Of a DNA stretch of 55,637 nt, positions 1-55,637 are shown piece after piece. The position numbers and the translations under genes were made by a program. The stretch comes from an uncultured Schlesneria sp. (GTDB lineage Bacteria; Planctomycetota; Planctomycetia; Planctomycetales; Planctomycetaceae). Below the pieces are notes generated by a model that saw nothing but the letters and a program-made list of their open reading frames with translations, made no database searches and had not been told where the DNA came from. The stretch spans positions 1-55,637 of the forward strand of contig CAILLA010000123.1 of the NCBI GenBank assembly GCA_903834925.1, given 5' to 3'. How positions within the stretch are numbered: position 1 is the stretch's first letter; every line of letters begins with the position of its first letter.

Positions 1-2
1 TA

Positions 3-20
3 AGGGTGATTTTCGTCTGA
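3..20 (+). other. Possible 3' end of an upstream tad-operon gene
   Basis: The reading frame ending in TGA at 18-20 overlaps the ATG at 20-22 in a TGATG arrangement. That is typical of translationally coupled genes, and the next two tad genes here also overlap their neighbours. Only five codons are inside the window, so the product cannot be named. Confidence 0.25.
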
Positions 21-526
21 TGAGTCTGGCTGAATCGGTTCAACGGAAACTTGAATTGGCTCGCAAGAAAGCGATGGAATCCGCGAACCGCGTTGTCGCA
101 GAACCCGATTCAGCGTCCGAATCTCTCGTTGTGGAACAGCTGACGCAAAACGACGATCCGGAACTCCATCGAATTGCCTTCATTCCGATGGAATCCACGG
201 AATATCTCAAAGAAAAATCGTTGGTTGAAGTATTCGAGAAAGAGCAAGCGCCGATCTCATCGCTGGACTTGCAGAAACTTTTTGGAATTATCCCCCCAGT
301 CCGCGGAGTCAAAAAACCAAAGCGAGTCATCGAACAATTTGCTGGAACGAGGCGCCTTGAAGACGTTGAGATTTCGCCCCGAAATCAGATTGAGAATTCT
401 CAACGGTCGCCGCAACAATCGAATAATCAGAACAATAAAGTGGTCGACGAGAGCTTCGACGATCAACTTGAGTACACGTTCACCAAGCCCCCTGCGCCAA
501 GCAACGATTCCGCCAAGGATCGTTGA
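20..526 (+). CDS. Hypothetical hydrophilic protein at the head of the visible tad cluster
   Basis: A 168-residue protein with no family I recognise. It has no signal peptide or membrane segment. The N-terminal 20 or so residues are a basic, helix-prone stretch, and the C-terminal third is rich in Asn, Gln and Ser and probably disordered. It starts at an ATG overlapping a TGA and ends 36 bases before the TadG-like gene on the same strand, so it very likely belongs to the same transcript. Its position among pilus genes suggests a cytoplasmic accessory of the pilus machine, but nothing in the sequence itself supports a function. Confidence 0.6.
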   Translation: MSLAESVQRKLELARKKAMESANRVVAEPDSASESLVVEQLTQNDDPELHRIAFIPMESTEYLKEKSLVEVFEKEQAPISSLDLQKLFGIIPPVRGVKKPKRVIEQFAGTRRLEDVEISPRNQIENSQRSPQQSNNQNNKVVDESFDDQLEYTFTKPPAPSNDSAKDR

Positions 527-562
527 GCATTTTCGTTTCGAAATGCCTGATATACAGATCAC

Positions 563-1804
563 ATGAAACGAACCAAGAAAATCGTCGCCGAGCAACCTGG
601 AACCCACGCCCGCTGGGGAAGTGTCAGCCCGCTCTTACTGATTTTGCTGGGCGGAAGCCTGATCGTTGTGGCGTTTACCTTGGATGCGTTCAGGCTTCAT
701 CAAGCTGGGTTCAAAATGTTGACAGCAAGTGACGCTGCCGCGCTCGCTGCAGCGGGGACTTTGATTGATGACCGGACATTGCTGATAGACGATGTCGGGA
801 TTAATGCTCTTTGTACGAAAGCCCAATCCGAAGCGATTCGGTATGCGTTCACGAACGGCGGAATTGGACCTTCCAGCATGGCCACCGACATTTCCAATTC
901 CGTTGAAGTCCTGTTCGGGTCGACAGACCAAACCCAAACAGGGCAATTGCCCGATATCGTTCGTGTAGTCGTTCACCGAACCAGCCAACAAGGCAACGCG
1001 GTCCCTTTGTTGCTAACCCCATGGATCTCAGCCGGTGGAGTCGACATGCAAAGGCAATCCATCGCATTGATTGACCGATCTATCGTTGGTTTTGCGCCGT
1101 CGATGGAAACCGCGATTCCGATGGTTCCGCTAGGTATTCGTTCGGACCCGTCGCGAAGATCCCCGGATGCCTGGGAATCTCTACTCGCAGGTACCCCTCA
1201 AGATGACTACGCGTACGACGCGCCGACAGGAACGTTTCTCGACCAACAGGGGGATGGCTTACCCGAATTTCGGTTTGAGTTGTCGCGAAACTTATGGCCG
1301 CTTCGTTTTGGGACCACACCGAATCTCCAATCACAAATCGAATCGGGTTTGCAGTTAGAAGACGTTGCTGAACTCGACGGCAAGATCCAACTTTCGACTG
1401 CTGGCTCGATGCTCAATCTGCTGGTTCCTCCCGTAGACAGCGGAAAGGCCGAATCGACATCGCATTGGTCCGGACTCAAAAAAGGATTGAAAAACTTAGC
1501 GATTTCAGCTGAGTCCCGGATATGGCCGCTGGTCAGTCCCTCGACTACGAGCCCGAGTCAATTGCGATTGGTCGGATTTATTGCGGCTCGCGTGGTTCGG
1601 GTCGAAACGCAATTCGCAAAGGCAACTCGAAGCAACAAGGATTTAACTTCGCACGATCCGATCGTGTCCTTTACAGTCGTGCTTCAGCCTTCGGTGATGG
1701 CGACCTCAACGGCATTGACCGCGCTACCAGAACCGCTTCCCGAATCGACGTCGGAAGTGATTTCCAAAAACCCGTTTATTGCGAAGGTCCGGCTCGTGCA
1801 ATGA
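563..1804 (+). CDS. TadG-like pilus assembly protein (putative)
   Basis: A 413-residue protein with a short basic N-terminus, one hydrophobic segment at about residues 20-42 (LLLILLGGSLIVVAFTLDAF) and a long extracytoplasmic part. After the membrane segment comes LTASDAAALAAAGTLIDD, the small-residue stretch that TadE/TadG and Flp-like proteins carry where the N-terminal helix leaves the membrane. TadG-family proteins are minor pseudopilin-like components anchored in the inner membrane. The gene lies directly upstream of tadZ/cpaE, and the TGA at 1802-1804 overlaps the next ATG at 1801, so the two are translationally coupled. The family call rests on the N-terminal pattern and the neighbours; the C-terminal 300 residues have no motif I can name. 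Confidence 0.7.
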   Translation: MKRTKKIVAEQPGTHARWGSVSPLLLILLGGSLIVVAFTLDAFRLHQAGFKMLTASDAAALAAAGTLIDDRTLLIDDVGINALCTKAQSEAIRYAFTNGGIGPSSMATDISNSVEVLFGSTDQTQTGQLPDIVRVVVHRTSQQGNAVPLLLTPWISAGGVDMQRQSIALIDRSIVGFAPSMETAIPMVPLGIRSDPSRRSPDAWESLLAGTPQDDYAYDAPTGTFLDQQGDGLPEFRFELSRNLWPLRFGTTPNLQSQIESGLQLEDVAELDGKIQLSTAGSMLNLLVPPVDSGKAESTSHWSGLKKGLKNLAISAESRIWPLVSPSTTSPSQLRLVGFIAARVVRVETQFAKATRSNKDLTSHDPIVSFTVVLQPSVMATSTALTALPEPLPESTSEVISKNPFIAKVRLVQ

Positions 1805-2940
1805 TAGAACAAGCCCACACAAGGACTCATCTCGTTTTGACGCACGATCGGTGCGAAATGGATCGATTGCTATCGCTCCGCGAATCGATCCACGGGACGG
1901 GTTCGCGCTGCGACGCCGAAGACTGCGTCGAATTCTCGGATCTTTCGGTTCGTCTGGCACGCCAACGGCCTGACGCAGTGCTCATCTACGTTGGAAATTC
2001 CCCGTTGTCGATTGCCGCACCTTTGATCTTCGAGGCGACGAACGCCGGGGTTCCGGCGCTTCTGATCGGACCAAAATCCAATGCCGAGAATATCGTGATC
2101 GCCTTTCGGCTTGGCGCTCGCGACTATCTCGATGAAACGAACCTGGTGGATGGCCTGTTGGGGTCGCTCGATTCACTCTCCCAGCGCGGTGATCTCGGAT
2201 TTATTCCAGGGCATTGTGTTTCCGTGCTGTCGGCACACCCCGGCGCAGGAGTAACAACGATCGCGATGGGACTTGCCTTTCGTTTCGCCAAGTTATTATC
2301 GGTGTCGACAGCACTCGCCGAATTGAATAATGCGGTGCCCGAATTAGCTCTATTGCTGGACCAGTTCCCCACACGGACGCTGACCGACGTTCTTGAGCGG
2401 GCAGAAATCGTCGACGTGACAATGTTGCGTCAGGCAATGGTGAACCATCCTGACGGTGTTGACTTGCTCATGCAGGCTCGAGATATCCGCCAGCCGATTC
2501 CTCCTGGAACGATTGCAATACGCCGGTTGCTCACGTTGCTTCGTGCGATGTATCGAACGACGGTTTTTGATCTCGGCCATGAGTACACGCCGAGCGTGGT
2601 GGAAGCGGTTCGCTTGTCGAACATTACGTTGGTCGTTCTTCGTGCCGATGTACCATCGCTTCACCTGACCCGTCTGTTACTGAAAGACCTTGCAGAAAAC
2701 GAGGTTTCCGCCGACAAACTCATGCTGGTTGTGAACAGGTCAGGTCAAGGAGGTGAGTTGGATTCCGCTGCATTGACCCAAGGGACAGGAATGAAGATCG
2801 AAAGCTGGATTCCCGATGCTCCAAAGCTGGTCAATATGGCACGTAATCGTGGGGTCACTCTCGATACGGTTGCCGAGGGGTCTCGACTGTCTCGCGAGCT
2901 GAAAAGTCTTGCGACGAAGCTAGCTGCAAAATTCAAATAG
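1801..2940 (+). CDS. tadZ: TadZ/CpaE-like pilus-localising ATPase
   Basis: The open frame extends upstream to 1522, but the ATG at 1801 is chosen because it overlaps the stop of the preceding gene (ATGA) and the upstream part overlaps coding sequence. The 379-residue product has an N-terminal receiver-like region (about 10-125) without a clear phosphoacceptor set, then a MinD/ParA-type P-loop domain. The nucleotide loop is SAHPGAGVTT at 144-153: it lacks the usual GKT lysine, as often seen in CpaE/TadZ proteins whose ATPase is weak or absent. TadZ places the Tad pilus machine at its cellular site. It is followed 36 bases later by tadA. Confidence 0.8.
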   Translation: MIEQAHTRTHLVLTHDRCEMDRLLSLRESIHGTGSRCDAEDCVEFSDLSVRLARQRPDAVLIYVGNSPLSIAAPLIFEATNAGVPALLIGPKSNAENIVIAFRLGARDYLDETNLVDGLLGSLDSLSQRGDLGFIPGHCVSVLSAHPGAGVTTIAMGLAFRFAKLLSVSTALAELNNAVPELALLLDQFPTRTLTDVLERAEIVDVTMLRQAMVNHPDGVDLLMQARDIRQPIPPGTIAIRRLLTLLRAMYRTTVFDLGHEYTPSVVEAVRLSNITLVVLRADVPSLHLTRLLLKDLAENEVSADKLMLVVNRSGQGGELDSAALTQGTGMKIESWIPDAPKLVNMARNRGVTLDTVAEGSRLSRELKSLATKLAAKFK

Positions 2941-2976
2941 AGAAAATCGAAACGTGTGGCTCAAAGGCGATAAAAC

Positions 2977-4308
2977 ATGCCAGCGGCGGAATCAGACCGT
3001 AGCCTTGACCGACTGAAAGTCGAAATTCACCGCCGGGTTGTTGAGACACTTGATCTCGAACAACTCGAAAGAATTGGCCCCGAGCACCTCCGGCGGGCGG
3101 TTCGCGAGCGAACGATCGCTCTGTTAAAGACGACCCCTCATTTGATGAACGAGGTTCAGCGAGAGAGGCTTGTCGAGGATATTCTTGCCGAAGTCTTCGG
3201 GGTTGGTCCGATCGAACGCTATATGAACGATCCGGCAGTGACCGATATTCTGGTAAATGGTCCCGACCACGTTTACATCGAACGAAATGGGCGTCTGGAA
3301 CTCACTGCCACACGGTTTGCCGATGATGCACATGTACTTCAGGTGATCCAGAGAATTGCATCAAGGGTGGGACGACGGATCGACGAGTCGTCTGCGATGG
3401 TCGACGCTCGTTTGCCTGACGGTTCTCGCGTCAACGCGATTATCCCCCCTTTGTCGCTGACCGGCCCCGTAATTTCGATACGTCGCTTTGGTGCCAAACT
3501 CAGCGCAAATGACTTAGTCGCTTCCGGCACCGCCGCTCCGGAAATGTTGGATTTGCTCTATGCGGCTGTCAAAGGGAGACTCAACGTACTGGTTTCTGGG
3601 GGAACCGGTACTGGGAAGACAACATTGCTGAATATCCTCTCGGCGCAAATCTCGCACGATGAACGACTCGTCACGATCGAAGACACGGCCGAGCTTCAAC
3701 TAAGACAGCCTCACGTCATTCGACTCGAAACGCGACCGTCAAATATAGAAGGAGCGGGCGAGGTCAGGCAGCGTGTACTCGTTCGAAACAGCCTTCGAAT
3801 GCGCCCCGACCGGATCATTGTCGGTGAAGTTCGCGGCCCCGAGGCGGTGGACATGCTTTCTGCAATGAATACGGGACACGAAGGCTCGATGACGACGATC
3901 CACGCCAACGACACTCGTGACGCTCTCAGCCGACTCGAAATGATGGTCGCGGCCAGCGATCTCAACGTACCAATTTCGGTAGCACGGCGGCAGATCGCCT
4001 CAGCAATCGATCTGATTATCCAATTGGCCCGACTCAAGGGGGGGCAACGTCGAATCGTTCGAATTTCAGAACTGATCGGATATCGCAGAAAACAATTTGT
4101 GGTTCGAGATCTTTTTCATTTTGCCCAGACAGGAGTGAGCGAAGGTATCGCAGTGGGCGAGTTCCACGTAAGCGGACACGTTCCCACGTTTCTTCCCAGG
4201 CTCGATGTTGCCGGAATCACGCTTCCGCCAGAAATGTTTCTGGCGCGTCCACTTTCAATGCCAGTTGATCAACTGCAATCGAGAACAAACGCGGGGGAAA
4301 GGCCGTGA
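2977..4308 (+). CDS. tadA: TadA/CpaF secretion ATPase
   Basis: A 443-residue hexameric ATPase that powers Flp pilus assembly. The N-terminal helical domain (about 1-110) is followed by the type II/IV secretion ATPase core. Visible motifs are Walker [10 protein letters not shown] (208-216), the Asp box TIEDTAEL (233-240), Walker B in [15 protein letters not shown] (277-291) and the His box [14 protein letters not shown] (299-312). All catalytic residues are present. The C-terminal tail after about 380 is proline-rich and slightly longer than usual. The stop overlaps the GTG start of tadB by four bases (GTGA), which implies translational coupling. It acts at the cytoplasmic face of the inner membrane with TadB. 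Confidence 0.92.
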
Positions 4309-5234
4309 CCGTTCGCGATCTAATGATCATCCTAACGGGTCTTTTTTTGATCCTATGCATTCTGGTTGTGATGTACCTGCGCCGGCTTCGCAACGAACAA
4401 TCGCTTCAGAAGCGGGTTGCAAACAGTGCAATCGGCTCGTCTGAATTCATTCAGGTCGCACCAACGTTTTCCGAAAGTCATTATTCATCGGTCGAACGTT
4501 TCTTTAGCAATGCCCTGATCCGTGCGGGTGTTGAAATGTCGACGCCGACATGGTCAATGGTCGTGGGCTTATCTGCGTTATTGGGCAGCCTGGGGCTTTT
4601 TACCGTTTCGAGCGAGCCATTGTTTTCTCTTGTTGGAATGGTCTTTGGATTTTTCACTCCGTTTGGCGTGCTTTCGATTTTGGCGGCACGACGTCGCCGA
4701 CTGATTCAGAGCCAACTTCCCGATGCGTTATTCATAATTGCACGGGCGTTACGAACAGGCGTCGGAATTGAACGATCGATGGTTCACTGTGCTGAGCAAT
4801 CCGCAAGACCAATGGCGGACGAATTTCGTCGAACTTTACGCCAGGTAAGTCTCGGGCTTCCCATCGCGTCCGCAGTTGACGGAATGGCCGACCGGCTTGC
4901 GTTAGAAGATCTGGATATCTTTGTCGCAACGATCCGGCTTAACCAATTGACCGGCGGTAGTCTGGCACCAATGATCGACCGTGTCGCCAAAGGGGCTCGC
5001 GATCGAAACGAATTTCGGGTGCAGGTTCAGACAGCGACCGCACTTTCGAGGACAACAGCGGGATTTATTGCGATGGCACATCCCGTCTTGATTGTGACGA
5101 TGTTTTGGCTTCAGCCCGAGATGATGAGTGAATTTGTGAAATCGTCAATTGGTTGGTCGGCCTTGATGCTCTCAATCGTGCTGGAAATTGTAGGGGTGTT
5201 ATGGCTGTTGGCGATTCTGCGAATTCGTTTGTGA
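4305..5234 (+). CDS. tadB: TadB inner-membrane pilus assembly protein (T2SS F domain)
   Basis: A 309-residue integral membrane protein. It has an N-terminal membrane helix (about 6-25), two more hydrophobic stretches (about 85-125), a cytoplasmic helical bundle of the GspF/T2SSF type (about 135-255; PDALFIIARALRTGVG... is characteristic) and two C-terminal helices. The GTG start at 4305 is taken because it overlaps the tadA stop in GTGA and no ATG fits better. TadB normally forms the membrane platform with its paralogue TadC, usually the next gene. Here no intact tadC follows; only a short hydrophobic frame and a terminator are seen. Confidence 0.88.
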   Translation: MTVRDLMIILTGLFLILCILVVMYLRRLRNEQSLQKRVANSAIGSSEFIQVAPTFSESHYSSVERFFSNALIRAGVEMSTPTWSMVVGLSALLGSLGLFTVSSEPLFSLVGMVFGFFTPFGVLSILAARRRRLIQSQLPDALFIIARALRTGVGIERSMVHCAEQSARPMADEFRRTLRQVSLGLPIASAVDGMADRLALEDLDIFVATIRLNQLTGGSLAPMIDRVAKGARDRNEFRVQVQTATALSRTTAGFIAMAHPVLIVTMFWLQPEMMSEFVKSSIGWSALMLSIVLEIVGVLWLLAILRIRL

Positions 5235-5269
5235 TTTTGTGAGGGTATGCGGCGAGGGATATCCGAGTG

Positions 5270-5377
5270 ATGGCGCTCCTGAAATTCCTGGCGATTTCGA
5301 CGACGGCATTTCTGTTGGCCCAGAGGTCATTCGAATTCACGTGCAAACGACAAAAAGCATGTGCCGCAGGACCCTGA
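5270..5377 (+). CDS. 35-codon hydrophobic ORF after tadB (possible tadC remnant)
   Basis: An ATG frame of 35 codons that opens with MALLKFLAISTTAFLLAQ, one possible membrane helix, and stops at a TGA. It starts where tadC would be expected. It could be the decayed start of tadC, a genuine small membrane protein or chance. There is no good ribosome binding site, and no continuation of a T2SSF domain is visible in the other frames before the terminator at 5452. Confidence 0.2.
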   Translation: MALLKFLAISTTAFLLAQRSFEFTCKRQKACAAGP

Positions 5378-5451
5378 AATCTTGCGAGGCCGGCCCATCT
5401 TACCTGAGGCATCAGGCTCGACAAATCCTCGAGTCCGCAAAAAGGTGTTGA

Positions 5452-5480
5452 CCAGAAATCGTCCTTCTGGCCTTTTTTTT
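5452..5480 (+). terminator. Intrinsic terminator closing the tad operon
   Basis: CCAGAA (5452-5457) pairs with TTCTGG (5465-5470) across a 7-base loop, followed by a run of eight T at 5473-5480. An AAAAAGG just upstream can extend the stem against CCTTTTT. It lies about 220 bases after tadB on the + strand. Confidence 0.75.
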
Positions 5481-5567
5481 CCAGCACTGGTTAAGTCGTA
5501 CATTGTTCATCAGCTCAGGAATTCTTTCGCCGTAACGAATGTAAATTGAACTTTCATGTTTCTGGTG

Positions 5568-5617
5568 GCGTTTTGGATTCTCACTCACCACAAATTCTGA
5601 AAACGCTTCCTTTTTTT
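5568..5617 (+). terminator. Second, weaker terminator-like hairpin
   Basis: GCGTTTT (5568-5574) can pair with AAAACGC (5600-5606), followed by T7 at 5611-5617. The loop of 25 bases is long, so this is less convincing than the hairpin at 5452. Confidence 0.3.
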
Positions 5618-5868
5618 GTCCGGGAACGCGTATTTCAACGTTCTTGTAGATAGCAGACAGCTTCGCAAAGCGGGTGGCTACAACGAGCCTGGCACACTCT
5701 CAAAGGTAAGTCCACGCCATTCCTTCCAATGAAGTTTCACGTTGAATAAGTTCGGCAAATATTTTTTTCCGTTCTGACATTGGAATACAAATTGCGGTCA
5801 CTGCCAACCACTTTGATCGACTGCGCCTAAGCCAGTGAAAGCCGCGTTAAGCGAGCAAGAACCCTTTC

Positions 5869-6507
5869 ATGCAAAATTCTGAACTCGACTTGGATGCCCT
5901 GTTGAGACTCGCAGCCGATGGGTCGGTTCATGCTCTGTGGAGTCTGCTCGAGGTGATTCAGTCGCCGCTGTTGAGGTATGTTCAAGGACATTTTGACCGT
6001 CGAGTTTCTGCGCGTATCGATGTCGATGATATCGTTCAAGAGATTTTGCTATACGTAACCAACCATCTTGTGGAACTCGCGCAGCCTTGCCCAATCCCGT
6101 TCAAGGCACGATTGAAGCAAATCGCGAAAGAGCATCTTGGCATTATCCATCGAGCTCACGTGAAGGCGGCCAGGCGAAGCGTCTGTCGCGAATCAAGCGA
6201 TCGGCTTGGCATTGAGAAATCAAATGCCAGTTCTGTCGTTCGTCAAATTGGTACAGTCGAGATCTCACCGCAAACAATGTGCGAACAGGAAGAAGAGGCA
6301 TATCAAATACGTCAACTTCTCGAGCTGCTTCCGGAGCGAGACAAGATTCTGATCCAACGGAAATACTTCGAAGGGCGAAGTACCGAATTGATTGCGCACG
6401 AACTGGAAACCAGCGAAGCTGCGATCCGCATGCATATCGTCCGAATGATCGGCCGCATTCGCCTCTTGCTGCGAGACCGCAGCAAACTCAATTTTAAGAA
6501 AACTTAA
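5869..6507 (+). CDS. ECF-type RNA polymerase sigma factor
   Basis: A 212-residue sigma-70 family protein. Region 2 is seen in RIDVDDIVQEILLYV (about 45-60; DxxDxxQE is the usual core-binding and -10 recognition stretch). Region 4 covers about 140-205, with LLPERDKILIQRKYFEGRS then the helix-turn-helix ELIAHELETSEAAIRMHIVRMIGRIR. The linker between them is longer than in classical ECFs, which is common in planctomycete sigma factors. No anti-sigma gene is adjacent. It stands alone in its transcription unit upstream of the ketosynthase locus on the same strand; control of that locus is possible but is inference only. Confidence 0.85.
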   Translation: MQNSELDLDALLRLAADGSVHALWSLLEVIQSPLLRYVQGHFDRRVSARIDVDDIVQEILLYVTNHLVELAQPCPIPFKARLKQIAKEHLGIIHRAHVKAARRSVCRESSDRLGIEKSNASSVVRQIGTVEISPQTMCEQEEEAYQIRQLLELLPERDKILIQRKYFEGRSTELIAHELETSEAAIRMHIVRMIGRIRLLLRDRSKLNFKKT

Positions 6508-7042
6508 CATTTTGTTCGAAATTCGCGTTGCGCTCCTCGTTTTTTAATCAAGACATATAGTGGATGACGAGATCTTCAACTCCAAATTTCCGTGGTGCTT
6601 CGTAACCGCCATTTGCAATGCACTGGGCAGACTGGATGTATTGATTGACGATCTGATTGCGCCAAGCGGATCGTGCAGCAGTTTTTAATGTAGTTCCCGT
6701 TTTCAATGGCGATGCCTTTGTTGTGACTTAATAGAAGCAACACGATGTTGCGGAAGCGGGTAGCATGCGCGTTGCTAAGACGTGTATTCGACACGCAATT
6801 CCTCATGGACGGCAAACTTTTTACTGAGTTCGGTTCGCCCTTTGATGAGAACGACACGGTGTCATCGTGTCCCGTCTCGTATCCAAGTGCCACGGCGTTA
6901 TCAATTGTCCGTTCGTGTCATTTGCCGTTCGGCAATTTCTGAACGTGCTAATCATCCTGAATTTTGATGGCGTCGACATCGCTTTTCTATTGGTGGCGAG
7001 TGTTATTTCAATGAACATGCACCTTATGATTTTTGGTTGGAA
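6508..7042. other. Gene-free stretch upstream of the ketosynthase
   Basis: About 535 bases without a convincing gene. On the minus strand, one frame between about 6715 and 6555 reads like a protein C-terminus (NQIVNQYIQSAQ, then GYEAPRKFGVEDL and a TGA). It is closed upstream by TAA at about 6730, and the adjoining minus-strand frame is also protein-like, so a decayed gene fragment is possible. Promoter elements for the downstream genes were not identified. Confidence 0.35.
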
Positions 7043-8290
7043 ATGAATTCCTGCGACCCCATCGTGATCACCGGGATTGGGCTTGCTGCTCCGAATGGCT
7101 GCTGTCGTTCGGAGTATCGCGATGCACTCCTCAAAGGACGATCAGGGGTCGTCGCCTTTGAAACACGGCACTTGGGAAGTGTACCAGCAGGGGTCTGCAA
7201 TTTTGATGAATTCCGATTTCAACGACCCGCCATGCGAAGAAAAGGAACACGAGCGGGTTCCATTGCGATTCACTGTGCAAACGAGGCAGTGAAAGATGCG
7301 GACTTGAATTGGGCGATGGTCCCTTTGGACCGCGTCGGTATCTGTTTGGGTATCACCGAACACGGGAATGTCGAAACAGAAAACCAGATCCACGAACTGG
7401 CCCAATACAACAACGACCTGGGGACGTGGTCGAATTATCACAATTCGCGAACGGTGGCCAACAATCCGGCTGGCGAAGTTTCGATCAACTTGGGAATTAC
7501 AGGGCCTCACCTGACGATCGGAGCCGCCTGCGCGGCAGGGAATGCGGGCCTGATCCACGGTGCGCAACTGTTGGCTCTTGGTGAAATCGACGTGGCCATA
7601 GCGGGCGGAGTTTCTGAAAGCATCCGCTCGTTCGGCATTTTTGCAAGCTTCCAAAGTCAACGGGCCTTAGCACGACATGCCGATCCGGCCAAGGCCTCTC
7701 GGCCGTTTGATCAACACCGCAACGGCATCGTTGTCTCCGAAGGAGGCGGCGTATTTGTGCTGGAACGTCTGTCCGATGCGAAACGCCGCGACGCCCGGAT
7801 CTATGCGGAAATCGCAGGCTATGCCATGAATTCCGATGCCAGTGACCTGGTGAACCCACTCGCAGAACGTCAGGTGCAATGTATCCAACTCGCTTTGAAA
7901 CGAGCCGGCATCGGTCCACACGAAGTGAGTTACATCGGAACGCATGCGACCGGGACCGATCGTGGGGATGCGACGGAATGCGAATCGATTCAAGCCGTCT
8001 TTGGTGATCGATCGACGCTCGCGATTACCAATACAAAAAGCCTGATTGGCCACACGATGGGGGCTGCCGGTTCGCTTGAAGCGATTGCGTTGATCTCGGC
8101 GTTTCAGGATGGTCTGGTGCATCCCACGATCAACCTTGACGAACCGGACCCACGGTGCAACCTGCCACAATTGGTGACGCGAAGGCCGCGCGAGATCGGT
8201 CGGTTTCCCTTCGGCATAGTGAACTCTTTCGGCATGTTAGGAATTAATTCGTCAGTCGTTTTGCGACGGTCGCAATGGAGTCCGTTTTGA
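7043..8290 (+). CDS. Stand-alone beta-ketoacyl-ACP synthase (KAS II/FabF-like)
   Basis: A 415-residue thiolase-fold condensing enzyme. The catalytic triad is in place: Cys163 in IGAACAAGNAG, His301 in GTHATGTDRGDATE and His337 in TKSLIGHTMGAAG, with Lys332. The Cys-His-His set means decarboxylative Claisen condensation of an acyl primer with a malonyl-ACP extender is expected. A TTG lies two codons upstream of the ATG chosen at 7043. It differs from housekeeping FabF in context: no fabD/fabG neighbours, an ACP gene 71 bases after its stop, and the UnbL/V/U cassette further on. It is a single-domain enzyme, not a fragment of a modular PKS, since the frame starts and ends normally. Confidence 0.88.
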   Translation: MNSCDPIVITGIGLAAPNGCCRSEYRDALLKGRSGVVAFETRHLGSVPAGVCNFDEFRFQRPAMRRKGTRAGSIAIHCANEAVKDADLNWAMVPLDRVGICLGITEHGNVETENQIHELAQYNNDLGTWSNYHNSRTVANNPAGEVSINLGITGPHLTIGAACAAGNAGLIHGAQLLALGEIDVAIAGGVSESIRSFGIFASFQSQRALARHADPAKASRPFDQHRNGIVVSEGGGVFVLERLSDAKRRDARIYAEIAGYAMNSDASDLVNPLAERQVQCIQLALKRAGIGPHEVSYIGTHATGTDRGDATECESIQAVFGDRSTLAITNTKSLIGHTMGAAGSLEAIALISAFQDGLVHPTINLDEPDPRCNLPQLVTRRPREIGRFPFGIVNSFGMLGINSSVVLRRSQWSPF

Positions 8291-8361
8291 CGCGATGAAA
8301 TCGATCGCGTCATCCATCTCGTACGCACTTTGCCATCGATCACCATAAGGAAGACAACATA

Positions 8362-8670
8362 ATGTCGGTTGATGTAATAAACCAGGATCGAGCGGCTCTG
8401 CGAACGGAGTTGTTGCGGATTCTGAGAGGGGTCTTACGAGACGACGTCGCAACAGACGATCTCGACGACGACCTACCGATCAGCGAACAAGTGACGATGG
8501 ACAGCATGGACTTTTTGGATTTCGTGATCGAAATCCGCAAACATTTAAGGGTCGACATCCCTGAAGAAGACTACGCGGAACTGGTCACGATTCAAGGTCT
8601 ATTAAGCTACATAACGGCACAGATTGAGGTAAGCGAATCTTCTTCACCACACACTCAAGGAGGCAACTAA
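8362..8670 (+). CDS. Acyl carrier protein
   Basis: A 102-residue protein, slightly longer than housekeeping AcpP (about 78). The phosphopantetheine attachment site is Ser48 in VTMDSMDFLDF, the DS(L/M)D motif at the start of helix II. Acidic stretches on either side (DDLDDD, IPEEDYAE) fit the ACP fold. The last 15 residues are Ser/Gly-rich and probably flexible. It lies 71 bases after the ketosynthase on the same strand and presumably carries its substrate. With the KS it supplies separately what a PKSE carries in one chain. Carrier-protein identity is secure from the motif; the partner assignment is inferred. Confidence 0.88.
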   Translation: MSVDVINQDRAALRTELLRILRGVLRDDVATDDLDDDLPISEQVTMDSMDFLDFVIEIRKHLRVDIPEEDYAELVTIQGLLSYITAQIEVSESSSPHTQGGN

Positions 8671-8919
8671 GCGTTTCACGGTAATTCTTCGAATTCTTCT
8701 GCGTCCGTTTCCGGCGTTTGCCTTCGGGCGAGCTTTTCCTCGCGTTCATTGCAAATTTGATCGTTTGTTTTGTGTTACTCGGGCGTGAATTTCAGTTTGT
8801 GGTGCCGTCGCGTTCGGTTCCATCCGACCACTCTTTCAAAGAGATGTGACGGCGATGCTTCAAATCGATTTCACGAACGTGTTGTTCCACCCCTCCTTGT
8901 TTTCTGTAAAGGGTAAAAG

Positions 8920-9678
8920 ATGGTTTTTTCAATGTGTCGTTGGTTTAAAGCTGCGCTCCTGGCTACCGGCGTCGTCTGTCTCGCATCTGCGGATGTGAAG
9001 GCTGGATCGATTACGATTAATCCTGGTTATGACGAAATGAAGACGCAAACTGCTTATTTTGTACCGCCAGCGCCACCAAATGCGTCTCCAATACCGTTCA
9101 CATCGAATCCGCTGACGAACTTCAACTTTGGCGGCTCGATTGGTAGCCAATATGTTGGCGCTACCGATACCATCATTCAACGTACTGACCCGTCGTTTAC
9201 GCTTGTAAATGACGGCGATCACCATGTTTCGGCAATAACCGTTGCAGCGATTTCACTCAAAACGCAAGACGACGCCTTGTTTGCAACGCTCGATCCTAAT
9301 TATGCGTCGACAGGTACTATTGATATTACGCGCACGAGCGATACCGGCGGTACATGGACCAATGATTTCTTTGTTCACATTGATATTCATGCGGGTTCCC
9401 CTACAGGATCAGTGGTGTACACAGACATTGTCAAGCACTTCACAGGACACGGAACTTGGGCAACAACCCCTGGGCCGTGGAATCCAGGCACGATTATCGC
9501 CGGCGTAAATCAAGATAACAATTTTTGGATTACTGGCCCTGCCTACCACGATGCGGGTGGCGGCACGGTACACGTTGTCGAGAGCATTCAATCGGTCCCT
9601 GAACCCAGTAGTGTCGCATTGCTTTTGTCTGGTGCTACGATGGTCAGCTACTTCGCGATCCGACGTAAGAAGGCATAG
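8920..9678 (+). CDS. PEP-CTERM sorting domain protein
   Basis: A 252-residue exported protein. The N-terminus is a signal peptide (basic CRW, hydrophobic AALLATGVVCLASA, cleavage near KAGS). The C-terminus has the PEP-CTERM signal: VPEPSSVAL, a hydrophobic helix and the basic tail IRRKKA. Such proteins are processed by an exosortase and delivered to the cell surface. The mature part is rich in Thr, Asp, Gly and Asn and probably beta-rich; no enzymatic motif is visible. The ATG at 8920 is used; a second ATG at 8932 would leave a shorter signal peptide. It stands between the ACP and the UnbL-like gene, 250 bases from the former and 660 from the latter, and has its own hairpin downstream. Confidence 0.85.
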   Translation: MVFSMCRWFKAALLATGVVCLASADVKAGSITINPGYDEMKTQTAYFVPPAPPNASPIPFTSNPLTNFNFGGSIGSQYVGATDTIIQRTDPSFTLVNDGDHHVSAITVAAISLKTQDDALFATLDPNYASTGTIDITRTSDTGGTWTNDFFVHIDIHAGSPTGSVVYTDIVKHFTGHGTWATTPGPWNPGTIIAGVNQDNNFWITGPAYHDAGGGTVHVVESIQSVPEPSSVALLLSGATMVSYFAIRRKKA

Positions 9679-9824
9679 GGATTAAGTAACGCCGCTTTCT
9701 GCGTGAACGAGAAAACCCAATGACTTTGGTGCATGACTTCGAATGAGCCTGATGTGCGCAGGGGTTCAATAGGGCGCTGTCTCGCGTTACGGCTTTAAAA
9801 GTATTGGCAGTCTTTCTAAACGAT

Positions 9825-9854
9825 CCGACCCGCCGTGCGCATGCGGCGGGTTGG
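9825..9854 (+). terminator. GC-rich hairpin after the PEP-CTERM gene
   Basis: CCGACCCGCCG (9825-9835) pairs with CGGCGGGTTGG (9844-9854) with one G-T pair across an 8-base loop. No pure T run follows, though the next 25 bases are T-rich. It is likely a terminator or 3'-end stabilising structure. Confidence 0.5.
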
Positions 9855-9894
9855 TTGGTAGGTTTCATTTTGTTGTGACACTGCTTCGGACTTC

Positions 9895-10150
9895 TTCGAG
9901 TTTGAAACGTGACTCATCGAGTCACGTTACAAACTCTCTTTCAAAGTAGCCATCATCGCTCCGCGTGATGAGCATGCGTCGGAAACGACTCAAGCGTTGC
10001 CTTAACATTGGAATAAATACGTCGTTTGAAATCCTTTTTTGAAAACGAGCAGATCGGAATATGACGGGTTCCCGAACAATGCTCATCACGCGGAGCGATG
10101 ATGGCTACTTTGGTCTGAAGCAACGCCACTCTAGCGTCTTTAGCGACGCA
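9895..10150 (+). repeat. Inverted-repeat element copy A (MITE-like family)
   Basis: A 33-base perfect inverted repeat, 9943-9975 against 10079-10111, each arm beginning or ending with AAAGTAGCC and holding a small hairpin with loop core CGCTCCGC. To the left is another hairpin, AACGTGACTC (9906-9915) with GAGTCACGTT (9919-9928). The same architecture recurs in reverse orientation at 32568-32803 and, with changed stem sequence, at about 31645-31855. No ORF of note lies inside. This looks like a non-autonomous mobile or structured repeat. Confidence 0.7.
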
Positions 10151-10178
10151 GTTTGTTTGCATCTGAGTTCGGTTTGCG

Positions 10179-10220
10179 CCTCGGCACTGCTTGACCGAAG
10201 ACGTTCAAGCAGTGCCGAGG
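10179..10220 (+). repeat. Perfect 16-bp hairpin upstream of the UnbL-like gene
   Basis: CCTCGGCACTGCTTGA (10179-10194) is the exact reverse complement of 10205-10220, with a 10-base loop. It sits 120 bases before the DUF1702 gene and has no T tract. It could be a repeat fragment or an RNA structure in the 5' leader of the cassette. Confidence 0.6.
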
Positions 10221-10339
10221 TGTTTCGAGGAACCAATGGTTTCTTGAGCGAAAGATGCTTCACACCGTTGCCCGGAGGGGGGCTGGGCATTTGTGCTCAA
10301 TACGTTTTCGGGCGAACAAAGGATTGAAAGACGTCGTTT

Positions 10340-11308
10340 ATGAATCTCTGGGATCTCCTTCGAAATCCTCTGTTTCACATCGACGAAAGGGAGACCACCT
10401 TTCGTCGTCGTGGTTTTCCGTCGGGTTCTCCGGTTGCTCAATCGCATCTTGAAGGGATTGGACGTTCTTTTCTGCGCGGCTATCACGGGGCGGTTGACTC
10501 GGGCATGTCGAAGTCAATGACCGATTCTCTTGCTCAGGTTGGCTCCGAATATCAAGGGTTTGCCTATGAAGGGGCGGCCATGGGCTTGGGGCTGCTTGAT
10601 GCACTTTCGTTCGGGAAAAAGTTCCGCTGGAAAGAGTTTGTCGACGGACCTGGCCAGCCGCATAAGTATGTCGTCCACGTCGGTTTGGGTTGGGTTGTGG
10701 CCCGCCTTCCCTGGTTACGATCTCGACCCGAAAAGTTCATTTCCAATTTTGACCCCCTGCTAAAATGGCTGGTTCTGGATGGTTATGGCTTTCACGAAGG
10801 CTATTTTCATTGGAAGAAGTGGGGACCCGATACCGGGCGCAGACCCAAGTTTGAGGGCTACGCGTCACGTGCGTTTGACCAGGGACTGGGGCGATGTCTC
10901 TGGTTTGTGTCGTGTGCAGACGCCGTTCGTGCGGCGGACTTGATCGAACGATTCGAACCCGATCGACAAGCGGATCTGTGGAGCGGTGTGGGTCTCGCTT
11001 GTGCATATGCCGGAAAGCCGACTGCCGAAGAAGTTGAATCTCTAATGCGCAGTGCTGGTTCACACGTTATTCATTTCCGGCAGGGGATCACCTTTGGTGC
11101 CGAGGCACGGGAATTGGCTGGCATTCCAGCCGAACACACCGAACGGACCTGCCAGATCGCCTGTGGCATGTCGGCGTCCGAGGCCGCTCGCCTGACCTAC
11201 ACCGCAATCCCGCCCACGGTCACTGACTCAAGCATCGTACCCGCATACGAAACTTGGCGATCACAAATTCGCGATCTCCTTACTGAGGGAATTCCATCAT
11301 GTTTGTAA
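10340..11308 (+). CDS. DUF1702 protein, UnbL-like enediyne cassette protein
   Basis: A 322-residue soluble protein with the conserved features of the DUF1702 family: FAYEGAAMGLGLLDAL (about 75-90), YVVHVGLGWVVARL (about 110-123), LDGYGFHEGYFHW (about 145-157), FDQGLGRCLWFV and DLWSGVGLACAYAGK (about 210-225). DUF1702 proteins are known mainly from enediyne loci, where they accompany UnbV and UnbU; their biochemical role is undefined. The stop overlaps the start of the UnbV-like gene by 10 bases, so the two are coupled. The mapping of DUF1702 to the name UnbL is from memory; membership of the enediyne cassette is clear from the gene order. Confidence 0.85.
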   Translation: MNLWDLLRNPLFHIDERETTFRRRGFPSGSPVAQSHLEGIGRSFLRGYHGAVDSGMSKSMTDSLAQVGSEYQGFAYEGAAMGLGLLDALSFGKKFRWKEFVDGPGQPHKYVVHVGLGWVVARLPWLRSRPEKFISNFDPLLKWLVLDGYGFHEGYFHWKKWGPDTGRRPKFEGYASRAFDQGLGRCLWFVSCADAVRAADLIERFEPDRQADLWSGVGLACAYAGKPTAEEVESLMRSAGSHVIHFRQGITFGAEARELAGIPAEHTERTCQIACGMSASEAARLTYTAIPPTVTDSSIVPAYETWRSQIRDLLTEGIPSCL

Positions 11309-13434
11309 AAGCTCGGGCCAGTCAGTTGGTCGCGACGGCTCTGGTTCTTGTCGCTTACTACTTCGCTCGTGAACCGCAGATCAGTTCCGTCGATCGAGAA
11401 GCGCTTTCCGTGCGATTCAAATTTCAGCGAGAAGTCGTCTCGATTGCTCCGTTCGACGCCGGGCCGCTTCGGACGACGCGAAAGGTTCATCCCAGCCTGG
11501 AACGGATTAAATCCTGGATCTCGGCCACGGGTGCGGCGGCAACGTTGGCTGATCTCGATGGTGACGGGTTCGAAAACGATCTGCTGCTCGTCGATACTCG
11601 AATCAATGAAATCGTTGTCCAACCGTGTCCTGGAACGGGCGACCGCTTCGCGCCATTCACATTGACCGCACGGGGTCTCCCCTACAATGAGGAGACGATG
11701 TCACCTACTGGATCAATTGTGGGTGATTTCAACGAAGATGGGAACGTAGACGTCCTGGTTTACTATTGGGGACGGACACCAATCCTGTTTATGCGGCAGC
11801 CGGTGTTTCCTCTAGACAAGGTCACCCCCCCTGCGAAAGAGGAAGGCACAAACAACGCGCAAATTGATAATGGGGAAAATCCTCATTTTGTGGGAAAGCC
11901 AGATCTGCAACTGCAGGATCTTTCGTTCGAGCCAAAGGAATTGCTTCCTCCTGAGCCGGGAGAGGAACCCCAGCGGTGGTTTACGCATGCCGCCACGCAG
12001 GCCGACATCGACGGCGACGGGCATCTTGATCTGATTATTGGCAATTTCTTTCAAGATGGCGCGGATATCTTGAATGTAAAGGGAACCGGCGTGGCCACCG
12101 TCATGCACGCAGGGAAGTCGAAAGCAAAAAATGGAGGCGGAGCAAAACTATTCCTTTGGCAATCTGCTCCCGCTGGCTTGCCACAATTTAAAAACCGCAG
12201 CGATGCTCTGGAACGACATTGCGGTAAAGGCTGGGTCCTGGCGGCAGGAGCGGCAGACCTCGACCTGGATGGCCTTCCCGAGATCTATCTGGCCCACGAT
12301 TTTGGTCCCGACCGTCTGCTGCACAACCGGTCGACACCGGGCGACCCCAAGTTCGAACTCTGCGAAGGTGTTCGAACATTTACAACACCAAAATCCTTTG
12401 TCCTGGGTAAGGATTCGTTCAAGGGAATGGGAATGGGGTTTGGCGACGTGAACGGTGACGGGTTGTTCGACATCTATGTCAGCAACATCGCAGACGAATG
12501 GGCCTTACAAGAGAGCCATTTCTTGTGGACCAGCACCGGTCAAATTGAAGATTTCAAACGAGGGGTCGCCCCCTATGTTCAGAACAGCGAACGCTATGGA
12601 CTTTCTCGTAGCGGCTGGGGCTGGGACAGTCGGCTGGTTGATTTTGATAACGACGGAAAACTGGAAGCAATTCAGGCGACAGGCTTTGCGAAAGGGACAA
12701 TTCCTGAGGGTGCAAAACTCTCAACGATCGACAAGGCACTCTATGACCTTGGCTTCCTCAAACATGGCATCAATCGCTGGCCGGAATTGCAGGCGCTCGG
12801 AACGACGAACGACCAATTGATTCACGATCCCACTTTCTGGCCGAAATTTCAGCCCCCGACTGCCGACCTCAGTGGGTACAACACAAATCCCTTTTATGCG
12901 AGATCCGCTTCGGGTCGTTTTGTGAACATTGCCAGTGATCTCGGAATCGGCGACGCGTTTAACACACGGGGGATCGCCGTGGCGGATGTCGATGGTGATG
13001 GCCGACTCGATTTCGTCTACGCGAACCAGTATGCACCCTCAGTCATGTTTCATAATAACAGTTCGCCCCAAAATGCCTTTTTAGGATTACACGTTTTTCT
13101 GCCACTCGATCCAGACGACAAGGGACCCTTAACCATCCAGCCAGGCCCGTCGACGAATCTGCCAAAGACTCGTCGGGCAATCGGTGCGATCGCCCGATTG
13201 AAGATGCCTGATGGAACCATCCAAATCGTGCAATCGGATGGTGGCAGTGGCCACTCGGGTCATGGCAGCCAGGCGATTCACTTTGGTCTCGGAGAACGTT
13301 CACCAGACGAACAGTTCGAAGTCGAGCTTCGTTGGCGAGCCATTGATGGGACGTTGCAAACGGCGGACAAGAAGTTCTCGCCAGGCTGGCATACAATTGT
13401 ATTTGGCACCACTAAGAAAGGAGGTGCCCAGTGA
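11299..13434 (+). CDS. UnbV-like FG-GAP/ASPIC protein
   Basis: A 711-residue protein with an N-terminal hydrophobic signal or anchor (about 8-25), then seven or so FG-GAP/VCBS blades with calcium-binding loops: DLDGDGFEND, DFNEDGNVD, DIDGDGHLD, DLDLDGLPE, DVNGDGLFD, DFDNDGKLE and DVDGDGRLD. A C-terminal ASPIC/UnbV domain follows (GAIARLKMPDG, HFGLGER). The segment VGDFNEDGNVDVLVYYWGRT is close to what I recall for enediyne UnbV proteins, rather than general FG-GAP proteins of planctomycetes. It should act outside the cytoplasm as a beta-propeller. It overlaps the DUF1702 gene upstream and shares GTGA with the UnbU-like gene downstream, so the three form one translational unit. Confidence 0.88.
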   Translation: MFVKARASQLVATALVLVAYYFAREPQISSVDREALSVRFKFQREVVSIAPFDAGPLRTTRKVHPSLERIKSWISATGAAATLADLDGDGFENDLLLVDTRINEIVVQPCPGTGDRFAPFTLTARGLPYNEETMSPTGSIVGDFNEDGNVDVLVYYWGRTPILFMRQPVFPLDKVTPPAKEEGTNNAQIDNGENPHFVGKPDLQLQDLSFEPKELLPPEPGEEPQRWFTHAATQADIDGDGHLDLIIGNFFQDGADILNVKGTGVATVMHAGKSKAKNGGGAKLFLWQSAPAGLPQFKNRSDALERHCGKGWVLAAGAADLDLDGLPEIYLAHDFGPDRLLHNRSTPGDPKFELCEGVRTFTTPKSFVLGKDSFKGMGMGFGDVNGDGLFDIYVSNIADEWALQESHFLWTSTGQIEDFKRGVAPYVQNSERYGLSRSGWGWDSRLVDFDNDGKLEAIQATGFAKGTIPEGAKLSTIDKALYDLGFLKHGINRWPELQALGTTNDQLIHDPTFWPKFQPPTADLSGYNTNPFYARSASGRFVNIASDLGIGDAFNTRGIAVADVDGDGRLDFVYANQYAPSVMFHNNSSPQNAFLGLHVFLPLDPDDKGPLTIQPGPSTNLPKTRRAIGAIARLKMPDGTIQIVQSDGGSGHSGHGSQAIHFGLGERSPDEQFEVELRWRAIDGTLQTADKKFSPGWHTIVFGTTKKGGAQ

Positions 13435-14414
13435 GCACCACATCGAATATCGCCACCGTCTTTTTGTATCCGAAACAAAGCCCCGGGCGTCGGCTGTTTG
13501 CTTTGTGGTATTTCATGATCCTGATGACCGCGTGGAATATTGCGGGACATACCTTCCTGGGGTTTGAGCAGGCGTGGGCTCATCCCGTTGTTGCTGTTCT
13601 GGCCGCTTGTGCGACGCAGCTTCTGCTGGAATGGGTTGATGCCCGCAGTCTGGGTCGAAAGCCTCGCTTCTCAGGTTCGGTCGCGAATTTCATCAATTTT
13701 CTGCCAGCGCCTGCGATCTCGGGTTTTGCTTGTGCCATGCTGCTCTATCCCAATGATCGACTCGCGCCAATCATTTTTGCCGCAGTGGTCTCGATTGCAT
13801 CCAAGGTTCTGTTACGAATTCGGTTGGCGAACGGTGCCCTGACGCACTTTCTTAATCCCTCGAATTTTGGGATCGTGTCGACGCTCTTGTTGTTTCCCTC
13901 GGTCGGTCAGGCTCCACCTTACCAGTTTACCGAGAACATCACCGGGTTCTGGCATTGGGCCTTGCCTGCCATTATCCTGGTCACGGGGATCATCGTTCAC
14001 GGCTTTGCGACCGGTCGGATCACACTTTGTCTTGCCTGGATGGTGGCATTCGTCGTGCAGGGGTTATTCCGAGCCTGGCTGGCGGGGAATAACTGGTATG
14101 TGCCTCTGATGCCGATGTCGAGCGCGGGATTCATTCTGTTTACGCTCTATATGATTCCCGATCCCGCAACGACACCGATTGCTCAAGGCCGACAAGTTCT
14201 GTTCGGTGCCTCCGTCGCATTCGCGTACGCCGTTCTTCAGTTGTTGCACGAAGTCTACGGTCTCTTCCTGGCGTTGACTCTTGTCACCGTCGTTCGTGGC
14301 CTGTTGATCGCAGTCGGGAGCCGTCAACCGGCACGGAAACCACCAACCAGTGAAAATCGCAATATGTCAGGACAGCCGAGAAAACCACAATTGGAAGCGG
14401 TTGCGGCAAGCTGA
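13431..14414 (+). CDS. UnbU-like integral membrane protein
   Basis: A 327-residue protein with eight to ten hydrophobic segments. The stretch ALTHFLNPSNFGIVSTLLLF (about 125-145) and LYMIPDPATTP (about 240-250) are the conserved spots I associate with UnbU, a family distantly related to the RnfD/NqrB membrane subunits of electron-transfer complexes. I see no SGAT-type flavin attachment motif. The start is GTG at 13431, overlapping the UnbV stop in GTGA. The C-terminal 35 residues are polar. In enediyne loci UnbU is always linked with UnbV and UnbL; electron or ion transfer at the membrane is a guess from the RnfD relationship. Confidence 0.83.
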   Translation: MSTTSNIATVFLYPKQSPGRRLFALWYFMILMTAWNIAGHTFLGFEQAWAHPVVAVLAACATQLLLEWVDARSLGRKPRFSGSVANFINFLPAPAISGFACAMLLYPNDRLAPIIFAAVVSIASKVLLRIRLANGALTHFLNPSNFGIVSTLLLFPSVGQAPPYQFTENITGFWHWALPAIILVTGIIVHGFATGRITLCLAWMVAFVVQGLFRAWLAGNNWYVPLMPMSSAGFILFTLYMIPDPATTPIAQGRQVLFGASVAFAYAVLQLLHEVYGLFLALTLVTVVRGLLIAVGSRQPARKPPTSENRNMSGQPRKPQLEAVAAS

Positions 14415-14423
14415 GGAAACCAA

Positions 14424-15344
14424 TTGAATCGATACGTCAGCCACCCGGAGATCACGTTTGAAGACACCAACCTCGTTGGTAATGTCTATTACGCAAACTT
14501 TGTGCGCTGGCAAAATGAATGTCGCGATAATTGGTTGAAAGAGACCGCTAACGACACCTACGCCGACCTCTTTCGAGGGGTCCGGCGTTTGATTGTTGCG
14601 GAGCTCGGACTGAAATTCCATGACCCGACTGGTGCCGCACTAGGTGACGCTCTCGAAGTGGAAATCGCCACCGATGCAACAATAGAGGGCTTACAAAGGC
14701 TGACGTTTGAGATTCGCAGACTTCCCAGGCCGGGATCATCCGAAGCGGCGGCGGTTCTGGTCACCGGCCATCAATGTTTCACGATTGTCGACCGTGAAAC
14801 CCAATGGGGCTTATTTCCTGCTGAGTGTGAAACGGCTGAGCCGTGCGGACCCGCCTATGTCATGGAATTTCCCGTGCCGATGACTGCTGTTCAAAAAGAC
14901 GGCCACCTCAGTGCTCTGGACCTGGTCCGCTGGCAAGGGAAATGCCGCGAACGGTTCCTGTCTGAACACGCACCAGAACTCCTGAAATCCGTGGCCGGAG
15001 GAACCTTGGCCCTGCATACCAATCAGGTTGGACTTTCCCTTGTGGATGACGCTCGCATCGCTGCATCGGACCGAATTCGTTTGAAAATGCGAATGACAGA
15101 CCTCAAGTCTCGATTAACAGTCCGATTCGATTACGAATTGACGAACGATTCGAGGGACACACCCACCGTTCACAGGATCGCTACGGGAACACAGGTCCTT
15201 TGTTGTAAACGGCAGAACGCCGAAGGCCATTTTACCGCGTGTGTATTCCCGCCCGAAATGCTTCGTGCGCTACGCCGTTTTACAGTTTCCAACGGCATAC
15301 GTTCGTGTATCGACGATTTGCTTATACACGCGGCACGCAGTTAA
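14424..15344 (+). CDS. TEBC-like thioesterase with two hotdog regions
   Basis: A 306-residue protein, about twice the usual 140-150 residues of the enediyne thioesterase TEBC (CalE7 type). The first half carries the TEBC signature ITFEDTNLVGNVYYANFVRW (10-29), followed by NECRDNWL. CalE7-type enzymes use an Asn and an Arg rather than an acidic nucleophile, and Asn20 and nearby Arg residues are present. The second half (from about residue 155) repeats the pattern in degenerate form, LSALDLVRWQGKCRERFL, without the GNVYY stretch, so it is probably structural. TEBC hydrolyses the polyene chain from the PKSE carrier domain. The start is TTG at 14424 with GAGGAAA upstream, 9 bases after the UnbU stop. 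Confidence 0.8.
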   Translation: MNRYVSHPEITFEDTNLVGNVYYANFVRWQNECRDNWLKETANDTYADLFRGVRRLIVAELGLKFHDPTGAALGDALEVEIATDATIEGLQRLTFEIRRLPRPGSSEAAAVLVTGHQCFTIVDRETQWGLFPAECETAEPCGPAYVMEFPVPMTAVQKDGHLSALDLVRWQGKCRERFLSEHAPELLKSVAGGTLALHTNQVGLSLVDDARIAASDRIRLKMRMTDLKSRLTVRFDYELTNDSRDTPTVHRIATGTQVLCCKRQNAEGHFTACVFPPEMLRALRRFTVSNGIRSCIDDLLIHAARS

Positions 15345-15718
15345 CTCAGGTAGCTCTTTTTCCGGCCGTAACCTGAATGTCAACCTGGGTAATGACACGG
15401 CTGCTCGGGTCGGCAGAAGACTATTTCTTGAGCATCTTCCAAACGTTGAGAAACGATACTCCGTTCTTGATTTTTAAGGGCGTCGAGAACATCTTTGCTT
15501 TGTTTGTCGTATTGCGGTTGTCGTCAGTGGTTGCGGCTGGAAAGAATCCGTGGATTAACGTCCACGGCTCGTCAGGGAGATCGCTAGATCTCTGGGTTCA
15601 TCCATGGGAATCGCTTGGTTTGATGACTTCCCTGGGGTCTAAGAGTTTGAATTCGTTTCCAAGACCACTATGATTCTGACGCGAATGATTTCGTCCTTCC
15701 GCTACAGAAAGTCCTGCC
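15345..15718. other. Intergenic stretch with a small hairpin
   Basis: The 374 bases contain an open frame of 98 codons (15377-15673) that I do not accept: its C-terminal half is low in protein-like character and it has no ribosome site. A 7-bp hairpin, CCGTGGA (15548-15554) with TCCACGG (15561-15567), is seen. Nothing else stands out. Confidence 0.4.
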
Positions 15719-16813
15719 GTGAGCCAACTTGCCGAACTCGCCGCCAAAGCCAAAGCACAACTCGATGCCCATACCTATGAAAACGTGCAATGGCATTTCC
15801 ATGAATCGACCGGAAGCCCGTTCTGGCTCGAAAAAGCCACAACCTACAATTTTGACCCTTTAAAAGAGGTCAAATGCTTCGACGATTTGAAAAAGTTCCC
15901 GCATTTCGAAGATGACTGGCTGCGAGGTGGTCCTATCAGCCGCTGGATTCCGAAAGGGCTGGCAGGAAAACCTGCTTATGTATTTGAAACTGGCGGAACG
16001 ACTGGAATTCCGAAAAGCCGGATGGTGATCGAAGACCACTGGATCGATTACGAGAATTTCAGTGACACCCTTCCTGACGAATATTTTCCTCGTGGCGCCA
16101 ACTGGCTGATGCTTGGCCCGTCCGGTCCTCGGCGGTTGCGGTTGGCTGTCGAACATCTGGCACAGTATCGAGGCGGAATCAGTTTTTGTGTCGATCTTGA
16201 TCCCCGCTGGGTGGTCAAGCTGCTGAAAAAGGGGAAAATTAAAGAGGCCGAAGACTACAAAGAACACGTGATCGATCAGGCAGTGACGATTCTTTCGGCC
16301 AACCACAACATTCAATGTGCGTTTATGACACCAAAGCTGTTGGAAGCACTGGCGATGCGATTGCTCGACGATGGAACGAGCATCGCTGAATCGGGTATTA
16401 AAGGAATTTTCGCTGGGGGAACCGAATTCACGCCTCAATGGTATCGCACCTGTCGTGAAGAACTGCTCGGACCGGATGTCTATATCACTCCGACCTACGG
16501 CAATACGCTGATGGGCCTGGCCTGTGGCAAGCCGTTTGATCCTGCCGACAACTACAAGATCACCTACTACGCGCCGCAGCCTCGGGCGGTGATCGAGACC
16601 GTCGAGTTCAAGGATTACAATCAAGTCGTCGGTTATGGTCAGACTGGCCGGGTGAAGCTGTACACAATGACCAAAGAATTATTCATCCCCGGTTTCATGG
16701 AACGGGATGAAGGCGAACGTGAAAAGCCTCATGAAAAATACCCTTGGGATGGCATCAGCGGCACGCGACCGTTCCATGAATATGCGAAAACAACGACCGT
16801 TGGTGTTTATTGA
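15719..16813 (+). CDS. Adenylate-forming acyl ligase (PaaK/LuxE-like)
   Basis: A 364-residue member of the adenylate-forming superfamily. The AMP-binding P-loop is YVFETGGTTGIPKSRMV (about 87-103; GGTTGIPKS). A second conserved patch, IFAGGTEFTPQWY and then ITPTYGNTLMGLA, corresponds to the adenine-binding and A5 regions. It is shorter than phenylacetate-CoA ligase (about 430) and close to the length of LuxE acyl-protein synthetases (about 370). It would activate a carboxylate as acyl-AMP. The start is GTG at 15719; no ATG gives a full-length protein. The aldehyde-dehydrogenase-fold enzyme follows 99 bases later, a pairing that resembles LuxE-LuxC. The true substrate is unknown. Confidence 0.75.
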   Translation: MSQLAELAAKAKAQLDAHTYENVQWHFHESTGSPFWLEKATTYNFDPLKEVKCFDDLKKFPHFEDDWLRGGPISRWIPKGLAGKPAYVFETGGTTGIPKSRMVIEDHWIDYENFSDTLPDEYFPRGANWLMLGPSGPRRLRLAVEHLAQYRGGISFCVDLDPRWVVKLLKKGKIKEAEDYKEHVIDQAVTILSANHNIQCAFMTPKLLEALAMRLLDDGTSIAESGIKGIFAGGTEFTPQWYRTCREELLGPDVYITPTYGNTLMGLACGKPFDPADNYKITYYAPQPRAVIETVEFKDYNQVVGYGQTGRVKLYTMTKELFIPGFMERDEGEREKPHEKYPWDGISGTRPFHEYAKTTTVGVY

Positions 16814-16832
16814 TTTTTTGAAAGAGAAGAAT

Positions 16833-16868
16833 TAGGTCCTATGGGTCGTACAAGACCTATAGGACCTA
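16833..16868 (+). repeat. 15-bp hairpin between ligase and reductase genes
   Basis: TAGGTCCTATGGGTC (16833-16847) pairs with 16854-16868 through 15 positions with one G-T pair and a 6-base loop. No T run follows, so it is more likely a palindromic repeat or mRNA processing site than a terminator. Confidence 0.6.
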
Positions 16869-16912
16869 TTCTGTCGACTTTCGCCTGTGTTTACCCTACT
16901 TGAGAAATCACG

Positions 16913-18349
16913 ATGTTTGATATTCCGATTCTTCGATTTGGTCAGACTTACGAATCGATGGAAAAGCAGCCCGTTGTCCATTTCGACACGGGTGAACCGG
17001 TCGCTCAGTTACATCAGGCAACTGGGGCGATGGTGAAGCTGGACTTGAAGAAGTCCCAGAAAGCTCGCGATGCGCTGCGAGCTGTTCCGATTGCCAAGCT
17101 GATCGACATTTGCAAAGCGGCCGCACGGATGTACCTGGAAGAGACGCTTCCATGCGGTAATGGTTCGTTGTCACCCGCAGAATTTTGCCGTCTGCAATCG
17201 GCAACGACCGGGCTGCCCGAGAATATGTGCGCCGCAAACATGCGGAAGAACGCTTTTGTGCTTGGTCATATGGACGAAGTACTTGATGCACTGACTCGGG
17301 GATTGCCTTATGAAATCCTTGAAAAAGGGTATGGAAAAGAATCTCGCGGAGTAATGGTTTCTTATCAGGCGACGACACCTGTGTTCGGGATGGTTTTGCC
17401 GAATAATTCGCCCGGGGTGCATACTTTGTGGCTTCCGGCAATTCCGATGCAGATCGGTTTGTGCATCAAGCCAGGTTCGCAAGAGTTCTGGACGCCATAC
17501 CGAATCACAGAAGCTTTCTTTAAAGCGGGTTTACCGAGAGAAGCGATTTCCGTGTATCCCGGCGGACACGATGTCGGTGGGGCCGTCATGACCGATTGCC
17601 AGCGGGCGATGATCTTCGGTGGCCAGACGACTGTTGATCAACACGCTGGAAATCCAAAAATCTCGGTTCATGGGCCCGGTTTTTCAAAAGTAATTCTCGG
17701 TGACGATGTGGTTGATCGCTGGGAAGACTACCTGGATCTGATGGTTGACAGCGTGTTTGCGAACAGCGGACGAAGTTGTATCAACGCCAGCGGGATCTGG
17801 GCATCAAGACACACTCGCGAGATCGCTGATGCGATCTCTCAACGGCTTGGACCAGTCGTACCGCTGCCGCCGAACGACCCGAAATCCTCGTTGGCCGCAT
17901 TTACAACTCCGGGTGCCGCCGAAGCGATGAATGCTCAAATCGACGAAGGCTGTCAGGCAGATGGCGTGACGGAAATGACGGCAAAGTATCGAAATGGACC
18001 ACGTCTGGAGAAACGAGAACGCTGCGACTATTTGCGTCCGACCGTCGTTCATTGCACGGGGCCTGACGTGCCGTTGGCCAATACCGAATACATGTTCCCG
18101 TTCGTGTCTGTGGTTGAGTGTCCGCAGAACAAGATGATTGCTCAAATTAAACAGACGCTGGTTGGTACGGCGTTGACTGACGACGCGAAGTTCAAGCAGC
18201 AGTTGCTCGACGCGACAAATATCGATCGATTGAATATCGGGCCGGTGAAGACGGTTCAATTGAACTGGCTGCAACCGCACGAAGGAAATATTGTTGATTT
18301 TCTGTTCCGGAACCGAGCATTTCAGGATACGCCTCCGGCGGCTCACTGA
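16913..18349 (+). CDS. Aldehyde-dehydrogenase-fold enzyme, possible acyl reductase
   Basis: A 478-residue protein of the aldehyde dehydrogenase superfamily. The catalytic cysteine is Cys289 in FANSGRSCINAS, and the cofactor-binding region is around VFGMVLPNNSPGVHTLW (157-173) with KPGSQEFWTPY. The usual general-base glutamate motif is not obvious, as in CoA-dependent reductases and LuxC proteins. The direction could be acyl-CoA or acyl-AMP reduction to aldehyde, or aldehyde oxidation. Its place directly after the adenylating ligase favours reduction of an activated acid. The start is ATG at 16913, shortly after a hairpin at 16833-16868. Confidence 0.75.
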   Translation: MFDIPILRFGQTYESMEKQPVVHFDTGEPVAQLHQATGAMVKLDLKKSQKARDALRAVPIAKLIDICKAAARMYLEETLPCGNGSLSPAEFCRLQSATTGLPENMCAANMRKNAFVLGHMDEVLDALTRGLPYEILEKGYGKESRGVMVSYQATTPVFGMVLPNNSPGVHTLWLPAIPMQIGLCIKPGSQEFWTPYRITEAFFKAGLPREAISVYPGGHDVGGAVMTDCQRAMIFGGQTTVDQHAGNPKISVHGPGFSKVILGDDVVDRWEDYLDLMVDSVFANSGRSCINASGIWASRHTREIADAISQRLGPVVPLPPNDPKSSLAAFTTPGAAEAMNAQIDEGCQADGVTEMTAKYRNGPRLEKRERCDYLRPTVVHCTGPDVPLANTEYMFPFVSVVECPQNKMIAQIKQTLVGTALTDDAKFKQQLLDATNIDRLNIGPVKTVQLNWLQPHEGNIVDFLFRNRAFQDTPPAAH

Positions 18350-18390
18350 ATCGATTTTTTCAGAGAGTCTGTTCTAGAGGAGATTTCCAA

Positions 18391-19689
18391 ATGAATTGGT
18401 TGTCAATTCGACATGTTTTTGTTTGCGCCTGTATCTGCGCGATGTGTACGCTGTCATCGGTTACTGCTGAAGAGAAGGGGATTGACGGCTTTCCTCGACT
18501 TTCTGCTGAACGTGACTGGCCATGGTGGCGTGGTCCGAAGCGAAACGGCTTCGCGGACAACGTCCCTGTTCCGACGACTTTAAGCGAGACGGACAACGTC
18601 GTCTGGAAAGTTCCCGTGCCGGGTCGTGGACATTCATCTCCGACAGTCGTGGGGAATCGAGTTTTTCTTACCACGGCCGATACAAAAGAGAAAATCCATT
18701 ATGTGCTGGCATTCGATCGCCAGACTGGGAAACAGATTTGGCAAAAGGAAGTGAATCAAGGCGGATTTCCAGAGAAGAATCACGCCAAAAACACGGAAGC
18801 AACAGCAACAGTGGCCAGTGACGGCGAGCGATTGTTTACGGCATTTTATCATCATGACAAGGTTGTTGCGGTCTCGCTCGATTTTGACGGCAAGGTGGTG
18901 TGGGAAAAAGACGTTTGCCGCTTTCGACCTCGGACTTACGAATACGGGTATGCTCCCTCGCCCATCATCTATGAGAATTCCGTGATTATTTCGGCGGAGT
19001 ACGACGGGGACAGTTTTTTGACCGCGCTCGATCGGAAGACTGGGGATCGGATCTGGCAGGAACCTCGACCGACAATGATCAGCTTTTCGACTCCCGTCAT
19101 CGCTCATGTGGCTGGTAAGGACCAGATGTTGATGAGTGGTGCTCAAAAGGTTTGGTCTTATGATCCGACAACGGGAAAGCCATTATGGTCGACCGAAGGA
19201 ACGACGTTTGCGACCTGCGGTACGATGGTCTGGGACGGCGACATCGTGTTTGCGAGTGGTGGTTATCCGAAGGCAGAAACGTTGGCAGTGAAAGCCGATG
19301 GCAGCGCTGAGGTCCTGTGGCGTAACGGGCAAAAGTGTTACGAGCAATCGATGCTCGCCTATAACGGGCACCTCTATGCACTGACCGGTAACGGAGTCAT
19401 TTTTTGCTGGCGGGGATCAGATGGTAAAGAGATGTGGAAAGAGCGGCTGAAAGGACCTGTTAGCGCTTCACCGATTCTGGCTAACGGAAACATCTATTGG
19501 GCAAACGAAATGGGGACGATGTATGTCGTTCGAGCGACGCCTGAACGGTTCGATTTGATCGCCGAGAATCAAATTGGCAGTGATTCGTTTCCGAGTCCCG
19601 CGATTTGCGGAGGCGAGATTTTTTTGCGAGTGGGTAAAGGTTCAGGTAGCGAACGTCAGGAATGGCTGTTTTGTTTCGGAAAACGATGA
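18391..19689 (+). CDS. Secreted PQQ-type beta-propeller protein
   Basis: A 432-residue exported protein: signal peptide (ACICAMCTLSSVTAEE, cleavage near residue 27), then WPWWRGPKRNGFADN, the WxxxRGPxxxG opening common in planctomycete PQQ-like proteins. Repeated blade motifs follow, such as LAFDRQTGKQIWQKE, ALDRKTGDRIWQE and SYDPTTGKPLWSTEG. These repeats give an eight-bladed propeller of the BamB/quinoprotein type; many such planctomycete proteins bind no cofactor. It starts 42 bases after the reductase gene with AGAGGAG upstream, so it may be cotranscribed with it. Enzymatic activity is unknown. Confidence 0.85.
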   Translation: MNWLSIRHVFVCACICAMCTLSSVTAEEKGIDGFPRLSAERDWPWWRGPKRNGFADNVPVPTTLSETDNVVWKVPVPGRGHSSPTVVGNRVFLTTADTKEKIHYVLAFDRQTGKQIWQKEVNQGGFPEKNHAKNTEATATVASDGERLFTAFYHHDKVVAVSLDFDGKVVWEKDVCRFRPRTYEYGYAPSPIIYENSVIISAEYDGDSFLTALDRKTGDRIWQEPRPTMISFSTPVIAHVAGKDQMLMSGAQKVWSYDPTTGKPLWSTEGTTFATCGTMVWDGDIVFASGGYPKAETLAVKADGSAEVLWRNGQKCYEQSMLAYNGHLYALTGNGVIFCWRGSDGKEMWKERLKGPVSASPILANGNIYWANEMGTMYVVRATPERFDLIAENQIGSDSFPSPAICGGEIFLRVGKGSGSERQEWLFCFGKR

Positions 19690-20366
19690 TTTTGAACGTT
19701 TTTTTGGCGAGACGTTACAAATCTGTGAGCTGCCGGAAAAGTTGACGCATTCGACTTACTGAGATTGCTAGGAATGCCGGGAACAAGTGATTTCACATGC
19801 ATCTCGCCCGAACGGTTGAACTTGAATAACTCGTCACCCGATAACTCAGGAGCCCGCGAACGACGCACCGGCGAACTTCAAGGGATTGGAAAAGGCTCGG
19901 CGGAATGGAATGAATTGCTTCAGGGGAGAATTGATTTCCGGCAAGCTGGCCTGTCCCGTAACGACAGCTGAGATGACCCACCATGTGATACTTTTCGGGA
20001 TTTCGACCGGCAAAAAAATGCAGTGATACGAGCACCAAGACTTTCAATAGAGACTGCATAATCCGACTGTTTGTTGAGCCTTTTCCTACGTCGCCGTCGT
20101 TGAGCCACCCCCTCGGTTCCACGACGGCGATTTTTTTGTTAGACACATCGGTTCCGCCCAACCTTAGTGAAACACTGCCTGCGATCGGAGCAGTACTCAA
20201 CGAAAAACTGATTCGGTTTACCGCACATTTCCGAACAGATCAGTTTTTTCAGCTGGACATTGGAGCGGATTTGTATTTACGACACGTAGGACGTCCGTAC
20301 GGCACGCTGATTGCTTGTTCTCTCTTTTAGTAATGTCCAAAATGAACGAAAAACAGAACAAATCCG
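19690..20366. other. Gene-poor stretch ending in a strong terminator
   Basis: No ORF here is convincing; the longest, minus 19793-20200 (135 codons), lacks a good start and family resemblance. A strong + strand terminator at 20091-20137 lies 400 bases after the preceding gene, so either the PQQ gene has a long 3' end or a small RNA is made here. Confidence 0.4.
20091..20137 (+). terminator. Strong intrinsic terminator
   Basis: TCGCCGTCGT (20091-20100) pairs perfectly with ACGACGGCGA (20121-20130), and the loop can form a further GAGCC/GGTTC stem. T7 at 20131-20137 follows. It acts on + strand transcripts. Confidence 0.85.
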
Positions 20367-20747
20367 ATGATTGCCGCTGCCCCTCATTACGAATCCTCAA
20401 ATGTGGAGAATCGCGAACTCGAGTACTTGCTACTCGGTGATTTGCGGCAGGTGTTGGAAGAACCGTCCGGACCGCAGAATTCACGCTGGCTGCTGGCCAT
20501 TCTCGATATGATTCTTGTCGGTCGACCTCGTGTTCACCGGTCGATTTATCTACCGATTCAGACGCCAGATGATCCTTATCGTCCGAGGTCTCTCGAATCG
20601 GGGTCACTCGTCGAAAAACTGAGGAGGCTACGTGACCGAGTCGCACACCGAGCCGGACATTCCGCACTTGCAAATGAAATTCGCGAGGAACTTCGAGAGG
20701 TCATGCAAGGGCGAATGAGTTCAGCGGGGTGTCTGTATGACGCTTGA
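20367..20747 (+). CDS. Hypothetical 126-residue protein
   Basis: A small acidic-basic protein with no recognised family, signal peptide or membrane helix. The C-terminal half (SLVEKLRRLRDRVAHRAGHSALANEIREELREV) is strongly helical and amphipathic. The amino acid composition and codon use resemble neighbouring genes, which supports a real gene. A competing start at 20334 lies in another frame and gives a frame of similar length, so the start is uncertain. It is isolated between a terminator and the convergent PLP enzyme gene. Confidence 0.55.
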   Translation: MIAAAPHYESSNVENRELEYLLLGDLRQVLEEPSGPQNSRWLLAILDMILVGRPRVHRSIYLPIQTPDDPYRPRSLESGSLVEKLRRLRDRVAHRAGHSALANEIREELREVMQGRMSSAGCLYDA

Positions 20748-20854
20748 TTTGGACGATTGCCGGAGTGTCTAAGGGCAAATTTTGAAAATGACTGTCAGGC
20801 CATGCAGATTTTCATGACCTGACATTTGATGAGACTGAATTTCGACCAAGAAAT

Positions 20855-21994
20855 CTATTCCGAAAGAGCATTCGCAAAGTCAGCGATCAAGTCGTCTGGA
20901 TGTTCGATGCCGACGGAGACTCTCAATGTCGAATCGGTGATTCCTGCCTCACGGCGAGCTGGTTCGGTCATTGAGGCATGGCTCATGGAATCGGGGTATT
21001 CGATCAATGATTCGACGCCACCTAGCGATTCCGCCAGTTGAAACAGCTTCAGTCGGCTGACAATTTTTTCGACAGCCGGTCGTCCCCCGTTAACGTCAAA
21101 GCTTAACATGGCACCAAACCCGGACTGTTGCCTTTTGGCCAATTCGTGTTGGGGGTGATCAACAAGTCCCGGGTAATAGACGTGTTTCACTCGATCATGC
21201 GAATCGAGGAATTTTGCCAGAGCCATAGCACCGCGCTGATGAGCTTCCATTCGGGGGCCGAGCGTTTTGATTCCGCGTAAAACAAGCCACGCGTCAAACG
21301 GAGAGCAGGCAAGGCCTAAGGCATTGACAATGTAGCTGATTTTATCGGCATGGACTTTTTGGTTTGTGACGACACAACCGCCAACCACGTCTGAATGTCC
21401 ATTCAAATATTTGGTAGTCGAATGGACGACAACATCAACGCCATGCTCAAATGGTCGCTGACAATAGGGCGAAAGGAACGTGTTGTCGGCGATCGTGATC
21501 AGCCCGGCGGCTTTTGCAATCGCGGTGATTGCAGCGATGTCAACGATATTTAGTAGGGGATTACTTGGGGTTTCGATCCAGATGCACTTCGTTTTCGGTG
21601 TGATGGCCTTACGAACCTGCTCGGGGTCACCCATGCGAACGAAAACAAAGTCGAGACCCATGCTGCGGAAAACCGAATCGAACAGTCGATAGGTTCCGCC
21701 GTAGATATCGTGTCCGGCAATAATCTGATCGCCGGGCTGGAACAGATGCATCGTTGCCGTAATCGCAGACATTCCCGTGCATGTTGCACGGCAATCGATT
21801 CCACCCTCTAACGCGATGATGTTCTCTTCGAGGGCCCGACGAGTCGGATTCCCACTTCGCGTGTAATCGAACCCGCGATGCGTTTTCAGATCATCCCAGC
21901 GAAAGGTGGACGATGGGTAAATCGGGGTTGTTGCACTATTAAAAGTCGAATCTTTATCGACACCTACATGGACACATCGAGTCTCAAACTGCAT
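20855..21994 (-). CDS. Cys/Met-metabolism PLP enzyme (cystathionine gamma-synthase/lyase type)
   Basis: A 379-residue fold-type I PLP enzyme. It opens with the family-typical FETRCVHVGVDKD and YPSSTFRW. The cofactor lysine is in VVVHSTTKYLNGHSDVVGG (about 195-213). Other hallmarks are SGNPTRRALEENIIALEGG, WIETPSNPLLNIVDI and the C-terminal SLGGVESLIEYPDSMSHASM. The set covers cystathionine gamma-synthase, beta-lyase, gamma-lyase and O-acetylhomoserine sulfhydrylase; sequence alone does not separate them here, though the SLGGVESL and SHASM patterns suit cystathionine gamma-synthase or lyase. Length is normal. It is transcribed away from the phosphatase gene. Confidence 0.9.
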   Translation of the reverse strand: MQFETRCVHVGVDKDSTFNSATTPIYPSSTFRWDDLKTHRGFDYTRSGNPTRRALEENIIALEGGIDCRATCTGMSAITATMHLFQPGDQIIAGHDIYGGTYRLFDSVFRSMGLDFVFVRMGDPEQVRKAITPKTKCIWIETPSNPLLNIVDIAAITAIAKAAGLITIADNTFLSPYCQRPFEHGVDVVVHSTTKYLNGHSDVVGGCVVTNQKVHADKISYIVNALGLACSPFDAWLVLRGIKTLGPRMEAHQRGAMALAKFLDSHDRVKHVYYPGLVDHPQHELAKRQQSGFGAMLSFDVNGGRPAVEKIVSRLKLFQLAESLGGVESLIEYPDSMSHASMTEPARREAGITDSTLRVSVGIEHPDDLIADFANALSE

Positions 21995-22249
21995 GTTAAC
22001 CGTCCTTCAACGAATCTACGACCAAATTGAACCGATATGTTAAAGGGACGGTTCCGACTCGACAATCGAGTTCACCAAAACTCTCAGGTTGATCACATTT
22101 TTCTTCGGTTTGCAGCGTCTGAACACCGGTGCCAAACCAAAAAAAAGGATGATCAGAACAATTCGGGGTTTGAGAGTCGCTCGAAATCCATTTCGACGTT
22201 AATCTTCAGCAAAATCGGTTTCCACGTATACAGATTCTGGAACTTGCTC

Positions 22250-23473
22250 GTGACTCAGTCGAAAGCCTCCGCCCCTGACAAAGTAGATCCTGGTTCTTCG
22301 GAACTGACTCCTCGTCTTAACTTCGCACTAAGCGTGGCACGAGAAGCCAGCGAGTTGATTCTCAAATATTACCAGACGGCGGATCTCGCGGTCGAACGCA
22401 AGGGTGACGCCAGCCCTGTGACCGAAGCGGACAGGGGTGCGGAACTGCTGATTCGCGAGCGATTAGCTGCTTCATTCCCTCACGATGCAATTCTCGGTGA
22501 AGAATTTCCTGATCAACCCGGAACGACCGGATTTCGCTGGATTCTTGATCCCATCGATGGAACCAAATCCTTCATTCATGGCGTTCCGCTGTTTGGGACA
22601 TTAATCGGCGTTGAATACAACATGCGATGCGTAATTGGCGTCTGCCGATTTCCAGCCTTGAATGAAGTCGTTTATGCGGCACGAGGAAGCGGTGCATGGT
22701 GGCAAATTGGTAATCTCGAACCTCGTCGTGCCCGCGTTGCAGCAACAACAAAACTGGAAGAATCGACGTTCTGCACGACGAATGTCACTCGATGGCAAAA
22801 GATCAATCGTTGGACGGAACTCGAAACACTGTTGAATTCTGTCCATCTGGCACGTGGCTGGGGTGACTGTTTCGGGCATATGATGGTTGCTACCGGCCGA
22901 GCCGAACTGATGATCGACCCGGCGATGAATCCCTGGGATGCTGCGGCTCTATTACCAATCGTCGAAGAGGCTGGAGGACATTTCGTCGATTGGAGTGGAA
23001 AGTCGACAATTTACGGTGGAAATGGGTTATCAGTCGTACCCGGTTTAAAAGACAAAATCCTTGGAATTCTGAAACCGACGTTTGAGATTGATGGTGCGAA
23101 CTTCACTACGCTGGAAGGGTTCTATGATGAAATTGAGCGGGTTTTGATCCCAGGAAGGGCATGGGGTCGCAATCTCGACGCCTTCAACGACATTCTTCGA
23201 GGTGGAATGGCAACGCCTGATAACGGATTCGTGCTTCGATGGAAGAATTCGGATCAATCACGCGTTCGTCTCGGCTTTGCCGAGACCGTTCGCCAACTTG
23301 AGCACCGTCTTTCAACAGCCCACAAATCGAACCGGACATCCATTGAACATGACATTAAACAGGCGAAATCGGAACATGGATCAACGGTTTTTGACTGGCT
23401 GATCAAGTTGATCAAGGATCATGGTACCTCAGGCGAGGAATCCAGCGATCAGGTTGATTTGATTTTGGAATAG
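22250..23473 (+). CDS. Histidinol/inositol-phosphatase-like enzyme fused to a barstar domain
   Basis: A 407-residue fusion. Residues 20-265 are an inositol monophosphatase-family domain with its metal motifs: DASPVTEADRGAE (53-65), GEEF (83-86), WILDPIDGTKSF (97-108) and PWDAAALLPIVEEAGG (228-243); the closest subgroup appears to be HisN-type histidinol-phosphatase. From about 277 the chain continues into FEIDGANFTTLEGFYDEIERVLI and WGRNLDAFNDILRGG, the signature of barstar, the barnase inhibitor. The open frame extends upstream to 22037, but homology starts well after the GTG at 22250, so that start is preferred. No nuclease gene is adjacent. The phosphatase half looks catalytically complete. 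Confidence 0.83.
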   Translation: MTQSKASAPDKVDPGSSELTPRLNFALSVAREASELILKYYQTADLAVERKGDASPVTEADRGAELLIRERLAASFPHDAILGEEFPDQPGTTGFRWILDPIDGTKSFIHGVPLFGTLIGVEYNMRCVIGVCRFPALNEVVYAARGSGAWWQIGNLEPRRARVAATTKLEESTFCTTNVTRWQKINRWTELETLLNSVHLARGWGDCFGHMMVATGRAELMIDPAMNPWDAAALLPIVEEAGGHFVDWSGKSTIYGGNGLSVVPGLKDKILGILKPTFEIDGANFTTLEGFYDEIERVLIPGRAWGRNLDAFNDILRGGMATPDNGFVLRWKNSDQSRVRLGFAETVRQLEHRLSTAHKSNRTSIEHDIKQAKSEHGSTVFDWLIKLIKDHGTSGEESSDQVDLILE

Positions 23474-23596
23474 TTTGGTTTGCATCCTAATTAGATCTGA
23501 GATTTGAGATATAGAGTCAAGGCTCGTTACCTCATTTGGTTCCGTAAATCGTTGAAATTCGACGAATCTCAAATATGACACTTAGGAATCTGAGGC

Positions 23597-25102
23597 ATGG
23601 CAGGAAGCCAGCAACGCAATTTGGCGACGCTTATCCTTGTGACGATGATTCTCCGGCTGGCCTGGGCTGCTGGTCTTGAGACTGGCCAGGACGAGGCCTA
23701 TCACTTTCTTTATACGGTTCATCCGGATTGGAGCTACTTCGACCATCCTCCGATGGTGATGTTTGTCGCCAAATTTGGAATTGCGGTTTGCGGCGGCTGG
23801 ATCCATCCATTGTCCGTACGACTGGGGTTTGTTCTGCTTTTTGCAGGTTCAACGTGGGTCCTTTTCTGTTGGACCAGACGTTTTTACGGTGAGCTGGCAG
23901 GATTCTACGCGACGCTCGCTCTGAATTTGAGTGCCTATTACACGGCAGCCGCAGGTGCGTTTGTCTTGCCTGACGGTCCTCTTTTGTTCTTTGCGTTACT
24001 GACGATGTGGGGTGTCAGTGAGGCACTTGTCGGTTCCCCTGGCCGACTTCTTCCCTGGATCTGGGTAGGCGTCGCCTGCGCCGGAGCGATGCTCAGTAAG
24101 TATCACGCGGTGTTCTTGCCGCTGGGAACAGTTTTTTATATTTTGGTCACCCCTTCGGCACGTTGGAATCTTAAGAAGCCCGGACCTTACCTGGCCGCAG
24201 GGATTGGATTCCTCGGACTGATTCCCGTTCTGATCTGGAATTCACAACACGATTGGGCCTCCTTCGCGTTTCAGAGTTCTCGGGCTGTTGGATTGGAATT
24301 TCGGCCGGGTGGCTTGGCTCTGATGCTGTTTGGCCCGATGGGGTTCTTGTTTCCCTGGATCTGGTTTACGTTTGCGGTGATACTTGTGACTCGAGTCCCC
24401 AAACTCGCGTCAGCGACAGGAATCGATCGGTTGCTACTTTGTCTGTCGCTCTTGCCACTGATCCTCTTCACGGCTGTCGCTTGTTTTCGTCCAATCCTAC
24501 CCCATTGGCCTCTGATTGGATTTCTTCCACTGTTTCCAATGGTCGGGTCGATCTGGGCGTCGCGCTCAGATCGCGAACCTGTTGCTGTTCGACGCTGGCT
24601 GGTCTTTATGTCTACGGCACTCGTGATGATCGCTGTCGCGTTTCTCGTTCAAGCAAAATTCGGTCTGATCAAATTTCCATTTCGTGACCCTTGTATTGAA
24701 ATCAGTGGGTGGGAATCGGTTGGTGAAACACTGCGTCAGCGTGGATTGGTCGATCGCCCCAACACGTTCTTGTTCACGGATCGTTGGTATGACAGCGGTG
24801 AATTGGCATTCGCCGTTCGCAACCGGATTCCCGTCACCTGCTATAATCAGGGTGATGCCCGTGGCTTCGCATTCTGGAGTCGACCGGAAGATTGGCTTGG
24901 TCAAGACGGAGTCTTGATCGACGAGGAAGCAAGACCTAATCTTGGCGACGTATACAAGCCTTATTTTCGCGACATTCAGCCCCTCCCCTCAATCGAGATG
25001 ACTCGCGGAGGCCGACCGTTTCGAACGCTAAAGGCCTACCTGTGCATCGACCAGCAGCGACCATTTCCGTTCGTCTACGAACGCAAAGCCAAATCGAAAT
25101 AA
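23597..25102 (+). CDS. GT39/ArnT-like membrane glycosyltransferase
   Basis: A 501-residue GT-C fold transferase with about ten membrane helices. The first helix is followed by GLETGQDEAYHFLYTVHPDWSYFDHPPM in which the Asp-Glu pair (about residues 31-32) and the YFDHPP motif mark the PMT/ArnT catalytic loop. The large C-terminal loop (about 370-495) is periplasmic. Enzymes of this class move a sugar from a polyprenyl phosphate carrier to protein or lipid outside the cytoplasm. No other envelope genes are near, so the acceptor is unknown. Its ATG at 23597 follows a 123-base gap. Confidence 0.85.
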   Translation: MAGSQQRNLATLILVTMILRLAWAAGLETGQDEAYHFLYTVHPDWSYFDHPPMVMFVAKFGIAVCGGWIHPLSVRLGFVLLFAGSTWVLFCWTRRFYGELAGFYATLALNLSAYYTAAAGAFVLPDGPLLFFALLTMWGVSEALVGSPGRLLPWIWVGVACAGAMLSKYHAVFLPLGTVFYILVTPSARWNLKKPGPYLAAGIGFLGLIPVLIWNSQHDWASFAFQSSRAVGLEFRPGGLALMLFGPMGFLFPWIWFTFAVILVTRVPKLASATGIDRLLLCLSLLPLILFTAVACFRPILPHWPLIGFLPLFPMVGSIWASRSDREPVAVRRWLVFMSTALVMIAVAFLVQAKFGLIKFPFRDPCIEISGWESVGETLRQRGLVDRPNTFLFTDRWYDSGELAFAVRNRIPVTCYNQGDARGFAFWSRPEDWLGQDGVLIDEEARPNLGDVYKPYFRDIQPLPSIEMTRGGRPFRTLKAYLCIDQQRPFPFVYERKAKSK

Positions 25103-25213
25103 CTGAGTTCTGTAACGGGTGCAACGTTTCCGTAGCCGAATTTCCGAAAATGTGGTCGCAACCCGCGTGCATCACTGACCGCTCGAACGTTGTTCGATAC
25201 AATCGATGACATC

Positions 25214-26353
25214 ATGACTGGAAATTCATTTGGACAAGCGTTTCGGATCACAACGGCTGGCGAAAGTCACGGGCCGGCGAATGTCGTCATTATTGATGGT
25301 GTTCCTCCGGGAATTCCGCTGACCGTCGAAGATTTGCTTGTCGATCTCAACCGTCGGCGACCGGGACAAAGCCATATCGTTACCCAACGCGACGAATCGG
25401 ATACGCCCGAGATTCTCTCTGGCGTGTTTGAAGGCCGTACGACGGGAACGAGTCTTGCAATCTTGATTCGTAATCAGGATCAACGCAGCAAGGATTATGG
25501 CAACATCCAGCACGTCTACCGTCCTGGACATGCTGACTACAGCTTCGACGCAAAATATGGGTTTCGCGATTATCGAGGTGGTGGACGTTCGAGTGCCCGT
25601 GAGACAACAGTCCGTGTTGCCGCTGGCGTTGTCGCCAAGAAGATTCTCGAGCAGGAGTTCGATGGGCGCGTTGTCGGGTATGTCACTCAAGTGGGGGAAA
25701 TTAAAGCCCGGATTGATGACCCCGCCAGTATCACACTGTCGCAGGTTGAAACGTTGCCGAGTGGTGAACCGAATATCATTCGCTGTCCCGACCTTGCAGC
25801 TGCCTCTCAAATGATTGAATTGATCGAGCAGATTCGAAAAGAGGGTGATTCGATTGGCGGAGCGGCAGAGATCGTTGCCACCAACATTCCCGCCGGTCTG
25901 GGTGAGCCTGTCTTCGATAAAATCAAAGCGGATCTCGCCAAAGCGCTCTTCAGCCTTCCCGCTGTTTTGGGGGTTGAATACGGCATCGGCTTTGGCTGCG
26001 TCACCATGCGCGGCAGCGAGCATAACGACCATTTTATTCCGTCCACTCAACCTCGTCGCGACGGTCACAATGGGATCACCACCGACACCAATCGACATGG
26101 TGGGATGCTGGGAGGGATCACCACGGGCCTTCCAATTATTCTTCGTGCGGCAGTGAAACCAACCAGCAGCCTTCCGCTGGAACAACCGACGGTGACCGAT
26201 CAGGGTGAACCGACGACGATCCGAACAAAAGGTCGACATGATCCTTGTTTGTTGCCTCGCTTCATTCCAATGGCCGAAGCAATGGTTGCCATCGTTCTCG
26301 CCGACCATTGGCTCAGATGGCGAGGACAGAATTCGGGTCGGGCTGACATGTGA
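25214..26353 (+). CDS. aroC: Chorismate synthase
   Basis: A 379-residue enzyme for the last shikimate step, EPSP to chorismate with reduced FMN. Visible signatures are GQAFRITTAGESHGPA (5-20), RRRPGQSHIVTQRDE, RPGHADYSFDAKYGFRDYRGGGRSSARET (about 107-135) and the C-terminal RHDPCLLPRFIPMAEAMVAIVLADH. The open frame reaches back to a TTG at 25190, but ATG 25214 gives the standard MTGNSFGQ start. The length is that of the bacterial long form. It is a single gene, without other aro genes, converging on the large minus-strand gene 47 bases away. Confidence 0.95.
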   Translation: MTGNSFGQAFRITTAGESHGPANVVIIDGVPPGIPLTVEDLLVDLNRRRPGQSHIVTQRDESDTPEILSGVFEGRTTGTSLAILIRNQDQRSKDYGNIQHVYRPGHADYSFDAKYGFRDYRGGGRSSARETTVRVAAGVVAKKILEQEFDGRVVGYVTQVGEIKARIDDPASITLSQVETLPSGEPNIIRCPDLAAASQMIELIEQIRKEGDSIGGAAEIVATNIPAGLGEPVFDKIKADLAKALFSLPAVLGVEYGIGFGCVTMRGSEHNDHFIPSTQPRRDGHNGITTDTNRHGGMLGGITTGLPIILRAAVKPTSSLPLEQPTVTDQGEPTTIRTKGRHDPCLLPRFIPMAEAMVAIVLADHWLRWRGQNSGRADM

Positions 26354-26400
26354 TCTGAATTGCCGTTGATCAAGTTCCAGTTGCCTGAGAATACTGTTCC

Positions 26401-29400
26401 TCAAGGGTATAAACGTAGCACAACAGACTTCACATCGCCGAGAGCGGGTAATGGACGACTGGCAGGTTTTATTGTTAACCGTACTTCACCCTCAGGTAAT
26501 TCAAGCGTTCCGAGCTCGATCGTCTGGTAATCGTCCCATCCGTTTGTTTTGCCAACCTTGCGAGTAAACGATCTGCCGAGTGCTTCTACTGTTACATTGT
26601 TACCGGCTGCTTGAGGGTCGCAGGCCCATGTCCATTCAACGGCATACTTCGCCGCGATGGGAACATTGATTGTCCAGACAACGATATCATCGGCACTGCT
26701 CCACCAACCCAGGTTTTTATGCTGTTCTTCAATCACGATTGTCGACCCATAAATTTCAGCTTCAAACGGAGTCAGAGTGATCGTCCCTGATGCGTCAGCC
26801 TGCACCACGCGTGGTGCGTTTCCAGGAAATGACTTCATGACAGGCAATGGAACGTTTTGCCGTATGTAGGTTACCAAAGCTGCCGCGTCGTGAGGACTCA
26901 GTTCCCGTTCCAATCCTTCGGGCATCAATGACTTGGTGCTGCTTTGTAATTCTTCGATCTCATTCCGAAGCAGAGAAATTTCCTTCCCCTCAGCGGCACG
27001 CAGAGTCAGGCTATTGGCCGTTTCCGAAGAAAGAATTCCTGAATGAGTGATCCCTGCTTTCGTTACGGCAGTGAATGTCGTGAATTTTGTTTCGACCGCT
27101 CGATTCGGGTCGAGAACCGCTGTCACCAGAGCTTCAGCGGACTTGTCCGTTAGTGACATCAGATCGGGCCCGACGGCATGTCCGACGTCACCCAGCTTAT
27201 GACACTGAGCACAGCGTTTCAGGAATATCTGACTGCCGTACTGCGGGTCCCCTCCCTTTCGAACGATCGGCAGGTATTCGGTAACCAGTTTGGCTCGGTC
27301 CGTGTTCAGATTGATCGCAAGCACTTTTGCAGCTCGATCCCGCACAGCCTTCTGGTTATGAACAAGCAATCGCTGACGACTTGTCGGGTCGAGATCCGTA
27401 GGAGTCAGCATCTTCATTTCCAGAGCTTTGAGCAATTGATCACGCCATGCTTCACGCCTGAGTAAAACAGTACAAGCCTGCACTCGCAGGCTTGGTCCGA
27501 ACGACCGATAATTGTCGAGCAGAATTTTTGCGGCCTCGGGATCATTGGTACGCCCCATCGCCTCAAGCGACGCCGACTGCAATTCTGGAGGTTGCTGAGG
27601 TTTGAAAAGTTCACCAAGGACGGCGAGATCCTGTGTTGAATGACCCAGAACTCGCACTGCGGAGATTCGGTCAATCACAGACGCTTCTGCACTTCCTGCA
27701 AGCTTCCTTGCTGACGAGAACATCGATTGCAGGCGTCGATTGATCGGAATTCCCTCGGCTCCAAGCTCACGTAGCCAACGATCAAGCGATTCGCCACTTC
27801 GTGCTAACGAGTTCAAAAACTGCTGGACTGCCGAAAATTGCCATGCCGAATAGCTCCCGTCCGCTGCAGGTTCGGTCGCCCTTGTGAGTAACGCAACGAG
27901 CGACGATTGATGTCGAAGTGCCGTCGCTTGTCCGAGCAATACTTCCAGCAGGTCCACAGGAACTGATCCGTCATTGGTGACCTCCTCCAAGACTTGCTGA
28001 AGATTGTCTTTACCAACAGAACTCATGACTGCGGTCAGCACGTAAACGTCGTTAGCGGATTGACGGGCAATTTTACCGAGTAGCCGCCCGACGTCCGGTT
28101 GCTTAAAGTTTCCGAGAGAATACGCAAGTTGCAGTCGCACTTGTTGATCAGGATCGTCGGCAAGCCGGTTTAACCTTTCGATCGTTTTCAGGTCCGGTTC
28201 TCCGAGTGATTCCAACAGACGGACCGAGTGGCGTCGAACCGCCGGATGTGGATCTGTCAGCAATTCGGAGACAAGTTCTGCGGAGACTCCCCCTTGAATG
28301 CCATCCAGAGTGCAGAGGGAATGCAATCGACAAAGTGGATTCGGGCTTCGTCGAACCTGTGATCGAAGCAGAGGTATTGCATCGGCATCAGCTTGATCGA
28401 TCAGCAATTGCTGTACGAGATCTCGTTGCCATCCATTCGGATGATCGAGCGAAGCCACAAGGTCGGGCAGCGCCAGACGATCGAAGCGCGGGATCACTCG
28501 CGGTCTTGATCCGATTGGTATCACACGCCAGATGCGTCCCTTGTCTTCGCCCGCTCGAAGGTTCAGTTTTCGTTGCCACTCAACAGGAATCCATTGAGGA
28601 TGCTCGATCACCAGTCGATACATGTCGGCAATCCAGAGTCCTCCATCAGGACCTGTACGAATCATCGTTGGACGAAACCAGTTGTCTGTTGACGAAACAA
28701 ATTCCGAGTCCTCTTCGCCAACGGCTCGCTGGCTCGTGAAGCTCATTCCGTCAGCCGACATCACCTCGTGATGAATCAGGTTATGCACGGGTTCACTGAC
28801 GAACGTATGCGAGACGATTGGCAATGCTTCACTCAAATCACCGCCTGCTGTCTTCGCCGCAGCGGGCCCAAACAAAACGTTGTCTCGATACACAAAAGCA
28901 CTGCAGGCCGAGGTGAACCTGTTTGCCGTATGGAAATCGTTAAATCGAGTCATCGTCTTGCTGGACGGGTAGACCGGCGCTGCACCTGGTGCGACGGAAA
29001 CGTCTCGCAAGAGGTTCGGTACAGTGAGATGCGAGTTTCGACTCAGATAATGATCGTCGAGCAGAAAATGCCACATCGGTCGGCTGTTGTTGTTGCCAAA
29101 CCAGTTACCCCAATCATCCCGATTCCGACCAAACTGTGATGCCCCGGCCACCGATTCCATCTCACCTGTTTCGGGACGAATGCGCAGATCTCTTCCTCGA
29201 AGATCCAGCGTCTTGCCAGTCTTCTTTGAAGTCACGATTCCGCCACTGTCGCCGTTCGCCAGGTACAACCAATTGTCCAGACCACGTGTAAACCCGTTAA
29301 TGCGATGCTGTTGATTCCCTTCAACAAAACCCGAAAACAACACTTGCCGGACATCGGCTTGACCATCCCCATCGGTGTCTTCAGCATAGAACACATCAGG

Positions 29401-31179
29401 TGCCGCCGAGACAATTACCCCCTTTTTCCAGGCGATCACTCCATTTGGAAACGGAACTCCGTCAAGAAATAATGTTGACTTGTCATATCGACCGTCTGCA
29501 TCGGTATCTTCGAGATAACGGACACGTCCACCAGGCGTTCCCTGCCCGTCGATCCCAAGCGGGTAGTCCGCCATTTCCGCCACCCAGAATTTTCCGTCGG
29601 CACCCCAGTCAAACGCGACTGGATCCATTGTCAGCGGCTCATGTGCGACAAGCTCAATCGTATATCCCGGTCGAACTCGCATCGAATTAATTGCCGCAGC
29701 GGGTGACTTTGCGTCGGGTATCCGATCACCCAGCAAATCGTCAAACGAGACTTGCTGCATCAAATCGGGCAACACGTCGGTCTCTTCATTGATCCAGCAA
29801 AGTTGCCGATCTTTGACGAAGAATCCATTATCGGTTCCATCCTTCCGCACAATGAGCGGTAACGCGTTTGTCGATGGTTTTTCATTGCGCTGTTCCGACA
29901 TGAGGCAAATCGAAGGGTCTTTTGTTTGAGGGTCAAACAACCAGACACCGTATTCCGAACTATTGGAAAGCACGACGTCCAGATATCCGTCGCCATTGAT
30001 ATCGACCTGCCGACGTCCCTCGTCAGCTTCCTTTGGTGGTCCGGGTTGGGGGACGGGAACTTGAATGAGTTCCCATCGTCCATCGCGATTCGCATCAACA
30101 AGACGAAGTCCACTGTCACCCCCATCGAGATTCCTAAGCGATCGTCCTCCCAGCACATTCGCATTCAACCGATCGACACACTCTTTGAAATTCAAAAACT
30201 TGACTTTCTTTCCGTGCCTGGCGATCGCGTGGTCGATCAGTTCGATCACCTGCTCGGACTTAATCCAGCCATGCGGATGAAAGACGAGGTTCATCACCCC
30301 TTGCTTGGCGACCGTGATATCAAGAGCCACTTTCAAATCACGGACGGTATCAGGGTTGTTCGGCTTATGCAGGTGATTGGCCGACCAGTCGCTGGGGACC
30401 ATGCAAGGAAATTCCCAGCAGGTGTTCTGAATCACGTAGGGGTATGGAAAATTTTCGATCGTGTTGACGAAACGATCATGAACCTGCTCGCCACGTTTTA
30501 ATTTCCGTGGAACATACTTACGGAATTTTTCGCGTCCATCGTCATCAATGATCCAGTCGCGAGGGATGCTCGGATCATCGGCGGTGTAGAGGGTGAAAAC
30601 CGACGAATCGAGCTGCAGAAAGTTGCCTGCGGTCGTCGTCTTACGGAAAATCTCGGAATAGAACCTCGGACTGACCGTATTCAGTGAATCACAACAGGGC
30701 ATTCGAAAGGCAACCGGTTTATTATTGGGAATCGAGGTCATCAGGTCGACGCATTTGTCGTACGTGGCCTTCGACTTCGCGATGTCTGCGCCCGCCAGCA
30801 GTGGGCAGGGATGATCAAACGTGTGACATTCAAGACTCAACCCTTCCTGCAGCCAGGACTGCAACTGAGGGTCTTCAGGTTTTACCGCACAGGTCATGAT
30901 GCTGACCGGAGCACGCCCGTCGATCGCCTTGAGCCGCTGCAGAATCGGTCGCAAGTAAGCCTCGTACTTGGCCGGATCACGCATGTCATCGATCGCCAGC
31001 ACGATGACGCATTCGACCCCGTCTTCACCTACCCATTGCGAGGTGAGCAATTTCGGGAAATCCTTGTGGGGAAACCAGACGTCATTGGAATTGTCAGACG
31101 ACGTTGGCTGACCCAGGACGTCAGAACCCAGCCACTGAAAGACAAGCATCAGTACGAGAACGGGAAGAAATCGGATCAT
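26401..31179 (-). CDS. Secreted deacetylase-like / PVC dehydrogenase / HEAT / cytochrome c fusion
   Basis: A 1,592-residue exported protein. After a signal peptide (FLPVLVLMLVFQWLGSDVLG) come, in order: a polysaccharide-deacetylase-like domain (about 35-340; FRMPCCDSL, ECHTFDHPCP), VCBS-like repeats (DANRDGRWE, DINGDGYLD), the PVC-type dehydrogenase propeller (about 490-890; PGYTIELVAHEPL, DTDADGRYDKSTLFLDG), HEAT repeats (about 920-1280), a cytochrome c domain with CAQCH near 1320, and a C-terminal carbohydrate-binding-like region. An in-frame GTG at 31188 is an alternative start, but ATG 31179 has GAAG upstream. It probably works in the periplasm on polysaccharide or sugar with electron transfer to the haem. 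No partner gene is adjacent. Confidence 0.82.
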   Translation of the reverse strand: MIRFLPVLVLMLVFQWLGSDVLGQPTSSDNSNDVWFPHKDFPKLLTSQWVGEDGVECVIVLAIDDMRDPAKYEAYLRPILQRLKAIDGRAPVSIMTCAVKPEDPQLQSWLQEGLSLECHTFDHPCPLLAGADIAKSKATYDKCVDLMTSIPNNKPVAFRMPCCDSLNTVSPRFYSEIFRKTTTAGNFLQLDSSVFTLYTADDPSIPRDWIIDDDGREKFRKYVPRKLKRGEQVHDRFVNTIENFPYPYVIQNTCWEFPCMVPSDWSANHLHKPNNPDTVRDLKVALDITVAKQGVMNLVFHPHGWIKSEQVIELIDHAIARHGKKVKFLNFKECVDRLNANVLGGRSLRNLDGGDSGLRLVDANRDGRWELIQVPVPQPGPPKEADEGRRQVDINGDGYLDVVLSNSSEYGVWLFDPQTKDPSICLMSEQRNEKPSTNALPLIVRKDGTDNGFFVKDRQLCWINEETDVLPDLMQQVSFDDLLGDRIPDAKSPAAAINSMRVRPGYTIELVAHEPLTMDPVAFDWGADGKFWVAEMADYPLGIDGQGTPGGRVRYLEDTDADGRYDKSTLFLDGVPFPNGVIAWKKGVIVSAAPDVFYAEDTDGDGQADVRQVLFSGFVEGNQQHRINGFTRGLDNWLYLANGDSGGIVTSKKTGKTLDLRGRDLRIRPETGEMESVAGASQFGRNRDDWGNWFGNNNSRPMWHFLLDDHYLSRNSHLTVPNLLRDVSVAPGAAPVYPSSKTMTRFNDFHTANRFTSACSAFVYRDNVLFGPAAAKTAGGDLSEALPIVSHTFVSEPVHNLIHHEVMSADGMSFTSQRAVGEEDSEFVSSTDNWFRPTMIRTGPDGGLWIADMYRLVIEHPQWIPVEWQRKLNLRAGEDKGRIWRVIPIGSRPRVIPRFDRLALPDLVASLDHPNGWQRDLVQQLLIDQADADAIPLLRSQVRRSPNPLCRLHSLCTLDGIQGGVSAELVSELLTDPHPAVRRHSVRLLESLGEPDLKTIERLNRLADDPDQQVRLQLAYSLGNFKQPDVGRLLGKIARQSANDVYVLTAVMSSVGKDNLQQVLEEVTNDGSVPVDLLEVLLGQATALRHQSSLVALLTRATEPAADGSYSAWQFSAVQQFLNSLARSGESLDRWLRELGAEGIPINRRLQSMFSSARKLAGSAEASVIDRISAVRVLGHSTQDLAVLGELFKPQQPPELQSASLEAMGRTNDPEAAKILLDNYRSFGPSLRVQACTVLLRREAWRDQLLKALEMKMLTPTDLDPTSRQRLLVHNQKAVRDRAAKVLAINLNTDRAKLVTEYLPIVRKGGDPQYGSQIFLKRCAQCHKLGDVGHAVGPDLMSLTDKSAEALVTAVLDPNRAVETKFTTFTAVTKAGITHSGILSSETANSLTLRAAEGKEISLLRNEIEELQSSTKSLMPEGLERELSPHDAAALVTYIRQNVPLPVMKSFPGNAPRVVQADASGTITLTPFEAEIYGSTIVIEEQHKNLGWWSSADDIVVWTINVPIAAKYAVEWTWACDPQAAGNNVTVEALGRSFTRKVGKTNGWDDYQTIELGTLELPEGEVRLTIKPASRPLPALGDVKSVVLRLYP

Positions 31180-31332
31180 AGGCTTCACATTGACCGAATA
31201 ATGAGTCGGGAATTGAAATCAAGAATCAAGACTAACCGCGACAAGAATCATTTTCATCTGAGTCTTACCGAAGAAAAATCCCGGCGTCGCCGCATCGAAC
31301 TTTCCATTTGGGGGCCAAAGGCGTGCGCAACG

Positions 31333-31440
31333 ATGAAGCCGAGCCGCGTTCTCAATTTCAGCGTAGGTTGGGACAAGTCTTCGAAGTCCCAACACAATCA
31401 TCCAAAAAGTTGGTAAAGTTGGCCGAGTTCCCTAATTCAT
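31333..31440. repeat. Direct repeat, copy 1 of 2
   Basis: About 108 bases repeated almost exactly at 31491-31599. It contains the hairpin GTTGGGAC (31367-31374) / GTCCCAAC (31386-31393) and ends in TTGGCCGAGTTC. The two copies differ at a few positions, including one inserted A. Confidence 0.9.
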
Positions 31441-31490
31441 AGCGTTTCCGCAGGTTTGAACTTGGCCAACTTCAGTATCCTCGCGGGAGT

Positions 31491-31599
31491 ATGAAGCCGA
31501 GCCGCGTTCTCAATTTCAGCGTAGGTTGGGACGAGTCTTCGAAGTCCCAACACAATCATCTAAAAAAGTTGGTAAAGTTGGCCGAGTTCGCTAATTCAT
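31491..31599. repeat. Direct repeat, copy 2 of 2
   Basis: Second copy of the repeat at 31333-31440, separated by about 50 bases. The internal hairpin is kept, with one A to G change in its loop. Confidence 0.9.
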
Positions 31600-31644
31600 A
31601 TCACAACTTACTCGTAACTACTTTCTCGCCGCGTCGGCGCCCCT

Positions 31645-31855
31645 TGGACTTCTTCAGGATTGAAATTTGACTGGTTGAGTCAAGTTTCAGGGTTTCTGCA
31701 AAAGTAGCCTTCTCGCTCCGCCGAGAAGAAAGCCGAATTGCCATTGACCTTACGATTCATCAGGGCTTTCAAGTGCCAGTCGAGTTCTGCTGCAATTCGG
31801 CTATCGTCTCAGCGGAGCGAGACGGCAACTTTAGTCTGAGGCGAAGCCCTCGCTG
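31645..31855 (+). repeat. Inverted-repeat element copy C (variant)
   Basis: Same architecture as copy A: a TTGACT...GAGTCAA hairpin, then TGCAAAAGTAGCC, then a palindrome around CGCTCCGC. The palindrome stem is different (CTTCTCG/CGAGAAG rather than CATCA/TGATG), and the right arm has GTCTC/GAGAC followed by GGCAACTTTAGTCTGAGGC. Stem bases change together while loop and flanks are conserved. Confidence 0.6.
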
Positions 31856-32482
31856 GATTCTTCGAAGCAATTCGCCGGTTCCGCCGTATCAACAGAAAGC
31901 GACATAAAATTACAATAAATAATGTCGCAAGTCAATGGGTAAACAAAACTTCGTTCTTAACGTTTGGAACGTGCTCACAAAAAACAATTCATTTACGGTC
32001 AAATAGACACTGTTTTTTGAGGGAGTTCCAGGGACATCAACCGTCGCCGAACAACCTCAGTTTCGTCCCTGATCGAGATAATCCGTGCAGGTGCCAGAAT
32101 GCTGCGGACTGTATGCCTTTCCGATTTCCGCCGGGCTTGCCCCAGCGGGATCACAAGTTGTCGGCTACAACGAGCGGAGCGAGTTGCCCCGCTCTGCATT
32201 GGGCTTGCCCCAATGGAAGCCACGACGTGGCAGCTACACCGCCGACACTCGCCTACGAATCCTATCGTACTTTCCGAAAGCCCCAACACTATCACTGAAA
32301 CGGTACGCAGGCTTCATTCCCAGAGCATGGTTAGGTTGGGATCACCTCGTTCAATTCCTGTCGGTGAACGATCCTACTTCCATCCAGACAAGCTGATGGC
32401 GAGCGTCTTTCAACGGATTGAAATATCACGTGAAGTTGGCGTCCGAATCCATCGTCGTGATCCTCTATGGAATAAAAGGTGG

Positions 32483-32824
32483 GTGCCACGGTTTTACCGT
32501 CTTCGGTAAGGCCGTGCTCTTCGAACGCGTCATCGAACCGCGAAGACACGGCCTTGGAGAAGACTCCTGAGAGGCTTTGCCTCAGACCAAAGTAGCCATC
32601 ATCGCTCCGCGTGATGAGCATTGTTCGAGCACTTACCAAATTCCAATCCGCATGTTCTCAAATCGGAAATTCAAACGGAATAACTGACCCGATGCGTCGG
32701 CAACGCTTGAATCGTTTCCGACGGATGCTCATCACGCGGAGCGATGATGGCTACTTTTGCAGAAATCCTGAAACTTGACTCAAAGAGTCGAGTTTCAGGC
32801 CGGAAGATTCCAAAACCGTGGCAC
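32483..32824. repeat. GTGCCACGG-family inverted repeat, interrupted by element B
   Basis: The left arm is the 34-base unit 32483-32516 (starting GTGCCACGG, ending GGCCGTG, internally self-complementary). The right arm starts at 32547 with CACGGCCTTGG, is broken after AAGACTCC (32560-32567), and resumes at 32804 with AAGATTCC and ends in ACCGTGGCAC (32815-32824). An intact relative is at 39545-39637. Confidence 0.6.
32568..32803 (-). repeat. Inverted-repeat element copy B, inserted in another repeat
   Basis: The reverse-orientation counterpart of copy A. The 33-base arms are at 32589-32621 and 32725-32757 and are identical to those of copy A; the spacer is also homologous. A CTGAAACTTGACTC/GAGTCGAGTTTCAG hairpin closes the outer end (32768-32798). 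It is flanked by AAGACTCC and AAGATTCC, which look like an 8-base target duplication with one difference. Confidence 0.75.
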
Positions 32825-33036
32825 ACCGAGTTTCGAGCTCTATACGACATTCTTGGCGTAATCTTTTTACCCAACGTCAATTTGGCCAATTCAACAATCC
32901 AGAACGACGCTCCTGCGAATCCGTCCAGTCGATGAGGATCACTACGCGAGGAACCGCCTCGAATAATCCGACCCTTTTCGCGATCCCGTGGAAATTTTTT
33001 TTCGCCTCGTTCCCTCGGAAGGGAACTCGGTCCGGG

Positions 33037-33059
33037 GGACAGGCTAAAGCCTATCCTAC
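33037..33059. repeat. Single GGCTTTAGCC-family arm
   Basis: A 23-base unit related to the arms at 36322 and 36646: outer ...CTAC, core AGGCTAAAGCCT. Compared with those arms one base pair of the core stem is exchanged (G-C to A-T). Confidence 0.55.
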
Positions 33060-33105
33060 GTAAGACGCACACATCGCCCGCTCCGCCGTCCGCTCCGGCA
33101 CCTAC

Positions 33106-33130
33106 GTAGGCAGGCTACCGCCGTGCCTAC
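33106..33130. repeat. Hairpin just after the FGE-domain gene
   Basis: GTAGGCA (33106-33112) pairs with TGCCTAC (33124-33130) with an 11-base loop, 25 bases beyond the 3' end of the minus-strand gene. No T run on the minus strand follows, so it may be a repeat or a weak terminator. Confidence 0.4.
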
Positions 33131-33154
33131 TCCGGGCCTCCGCTCCCGGCTCCG

Positions 33155-35092
33155 CTACCTGCTTTTTCCTTGGCCTCCGGCGGTTGGCTCAGCCGAACTC
33201 AGACAGACGCGGAAGCCCAGGTTGTTGTTCCGGTTCGACGGCTCGCGCCTGCTGCGAAACGCCGCCCGGCAGCTCGCAGCGGCGAAGCTCCAGCTGCCGC
33301 CCCGAATCACCCGGTTCGAGCCTTGAGGCGGTCCCTCCGGATCAACGACAGGTCCAGTTGGATATTTGCCATACAGATCCTGACACCATTCCCAGACGTT
33401 TCCGTGCATGTCGTGCAGACCCCAGGCGTTCGGTTTTTTCGTCCCAACTGGTTGCGTTTGATCGTTGCTGTTCGCGTCAAACCATGCGTAATCACCTAAC
33501 AGCGACTCGTCGTCGCCAAAGCAATAGGCATGTTCGCTGCCAGCTCGGCAGGCGTATTCCCACTCCGCTTCCGTCGGCAGTCGACAGCGTGCCCATTGGC
33601 AATATGCCTGTGCATCGTCCCAACTCACCCCCACCACGGGTTGCTCGGGCTGATTAAACCGACGATCATCCCAGTACTTCGGTGGTGTGACCTTCATAAT
33701 CCTCTTGCCGCCTGCACTCGATGTCGACTTGAGAAACAATTCGTATTGGGCATTTGTCACAGGATATTTCGCTACCCAGAACGGGGACGTGAGGCGAAAC
33801 GTGTGTTTCACATTGTCGCCCATCTCGAACGTGCCAGCGGGAATTTCGATGAACGTGATTCCCGTTCGTTCATCGACGCGGATTTGTGATCCGCCGTCAG
33901 TGAATAAGACGCCCAATGTACTCAAGACTTCTCGAGCATATCCGTCTGTTTCGGTGTTTGGGGCCATCGCCATCAGCCGACGACAGATTTGTTCCAGCTC
34001 AGAACGGTCCTTCGGCAACAACTCATTAGCACGACCGCGTAACAGCCGAAGAATTCCTGCAATTAGCCTCGGTGATAACGGGCGTTGCCAAAATTGCCGG
34101 ACGACTTCAAACAAGTTTGCCGGTTTCCGATTGCTAATCGGTGCCAGGAATGGTTCCGCGACAAAGTAAAGCGATTCGTTCAGGCAGCGATCAGCCAGGT
34201 CGGGGTTCGACTCAACCAGTCCTGTCGCCACCATCTCGGTGAAGAATCCTTTGCAGTACTCCTTCGAACGACGCAAGGACAAGAGCGCCACTTCGTGCCA
34301 CCAGCTTTCGGACGCACGCTTTGCCACTTCCTTGGCCCGATTCTCACGCGCGGCGTAATCCGCCGCGAGATATTCCTGGAACGTCAAATGCAGAAATCCG
34401 CATCGACCCTCACCATCACCTGTCATCGCCAGAATGCCGAACTCGTTCCGCATCCGATCGATAAACGCCGCTCCGTTTCGGCCCAATCCGGCACTCGCCG
34501 AAACGTCCGCAAGTCCACGCTCCGCCTCGATCGCCAGTTCCGCTAACGTTGCCGATGTCCGGTTCTGTTCCTGATGCATCCACCAGGCAATCCGCGCTAA
34601 CACCGCTTGAGCCGCATCGGCGTCATATGTCGGGTACAGATCGCGTCGCCAATGATCCAGTAACACGCGGATGCAATGCGCGTAAAGTTCCGCGCGACCC
34701 GTTGGCAGTTTTTTATCTTTTTGAAAGACGATGCACAGAATTGTCAGCAACAAGGGGTTGGTGGCGAGCTCGCGCATTCGCCCGATCTGGTATTCCGATT
34801 TTTCGAGGATCGCAAGCAGGTCGCCACTATCAGCAGCGGCATTTTCGTCAGCCTCTGGACCTGGACCCTTTAACTTGCCGTACGCCGCTTTGAACCAGCA
34901 AATGATGAATCTTTTGACGTGGTCGTTATCGAGCGGACGTACATGGAACTCGACAAACGCCGGTCCCAAAGAAACACCGTCACGAAAATATCCCTGAAAT
35001 CGCGATGTCACCAAAAACCAATCGTTTACTCGGTCTTTGATCGCGTCTCGAATCCATTCGGCAGCGACCTTTCTCGCTTCGGGATCGACCAC
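33155..35092 (-). CDS. C-terminal part of an interrupted TIR-NACHT protein: NACHT remainder plus FGE-sulfatase domain
   Basis: This frame continues directly, in phase, from the TAA at 35093-35095 and begins with a GTG. It holds the rest of the NACHT module (VVDPEARKVAAEWI; WFLVTSRFQGY, a sensor-like motif; NPLLLTILCIVF; RAELYAHCIRVLLDHW), a helical region, then a formylglycine-generating-enzyme/C-type lectin-like domain from about 400 (FIEIPAGTFEMGD, ITNAQYE-like VTNAQYELFL, LPTEAEWEYACRAG, WGLHDMHGNVWEW, RVIRGGSW, NRNNNLGFRVC). Without the stop it would form one protein of about 1,000 residues with the upstream frame. Whether the GTG is used for reinitiation is not known. The domain end resembles the variable region of diversity-generating retroelement targets. 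Confidence 0.75.
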   Translation of the reverse strand: MVDPEARKVAAEWIRDAIKDRVNDWFLVTSRFQGYFRDGVSLGPAFVEFHVRPLDNDHVKRFIICWFKAAYGKLKGPGPEADENAAADSGDLLAILEKSEYQIGRMRELATNPLLLTILCIVFQKDKKLPTGRAELYAHCIRVLLDHWRRDLYPTYDADAAQAVLARIAWWMHQEQNRTSATLAELAIEAERGLADVSASAGLGRNGAAFIDRMRNEFGILAMTGDGEGRCGFLHLTFQEYLAADYAARENRAKEVAKRASESWWHEVALLSLRRSKEYCKGFFTEMVATGLVESNPDLADRCLNESLYFVAEPFLAPISNRKPANLFEVVRQFWQRPLSPRLIAGILRLLRGRANELLPKDRSELEQICRRLMAMAPNTETDGYAREVLSTLGVLFTDGGSQIRVDERTGITFIEIPAGTFEMGDNVKHTFRLTSPFWVAKYPVTNAQYELFLKSTSSAGGKRIMKVTPPKYWDDRRFNQPEQPVVGVSWDDAQAYCQWARCRLPTEAEWEYACRAGSEHAYCFGDDESLLGDYAWFDANSNDQTQPVGTKKPNAWGLHDMHGNVWEWCQDLYGKYPTGPVVDPEGPPQGSNRVIRGGSWSFAAASCRAAFRSRREPSNRNNNLGFRVCLSSAEPTAGGQGKSR

Positions 35093-36163
35093 TTAGTCCA
35101 GCCCGTCCAGAATCCATAACAGTCCGGTGGTTCCAGCCCACAGCATCATGCCTGGTGATTGAACCTCTTTGGCTACGTGATCGCTGTGAGTCTCTGCAAT
35201 CAGGAAAATACACAGTCCATCGTTGCGTCCCAGCATTTCATTGGTCAGCCGCCGAAACCGTAAAAAAACGGGCGTGATCCCTGTCGGCAGGCCGAGTTCC
35301 TCTGGCTTGGTTTGGCCACTGGCAAGTTGCCAGGCGATTTGCCGTGCGCCCGTCGTTTTGCCTGACCCTGGTTCACCCAACAGGATAACGCCTCGTTGCT
35401 TACGTCGTTTCGCGCACTCGAAGACATGCCTCAGTTCGACAGATTGTTCGAACTCAGCACTTCCGTCCTGGAATCGATCGGCGTGCCGTAATTCGATTGA
35501 CTGCTTAAGCGTCGTCTGCAAAGGGATAAACGCTTCCGAGATCGGCAATTCGATCTGCAAATGCAGTCCCATCCCAAGCAATTTGAGATGAGCTGTATCA
35601 GCCGCCAAACGGACAAGGTATTCACGGATGCTGTCCGACGATGGCACAATTTTTATTTGCACGCCAACTTCCGGATCAGGTTTCGCTCGCAGATCCGTAC
35701 ATTTTGCGCGAAGCCGTTTAGCAAGTTCTTCGAAATCGTAATTGCAGAGGTCCGCACGGAATACGACAGCCTGTTTCGGGAAAAGATCCTTCAACCCGTG
35801 GCTCGCAAGCCACTCCTCCGATGGCATCTGCGCGCCATCCAAGAGAACCGGAATAATGAACTTGTTGTTTTGAAGTGCGAGCGCAATCTCTCGACGAACC
35901 CAATCGTTTGGGTCATCTAGGCGAGGATGTCCTTCTAATTTGCCCTCTTCGAACGCGATGAGCTTCCAGCGTTTTCCAATGACCACCAGCATTGCGCAGC
36001 AGTCGAGGACATTTTTTTCGATGTCAGAAGGAAAGTGCTCGCCCCCTTTAATGCTGTTTTTGTCGCGGAATATAGTATTACTACCAAACTCCGTATCCAG
36101 CATTGTCTTGAGCAACGCCACCATTTGGTTCGAGTCATCAATGCGATAGTTGATGAAAATCAT
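35093..36163 (-). CDS. N-terminal part of an interrupted TIR-NACHT protein
   Basis: 356 residues from ATG 36163 to TAA 35093; a TTG at 36214 would add 17 residues, but the TIR domain starts exactly at MIFINYRIDDSNQM. TIR domain about 1-140, with the probable NADase glutamate in DWVRREIALAL (Glu92). The NACHT Walker A is LLGEPGSGKTT (about 261-271). The frame ends at LLWILDGLD, where NACHT proteins normally read LDGLDEV; the glutamate codon GAA would become TAA by a single base change. TIR-STAND proteins of this kind are typically anti-phage or stress sensors. As read, it lacks part of Walker B, so it is either a decaying gene, a split pair or an assembly error. Confidence 0.75.
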   Translation of the reverse strand: MIFINYRIDDSNQMVALLKTMLDTEFGSNTIFRDKNSIKGGEHFPSDIEKNVLDCCAMLVVIGKRWKLIAFEEGKLEGHPRLDDPNDWVRREIALALQNNKFIIPVLLDGAQMPSEEWLASHGLKDLFPKQAVVFRADLCNYDFEELAKRLRAKCTDLRAKPDPEVGVQIKIVPSSDSIREYLVRLAADTAHLKLLGMGLHLQIELPISEAFIPLQTTLKQSIELRHADRFQDGSAEFEQSVELRHVFECAKRRKQRGVILLGEPGSGKTTGARQIAWQLASGQTKPEELGLPTGITPVFLRFRRLTNEMLGRNDGLCIFLIAETHSDHVAKEVQSPGMMLWAGTTGLLWILDGLD

Positions 36164-36664
36164 GGGACGATCAATGCTCGGAAACGGAAATGTTGGCCGA
36201 CGATCATGTCGCAAAGGACCGGGAAACGATTTTCAACATACCGACCAAGGTCAAACAAGGCTACTCGTCCGCACAGCGGGCGAACAATTCTGAAAACATG
36301 ACATAGATGCTTAAAGTGCCCGTAGCATGGGCTTTAGCCCGTGCGCCCCGTGTGTTGCCATCAAAAGAATCGCGTAATCAAGTCTCGGCGTCATGCGTCG
36401 AAGTATTCGTGATGAGAATCAAAGTCGAAAACTTCGATTGAAAACGGGGTCGCTTATGAATTGAAGCGTAACTCGCGTTTTGAGTCTAAACGGCCGTATC
36501 CCGGAATGATTTCGGGAACGATCGCGTGGCCAATTTCTTGCGATTTGGATTCCCAAAACATCGATTTTTTAGGGTTCGTTTTCTCACATTCTGTTTTAAG
36601 ATATACACGGATGGAATGCGAATTTTTTCTGAAACGCAAAGACTTGCACGGGCTAAAGCCCATG
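36164..36664. other. Intergenic region with an inverted-repeat element
   Basis: The 5' region of the TIR gene and the 3' end of the coiled-coil gene enclose the element bounded by the arms at 36322-36344 and 36646-36668. The about 300-base interior has open frames on both strands but none with family resemblance or a ribosome site. Confidence 0.5.
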
Positions 36665-36668
36665 CTAC
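36322..36668. repeat. Element with perfect 23-base terminal inverted repeats
   Basis: Positions 36322-36344 are the exact reverse complement of 36646-36668; the arm reads GTAGCATGGG, CTTTAGCCC, GTGC. Each arm contains the palindrome GGGCTTTAGCCC. The spacer is about 300 bases. The right arm overlaps the last codon of the coiled-coil gene and supplies its TAG. MITE-like; no transposase is present. Confidence 0.8.
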
Positions 36669-38815
36669 GAAAGCAATACCTCGACGTCTCGCGATTGTTC
36701 GCGGTTGTTTTCGCCTAACGATGATAGAAGCCTGCGAATCAGTTGTTCGGCTTCGGTTCTTTCGATCAGCCAGCGGTCGCGGGCAGCGAGCCAGTTTGTG
36801 TGTTGTGATGAGGACTCGGCGGCGGAAATACGAAGGCGTTCTTCGCCCAGGCGCAGCTCTTCGTCGCGGGCGGCAAACCAGTGGGTTAGCTTTTGACGTT
36901 CTTCGGCGAACTCGGTTCGCTGACGTTCGAATTTCGTTTGAGCTTCGATCTGTTCGCGTCGTTGTTCGCTGAGCGTTTCATGCAACTGCTGGTAATTGTC
37001 CATCAGGGCTTTTCGAGCCTGTTCGACTCGTTCTCTCGCGTCTTCCTGGTCCGTGGCTCTCGTGACCTGTGCCCAGGCTTCTTCGACCGCCAAACGCATT
37101 TCGAGGGTGGCTCGATGAGTCTCTTCGAGTTCGGCTCGTAGCTTATCCAGGCGGACGCGGCGACTTTCCAAGCTGTCGCTTCGTTCGGCGACCGCTTCCT
37201 GCTGACGACGGAGTTCGGCTTGCTGGTACTCGCGTTCCTGATCCCAGGCTTGTCGCTCGGCCTCGATGTTCAATCGATCCGTCTCGACCGTACTCGTGAT
37301 CGCTTCGCGCATCTGATGGAACGCTTCGTGTTCGCGATCAAGAGACTTTTCTCGTTCATCGATTGAGGCTCGATATTGATCGATCTGTCGTAAGCGGCGG
37401 ATGATCTGCATGCCCGCTTCTTCCAGCCGCTGTCGTTCGACCTGTCGCTCACGACGATGTTCGTTTTGTACCTGCTCGAACTCGTATCGCGATTTATCCA
37501 GATGCTCCTGCTGGAACCGGATTCGGCTTTCAATCAGAGTCCGTTCACGCGCGAGTTCGCTCTGCTGTGCAGCCAGCGTCTCTTTTTCGCGAGCATAAGC
37601 CAGTTCCCATTCCCCACGCTCTGTACGAAACGCTTCCGTCGCTTGCTCGTGCTGGGCGATCAGTTGGCGTTCGAGTACTTCCCGCGCAGCCGCTGCCTCA
37701 GCCTCTTCACGCTGCCGTGTTTCTTCCCATGCTTCACGCACACCCTGCAAAGCGAGTTCATTAGCTTCACGAGCGGCCTGGGCTTCGCGTTCCCATTCCT
37801 GACGTGCGGCACGCAGTTCGGCTTGCTCAAGTTCGCGAGTCTGCTTCCATTCGTTTTGCTCGGCCTCAAGTTGCCGTCTGTTCTGTTCTCGCAATTCGGC
37901 CAGTTCAATCGCCAGGGCTTCGCGAGTTGTGACGAATTCCGCGTTGGCGCTCGTGACGGTCGATTCGAAAAATGCCTTTTCGCGCTCGAGTTCCGCTTTT
38001 TCTGAATCACGAACTTTTTGCCAGGCTTGCTGATCCTGCTGGAACGCCACATGCCGCTGCTCCCACTCCGTGGTCAGCGCATTCCATAACTTTTCACGCT
38101 CGGACTGAAGCGTTTGGTCGTTTTCAACAGCTAGCTCAGCCAATCGCTTTTGCAGCGTTGCTTCGAGACGATTGACTCGATCCAGTTCGACGCCAAAAGC
38201 GGTTTTGGCTTGTTCGAACGCATCTCGTTCGACCTTCAGTTCTGCAATCACTTCGAGTCGATACGATTGTTTTCGAAGTTCCAGCTCGTTGAGCTGGCGA
38301 GCGAACTGAGCTCGTTCCGCTTCGAACGCACGCGACTGCACTTCAAAGGCTGCGTATCGATCGGCAAATGCCTTTTCGTTTGTTTCAAGCCGAAGCGTCA
38401 GCGCATCCAATAGCGATCGCTCGGTCGCGACCGACTGGATGGACCGCGAGCGTTCGTTCTCAAATGCGGATTTCAATTCCTGGAAAGCCCGTTCACGAAC
38501 GTCGAGCTCGTCCTTTTGAGACTGGATTTGAAGGTGTAACCGGTGAGCGATCTGGCTCACTTCTTGCAGGAAATGCGTATCCAGCTGAGGAAGTTCAGAG
38601 GCCGTTCGAGGGCTGGTCGATTCTGCAGATTTTCCGTCGAGCCGATTCGGATGGTCGCGACGTGATTCTGGCTGGCCAGAGTGTCCAGCATAATTGTGAG
38701 CCGGATCAATCCGGTGGCCGATTCCAGTTAAATCGGATTTTTGAGCATCGCCAGCCGACTCGTTCGTCGGTCGAACGGTCAGGCGACCAAAATCATCCTT
38801 AACTTGCTCTTTCAT
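36665..38815 (-). CDS. Long coiled-coil protein
   Basis: A 716-residue, highly charged protein. After about 80 disordered residues, almost the entire rest (about 90-700) is continuous heptad-like helix rich in Glu, Arg, Gln and Ala (for example LEREKAFFESTVTSANAEF, REAWEETRQREEAEAAAAR), so an extended coiled coil is certain. The family is not recognised; proteins of this type act as scaffolds or in cell shape. The open frame reaches a GTG at 38848, but ATG 38815 has AAAGGA upstream and is preferred. The stop TAG lies inside the inverted repeat 36646-36668, so the C-terminus may have been trimmed by that element. No operon partner. Confidence 0.8.
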   Translation of the reverse strand: MKEQVKDDFGRLTVRPTNESAGDAQKSDLTGIGHRIDPAHNYAGHSGQPESRRDHPNRLDGKSAESTSPRTASELPQLDTHFLQEVSQIAHRLHLQIQSQKDELDVRERAFQELKSAFENERSRSIQSVATERSLLDALTLRLETNEKAFADRYAAFEVQSRAFEAERAQFARQLNELELRKQSYRLEVIAELKVERDAFEQAKTAFGVELDRVNRLEATLQKRLAELAVENDQTLQSEREKLWNALTTEWEQRHVAFQQDQQAWQKVRDSEKAELEREKAFFESTVTSANAEFVTTREALAIELAELREQNRRQLEAEQNEWKQTRELEQAELRAARQEWEREAQAAREANELALQGVREAWEETRQREEAEAAAAREVLERQLIAQHEQATEAFRTERGEWELAYAREKETLAAQQSELARERTLIESRIRFQQEHLDKSRYEFEQVQNEHRRERQVERQRLEEAGMQIIRRLRQIDQYRASIDEREKSLDREHEAFHQMREAITSTVETDRLNIEAERQAWDQEREYQQAELRRQQEAVAERSDSLESRRVRLDKLRAELEETHRATLEMRLAVEEAWAQVTRATDQEDARERVEQARKALMDNYQQLHETLSEQRREQIEAQTKFERQRTEFAEERQKLTHWFAARDEELRLGEERLRISAAESSSQHTNWLAARDRWLIERTEAEQLIRRLLSSLGENNREQSRDVEVLLS

Positions 38816-38871
38816 ACGGGAATCCTTTCCCTGCGCTCCCCCAACCACTTTCGAAGTGGCCTAACATCAAT

Positions 38872-38920
38872 AGCCGAAAGTCTTTCGGTTAAAATGTTGA
38901 AACACAACCATTTGGTTGAA
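38872..38920 (-). promoter_or_regulatory. Two palindromes upstream of the coiled-coil gene
   Basis: CCGAAAG (38874-38880) / CTTTCGG (38882-38888), and CAACCA (38905-38910) facing TGGTTG (38913-38918). They lie 60-105 bases before the ATG. They may be operator sites; no bound protein can be named. Confidence 0.3.
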
Positions 38921-38942
38921 TTTCCAGGGGAAAATGATCCGT

Positions 38943-38975
38943 CAAAAAACAACGAACACGGACAGTAAGTCCGTG
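38943..38975 (-). terminator. trxA: trxA intrinsic terminator
   Basis: On the minus strand, CACGGAC and GTCCGTG (38957-38975) form a 7-bp stem with a 5-base loop, followed by TTCGTTGTTTTTTG. It is 75 bases after the thioredoxin stop codon. Confidence 0.7.
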
Positions 38976-39048
38976 CTCAGAAAATACTTGCAATAATCAT
39001 CAGAACATTGCCAGATGTTCGATCCGTCGAACAACTGATTTATCGAAA

Positions 39049-39375
39049 CTAGATATTCGCTTCAACGTTCTTAGCTAATTCTTCCGGTTTAACATTTCCG
39101 ACACAACTGGCGACTCGCTGTCCCCCTTTGAAAAACAGAACCGTCGGAATCGAGCTGATTCCAAACTGACCTGCGTAGTGTTGATGCTCATCAATATTCA
39201 GTTTGCCCACCTTGACGCGCCCTGCGTAAGTTGCGGCGATGGCTTCAATTTTTGGGGCCAGTAACTTACAAGGGCCGCACCAGGGTGCCCAGAAGTCAAC
39301 AACCACAAGTTCTTTGCTATCAAGAACATCTTCCTTAAAACTGTCGTCCGAAAACTCAACCAAATCGCCTGCCAT
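39049..39375 (-). CDS. trxA: Thioredoxin
   Basis: A 108-residue cytosolic thiol-disulfide oxidoreductase. The active site is WAPWCGPCK with Cys33 and Cys36, the canonical CGPC. The cis-proline loop FGISSIPTVLFFKGG and the buried Asp in VVVDFWA are present. Full-length and complete. It has its own promoter (39451-39478) and terminator, so it is monocistronic. The start is supported by GAGAAGAAATC ATG. Confidence 0.96.
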   Translation of the reverse strand: MAGDLVEFSDDSFKEDVLDSKELVVVDFWAPWCGPCKLLAPKIEAIAATYAGRVKVGKLNIDEHQHYAGQFGISSIPTVLFFKGGQRVASCVGNVKPEELAKNVEANI

Positions 39376-39450
39376 GATTTCTTCTCTCGGAAAGTAAAAC
39401 TACCTGATCGCTTAAACTGCGATATTTTTGTAATCCGTGCCGTACGTGGG

Positions 39451-39478
39451 ATTATAGGGAAAAGCCTGTGGCGGTCAA
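39451..39478 (-). promoter_or_regulatory. trxA: trxA sigma-70-type promoter
   Basis: On the minus strand TTGACC (39478-39473), a 16-base spacer and a perfect TATAAT (39456-39451), about 75 bases upstream of the trxA start. Unusually close to the consensus for this window. Confidence 0.65.
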
Positions 39479-39544
39479 TTTGGATAGTTTCGAACCACGG
39501 GTCATTCGGGAAGCAATCGAGATTTTCAAGATCGGAAAAGCTGT

Positions 39545-39637
39545 GTGCCACGATCATGGAGTCTTCGACATGGTCGTGAGACGTTGGATATGCTGTGTTC
39601 GATCACGGCCTTGTCGAAGACTCCAAGACCGTGGCAC
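39545..39637. repeat. GTGCCACGG-family inverted repeat, intact copy
   Basis: Two 34-base arms, 39545-39578 and 39604-39637, are reverse complements at 30 positions. Each arm is itself a hairpin around GAGTCTTCGA or TCGAAGACTC. In the left arm the stem is CACGATCATG/CATGGTCGTG and in the right CACGGCCTTG/CAAGACCGTG, so most stem differences are paired. It lies 31 bases after the ilvD stop. Confidence 0.75.
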
Positions 39638-39667
39638 CCCCGTTTGAAACACTAACCCGCTGTCAGA

Positions 39668-41347
39668 TCATTCGTCCGTGACGCATCCTTCCGACGCACT
39701 CTTGACGTTTTTGATATATTTGTACAGCGTCCCGCGAGTCGACTTCAAATCGGGTGCTTTCCATGCCTTGCGTCGCGCTGAAAGTTCGGCGTCTGACAGA
39801 TCCAGGTCGATGCGATTGATTTCCGCATTAATCGTGATTTTATCGCCGTCTTTCAACAGGGCGATCGCCCCCCCTTCCTGGGCTTCCGGCGTTACGTGTC
39901 CAACAAGGAACCCGTGCGATCCGCCTGAGAATCGGCCGTCGGTAATCAGTGCTACGTCTGCACCGAGCCCAGCTCCCATGATCGCGGATGTCGGAGTCAG
40001 CATTTCGGGCATCCCTGGACCACCCTTCGGTCCTTCATAGCGGATGACAATCACGTCTCCCTTATGAATCAAACCGTCTTCCAGTCCCTTCAGCATCAGT
40101 TCTTCGGAATCGAAGACTCGAGCCGGTCCCGAGAAGATCAAACCTTCTTTACCAGTAATCTTGGCGACGGCGCCGTCCGGGCAGAAGTTGCCGCGCATGA
40201 TGCGGATGTGACCGGACTCCTTTAACGGTTTTTCGATCGGCTGAATGATTCGTTGACCCTCGGCGAGACCAGGCAAATCTTTCAGATTCTCGGCCACAGA
40301 CTTGCCCGTCACGGTCATGCAGCTGCCGTCGATGAGTCCCTTTTCGAGCAGATACTTCATAACGGCTGGCGTACCGCCAACGTGATGCAAGTCTTCCATC
40401 ACGTATTTTCCGCTCGGCTTCAAATCCGCAATGTAAGGGATACGATCGCTGACCGATTGGAAGTCGTCGATGGTGAGCGGCACATTGACCGCACGGGCCA
40501 TCGCGATCAAGTGCAGCACGGCGTTCGTCGATCCACCTGTCGCCATGATCAAGACCATCGCGTTCTCGAAGGCGGCACGGGTCATGATGTCCCGTGGCTT
40601 CAGATCAAGTTCCAGCAGTTTGCGAATCGCCTTCCCTGCCGCGATGCATTCACCCAGCTTGATCGGGTCTTCAGCGGGAATGGAGGAACTGTACGGAAGC
40701 GACATTCCCATTGCTTCAATGGCCGAGGCCATCGTGTTGGCCGTGTACATCCCGCCGCAGGCTCCGGCGCCTGGACAACTATGTTCGACGATCGACTGAC
40801 GTTCTTCGTCCGTGATCTTGCCCGTAATGTATTCGCCGTAACACTGAAACGCCGAAACGATGTCGAGCTTGGGATGCAGATCAATGCAGCCCGCCTTGAT
40901 CGTTCCGCCATAAATCATCAGCGATGGGCGGTTCAAGCGCCCCATCGCCATGATGCAGCCAGGCATGTTCTTGTCACAGCCGGGAATCGAAATATTGGCA
41001 TCGTACCATTGGGCCGACATCACAGTTTCAATGCTGTCGGCAATGATGTCGCGCGATTGCAGCGAGTACGACATCCCGTCGGTCCCCATCGAGATCCCGT
41101 CGCTGACGCCGATCGTGTTGAATCGCATTCCATACAGTCCCGCCGCGTTGACCCCTTCTTTCACCTTTTCGGAAAGCTTGTTGAGGTGCATATTGCAGGG
41201 GTTGCCGTCGTACCAGACCGCGGAAATCCCGACTTGTGCCTTATCCATGTCTTCGCGGGTCATCCCGGTCGCATAGAGCATGGCCTGCGAAGCCCCCTGC
41301 GAGCGGGGCTGAGTGATTCGTGAACTGTATTTGTTGATCTGCGTCAT
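39668..41347 (-). CDS. ilvD: Dihydroxy-acid dehydratase
   Basis: A 559-residue enzyme of valine/isoleucine/pantothenate synthesis that dehydrates 2,3-dihydroxy acids. The Fe-S cluster cysteines are Cys51 ([11 protein letters not shown]), Cys124 ([11 protein letters not shown]) and Cys197 ([11 protein letters not shown]). [11 protein letters not shown] and the C-terminal [19 protein letters not shown] are also typical. The frame extends to 41389, but the conserved beginning [14 protein letters not shown] starts at 41347; an ATG at 41359 is possible. No other ilv genes are nearby. Confidence 0.95.
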
Positions 41348-41490
41348 CTTAAATTTCATTATCAAAAAGGGGGGTGGAAACATTGTCACTAAGTTGTGGG
41401 AGTACCGGAAGAAAAAGTACCTGCTGGCCCTTACCGTTCTTTGACGCCGTGCTGACAGTACTCTCGCGTTATTGGGGCCGAAAATTGCCG

Positions 41491-42099
41491 TTACAATTCA
41501 GACATCGCACCGATGATTTCATCCGTGATATCTAGATTATTCTCGTAGATGACATTTCGACTGAGGCTCTGCAATAACTTCACTGGGTCATCTTCCTTGA
41601 CGGGTTCAGGTTGCTTCCAGAGCACCAGGTCGATCCCGCGAGCCTGCGCGTAATTTGCAATTTCTGGTGCCGTTTTCTGGTAAATCGCCAGGTAAATTCC
41701 GGCTTGTTCTTTCTGAAACTTTCGTGCTTCTGCCGCTTGAAACTCCGATAATTCCGTTTGCTTTTTCTTCAGCTGATTCTCGATTTCCTTGCGTTCTTCC
41801 GACCCTTGTTCAAGTCTCTTCCATTTTTCCGTCAGCTGCTGAAATTCCATGATCAATTTTCGGGACGCTTCTTGAGACTCGGAAACCTTCGTCTTTAGTT
41901 CATTCTGGTAATTCTGATAGATTTTTGACTTCATATAGACGCGCGTCATGTCAATAACTGCAATTCGCGTCGCCCCAGGGGGCGAATCTTTTTTCCCGGA
42001 GTCAGCCGACGGATCTGCGGTGGCGTGACGACTGAGTGCCCCGAAGAAAAGTCCGCTCAAACAAACTCCAATCAGCATCGTCGACAGGAACTTCGCCAT
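41491..42099 (-). CDS. OmpH/Skp-like periplasmic protein
   Basis: A 202-residue exported protein: hydrophobic signal segment ([19 protein letters not shown]) cleaved near residue 28, then [20 protein letters not shown], the conserved OmpH beginning (VDxxxV). A long charged helical hairpin (about 65-150) follows, and the family C-terminal part [15 protein letters not shown]. Skp/OmpH proteins hold outer-membrane proteins during transit; a role in this organism is assumed from the family. It is 39 bases downstream of the small monooxygenase-like gene, in the same direction. Confidence 0.82.
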
Positions 42100-42137
42100 T
42101 TCCGAGCCCTTTCATCGAGTTTAGGAAGGATGCATGA

Positions 42138-42425
42138 CTATTCAACGAGCGTCGATGGATGTGGCACGCGATCAACACGAGGCAAAACTTTCGGAACATA
42201 GATCGTCGTGTAAGCCAAGGCTTTTCGGTGAGCGTCAATCGCAGCCTGATCGGACCAGTGTTCGTTCAAAATGAAGACTTTGGGGTCATTGTTAGAATGA
42301 TAGACTTCAAATCGCAGACAGCCCGGCTCCTGTCGCGACAACCGCCCCTGCTCTGAAAGCAAGCTTTGAATCTCGGAGACGTCGTTGGCATCTTTGACCG
42401 TCAAGACAACATTGATGTAGATCAT
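42138..42425 (-). CDS. Antibiotic biosynthesis monooxygenase-fold (putative quinol monooxygenase)
   Basis: A 95-residue ABM-domain protein. It begins MIYINVVLTVKDANDVSEIQ, and has the conserved EPGCLRFEVYHSNNDPKVFILNEHWSDQAAIDAHRKA, the pattern of the YgiN/ABM family with its pair of buried polar residues. These dimeric ferredoxin-like proteins often oxidise quinols or phenols without cofactor, but many are uncharacterised. It follows pheS by 15 bases and may be cotranscribed. Confidence 0.82.
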   Translation of the reverse strand: MIYINVVLTVKDANDVSEIQSLLSEQGRLSRQEPGCLRFEVYHSNNDPKVFILNEHWSDQAAIDAHRKALAYTTIYVPKVLPRVDRVPHPSTLVE

Positions 42426-42440
42426 GTGATTTCCTATGAA

Positions 42441-43442
42441 TCAGAACTGCTGCAGGAAACGAATGTCATTCTGATAAAAATGTCGAATATTCTTGATTCC
42501 ATGACGCATCATACAGAACCGGGCGATCCCCAGACCAAACGCAAAGCCGCTCACTTCGTCAGGGTCGTAACCAACAGCCCTTAACACGTTCGGGTCGACC
42601 ATGCCGGCGCCACCCAATTCCAGCCAGCTGTCACCACGTTGCACATCGAATTCAACGCTCGGTTCGGTGAACGGGAAGAATGACGGACGGAACCTGACGT
42701 GAACATCTTCACCGAGATAAGCGGTCGCGAACAGTCGCAGCACAGTCTTCAGGGACGCCATCGTGACATCCTTACCGACCATCAAACCTTCCATCTGATG
42801 GAACATGAGGTGATGCGTATCATCGATTTCGTCTGGGCGATAAACGCGTCCGACCGAAACAATTCGAATTGGGGGCTTTCGATTTTCCATCACACGGATC
42901 TGAATCGTTGAGGTCTGGCTGCGAAGCAATCGAGGCCCACCCCCTGCCACACCAGCGGTTGCCAGATAGAAATTGTCCAGCGGATCGCGAGCGGGATGGT
43001 CGTCTGGAATATTGAGTGCGACGAAGTTGTGCCACTCATCTTCGATTTCGGGACCGTCTTCCACCTCGAAACCGAACCGAGCCATGATGTCCTGGAATTC
43101 GTTGATCGTCTGCGTCAACGGATGCCTTTTGCCGATAACCGGCCGGATGCCGGGCAAGGTCACGTCAATCGCGGTTGCCACGACTTTTGTGTGGCTAAGT
43201 TCTTTCTGTCGCTCTTCCCATGCCTTGGTGACGGCGTCTTTAACTTCATTGAACCGCTTACCAACCTCAGGCCGTTGCTCAGGCGGAACCTTGGCGAGAT
43301 TCGCCTGCAGGTCTTTCAACTTTCCCTGCTTTTTACCAAGGAACTCGATTCGAGCCTGTTCCAACGATTCCGCGTTGTTTGCCGCTGCAATTGCGACTAG
43401 GGCTTCGTGCTGGAATGCGGAGAAGATCTGGCTGAGTTCCAT
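42441..43442 (-). CDS. pheS: Phenylalanine-tRNA ligase alpha subunit
   Basis: A 333-residue class II aminoacyl-tRNA synthetase subunit. The N-terminal coiled coil (about 1-85) binds tRNA. Motif 2 is around [44 protein letters not shown], and motif 3 is [18 protein letters not shown] (about 300-317). The chain is complete. pheT, the beta subunit, is not next to it, which is a departure from the usual pheST order. It lies downstream of rplT with an intrinsic terminator between them. Confidence 0.95.
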
Positions 43443-43462
43443 AATAGTTCCTGGCGATTAAA

Positions 43463-43501
43463 CAAAAAGACACCACCCCTTGATCAGCTTGGGGCAGTGT
43501 C
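43463..43501 (-). terminator. Terminator or attenuator between rplT and pheS
   Basis: On the minus strand GACAC..GCCCC (43501-43491) pairs with GGGG..GTGTC (43479-43469), with a 2x2 internal loop, followed by TTTTTG. It lies about 35 bases past rplT and about 25 before pheS, so it would end most transcripts or act as an attenuator for pheS. No Phe-rich leader peptide was seen. Confidence 0.7.
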
Positions 43502-43533
43502 TTGATCAAATCAACTCTCGCGAACAATCCGGT

Positions 43534-43905
43534 CTAAACCGCCTGATTTGCCTTTTTCAGCCCCTCACGCACCAGCGCCGTGACTTCGTCGAAGACTTCC
43601 GGGCTGTGAATCGCCATTTCGCTGAGTACCTTACGGTTCAGCTTGATGTCCGCCAGCGTGAGTCCATAGATAAACCGTGAATAGGACAAGCCACGCATTT
43701 CAGCGGCCGCCTTGATTCGGATGATCCACAGAGCTCGGAATTCACGCTTGCGATTCCGTCGGTCGCGATAGGCGAAAACGCGGTTCCGTACGACGGTCTC
43801 TTTGACGAGACGCAGCAGGTTCTTTCGGCCGCCGTAGCTGCCCTTCACTTCACGAAATAGTCGCTTATGGGACTTACGACGTGCGACGCTAAAAGAAATT
43901 CTCAT
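43534..43905 (-). CDS. rplT: 50S ribosomal protein L20
   Basis: A 123-residue, very basic ribosomal protein. Residues such as [22 protein letters not shown] at the N-terminus and [24 protein letters not shown] near 80-105 are diagnostic of L20. The protein binds 23S rRNA and is an early assembly protein; in other bacteria it also represses its own operon. It follows rpmI by 63 bases. Confidence 0.97.
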
Positions 43906-43968
43906 AATGACATTCGCTGATTAGAACACAAACCGAACGACGGACAAGGAACGAATAAGATTCGTCAA

Positions 43969-44172
43969 CTAATGACCTGCAGACCGCAGAGCATCGCAAA
44001 TCATTTTGGCGTCAGCCTTTACAAGAACAACGTCATTTCGATTCTGGCGTTTTCTTTTGCTGGATTTATGGCTGAGCAAGTGGCCTCGGTAAGCGCTGCG
44101 GCACTTTGCCTTGCCCGAAGCGGTCACTTTGAACCGCTTCTTCATCCCTTTGTGAGTTTTTTGCTTCGGCAT
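43969..44172 (-). CDS. rpmI: 50S ribosomal protein L35
   Basis: A 67-residue ribosomal protein, beginning MPKQKTHKGMKKRFKVTASGK and containing RGHLLSHKSSKRKRQNR, as in L35. The open frame continues upstream to 44274, but the ATG at 44172 gives the family length and start. Flanked by infC and rplT in the normal order. Confidence 0.95.
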   Translation of the reverse strand: MPKQKTHKGMKKRFKVTASGKAKCRSAYRGHLLSHKSSKRKRQNRNDVVLVKADAKMICDALRSAGH

Positions 44173-44321
44173 GGCCGTAATTCCTTGGTTTTCATAAATG
44201 CAATGCAGGTGATGAATCGACGCCACCGCATTCCCCTGACATCGGGGGGGAGGAGTATATCCGATTCGCCACAAAATTTTCCAGCGACTTTTTTATCGAA
44301 CGAAAATCACCGGGGCAACCC

Positions 44322-44831
<510 letters not shown>

Positions 44832-44903
44832 TGCTGCGTTCTCCTGAAATGGTATCGATATTGCCCGGCGGCATTCCGAGCATCACTCAAACTGGGACAT
44901 ATA

Positions 44904-44932
44904 GTATTATCCCCACGATCGTCAACCGTCAA
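44904..44932 (-). promoter_or_regulatory. infC: Putative promoter of the infC operon
   Basis: On the minus strand TTGACG (44932-44927), 17-base spacer, TAATAC (44909-44904). A second TTGACG lies directly after the first (44925-44920) and could pair with TATATG further downstream. About 75 bases from the proposed ATC start. Confidence 0.4.
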
Positions 44933-44958
44933 TCACTCTCTTTTCAATCTCGCGGTTT

Positions 44959-45918
44959 TCATCCAGTTTTCCCGGCGAGATAGGGGCTTGAGACAAGAAA
45001 AACCTTTTGATTGCGACACTGACCGGGCGTTCCACGAAAAATCTCTCGTCCATCAACCTCCAAACTGATTGAGGACGAACTCTCTTTATCCGTTAACAAG
45101 ACGTCGCCCGGTTTGAGTTGGGCAAAATCGTTGGCGGACAACTTCAAACGTGCCACCCGAGCGGTCACGATGACTGGCACTTTTACGGCAGATTGTCGAA
45201 TCCGTTCAACGCCACTCTTAACGGCAACGTTGTTCGACACCGCAGTGGGAGAAACCTCTTTCCAGGGAACACACAATTGTACCAGTCCCTGGCAAGGTGG
45301 GCAGAGGATTTCAAAACTGACCAGGACAACCGCCTCGTTCGAGGTTGGCTGGACTGCCAGCCCGGCATCACTAACGAGACTCGTCATGGCAAGCGAACCC
45401 GTCCGCAAGATATCGCCCGTCAACTCATGCAAAATAGTCTTTAAAGCCTTGTCGATCAACCGAATTTCCACATCCGTAAACGGTCGATCCAGCGCCAATC
45501 CCGAGGCCGATCCGCCCAGTAGGCAATCGACAAACGCAAACGCGAGCGAACGACTTACATCGAGCAGCCACGTTTCTGGCGAGCCTTCCGTCTTGAATAC
45601 GGCCAGGCAGGCTGGGTTCTCACAGGCGGCGAGATAATCTCGATACGTCGATTGTTCAACTGCGAGAAAGTTGACACCCACAGCAGTCCGCAGAAGTCGA
45701 GTTAATCCTGTTTGGATTCGTTCGCTTGCGGAAGCGGCTGCAAGCCGTAACGAATCCAGCTGAGGCTTCTGAAGTGGTGACGGGTGCTCGAAATCGTAAA
45801 GATTGATCGCGACGACAGGCTTGGTTTCAGGCGCATTTTCGGACGAAGGCCCCGTCGAGGAAAAATCCAACGACGACAGGATCGCTTCAATTTCCGACCG
45901 GCTTAAGACTTTGCCCAT
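44959..45918 (-). CDS. fliM: Flagellar motor switch protein FliM
   Basis: A 319-residue protein. The N-terminal LSRSEIEAILSSL (5-17) matches the CheY-P binding peptide of FliM (LSQxEIDALL). The middle part (about 40-220) is the FliM/CheC-type domain. The C-terminal SpoA/FliN-like domain is about 245-315 (LSANDFAQLKPGDVLL, DGREIFRGTPGQCRNQKVFLV). FliM forms the rotor C-ring. Other flagellar genes are not next to it. Its N-terminal motif is kept, so it is likely functional; the distance to infC is about 130 bases. Confidence 0.85.
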   Translation of the reverse strand: MGKVLSRSEIEAILSSLDFSSTGPSSENAPETKPVVAINLYDFEHPSPLQKPQLDSLRLAAASASERIQTGLTRLLRTAVGVNFLAVEQSTYRDYLAACENPACLAVFKTEGSPETWLLDVSRSLAFAFVDCLLGGSASGLALDRPFTDVEIRLIDKALKTILHELTGDILRTGSLAMTSLVSDAGLAVQPTSNEAVVLVSFEILCPPCQGLVQLCVPWKEVSPTAVSNNVAVKSGVERIRQSAVKVPVIVTARVARLKLSANDFAQLKPGDVLLTDKESSSSISLEVDGREIFRGTPGQCRNQKVFLVSSPYLAGKTG

Positions 45919-45940
45919 CCGTGGCCCCCCTTTTTTTCGT

Positions 45941-47200
45941 CTATTTTCGAATCTGGCCCGACCCGTGAGCGACCCATTTATAGCTTGTCAGTTCACGCAG
46001 TCCGCAGGGGCCACGAGCGTGAAACTTGTCCGTTGAAATCCCGATTTCCGCCCCTAAGCCAAACTCGCCGCCATCATTGAATCGAGTGCTCGCATTCACC
46101 ATGACAGCTGCAGAGTCAACTTCGCGTGTAAACCGATTTGCTGCAGCCAGATCGTTGGTGATGATCGTTTCCGTATGATGAGAACTGAATTCGTCGATAT
46201 GGTTAATTGCGTCCGAAACGTCGTTAACCACTTTGACCGAAAGAATCAGATCCAAATATTCCGTATGATAATCCTGTTCAGTAGCCGGTTTTGCTGAGGG
46301 AATCCAGCGGCGCGTTCGTTCGCATCCACGAACCTCGACCTTTTCCGCGTGCAGCATATTTCCCGCTTTGGGAAGAAAACTCTCGGCAATCTCCGCATGC
46401 ACGAGCAACGTTTCTGCCGCGTTACAAACGCCGGGCCGCTGACACTTGCTGTTTTTCAGAATCGCCAGTGCCATCTCTTGGTCGGCAGACTTGTCGACGT
46501 AGACATGACAAATGCCGTCAAAGTGCTTGATGACAGGCATACGAGCTTCATTGGCGACGCGTTCGATCAGCGATTTTCCGCCACGAGGGATCGTCACATC
46601 GATTCGGTCGCCCCGCTTCAAAAGTTCGCCGACGATTTCGCGTTCTGTCGTCTGAACAAGTTGCACGGCATGTTCGGGCAACCCCGTCTCAACGAGTGCG
46701 TCACGAAGGACTCGGTGTAATGCCAGATTGCTGTGAAGCGCTTCCTTGCCGCCCCGCAAGATGACGGCATTGCCACTTTTTACACACAACGAAGCGGCAT
46801 CCATGGTCACGTTCGGACGCGACTCATAGATAAAAAAGACGACCCCCAAGGGGACCCGAACTCGTGTTACAAGTAATCCATTCGGGCGAACATTCGAATC
46901 AAGAAGTTCGCCAATCGGATCGGGCAGGGAGGCGACTTCACGAAGCGCCGATGCGATGCCATCCAGTCGCGCAGGATTCAGTTTTAATCGATCGATCGCA
47001 GCGGCGTTTAATCCGTAGTTGTGAGCCGCTGCTAAATCGAGAGCATTGGCCGCAACAATTTCTTCAGATCGAGCCACCAAAAGTTCGGCTGACCGATGTA
47101 ACCAACGTTGTTTTTGCTCGCCACTGACGATCGCTAACTCGCGCGAGGCTTGCCGAGCCTGCTTCGTTAACTGATCGGCGTATTCTTTCCATTCTGACAT
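45941..47200 (-). CDS. proA: Gamma-glutamyl phosphate reductase
   Basis: A 419-residue enzyme of proline synthesis that reduces glutamyl-5-phosphate with NADPH. The catalytic Cys259 is in [17 protein letters not shown], with the family features [21 protein letters not shown] (116-136), [12 protein letters not shown] and [28 protein letters not shown]. The frame extends to 47239, but ATG 47200 has GGGGGAAGC in front. It is 22 bases upstream of fliM in the same direction. proB is not in the window. Confidence 0.95.
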
Positions 47201-47336
47201 CAGCTTCCCCCTGTAAGTCATAAAGTATCGTAGGGACAAGGGGAAGCGTCAATCTCATGTCGACTTTGGCGAATCAGCAAAACCATTCGACTTCAAGAGA
47301 ATTCCTGGTTTCGCCAGTTACGAAAGTCAGGCATGA

Positions 47337-47840
47337 CTACAATTTGATTTCGAAATGATTATCTCCATTCTCTTTCACAGTGAAGTTCAGGCCGCTGGTG
47401 TCCGCCTTGCCGTATTTTGCGGGAAGTAAAGTGACTTTTTTGGTTTGATCTTTCTTACCTGATTTCGCTTTGTCGATCATTTCCTTCTGCAATTCCGCTG
47501 CTCTTTTCAGATAGGCCTGTGCGTCTGCATCCGATTTTGGGGGTTGAGAAACGTCTTTGAATGCGTCGGCACTGTCCTCGGTTGCATCAACGGAAATCGC
47601 AATTTTGACGGGACCGACTGCTATTGATGAAACTTTGAACTTTCCGTCAACGCCCGTGATACAAAGCGAAACGGGACCTTTTTCGGGAACGATCGTCACG
47701 CGCGCACCTGCTAACGGGGCACCCGAGAACGTTGCCGTCCCGTCGGCAGAAGCGGACTTAAGCGTTGGTTGCGAACACCCGACATTCGCCAGCAGTAAAC
47801 AATACCAGAAGACTCCAAGCCATCGATAAGCACGTAACAC
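47337..47840 (-). CDS. Putative lipoprotein with carboxypeptidase-regulatory-like domain
   Basis: A 167-residue exported protein with a lipobox: hydrophobic segment then LLLANVGC, lipidation at Cys22. The following part (GTATFSGAPLAGARVTIVPE, GVDGKFKVSSIAVGPVKIAI) is the beta-sandwich of the carboxypeptidase-regulatory-like/DUF4198 type that is frequent in planctomycete lipoproteins. The second half (about 90-167) is Lys-rich. Neighbours do not define a role. It converges on nothing and lies between proA and the DUF1559 gene, all on the minus strand. Confidence 0.72.
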   Translation of the reverse strand: MLRAYRWLGVFWYCLLLANVGCSQPTLKSASADGTATFSGAPLAGARVTIVPEKGPVSLCITGVDGKFKVSSIAVGPVKIAISVDATEDSADAFKDVSQPPKSDADAQAYLKRAAELQKEMIDKAKSGKKDQTKKVTLLPAKYGKADTSGLNFTVKENGDNHFEIKL

Positions 47841-47905
47841 GGGCTGATTCTTTCTAGATTTTCGAGCGCAACAGTCGCTCTCGATAGAATGATGATAAAA
47901 ACAAC

Positions 47906-47983
47906 AAAAAGGGGACCAGCTCTACGGGATTCAAAAACCGATTAAAGGAATTTGAATCCCGAAAGTCGCCCGCCCCCTTTTTT
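47906..47983 (-). terminator. Terminator after the DUF1559 gene
   Basis: CGGGATTCAAA (47925-47935) and TTTGAATCCCG (47951-47961) form a perfect 11-bp stem. It is nested in AAAAAGGGG / CCCCCTTTTTT arms (47906-47914, 47973-47983). On the minus strand it ends in CCCCTTTTTG, 9 bases after the stop codon. Confidence 0.8.
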
Positions 47984-47991
47984 CGAGTGCT

Positions 47992-48951
47992 TTAGTAATC
48001 GCCAACAACCTGACCATCGGCACGGTCACCAAGTCGCTGATAAACTCCTGGATGATCGATGTTCTGGTTCAAGAAGTGGACCGAGCCATCAACAAACAGG
48101 TAATGTGCTCCGCCAACGTGCTGGGAGCGGAACCCCCAGCTGATATTCCAGTTGTTTGGGTTCGTGCAACCTTGAACTTTAATCAATGCACCTGTCGCCC
48201 AGCTGCATGTTGTATAATCGTTGATGGGAACGATTGTTGAAGCATGGAAGTTCCCGATGCCGTTTGTTGCCCAAAAACCGCCTCCATAGTGGTCGTTGCA
48301 GGTTGGAAGGATTTCGCCCATATGAATCGTGTTTGACGTGCCGTCAGAGACGCTGGCAATATTAATGCTTGGCCCGTCACGGCTTCCCATACCGGAAAGC
48401 TTGCTCGGATCCAATCCATCGCCGTTGTTCTCGGATTTAAAGGCGAATTGGTTGTATGGATTACAGGTACCACTGACGGATGCATTCGCCTGCGAACCAA
48501 GCGAACCATCATAATTCGTTTGTCCGACACCACCATAGGTACTTTGGGATCTCCCATCGGATGGGCAAATCGCCATCGGAATCACATGCAAGCTGACCCT
48601 GATGTTGTCAGAGAGAATTTGCGCAGTTGCATCAGAAAGTGACATGTTAATCTGATTGAACAGGGGAGCTTGATCCAAATACGGAAGCAATCGCGGCAGG
48701 TGACCCAAGTTTGGTGGTGTACTACAACAGCCACCTGTCCCACCAACAGGGAACATCTTGTAAACATCGTGATAGTTCGCCATCGCCAGCCCAAATTGCT
48801 TCAGGTTGTTCTTGCACTGAGTTCGCCGCGCTGCTTCGCGAGCTTGCTGAACAGCGGGCAATAACAGAGCAATGAGGACTGCGATGATCGCAATTACGAC
48901 CAGCAGCTCAATCAGGGTAAAACCCTTAGGCCTTCTACGTCTAAGCACCAT
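47992..48951 (-). CDS. DUF1559 pseudopilin-like protein
   Basis: A 319-residue protein of the large planctomycete DUF1559 family. The N-terminus is a type IV pilin/pseudopilin signal: [31 protein letters not shown], with the cleavage site between Gly and Phe, followed by [27 protein letters not shown]. The C-terminus has the H-X9-DG motif ([17 protein letters not shown]). These proteins are presumed to be exported and assembled by a type II/IV pilus-like system. The start is ATG 48951 with AGGAGAG upstream. It is divergent from the PSD1 gene and has a strong terminator. Confidence 0.93.
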
Positions 48952-49328
48952 AAATCTCTCCTGTTCAAAAACATTGATGAAAAACGAACCAGATTCTTAA
49001 CACGACTGGAAACAAAAAGAAGTTCCCAACCGGAGAACACGCGCGGAATGAGTTTCGTAATTAACAGATCGTTCACATTAGAATATGTTTATCGAAACTA
49101 CCACGCTGCAAACACCATTGCAAGTTCAATAACCGCTCATGTTCCGTTTTCTGAAAAGCTGATTTCAGATGTCACGGCGCAACGTTCGAGCGCTCGCTGA
49201 GAATCTCAAATTGGTGTTTGACTTTCCTTGACAAATCGGTTGTCATTGATGGACGGTCTCAACCACCGCCTGCCGTTCATTCCCACCATTTTTATTGCGT
49301 TTGCCAATATCTTCGAGGATCACCTCGT
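48952..49328. other. Divergent intergenic region
   Basis: 377 bases between the minus-strand DUF1559 gene and the plus-strand PSD1 gene. It should carry both promoters; I find no clear consensus pair and no other gene. Confidence 0.5.
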
Positions 49329-52300
49329 ATGCCGCTACTTTATCGTTTGTTCGTCGGATTCGTTGCCGTCGCAACCGCTTCCCGTTTCGTTGTTGCCGCC
49401 GATCGGAAGATTGAGTTCAACCAGGATGTCCGCCCGATCCTGTCGAATAACTGTTATCTCTGCCACGGTCCAGACAAGAATCAGCTCAAGGCCGGTTTAC
49501 GGCTCGATAAATCCGACCTGGCGAAGTCCAAACTGGAGTCTGGCGAGACTGCAATTATCCCGAATGATGTCGCTGGAAGCAGTCTGTTCGCAAGAATCAC
49601 TTCCACAGATCCTCACCTCAAAATGCCGCCAGCGGAGAGTGGCAAGAGTCTTACCTCAGCCGAGATTGAAACCCTCAAGCAATGGATCGAACAGGGAGCC
49701 GAGTATCAGGGGCATTGGTCATTCATCCCTGCGGTGCGCCGGGAACCACCGGTGACAAAGTTCACAAGCCATATTCGTAATGAAATCGACCGATTCATTC
49801 TCAGCCGACTGGAAGCCCAAGGTCTCGAGCCATCGCCCGAAGCGGACAAATTCTCGTTGATTCGACGAGCAACGATTGATCTAACGGGACTTCCTCCGAC
49901 CCCAACGGAAGTGGATGCGTTCCTGGCGGATAGCTCGTCTGAAGCGTACGAACGTGTGATTGACCGTTTGCTGATGTCACCTCGCTACGGCGAGCATCAG
50001 GGTCGGATTTGGCTGGATGCCGCTCGTTATGGAGATACGCACGGACTGCATCTCGACAACGAACGATCGATGTGGCCGTACCGCGAATATGTCATTAATG
50101 CCATGAATCAGAATATGCCGTTTGATCGGTTTACAATCGAGCAACTGGCAGGTGATCTGATCCCCGACGCCACGGTCGTTCAAAAGGTTGCATCGGGGTT
50201 CAACCGTTGTAACGTGACCACGAGCGAAGGGGGGTCGATTGACGATGAAGTTCTCGTCCGTTACGCCGTCGATCGAACGGAAGCGTTGTCGACCGTATTC
50301 CTGGGACTGACACTGCAATGTGCCGTCTGTCACAGCCATAAGTTCGATCCAGTTTCGCAGAAGGAATTCTACTCTCTCTATTCCTATTTCTATTCGATGG
50401 CCGACGCGGCAATGGACGGCAATGCCTTGCTGCCACCGCCAATCCTGAAGCTGCCCAGCGACGAACATACGAAAAAACAACGCGAACTCGACGGACAATT
50501 GGCCTCGATCCAGCAGTCCATCGCAACCGAATTGGCGAACACCGTTTATGTTGATCCCTGGGAAGGATCAATGCCACCCGCTGACGCACTTTCGGTCCTA
50601 CGGCAGGAAGTGGTCTGGATCGACGATGAACTTCCAGCCGGTGCTCAACCTCAAGGTGACACTCCCTGGAAGTTTGTCGCGAAAGGTGAAGGTCCGGTTT
50701 TCTCTGGCGAAAAGTCTTCGACACGGACCGCGACAGGTTTATCACAGCACTTCTTCACGGGTGCCAATCCGGGCCTGAAGATTGGAGAAGGGGACATTCT
50801 CTTTGCCTATGTGTTCCTCGATCCTGCCAATCCTCCGAAATCGATTATGCTCCAGTTCAATGACGGCAGCTGGGAACATCGCACCAACTGGGGTGACGAG
50901 GATGCCATCGGCTTTGGTGCCAAGAATACTCCCAGTAAGCGACTTGCCGGACCACTGCCAAAAGCGGGTGAATGGGTCCGCCTGGAAGTCAAGGCGGCGG
51001 ATGTCGGACTGGCTACCGGAGCAATGCTGAACGGTTGGGCGTTTACTCAATCAGGCGGGACATGCCATTGGGACCGCGCAGGTGTGGTTACCTACGCAAC
51101 GCCAGCACCGACCGAGTTCAGTTCACAAATTGCGTGGGAACAGTCAGAACGACCAACCCCGAAAACCACGTATCCCGCACCAATTCAAGAGGCATTAAAG
51201 CTTGAGCCAGCGAAGCGAACGGCGGATCAGCAAAAGCAGTTGCGAGATTACTTTATCCAGAATGTGAATACGGGAACCCGTTCCACGTTTGCCGCATTGC
51301 AAACCAAGATCGCCGATATCAACAAACAAAAAGGAGATGCTGAAGCGACGGTTCCAGCAACCATGGTCAGTCAAGACCTCCCCAATCCTCGTGATACATT
51401 CGTGCTTGTTCGCGGTGCTTACGACAAGAAGGCGGAAAAGGTCGATCGTGGAGTTCCTGCGGTACTGCCTCCGCTTCCTGAAGGTGTGCCGAACAATCGG
51501 CTTGGTCTGGCAAAATGGCTTGTCGCTCCGAACCACCCGCTGACCTCACGCGTGATCGTGAATCGTTACTGGCAACAGTTTTTTGGCACAGGAATCGTCA
51601 AGACAGCCGAGGACTTTGGAGCGCAGGGAACCTGGCCAACCCACCCCGAATTACTCGATTGGCTCGCCACGGAATTCATCCAGACTGGCTGGGATGTCAA
51701 ACGGATGCACAAACTGATCGTCATGTCGGGAACCTATCGTCAAACCGCGAAAGTTTCGCCAACATTACTCAGTCGCGATCCTGAAAACATGTTGCTCGCA
51801 CGCGGACCTCGGTTCCGATTCGATGCGGAAGTAATTCGTGACTCGATCTTATTTTCGAGCGGATTGCTGGTGGAACGGGCTGGCGGCAAGAGCGTGAAAC
51901 CTTACCAGCCCGAAGGGATCTGGGAAGCGGTTGCCTTCGTCGGCAGTAACACCCGCGATTTCAAACCGGATGCCGGAGAATCGCTCTATCGCCGCAGTCT
52001 TTACACCTTCTGGAAGCGGACAGCCCCGCCACCGTCGATGTCGACGTTCGATGCCCCGTCACGTGAGAATTGCACGGTCCGTCGCCCTAGGACGAATACG
52101 CCTCTTCAAGCATTGGCGCTGATGAACGACAAGCAGTACATCGATGCCGCTCGTAAGCTGGCCGAACGAATGCTGCGAGAAGGTGGGGCGACTCCCGATC
52201 AACGTTTGACGTACGGCTTCCGTTGGATGACGGCTCGATTGCCATCCGCACGAGAATTGGAAGTTTTGAAAAAGACGCTCGATAATGAAACCGCCGTGTT

Positions 52301-52442
52301 CCAGGCCGACAAACCTGCTGCCGAAAAATTGCTTGCTTACGGCGATTCACCGCGAGATATGAATATTGAAACGGCCGAATACGCCGCCTGGACAATGATC
52401 GCCAACCTGCTCATTAATCTCGACGAGACCATTACGAAATAA
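49329..52442 (+). CDS. PSD1 (DUF1549/DUF1553) cytochrome c-like protein
   Basis: A 1,037-residue secreted planctomycete protein: signal peptide ([18 protein letters not shown]), an N-terminal planctomycete cytochrome C with CYLCH (about 35), DUF1549 (about 145-345; [44 protein letters not shown], ending in a second haem-like motif [11 protein letters not shown] near 334), an inserted lectin-like beta region (about 480-600; [13 protein letters not shown]), and DUF1553 (about 720-990; [35 protein letters not shown]). The frame extends upstream to 49218, but ATG 49329 begins the signal peptide and has GAGGA upstream. It is coupled to the DUF1501 gene 13 bases later, the standard two-gene unit. 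Function in the family is not established. Confidence 0.93.
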
Positions 52443-52455
52443 CGGGAAGAATCTC

Positions 52456-53925
52456 ATGGACCCATTTCTCGAATACAAATTGGCAATGACCCGTCGGCAC
52501 TTCTTCGGTCGGTCAGCGACCGGCTTAGGTGCGGCTGCGCTCGGCGCCTGCATGAATCCCAGTATTTTCGCTAACGACCTTGCTGCCGGTGGCGAACGAC
52601 AGACGTTCGGTGTGATGCCGGCATTGCATCACGCCCCCAAGGCCAAGCGAATCATCTGGATGTTTATGGCCGATGGACCGTCGCAACTGGACCTTTGGGA
52701 CTATAAGCCAAAACTCGGCGAATACTTTGATAAGGACCTGCCCGAGTCGATCCGGAATGGCCAGCGAATCACCACGATGACATCCGGTCAGGCCCGGTTT
52801 CCTGTGGCTCCTTCGATGTTCAAATTCTCACAGCACGGCAAGCATGGTGCATGGATCAGCGAACTTTTGCCCGAAATGGCCGGAGTCGCCGACGATATCT
52901 GCATCATCAAGTCGATGCACACGGATGCCATCAACCATGATCCAGCAATCACGTTTATCACGACCGGAAGCGAAATCCCAGGTCGTCCTTCATTAGGAGC
53001 CTGGTTGTCTTATGGGATTGGAAGTCCGAACGACGATCTGCCGTCGTTCGTGGTGCTCATCTCGCGTCTGGCATCAGGTGGCCAGAATCAGGCACTCTTT
53101 TCGCGCATGTGGGCATCCGGGTTCCTGCCGACCAAGCACGCCGGGGTCTCGATGCGATCGTCGGGCGATCCTGTTTTGTATCTCTCGAATCCGCCGGGTG
53201 TCAGCAGTGACGTACGTCGGAAAATGCTGGATGGACTTGGTGAACTCAATCAGGAAAGACTGGCTGAAGTCGGCGACCCTGAGATCTCGGCCAGAATCGC
53301 CCAATACGAAATGGCGTACCGGATGCAGACATCGGTTCCCGAGCTGTCGGATATCTCGAAAGAACCGAAACATATCCTGGACATGTATGGCCCGGAAGTC
53401 ACTCAGCCTGGTACGTTTGCTTACAACTGTCTGATGGCCCGACGCCTTGCCGAACGCGGCGTTCGCTTCACGCAAATCTTCTTGCGTGGCTGGGATCATC
53501 ACGGCGGGTTGCCAGGCTCAATCCGTCAACTGACCAAGGTCGCCGATCAGCCATGTGCCGCTTTGATTAAAGACCTGAAGCAACGCGGGATGCTCGAAGA
53601 CACGCTGCTGGTCTGGGGCGGTGAGTTTGGTCGAACTGTATACAGCCAGGGAACGCTCACTAAGGATAACTACGGTCGCGACCACCATCCACGCAACTTT
53701 ACGATGTGGATGGCGGGTGGCGGGATCAAGCCTGGTATCGTTCACGGTGAAACCGACGATTTCAGCTATAACATCACCGAGAAGCCGGTTCACGTTCACG
53801 ACCTGAACGCCACGATTTTACATCTGCTAGGGATCAACCATGAAAAGTTGACCTATCGTGCACAGGGTCGCGATTTCCGATTAACCGACATCCACGGCAA
53901 GGTTGTAACGGATATTCTTACGTAA
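52456..53925 (+). CDS. DUF1501 protein
   Basis: A 489-residue protein, with a Tat-like signal ([19 protein letters not shown]) and then the DUF1501 features: [88 protein letters not shown] and the end [27 protein letters not shown]. The fold is related to alkaline phosphatase/sulfatase. It is always paired with a PSD1 gene, as here, 13 bases after it. The predicted location is periplasmic; the substrate is unknown. Confidence 0.94.
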
Positions 53926-54075
53926 CGATGGCTGACTCACGAAGCGCAATCGTTTAACCGCGCCTCGAAGAGAAGCGGGAGCGGAGCGGCGGTCTTGACG
54001 TTAACCGGCCCGTCATTTCTCGTTTGAGCGTTGCGACGGCGATCGGCTTCGGCACCCAAGAAACGAGATAAACCG

Positions 54076-55197
54076 TTACTTAATCCGTGGCACTTCGATC
54101 AGTTCGGGAATGGGATCGAAGGCCCATGATTGGATTGGCGGATACCAGAGCTTTTTCTCTGGCTGATTATTCGGGTTTGGTAAACTCAGTGTTGCGGACG
54201 TCAGTTCATATTTACCTGGGTGTTCTTCGGTGTCTTTGTATTTCGAGTGGAAAATCTCGGCCAGTCGTCGAATCTCGGGATCGTTCGGCGAATCGAAACC
54301 GCCGACGGTCACGATGGATTTATACTTGTCGTGGTAGACATAGGCTTCAAACCGATCGGCCCCCAGACATTCCCTTGCTGCTGGGCTACTTTGTCGCAAT
54401 GCATAAGCAAGTTGAGCCGCGTCTTCCCCGGCGCGGGCAAGGCTGTCCAGACCGCCGTCTTTCTTCTTAATTTCGAGGTCGAAATTCCCTTCATTTCCTG
54501 CGAACCGACTATTTCCCATCGGAATCACGGACTTCCCTGTAAACGTGGCGACTTTTAACGTGTATTTCCGTTTGAGGCTCACCAAGGCATTATCGATCCC
54601 CGAGTTCAGACTTTTCGTGACGTTATCGGTCTTGTTCCGGGCCATATCATCTGGTTTTCTTAACGGATTGACAGTCATAAAGGCTGCTGCGAATGGTCCC
54701 TTTGCGCCACCGGTATCGCGTACGACCGCTCCCGACTTTGGATCAGAGACAAATTTCGGACGATAGCGTTTGATGTAAGCCAACGTCTTCTGGGCAACCT
54801 GATCCTCAACCTTTTCGTAGTTTCCGGCCAGGACACAAATCATGTCGAGCTGTGCTGCGTAGTCTCTCTTTTTGGGATTGCCCATCCGGTCGTAGGTCTC
54901 AATCGTTTCCTTCTTCGCGTCGCGCGAATAGGAATAAGCAGGGATACCCTTTTCGCGAAGCTCGTGAACAAGATCATTTGCGGCTTGTTCGGCAGTCATC
55001 CCTTCTTTTTTGCGATCTGCTTCGTGGACATCACGAAAGGAAGCCACCATCACCATCCAGGGACCATGCTTTTCAGTCAGTTTGTATTCTTTGCCAGGAT
55101 CATTTTCGATTGCGTACGCAGTCGAAAACGACATCGACGAAATGCATGTGATTAATACGAACAGCAGTGATTTTTGAATTCGCACGACAGACTCCAT
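54076..55197 (-). CDS. Secreted hypothetical protein, weakly SPOR-like N-terminal part
   Basis: A 373-residue protein with a signal peptide (LLFVLITCISSMSFSTAYA, cleavage near 29). Mature residues about 45-90 (GPWMVMVASFRDVHEADRKKEGMTAEQAANDLVHELREKGIPAYSYS) have the shape of a SPOR repeat (VxVASF ... A ... L ... G), and the same layout recurs around 295-335 (YKSIVTVGGFDSPNDPEIRRLAEIF). The rest is Lys-rich. It may bind peptidoglycan if the SPOR likeness is real. The family is not known to me. It converges with the DUF1501 gene with 150 bases between them. Confidence 0.7.
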   Translation of the reverse strand: MESVVRIQKSLLFVLITCISSMSFSTAYAIENDPGKEYKLTEKHGPWMVMVASFRDVHEADRKKEGMTAEQAANDLVHELREKGIPAYSYSRDAKKETIETYDRMGNPKKRDYAAQLDMICVLAGNYEKVEDQVAQKTLAYIKRYRPKFVSDPKSGAVVRDTGGAKGPFAAAFMTVNPLRKPDDMARNKTDNVTKSLNSGIDNALVSLKRKYTLKVATFTGKSVIPMGNSRFAGNEGNFDLEIKKKDGGLDSLARAGEDAAQLAYALRQSSPAARECLGADRFEAYVYHDKYKSIVTVGGFDSPNDPEIRRLAEIFHSKYKDTEEHPGKYELTSATLSLPNPNNQPEKKLWYPPIQSWAFDPIPELIEVPRIK

Positions 55198-55606
55198 CCT
55201 TAATTGCCCGTGACGATATGAACCGCATGTGGCGACTTGACGATCGACCGCAATCGCTTCTTTTTCCAGATGTGATGACCGGAGAAAGATAACTTGAGGC
55301 GAATTTCAAGATTCGTGAGGGCGGGAACGTATCAGCAACCTTTTTTTGTGTCCATAGGCAGTTTTTTCCGATGTTGGCACGCTGGGTGCATAACTTCAAA
55401 ATCACCAATCTCGGTTGTAAAACGTTCTCATCTGTCCTGGGCGACATCACCGCGCCAGCGGTCATATCCTGGTCACTTCAGATCGAATCAACTCGGCATC
55501 AAGCACTTTTTCAAGCCATGGATGGCTCGAATGGGTCTCGTTGTAAGAATGGCCGTCGGCAGGCGGTACGATTGGCAGATTTACAAAAGGCACGGAGGCC
55601 GATTTC
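55198..55606. other. Intergenic region before a possible partial gene
   Basis: About 400 bases. An open + frame from ATG 55371 runs to the window end without a stop (89 codons) but has a Cys/Ser/Arg-rich composition unlike a protein and no ribosome site, so I do not call it. No repeats seen. Confidence 0.4.
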
Positions 55607-55637
55607 ATGCAGGATCGAGTTTCACTCGGTGGTCGAA
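55607..55637 (+). CDS. Possible start of a further gene (cut by window end)
   Basis: ATG at 55607 preceded by GGAGG (55594-55598) with an 8-base spacing, one of the best ribosome sites in the window, followed by MQDRVSLGGR. Only ten codons are inside, so the product cannot be named. Confidence 0.4.
   Translation, partial: MQDRVSLGGR

Follow-up and report, generated by a model that had tools for sequence, protein, structure and literature searches.

An enediyne accessory cassette without a detectable iterative polyketide synthase in an uncultured Schlesneria and other Planctomycetota

The closest described system is the enediyne polyketide synthase (PKS) cassette, set out in PMC5181780 as E3/E4/E5/E/E10, where E is the iterative polyketide synthase (PKSE); E3, E4 and E5 are described there and in PMC8788690 as a set that occurs with the PKSE. 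Because of this linkage, the reactions that belong to E3, E4 and E5 themselves have been hard to isolate. We have analysed a stretch of 55,637 nucleotides (the window) from an uncultured Schlesneria sp. (GCA_903834925.1, contig CAILLA010000123.1, here C123), in which four genes, L, V, U and TE, are homologous to E3, E4, E5 and E10, respectively. Their order matches that of PKSE-bearing planctomycetes (e.g. loci L007 and L064), which is L-V-U-(PKSE)-TE. The window differs from the enediyne PKS cassette in that no E was found in its genome and TE is duplicated. It also has a stand-alone ketosynthase (KS) and acyl carrier protein (ACP) upstream and a PEP-CTERM gene alongside, the last being present at some PKSE loci too.

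The features of the locus are collected in Table 1. An earlier note, made from the DNA letters alone, had placed the KS, the ACP and the DUF1702, FG-GAP, UnbU-like and thioesterase genes on one strand, which open reading frames (ORFs) and Pfam matches confirm, and the spacing that it gave for the L-V-U-TE run is exact in the ORFs (overlaps of 10 and 4 bases, then a 9-base gap). Two points had escaped it: a PEP-CTERM gene lies between the ACP and DUF1702 genes, with KS-ACP at a distance of about 1.7 kb from L-V-U-TE, and TE consists of two tandem TEBC-like domains.

Table 1. Genes of the cassette and its upstream neighbours in the window
Feature	Position	Strand	Family or structural match
Stand-alone beta-ketoacyl-ACP synthase (KS), FabF-like, intact Cys-His-His	7043..8290	+	PF00109/PF02801
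Stand-alone acyl carrier protein (ACP), Ser48	8362..8670	+	PF00550
PEP-CTERM protein, predicted exported, cassette-associated family	8920..9678	+	PF07589
L, DUF1702 protein, UnbL/E3-like	10340..11308	+	PF08012
V, FG-GAP/UnbV-ASPIC protein, E4-like, hydrophobic N-terminus	11299..13434	+	PF13517, PF01839, PF07593
U, UnbU/E5-like membrane protein, RnfD/NqrB fold (predicted)	13431..14414	+	
TE, tandem double-hotdog thioesterase, enediyne TEBC/E10 type	14424..15344	+	PDB matches

Pfam and PDB matches, the identities of U and the comparison of V all identify the four genes as genuine homologues of the accessory genes of enediyne cassettes, as had been proposed. L belongs to the E3/DUF1702 family (PF08012, 347.7 bits), and its predicted structure is all-helical (pLDDT 90.6), with no PDB match at E <= 0.001. 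V takes its place among PKSE-linked V proteins and carries the UnbV-ASPIC and FG-GAP domains of E4 (PF07593, PF13517); judged by eye, its hydrophobic N-terminus is a membrane anchor. U has no Pfam match at E <= 0.001 and is assigned to E5/UnbU, being 40-54% identical to the U of seven loci in PKSE-holding genomes. We did not expect its predicted fold, which is that of the RnfD/NqrB membrane subunits, to which its identity is 17% or less. A bound flavin in U is only putative, because the ApbE flavinylation motif [S/T]GA[S/T], as given in PMC8238504, is missing from all 19 U sequences. TE (Pfam match PF13279) is a duplicated E10 whose top matches are ACP-acting enediyne thioesterases: six of seven PDB matches are to 4i4j (an ACP-polyene thioesterase), DynE7, CalE7 and the thioesterases 5vpj and 9ccr. 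The motif TNLVGNVYY is retained in its N half and absent from its C half.

The iterative PKSE is absent beside the cassette genes. The earlier note allowed for one elsewhere, and a search of the whole draft genome found none: there are partial matches only (best E 7.1e-64 at 31%), compared with E=0 in six genomes with a PKSE locus. Whole-genome searches found no PKSE in seven genomes in all (G000, G014, G059, G354, G378, G395 and G402) or in six further ones (G506, G508, G515, G519, G520 and G944), all genomes searched being drafts that are 80-99.99% complete. L/V/U thus occurs apart from a detectable PKSE, as the note had suggested, in 13 genomes, namely the window genome and 12 other Planctomycetota with a whole or partial cassette.

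At least two losses of the PKSE are probable, because trees place 12 of the 13 PKSE-free genomes together among PKSE-bearing relatives and one elsewhere. The earlier note had the PKSE either replaced by discrete KS and ACP or never part of the ancestry of the locus; the trees favour loss over the second of these. In V, a single strongly supported clade (100/99) takes in ten of the genomes, drawn from three genera; the U tree groups nine of these (100/99, G519 being left out). In both V and U, the PKSE-bearing loci closest to the PKSE-free group are the enediyne-type loci of Methylotuvimicrobium (L016) and Sulfopaludibacter (L015), which likewise adjoin a PEP-CTERM gene but, unlike that group, retain a PKSE and a single TE.

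ORF analysis puts the KS start at either 7037 (TTG) or 7043 (ATG). Counted from the ATG, the triad is Cys163-His301-His337 (165, 303 and 339 from the TTG) and, like the ACP serine at residue 48, was read correctly in the note. The top NCBIfam match of the KS is FabF, with 314.6 bits, below the cut-off of 493.75. In its separate ACP and its KS with an intact Cys-His-His triad, the locus resembles a type II polyketide synthase, but the adjacent chain length factor (a second KS) is absent, the KS match on C123 being single. The KS-ACP pair also resembles a planctomycete KS-ACP-FAD oxidoreductase gene set, in which the KS is 58-66% and the ACP 42-54% identical to the window's; the FAD oxidoreductase of that set was not found in the window genome, and KS-ACP adjoins L/V/U/TE instead.

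On balance, we think it somewhat more likely than not that the accessory genes of an enediyne cassette have here outlived their PKSE, as a membrane redox module with, in this genus, a captured KS-ACP pair and with an exported PEP-CTERM protein. L/V/U would most likely be that membrane redox module, with U in the membrane, V an anchored propeller outside it and L a soluble helical protein; together with TE, it would be portable, act on ACP-bound chains and be uncoupled from the PKSE. L/V/U may oxidise an acyl chain, conjugated or fatty, while it is bound to an ACP, and TE would free the product. In the window genus, the captured KS and ACP could build this chain together with reductases and dehydratases of general type II metabolism; in other genera, a KS-ACP pair or a fatty acid synthase encoded at another place in the genome could do so. 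The PEP-CTERM protein may bind or carry the product after its export. Tentatively, and with much less confidence, L/V/U/TE might even be a self-sufficient membrane module, converting any ACP-bound chain of type II origin into a polyyne, perhaps by the cryptic halogenation associated with the enediyne cassette, for a dedicated exported PEP-CTERM binder, and so giving enediyne-like or polyyne lipids without an iterative polyketide synthase. Natural PKSE-free cassettes, apparently of at least two origins and kept across genera, make the substrate and reaction testable alone, and two further handles, on location and chemistry, come from the adjoining PEP-CTERM gene and from U with its RnfD/NqrB fold.

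The partnership between KS-ACP and the cassette would be a narrower story than the PKSE-free cassette itself. The pair may be a mere neighbour that serves the widespread planctomycete KS-ACP pathway while an ordinary fatty acid synthase feeds the cassette, an alternative that we regard as less probable. It would fit the distribution of the KS orthologue, present in 194 of 397 genomes of the class (DUF1702 is in 14), and the 12 KS loci without a cassette, where an ACP adjoins in ten and the FAD oxidoreductase family in seven. The PEP-CTERM gene and the distance between ACP and L in the window speak against the partnership, as does the finding that KS-ACP stands beside the cassette in two of the 13 PKSE-free genomes, the window's and that of a congener (G014), with none seen in the other 11 (several contigs being short). 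Within the genus, however, the FAD oxidoreductase was not found in any of seven genomes tested (the window's, G014 and five of five other congeners), and the KS orthologue, looked for in 14 congeners, is confined to the two with the cassette (Fisher p 0.011, although the two may be one event). Those two genomes have KS, ACP, PEP-CTERM, L, V, U and TE at the same spot, with ACP and PEP-CTERM swapped in order, so that the G014 ACP (61% identical to the window's) directly precedes DUF1702; their KS proteins, 82% identical, have a long stem of their own in the tree (0.91 changes per site). The KS orthologue is also found in seven of seven PKSE-free and none of six PKSE genomes, a contrast confounded by descent because all six belong to family f2, which has no genome among the KS-orthologue positives listed. 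Judged by the note's own condition, that KS-ACP be conserved with the cassette in relatives, the partnership holds inside the genus, in two genomes, and fails outside it. The KS family is common in planctomycetes that lack the cassette.

We consider it improbable that the real partner of the cassette is another polyketide synthase acting in trans. Candidates do exist, since the window genome has type I KS genes on contigs C109, C55, C14 and C209 as well as a pair of neighbouring KS genes on C281, and in G407, G410 and G638 a PKSE, or much of one, is encoded at a distance from L/V/U. The four type I regions, however, match PKSE at only 27-36% and in part, and no type I KS was found in seven of the 13 PKSE-free genomes: G395 and G402, and, at a threshold of E <= 1e-20, G506, G508, G515, G519 and G520. 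It seems very improbable that the cassette is decaying after the loss of the enediyne cluster to which it belonged. The PKSE is gone, U has an in-frame stop in G519, and a gap falls on the DGxGFH motif in the L row of G506; against this, the motif is kept in 31 of 32 L rows, U of the clade genomes is 65-82% identical to that of the window, the TE duplication is common to all ten of them, and in eight of the ten, from three genera and two families, no break is seen up to the contig limits.

The PEP-CTERM protein carries the sorting signal according to both PF07589 (22.1 bits, cut-off 20.7) and TIGR02595 (21.7, cut-off 16). Its relatives adjoin the cassette in G014 and in the PKSE-bearing G070, G160 and G173, and the similarity holds with both ends removed. 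We had not expected to find a protein of this kind encoded next to the cassette in 14 genomes, both with and without a PKSE.

Seven genes lie in a row on the plus strand of the window, coding for a stand-alone ketosynthase (KS), an acyl carrier protein (ACP), a PEP-CTERM protein, a DUF1702 protein (L), an FG-GAP/UnbV protein (V), a UnbU-like membrane protein (U) and a thioesterase (TE). Six of the seven have Pfam support; U matched no Pfam family, and its identity to eight U proteins from other loci is 40-77%. TE is made up of two TEBC-like domains in tandem, with the enediyne thioesterases 4i4j, DynE7 and CalE7 as its best PDB matches; TNLVGNVYY is retained in the N half and lost from the C half, in which RWQGKCRE is retained. 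Positions within the window and other loci are collected in the table.

The earlier note had placed discrete KS and ACP where the iterative enediyne polyketide synthase (PKSE) would be expected; a search of the whole genome found no PKSE. The draft genome of the window (G000; 9.02 Mb, 307 contigs) gave 13 KS-domain matches. The four large ones are type I PKSs; their matches to PKSE, at 27-36%, cover it only in part. In the first genome search, the PKSE query was matched at E=0 in 6 of 13 genomes (G070, G076, G091, G160, G173 and G188). The remaining seven (G000, G014, G059, G378, G395, G402 and G354) had partial matches only, the best of them (E 1.7e-71, G059) at the level of ordinary PKSs in the six PKSE genomes. 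Nor was a PKSE found in six further genomes carrying the set: G506, G508, G515 (whose contig starts within V), G519, G520 and G944. The resulting 13 PKSE-free genomes range in completeness from 80% (G506) to 99.99% (G000); in G402, U is on a separate contig and TE was not seen. G061, with V-U at a contig end, L not seen and PKSE not found, was left out of this count. As a control for separated loci, a PKSE or a large part of one was detected away from L/V/U in G407, G410 and G638. Among the matches listed, type I KSs were not found in seven of the 13 (G395, G402, G506, G508, G515, G519 and G520), because every KS frame there is at most 518 aa.

In the trees of V and U, the outgroup consisted of the proteins of G377 and G491, whose loci have V-U only. 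Ten PKSE-free rows form one clade in the V tree (100/99; G000, G014, G378, G395, G354, G506, G515, G508, G520 and G519), recovered in the U tree with nine rows, G519 being left out (100/99); the same clade had appeared in earlier, smaller trees for each of L, V and U. G059 and G402 join it at lower support (V 85/95; U 80/77, G059 only), and all of these, with G061, group with the loci of Sulfopaludibacter and Methylotuvimicrobium, which bear a PKSE (V 100/99, U 100/100). G944 falls elsewhere, and a single clade of all PKSE-free rows was rejected (AU p 1.7e-7 for V, 8e-52 for U). The double TE is present in 10/10 clade members, and G059 and G944 have a single TE. Taking PKSE as ancestral, it was probably lost at least twice.

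The KS-ACP pair was seen beside the cassette in G000 and G014, but not in the other PKSE-free genomes. The G014 contig, matched by gene positions to CAMBQP010000102.1 of a Schlesneria MAG, has the order KS, PEP-CTERM, ACP, L, V, U, TE, with ACP and L frames overlapping by up to 8 bases. Comparison of the window with the 20-kb stretch of G014 gave, apart from these seven genes and a distant PQQ match (25%), one gene in common, of PSCyt/PSD1 type. In the window it lies 34 kb downstream, whereas in G014 it precedes KS by 3 kb. A KS orthologue occurs in 2 of 14 tested genomes of the genus (G004 not listed), exactly those with the cassette (Fisher p 0.011, though both may stem from one event).

Among the genomes compared, orthologues of this KS are present in 7/7 PKSE-free and 0/6 PKSE genomes (in the latter, matches are at most 39% identical). 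This contrast is confounded by descent, because all six PKSE genomes belong to one family (f2), which is absent among the class-search positives. The orthologue is also found in 194 of 397 class genomes (E <= 1e-85), mostly without DUF1702. At 12 KS loci without the cassette, ACP adjoins KS in 10 and an FAD oxidoreductase family in 7. The oxidoreductase is present at 52-63% in G059, G395, G402 and G354, with a match of only 24% in G378, and was not found in G000, G014 or five other congeners. Because KS occurs, among the tested genomes of the genus, only with the cassette, and the oxidoreductase was not found in the seven searched, the pair looks to have been captured by the cassette in the window's genus.

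A more widespread neighbour is a PEP-CTERM (exosortase-sorted) protein. Scanning 752 kb of loci with a home-made pattern gave 11 PEP-CTERM-like proteins, 10 of which adjoin the cassette. Nine of the ten are upstream of L, separated from it by ACP in G014, and the tenth is past TE on the opposite strand. None is located in the 203 kb of the 12 cassette-free KS loci. With five further proteins (G506, G508 with two, G519, G520), 14 genomes of three phyla have such a neighbour, whether PKSE is absent (G000, G014, G059, G402, G354, G506, G508, G519, G520) or present (G070, G160, G173, Sulfopaludibacter, Methylotuvimicrobium). No such neighbour was seen in G378, G395 or G944, on the G515 contig, which is short, or at several PKSE loci (e.g. 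G076, G091, Calothrix). Core alignment gave two subfamilies, one with G000, G014, G070, G160, G173 and Sulfopaludibacter, the other with G354 and Methylotuvimicrobium (E about 7e-29) and, weakly, G059 and G402. The proteins of G508, G519 and G520 match that of the window (E 1e-9 to 4e-23).

Excerpts of PMC5181780 give the cassette as E3/E4/E5/E/E10, and those of PMC8788690 have the same cassette and name Methylotuvimicrobium. PMC10308959 lists phyla with enediyne KSs, planctomycetes not being among those shown in the part available; PMC8725005 concerns the heptaene and PMC8238504 the ApbE motif, and the words DUF1702 and UnbV occur in PMC7692728 and PMC3909097. Among the open-licence papers listed by the searches, no title or abstract opening dealt with PKSE-free cassettes or PEP-CTERM proteins of enediyne loci.

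Features of the window and of related loci
Feature	Location	Remarks
KS, ACP, PEP-CTERM, L, V, U, TE	window 7037-15344	
PEP-CTERM proteins bordering cassettes	window 8920-9678; cassette loci L007, L011, L012, L015, L016, L064, L065, L068, L069, L162-L164, L166	
AMP-ligase-like and aldehyde dehydrogenase-like genes	window 15719-18349	directly downstream of cassette; no match in G014 stretch
Inositol monophosphatase and barstar domains	window 22037-23473	joined in one frame
FGE-sulfatase-domain frame	window 33155-35092, minus	end to end and in frame with the next, one TAA between
TIR-NACHT frame	window 35093-36214, minus	
Two adjacent ketosynthase genes	G000:C281:60165-62322 (L034, L053)	elsewhere in the window's genome; arrangement resembles that of a KS with its chain length factor
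KS-ACP with FAD-dependent oxidoreductases, at times SDR	L133, L137, L115-L117, L135, L136	recurrent in Planctomycetia
L-V-U-TE set of G944	L172 7487-14709	second, independent PKSE-free set; MMPL-family transporter directly after
V-U pairs of G377, G491	L168 9579-12525; L169 1571-4458	no L, TE or PKSE alongside

DUF1702 was found in 6 of 99 relatives and in 14/397 class genomes, where one occurrence is a fragment. U was found in 6/170 genomes of the family, 9/241 of G354's family and 4/392 of the phylum; these counts take in G490 and G638, which bear a PKSE, as well as two genomes with V-U only, G377 and G491. V and U of the last two are 31-37% identical to those of the window and have kinase/AAA/TPR genes nearby; these pairs suggest that V-U may be usable alone.
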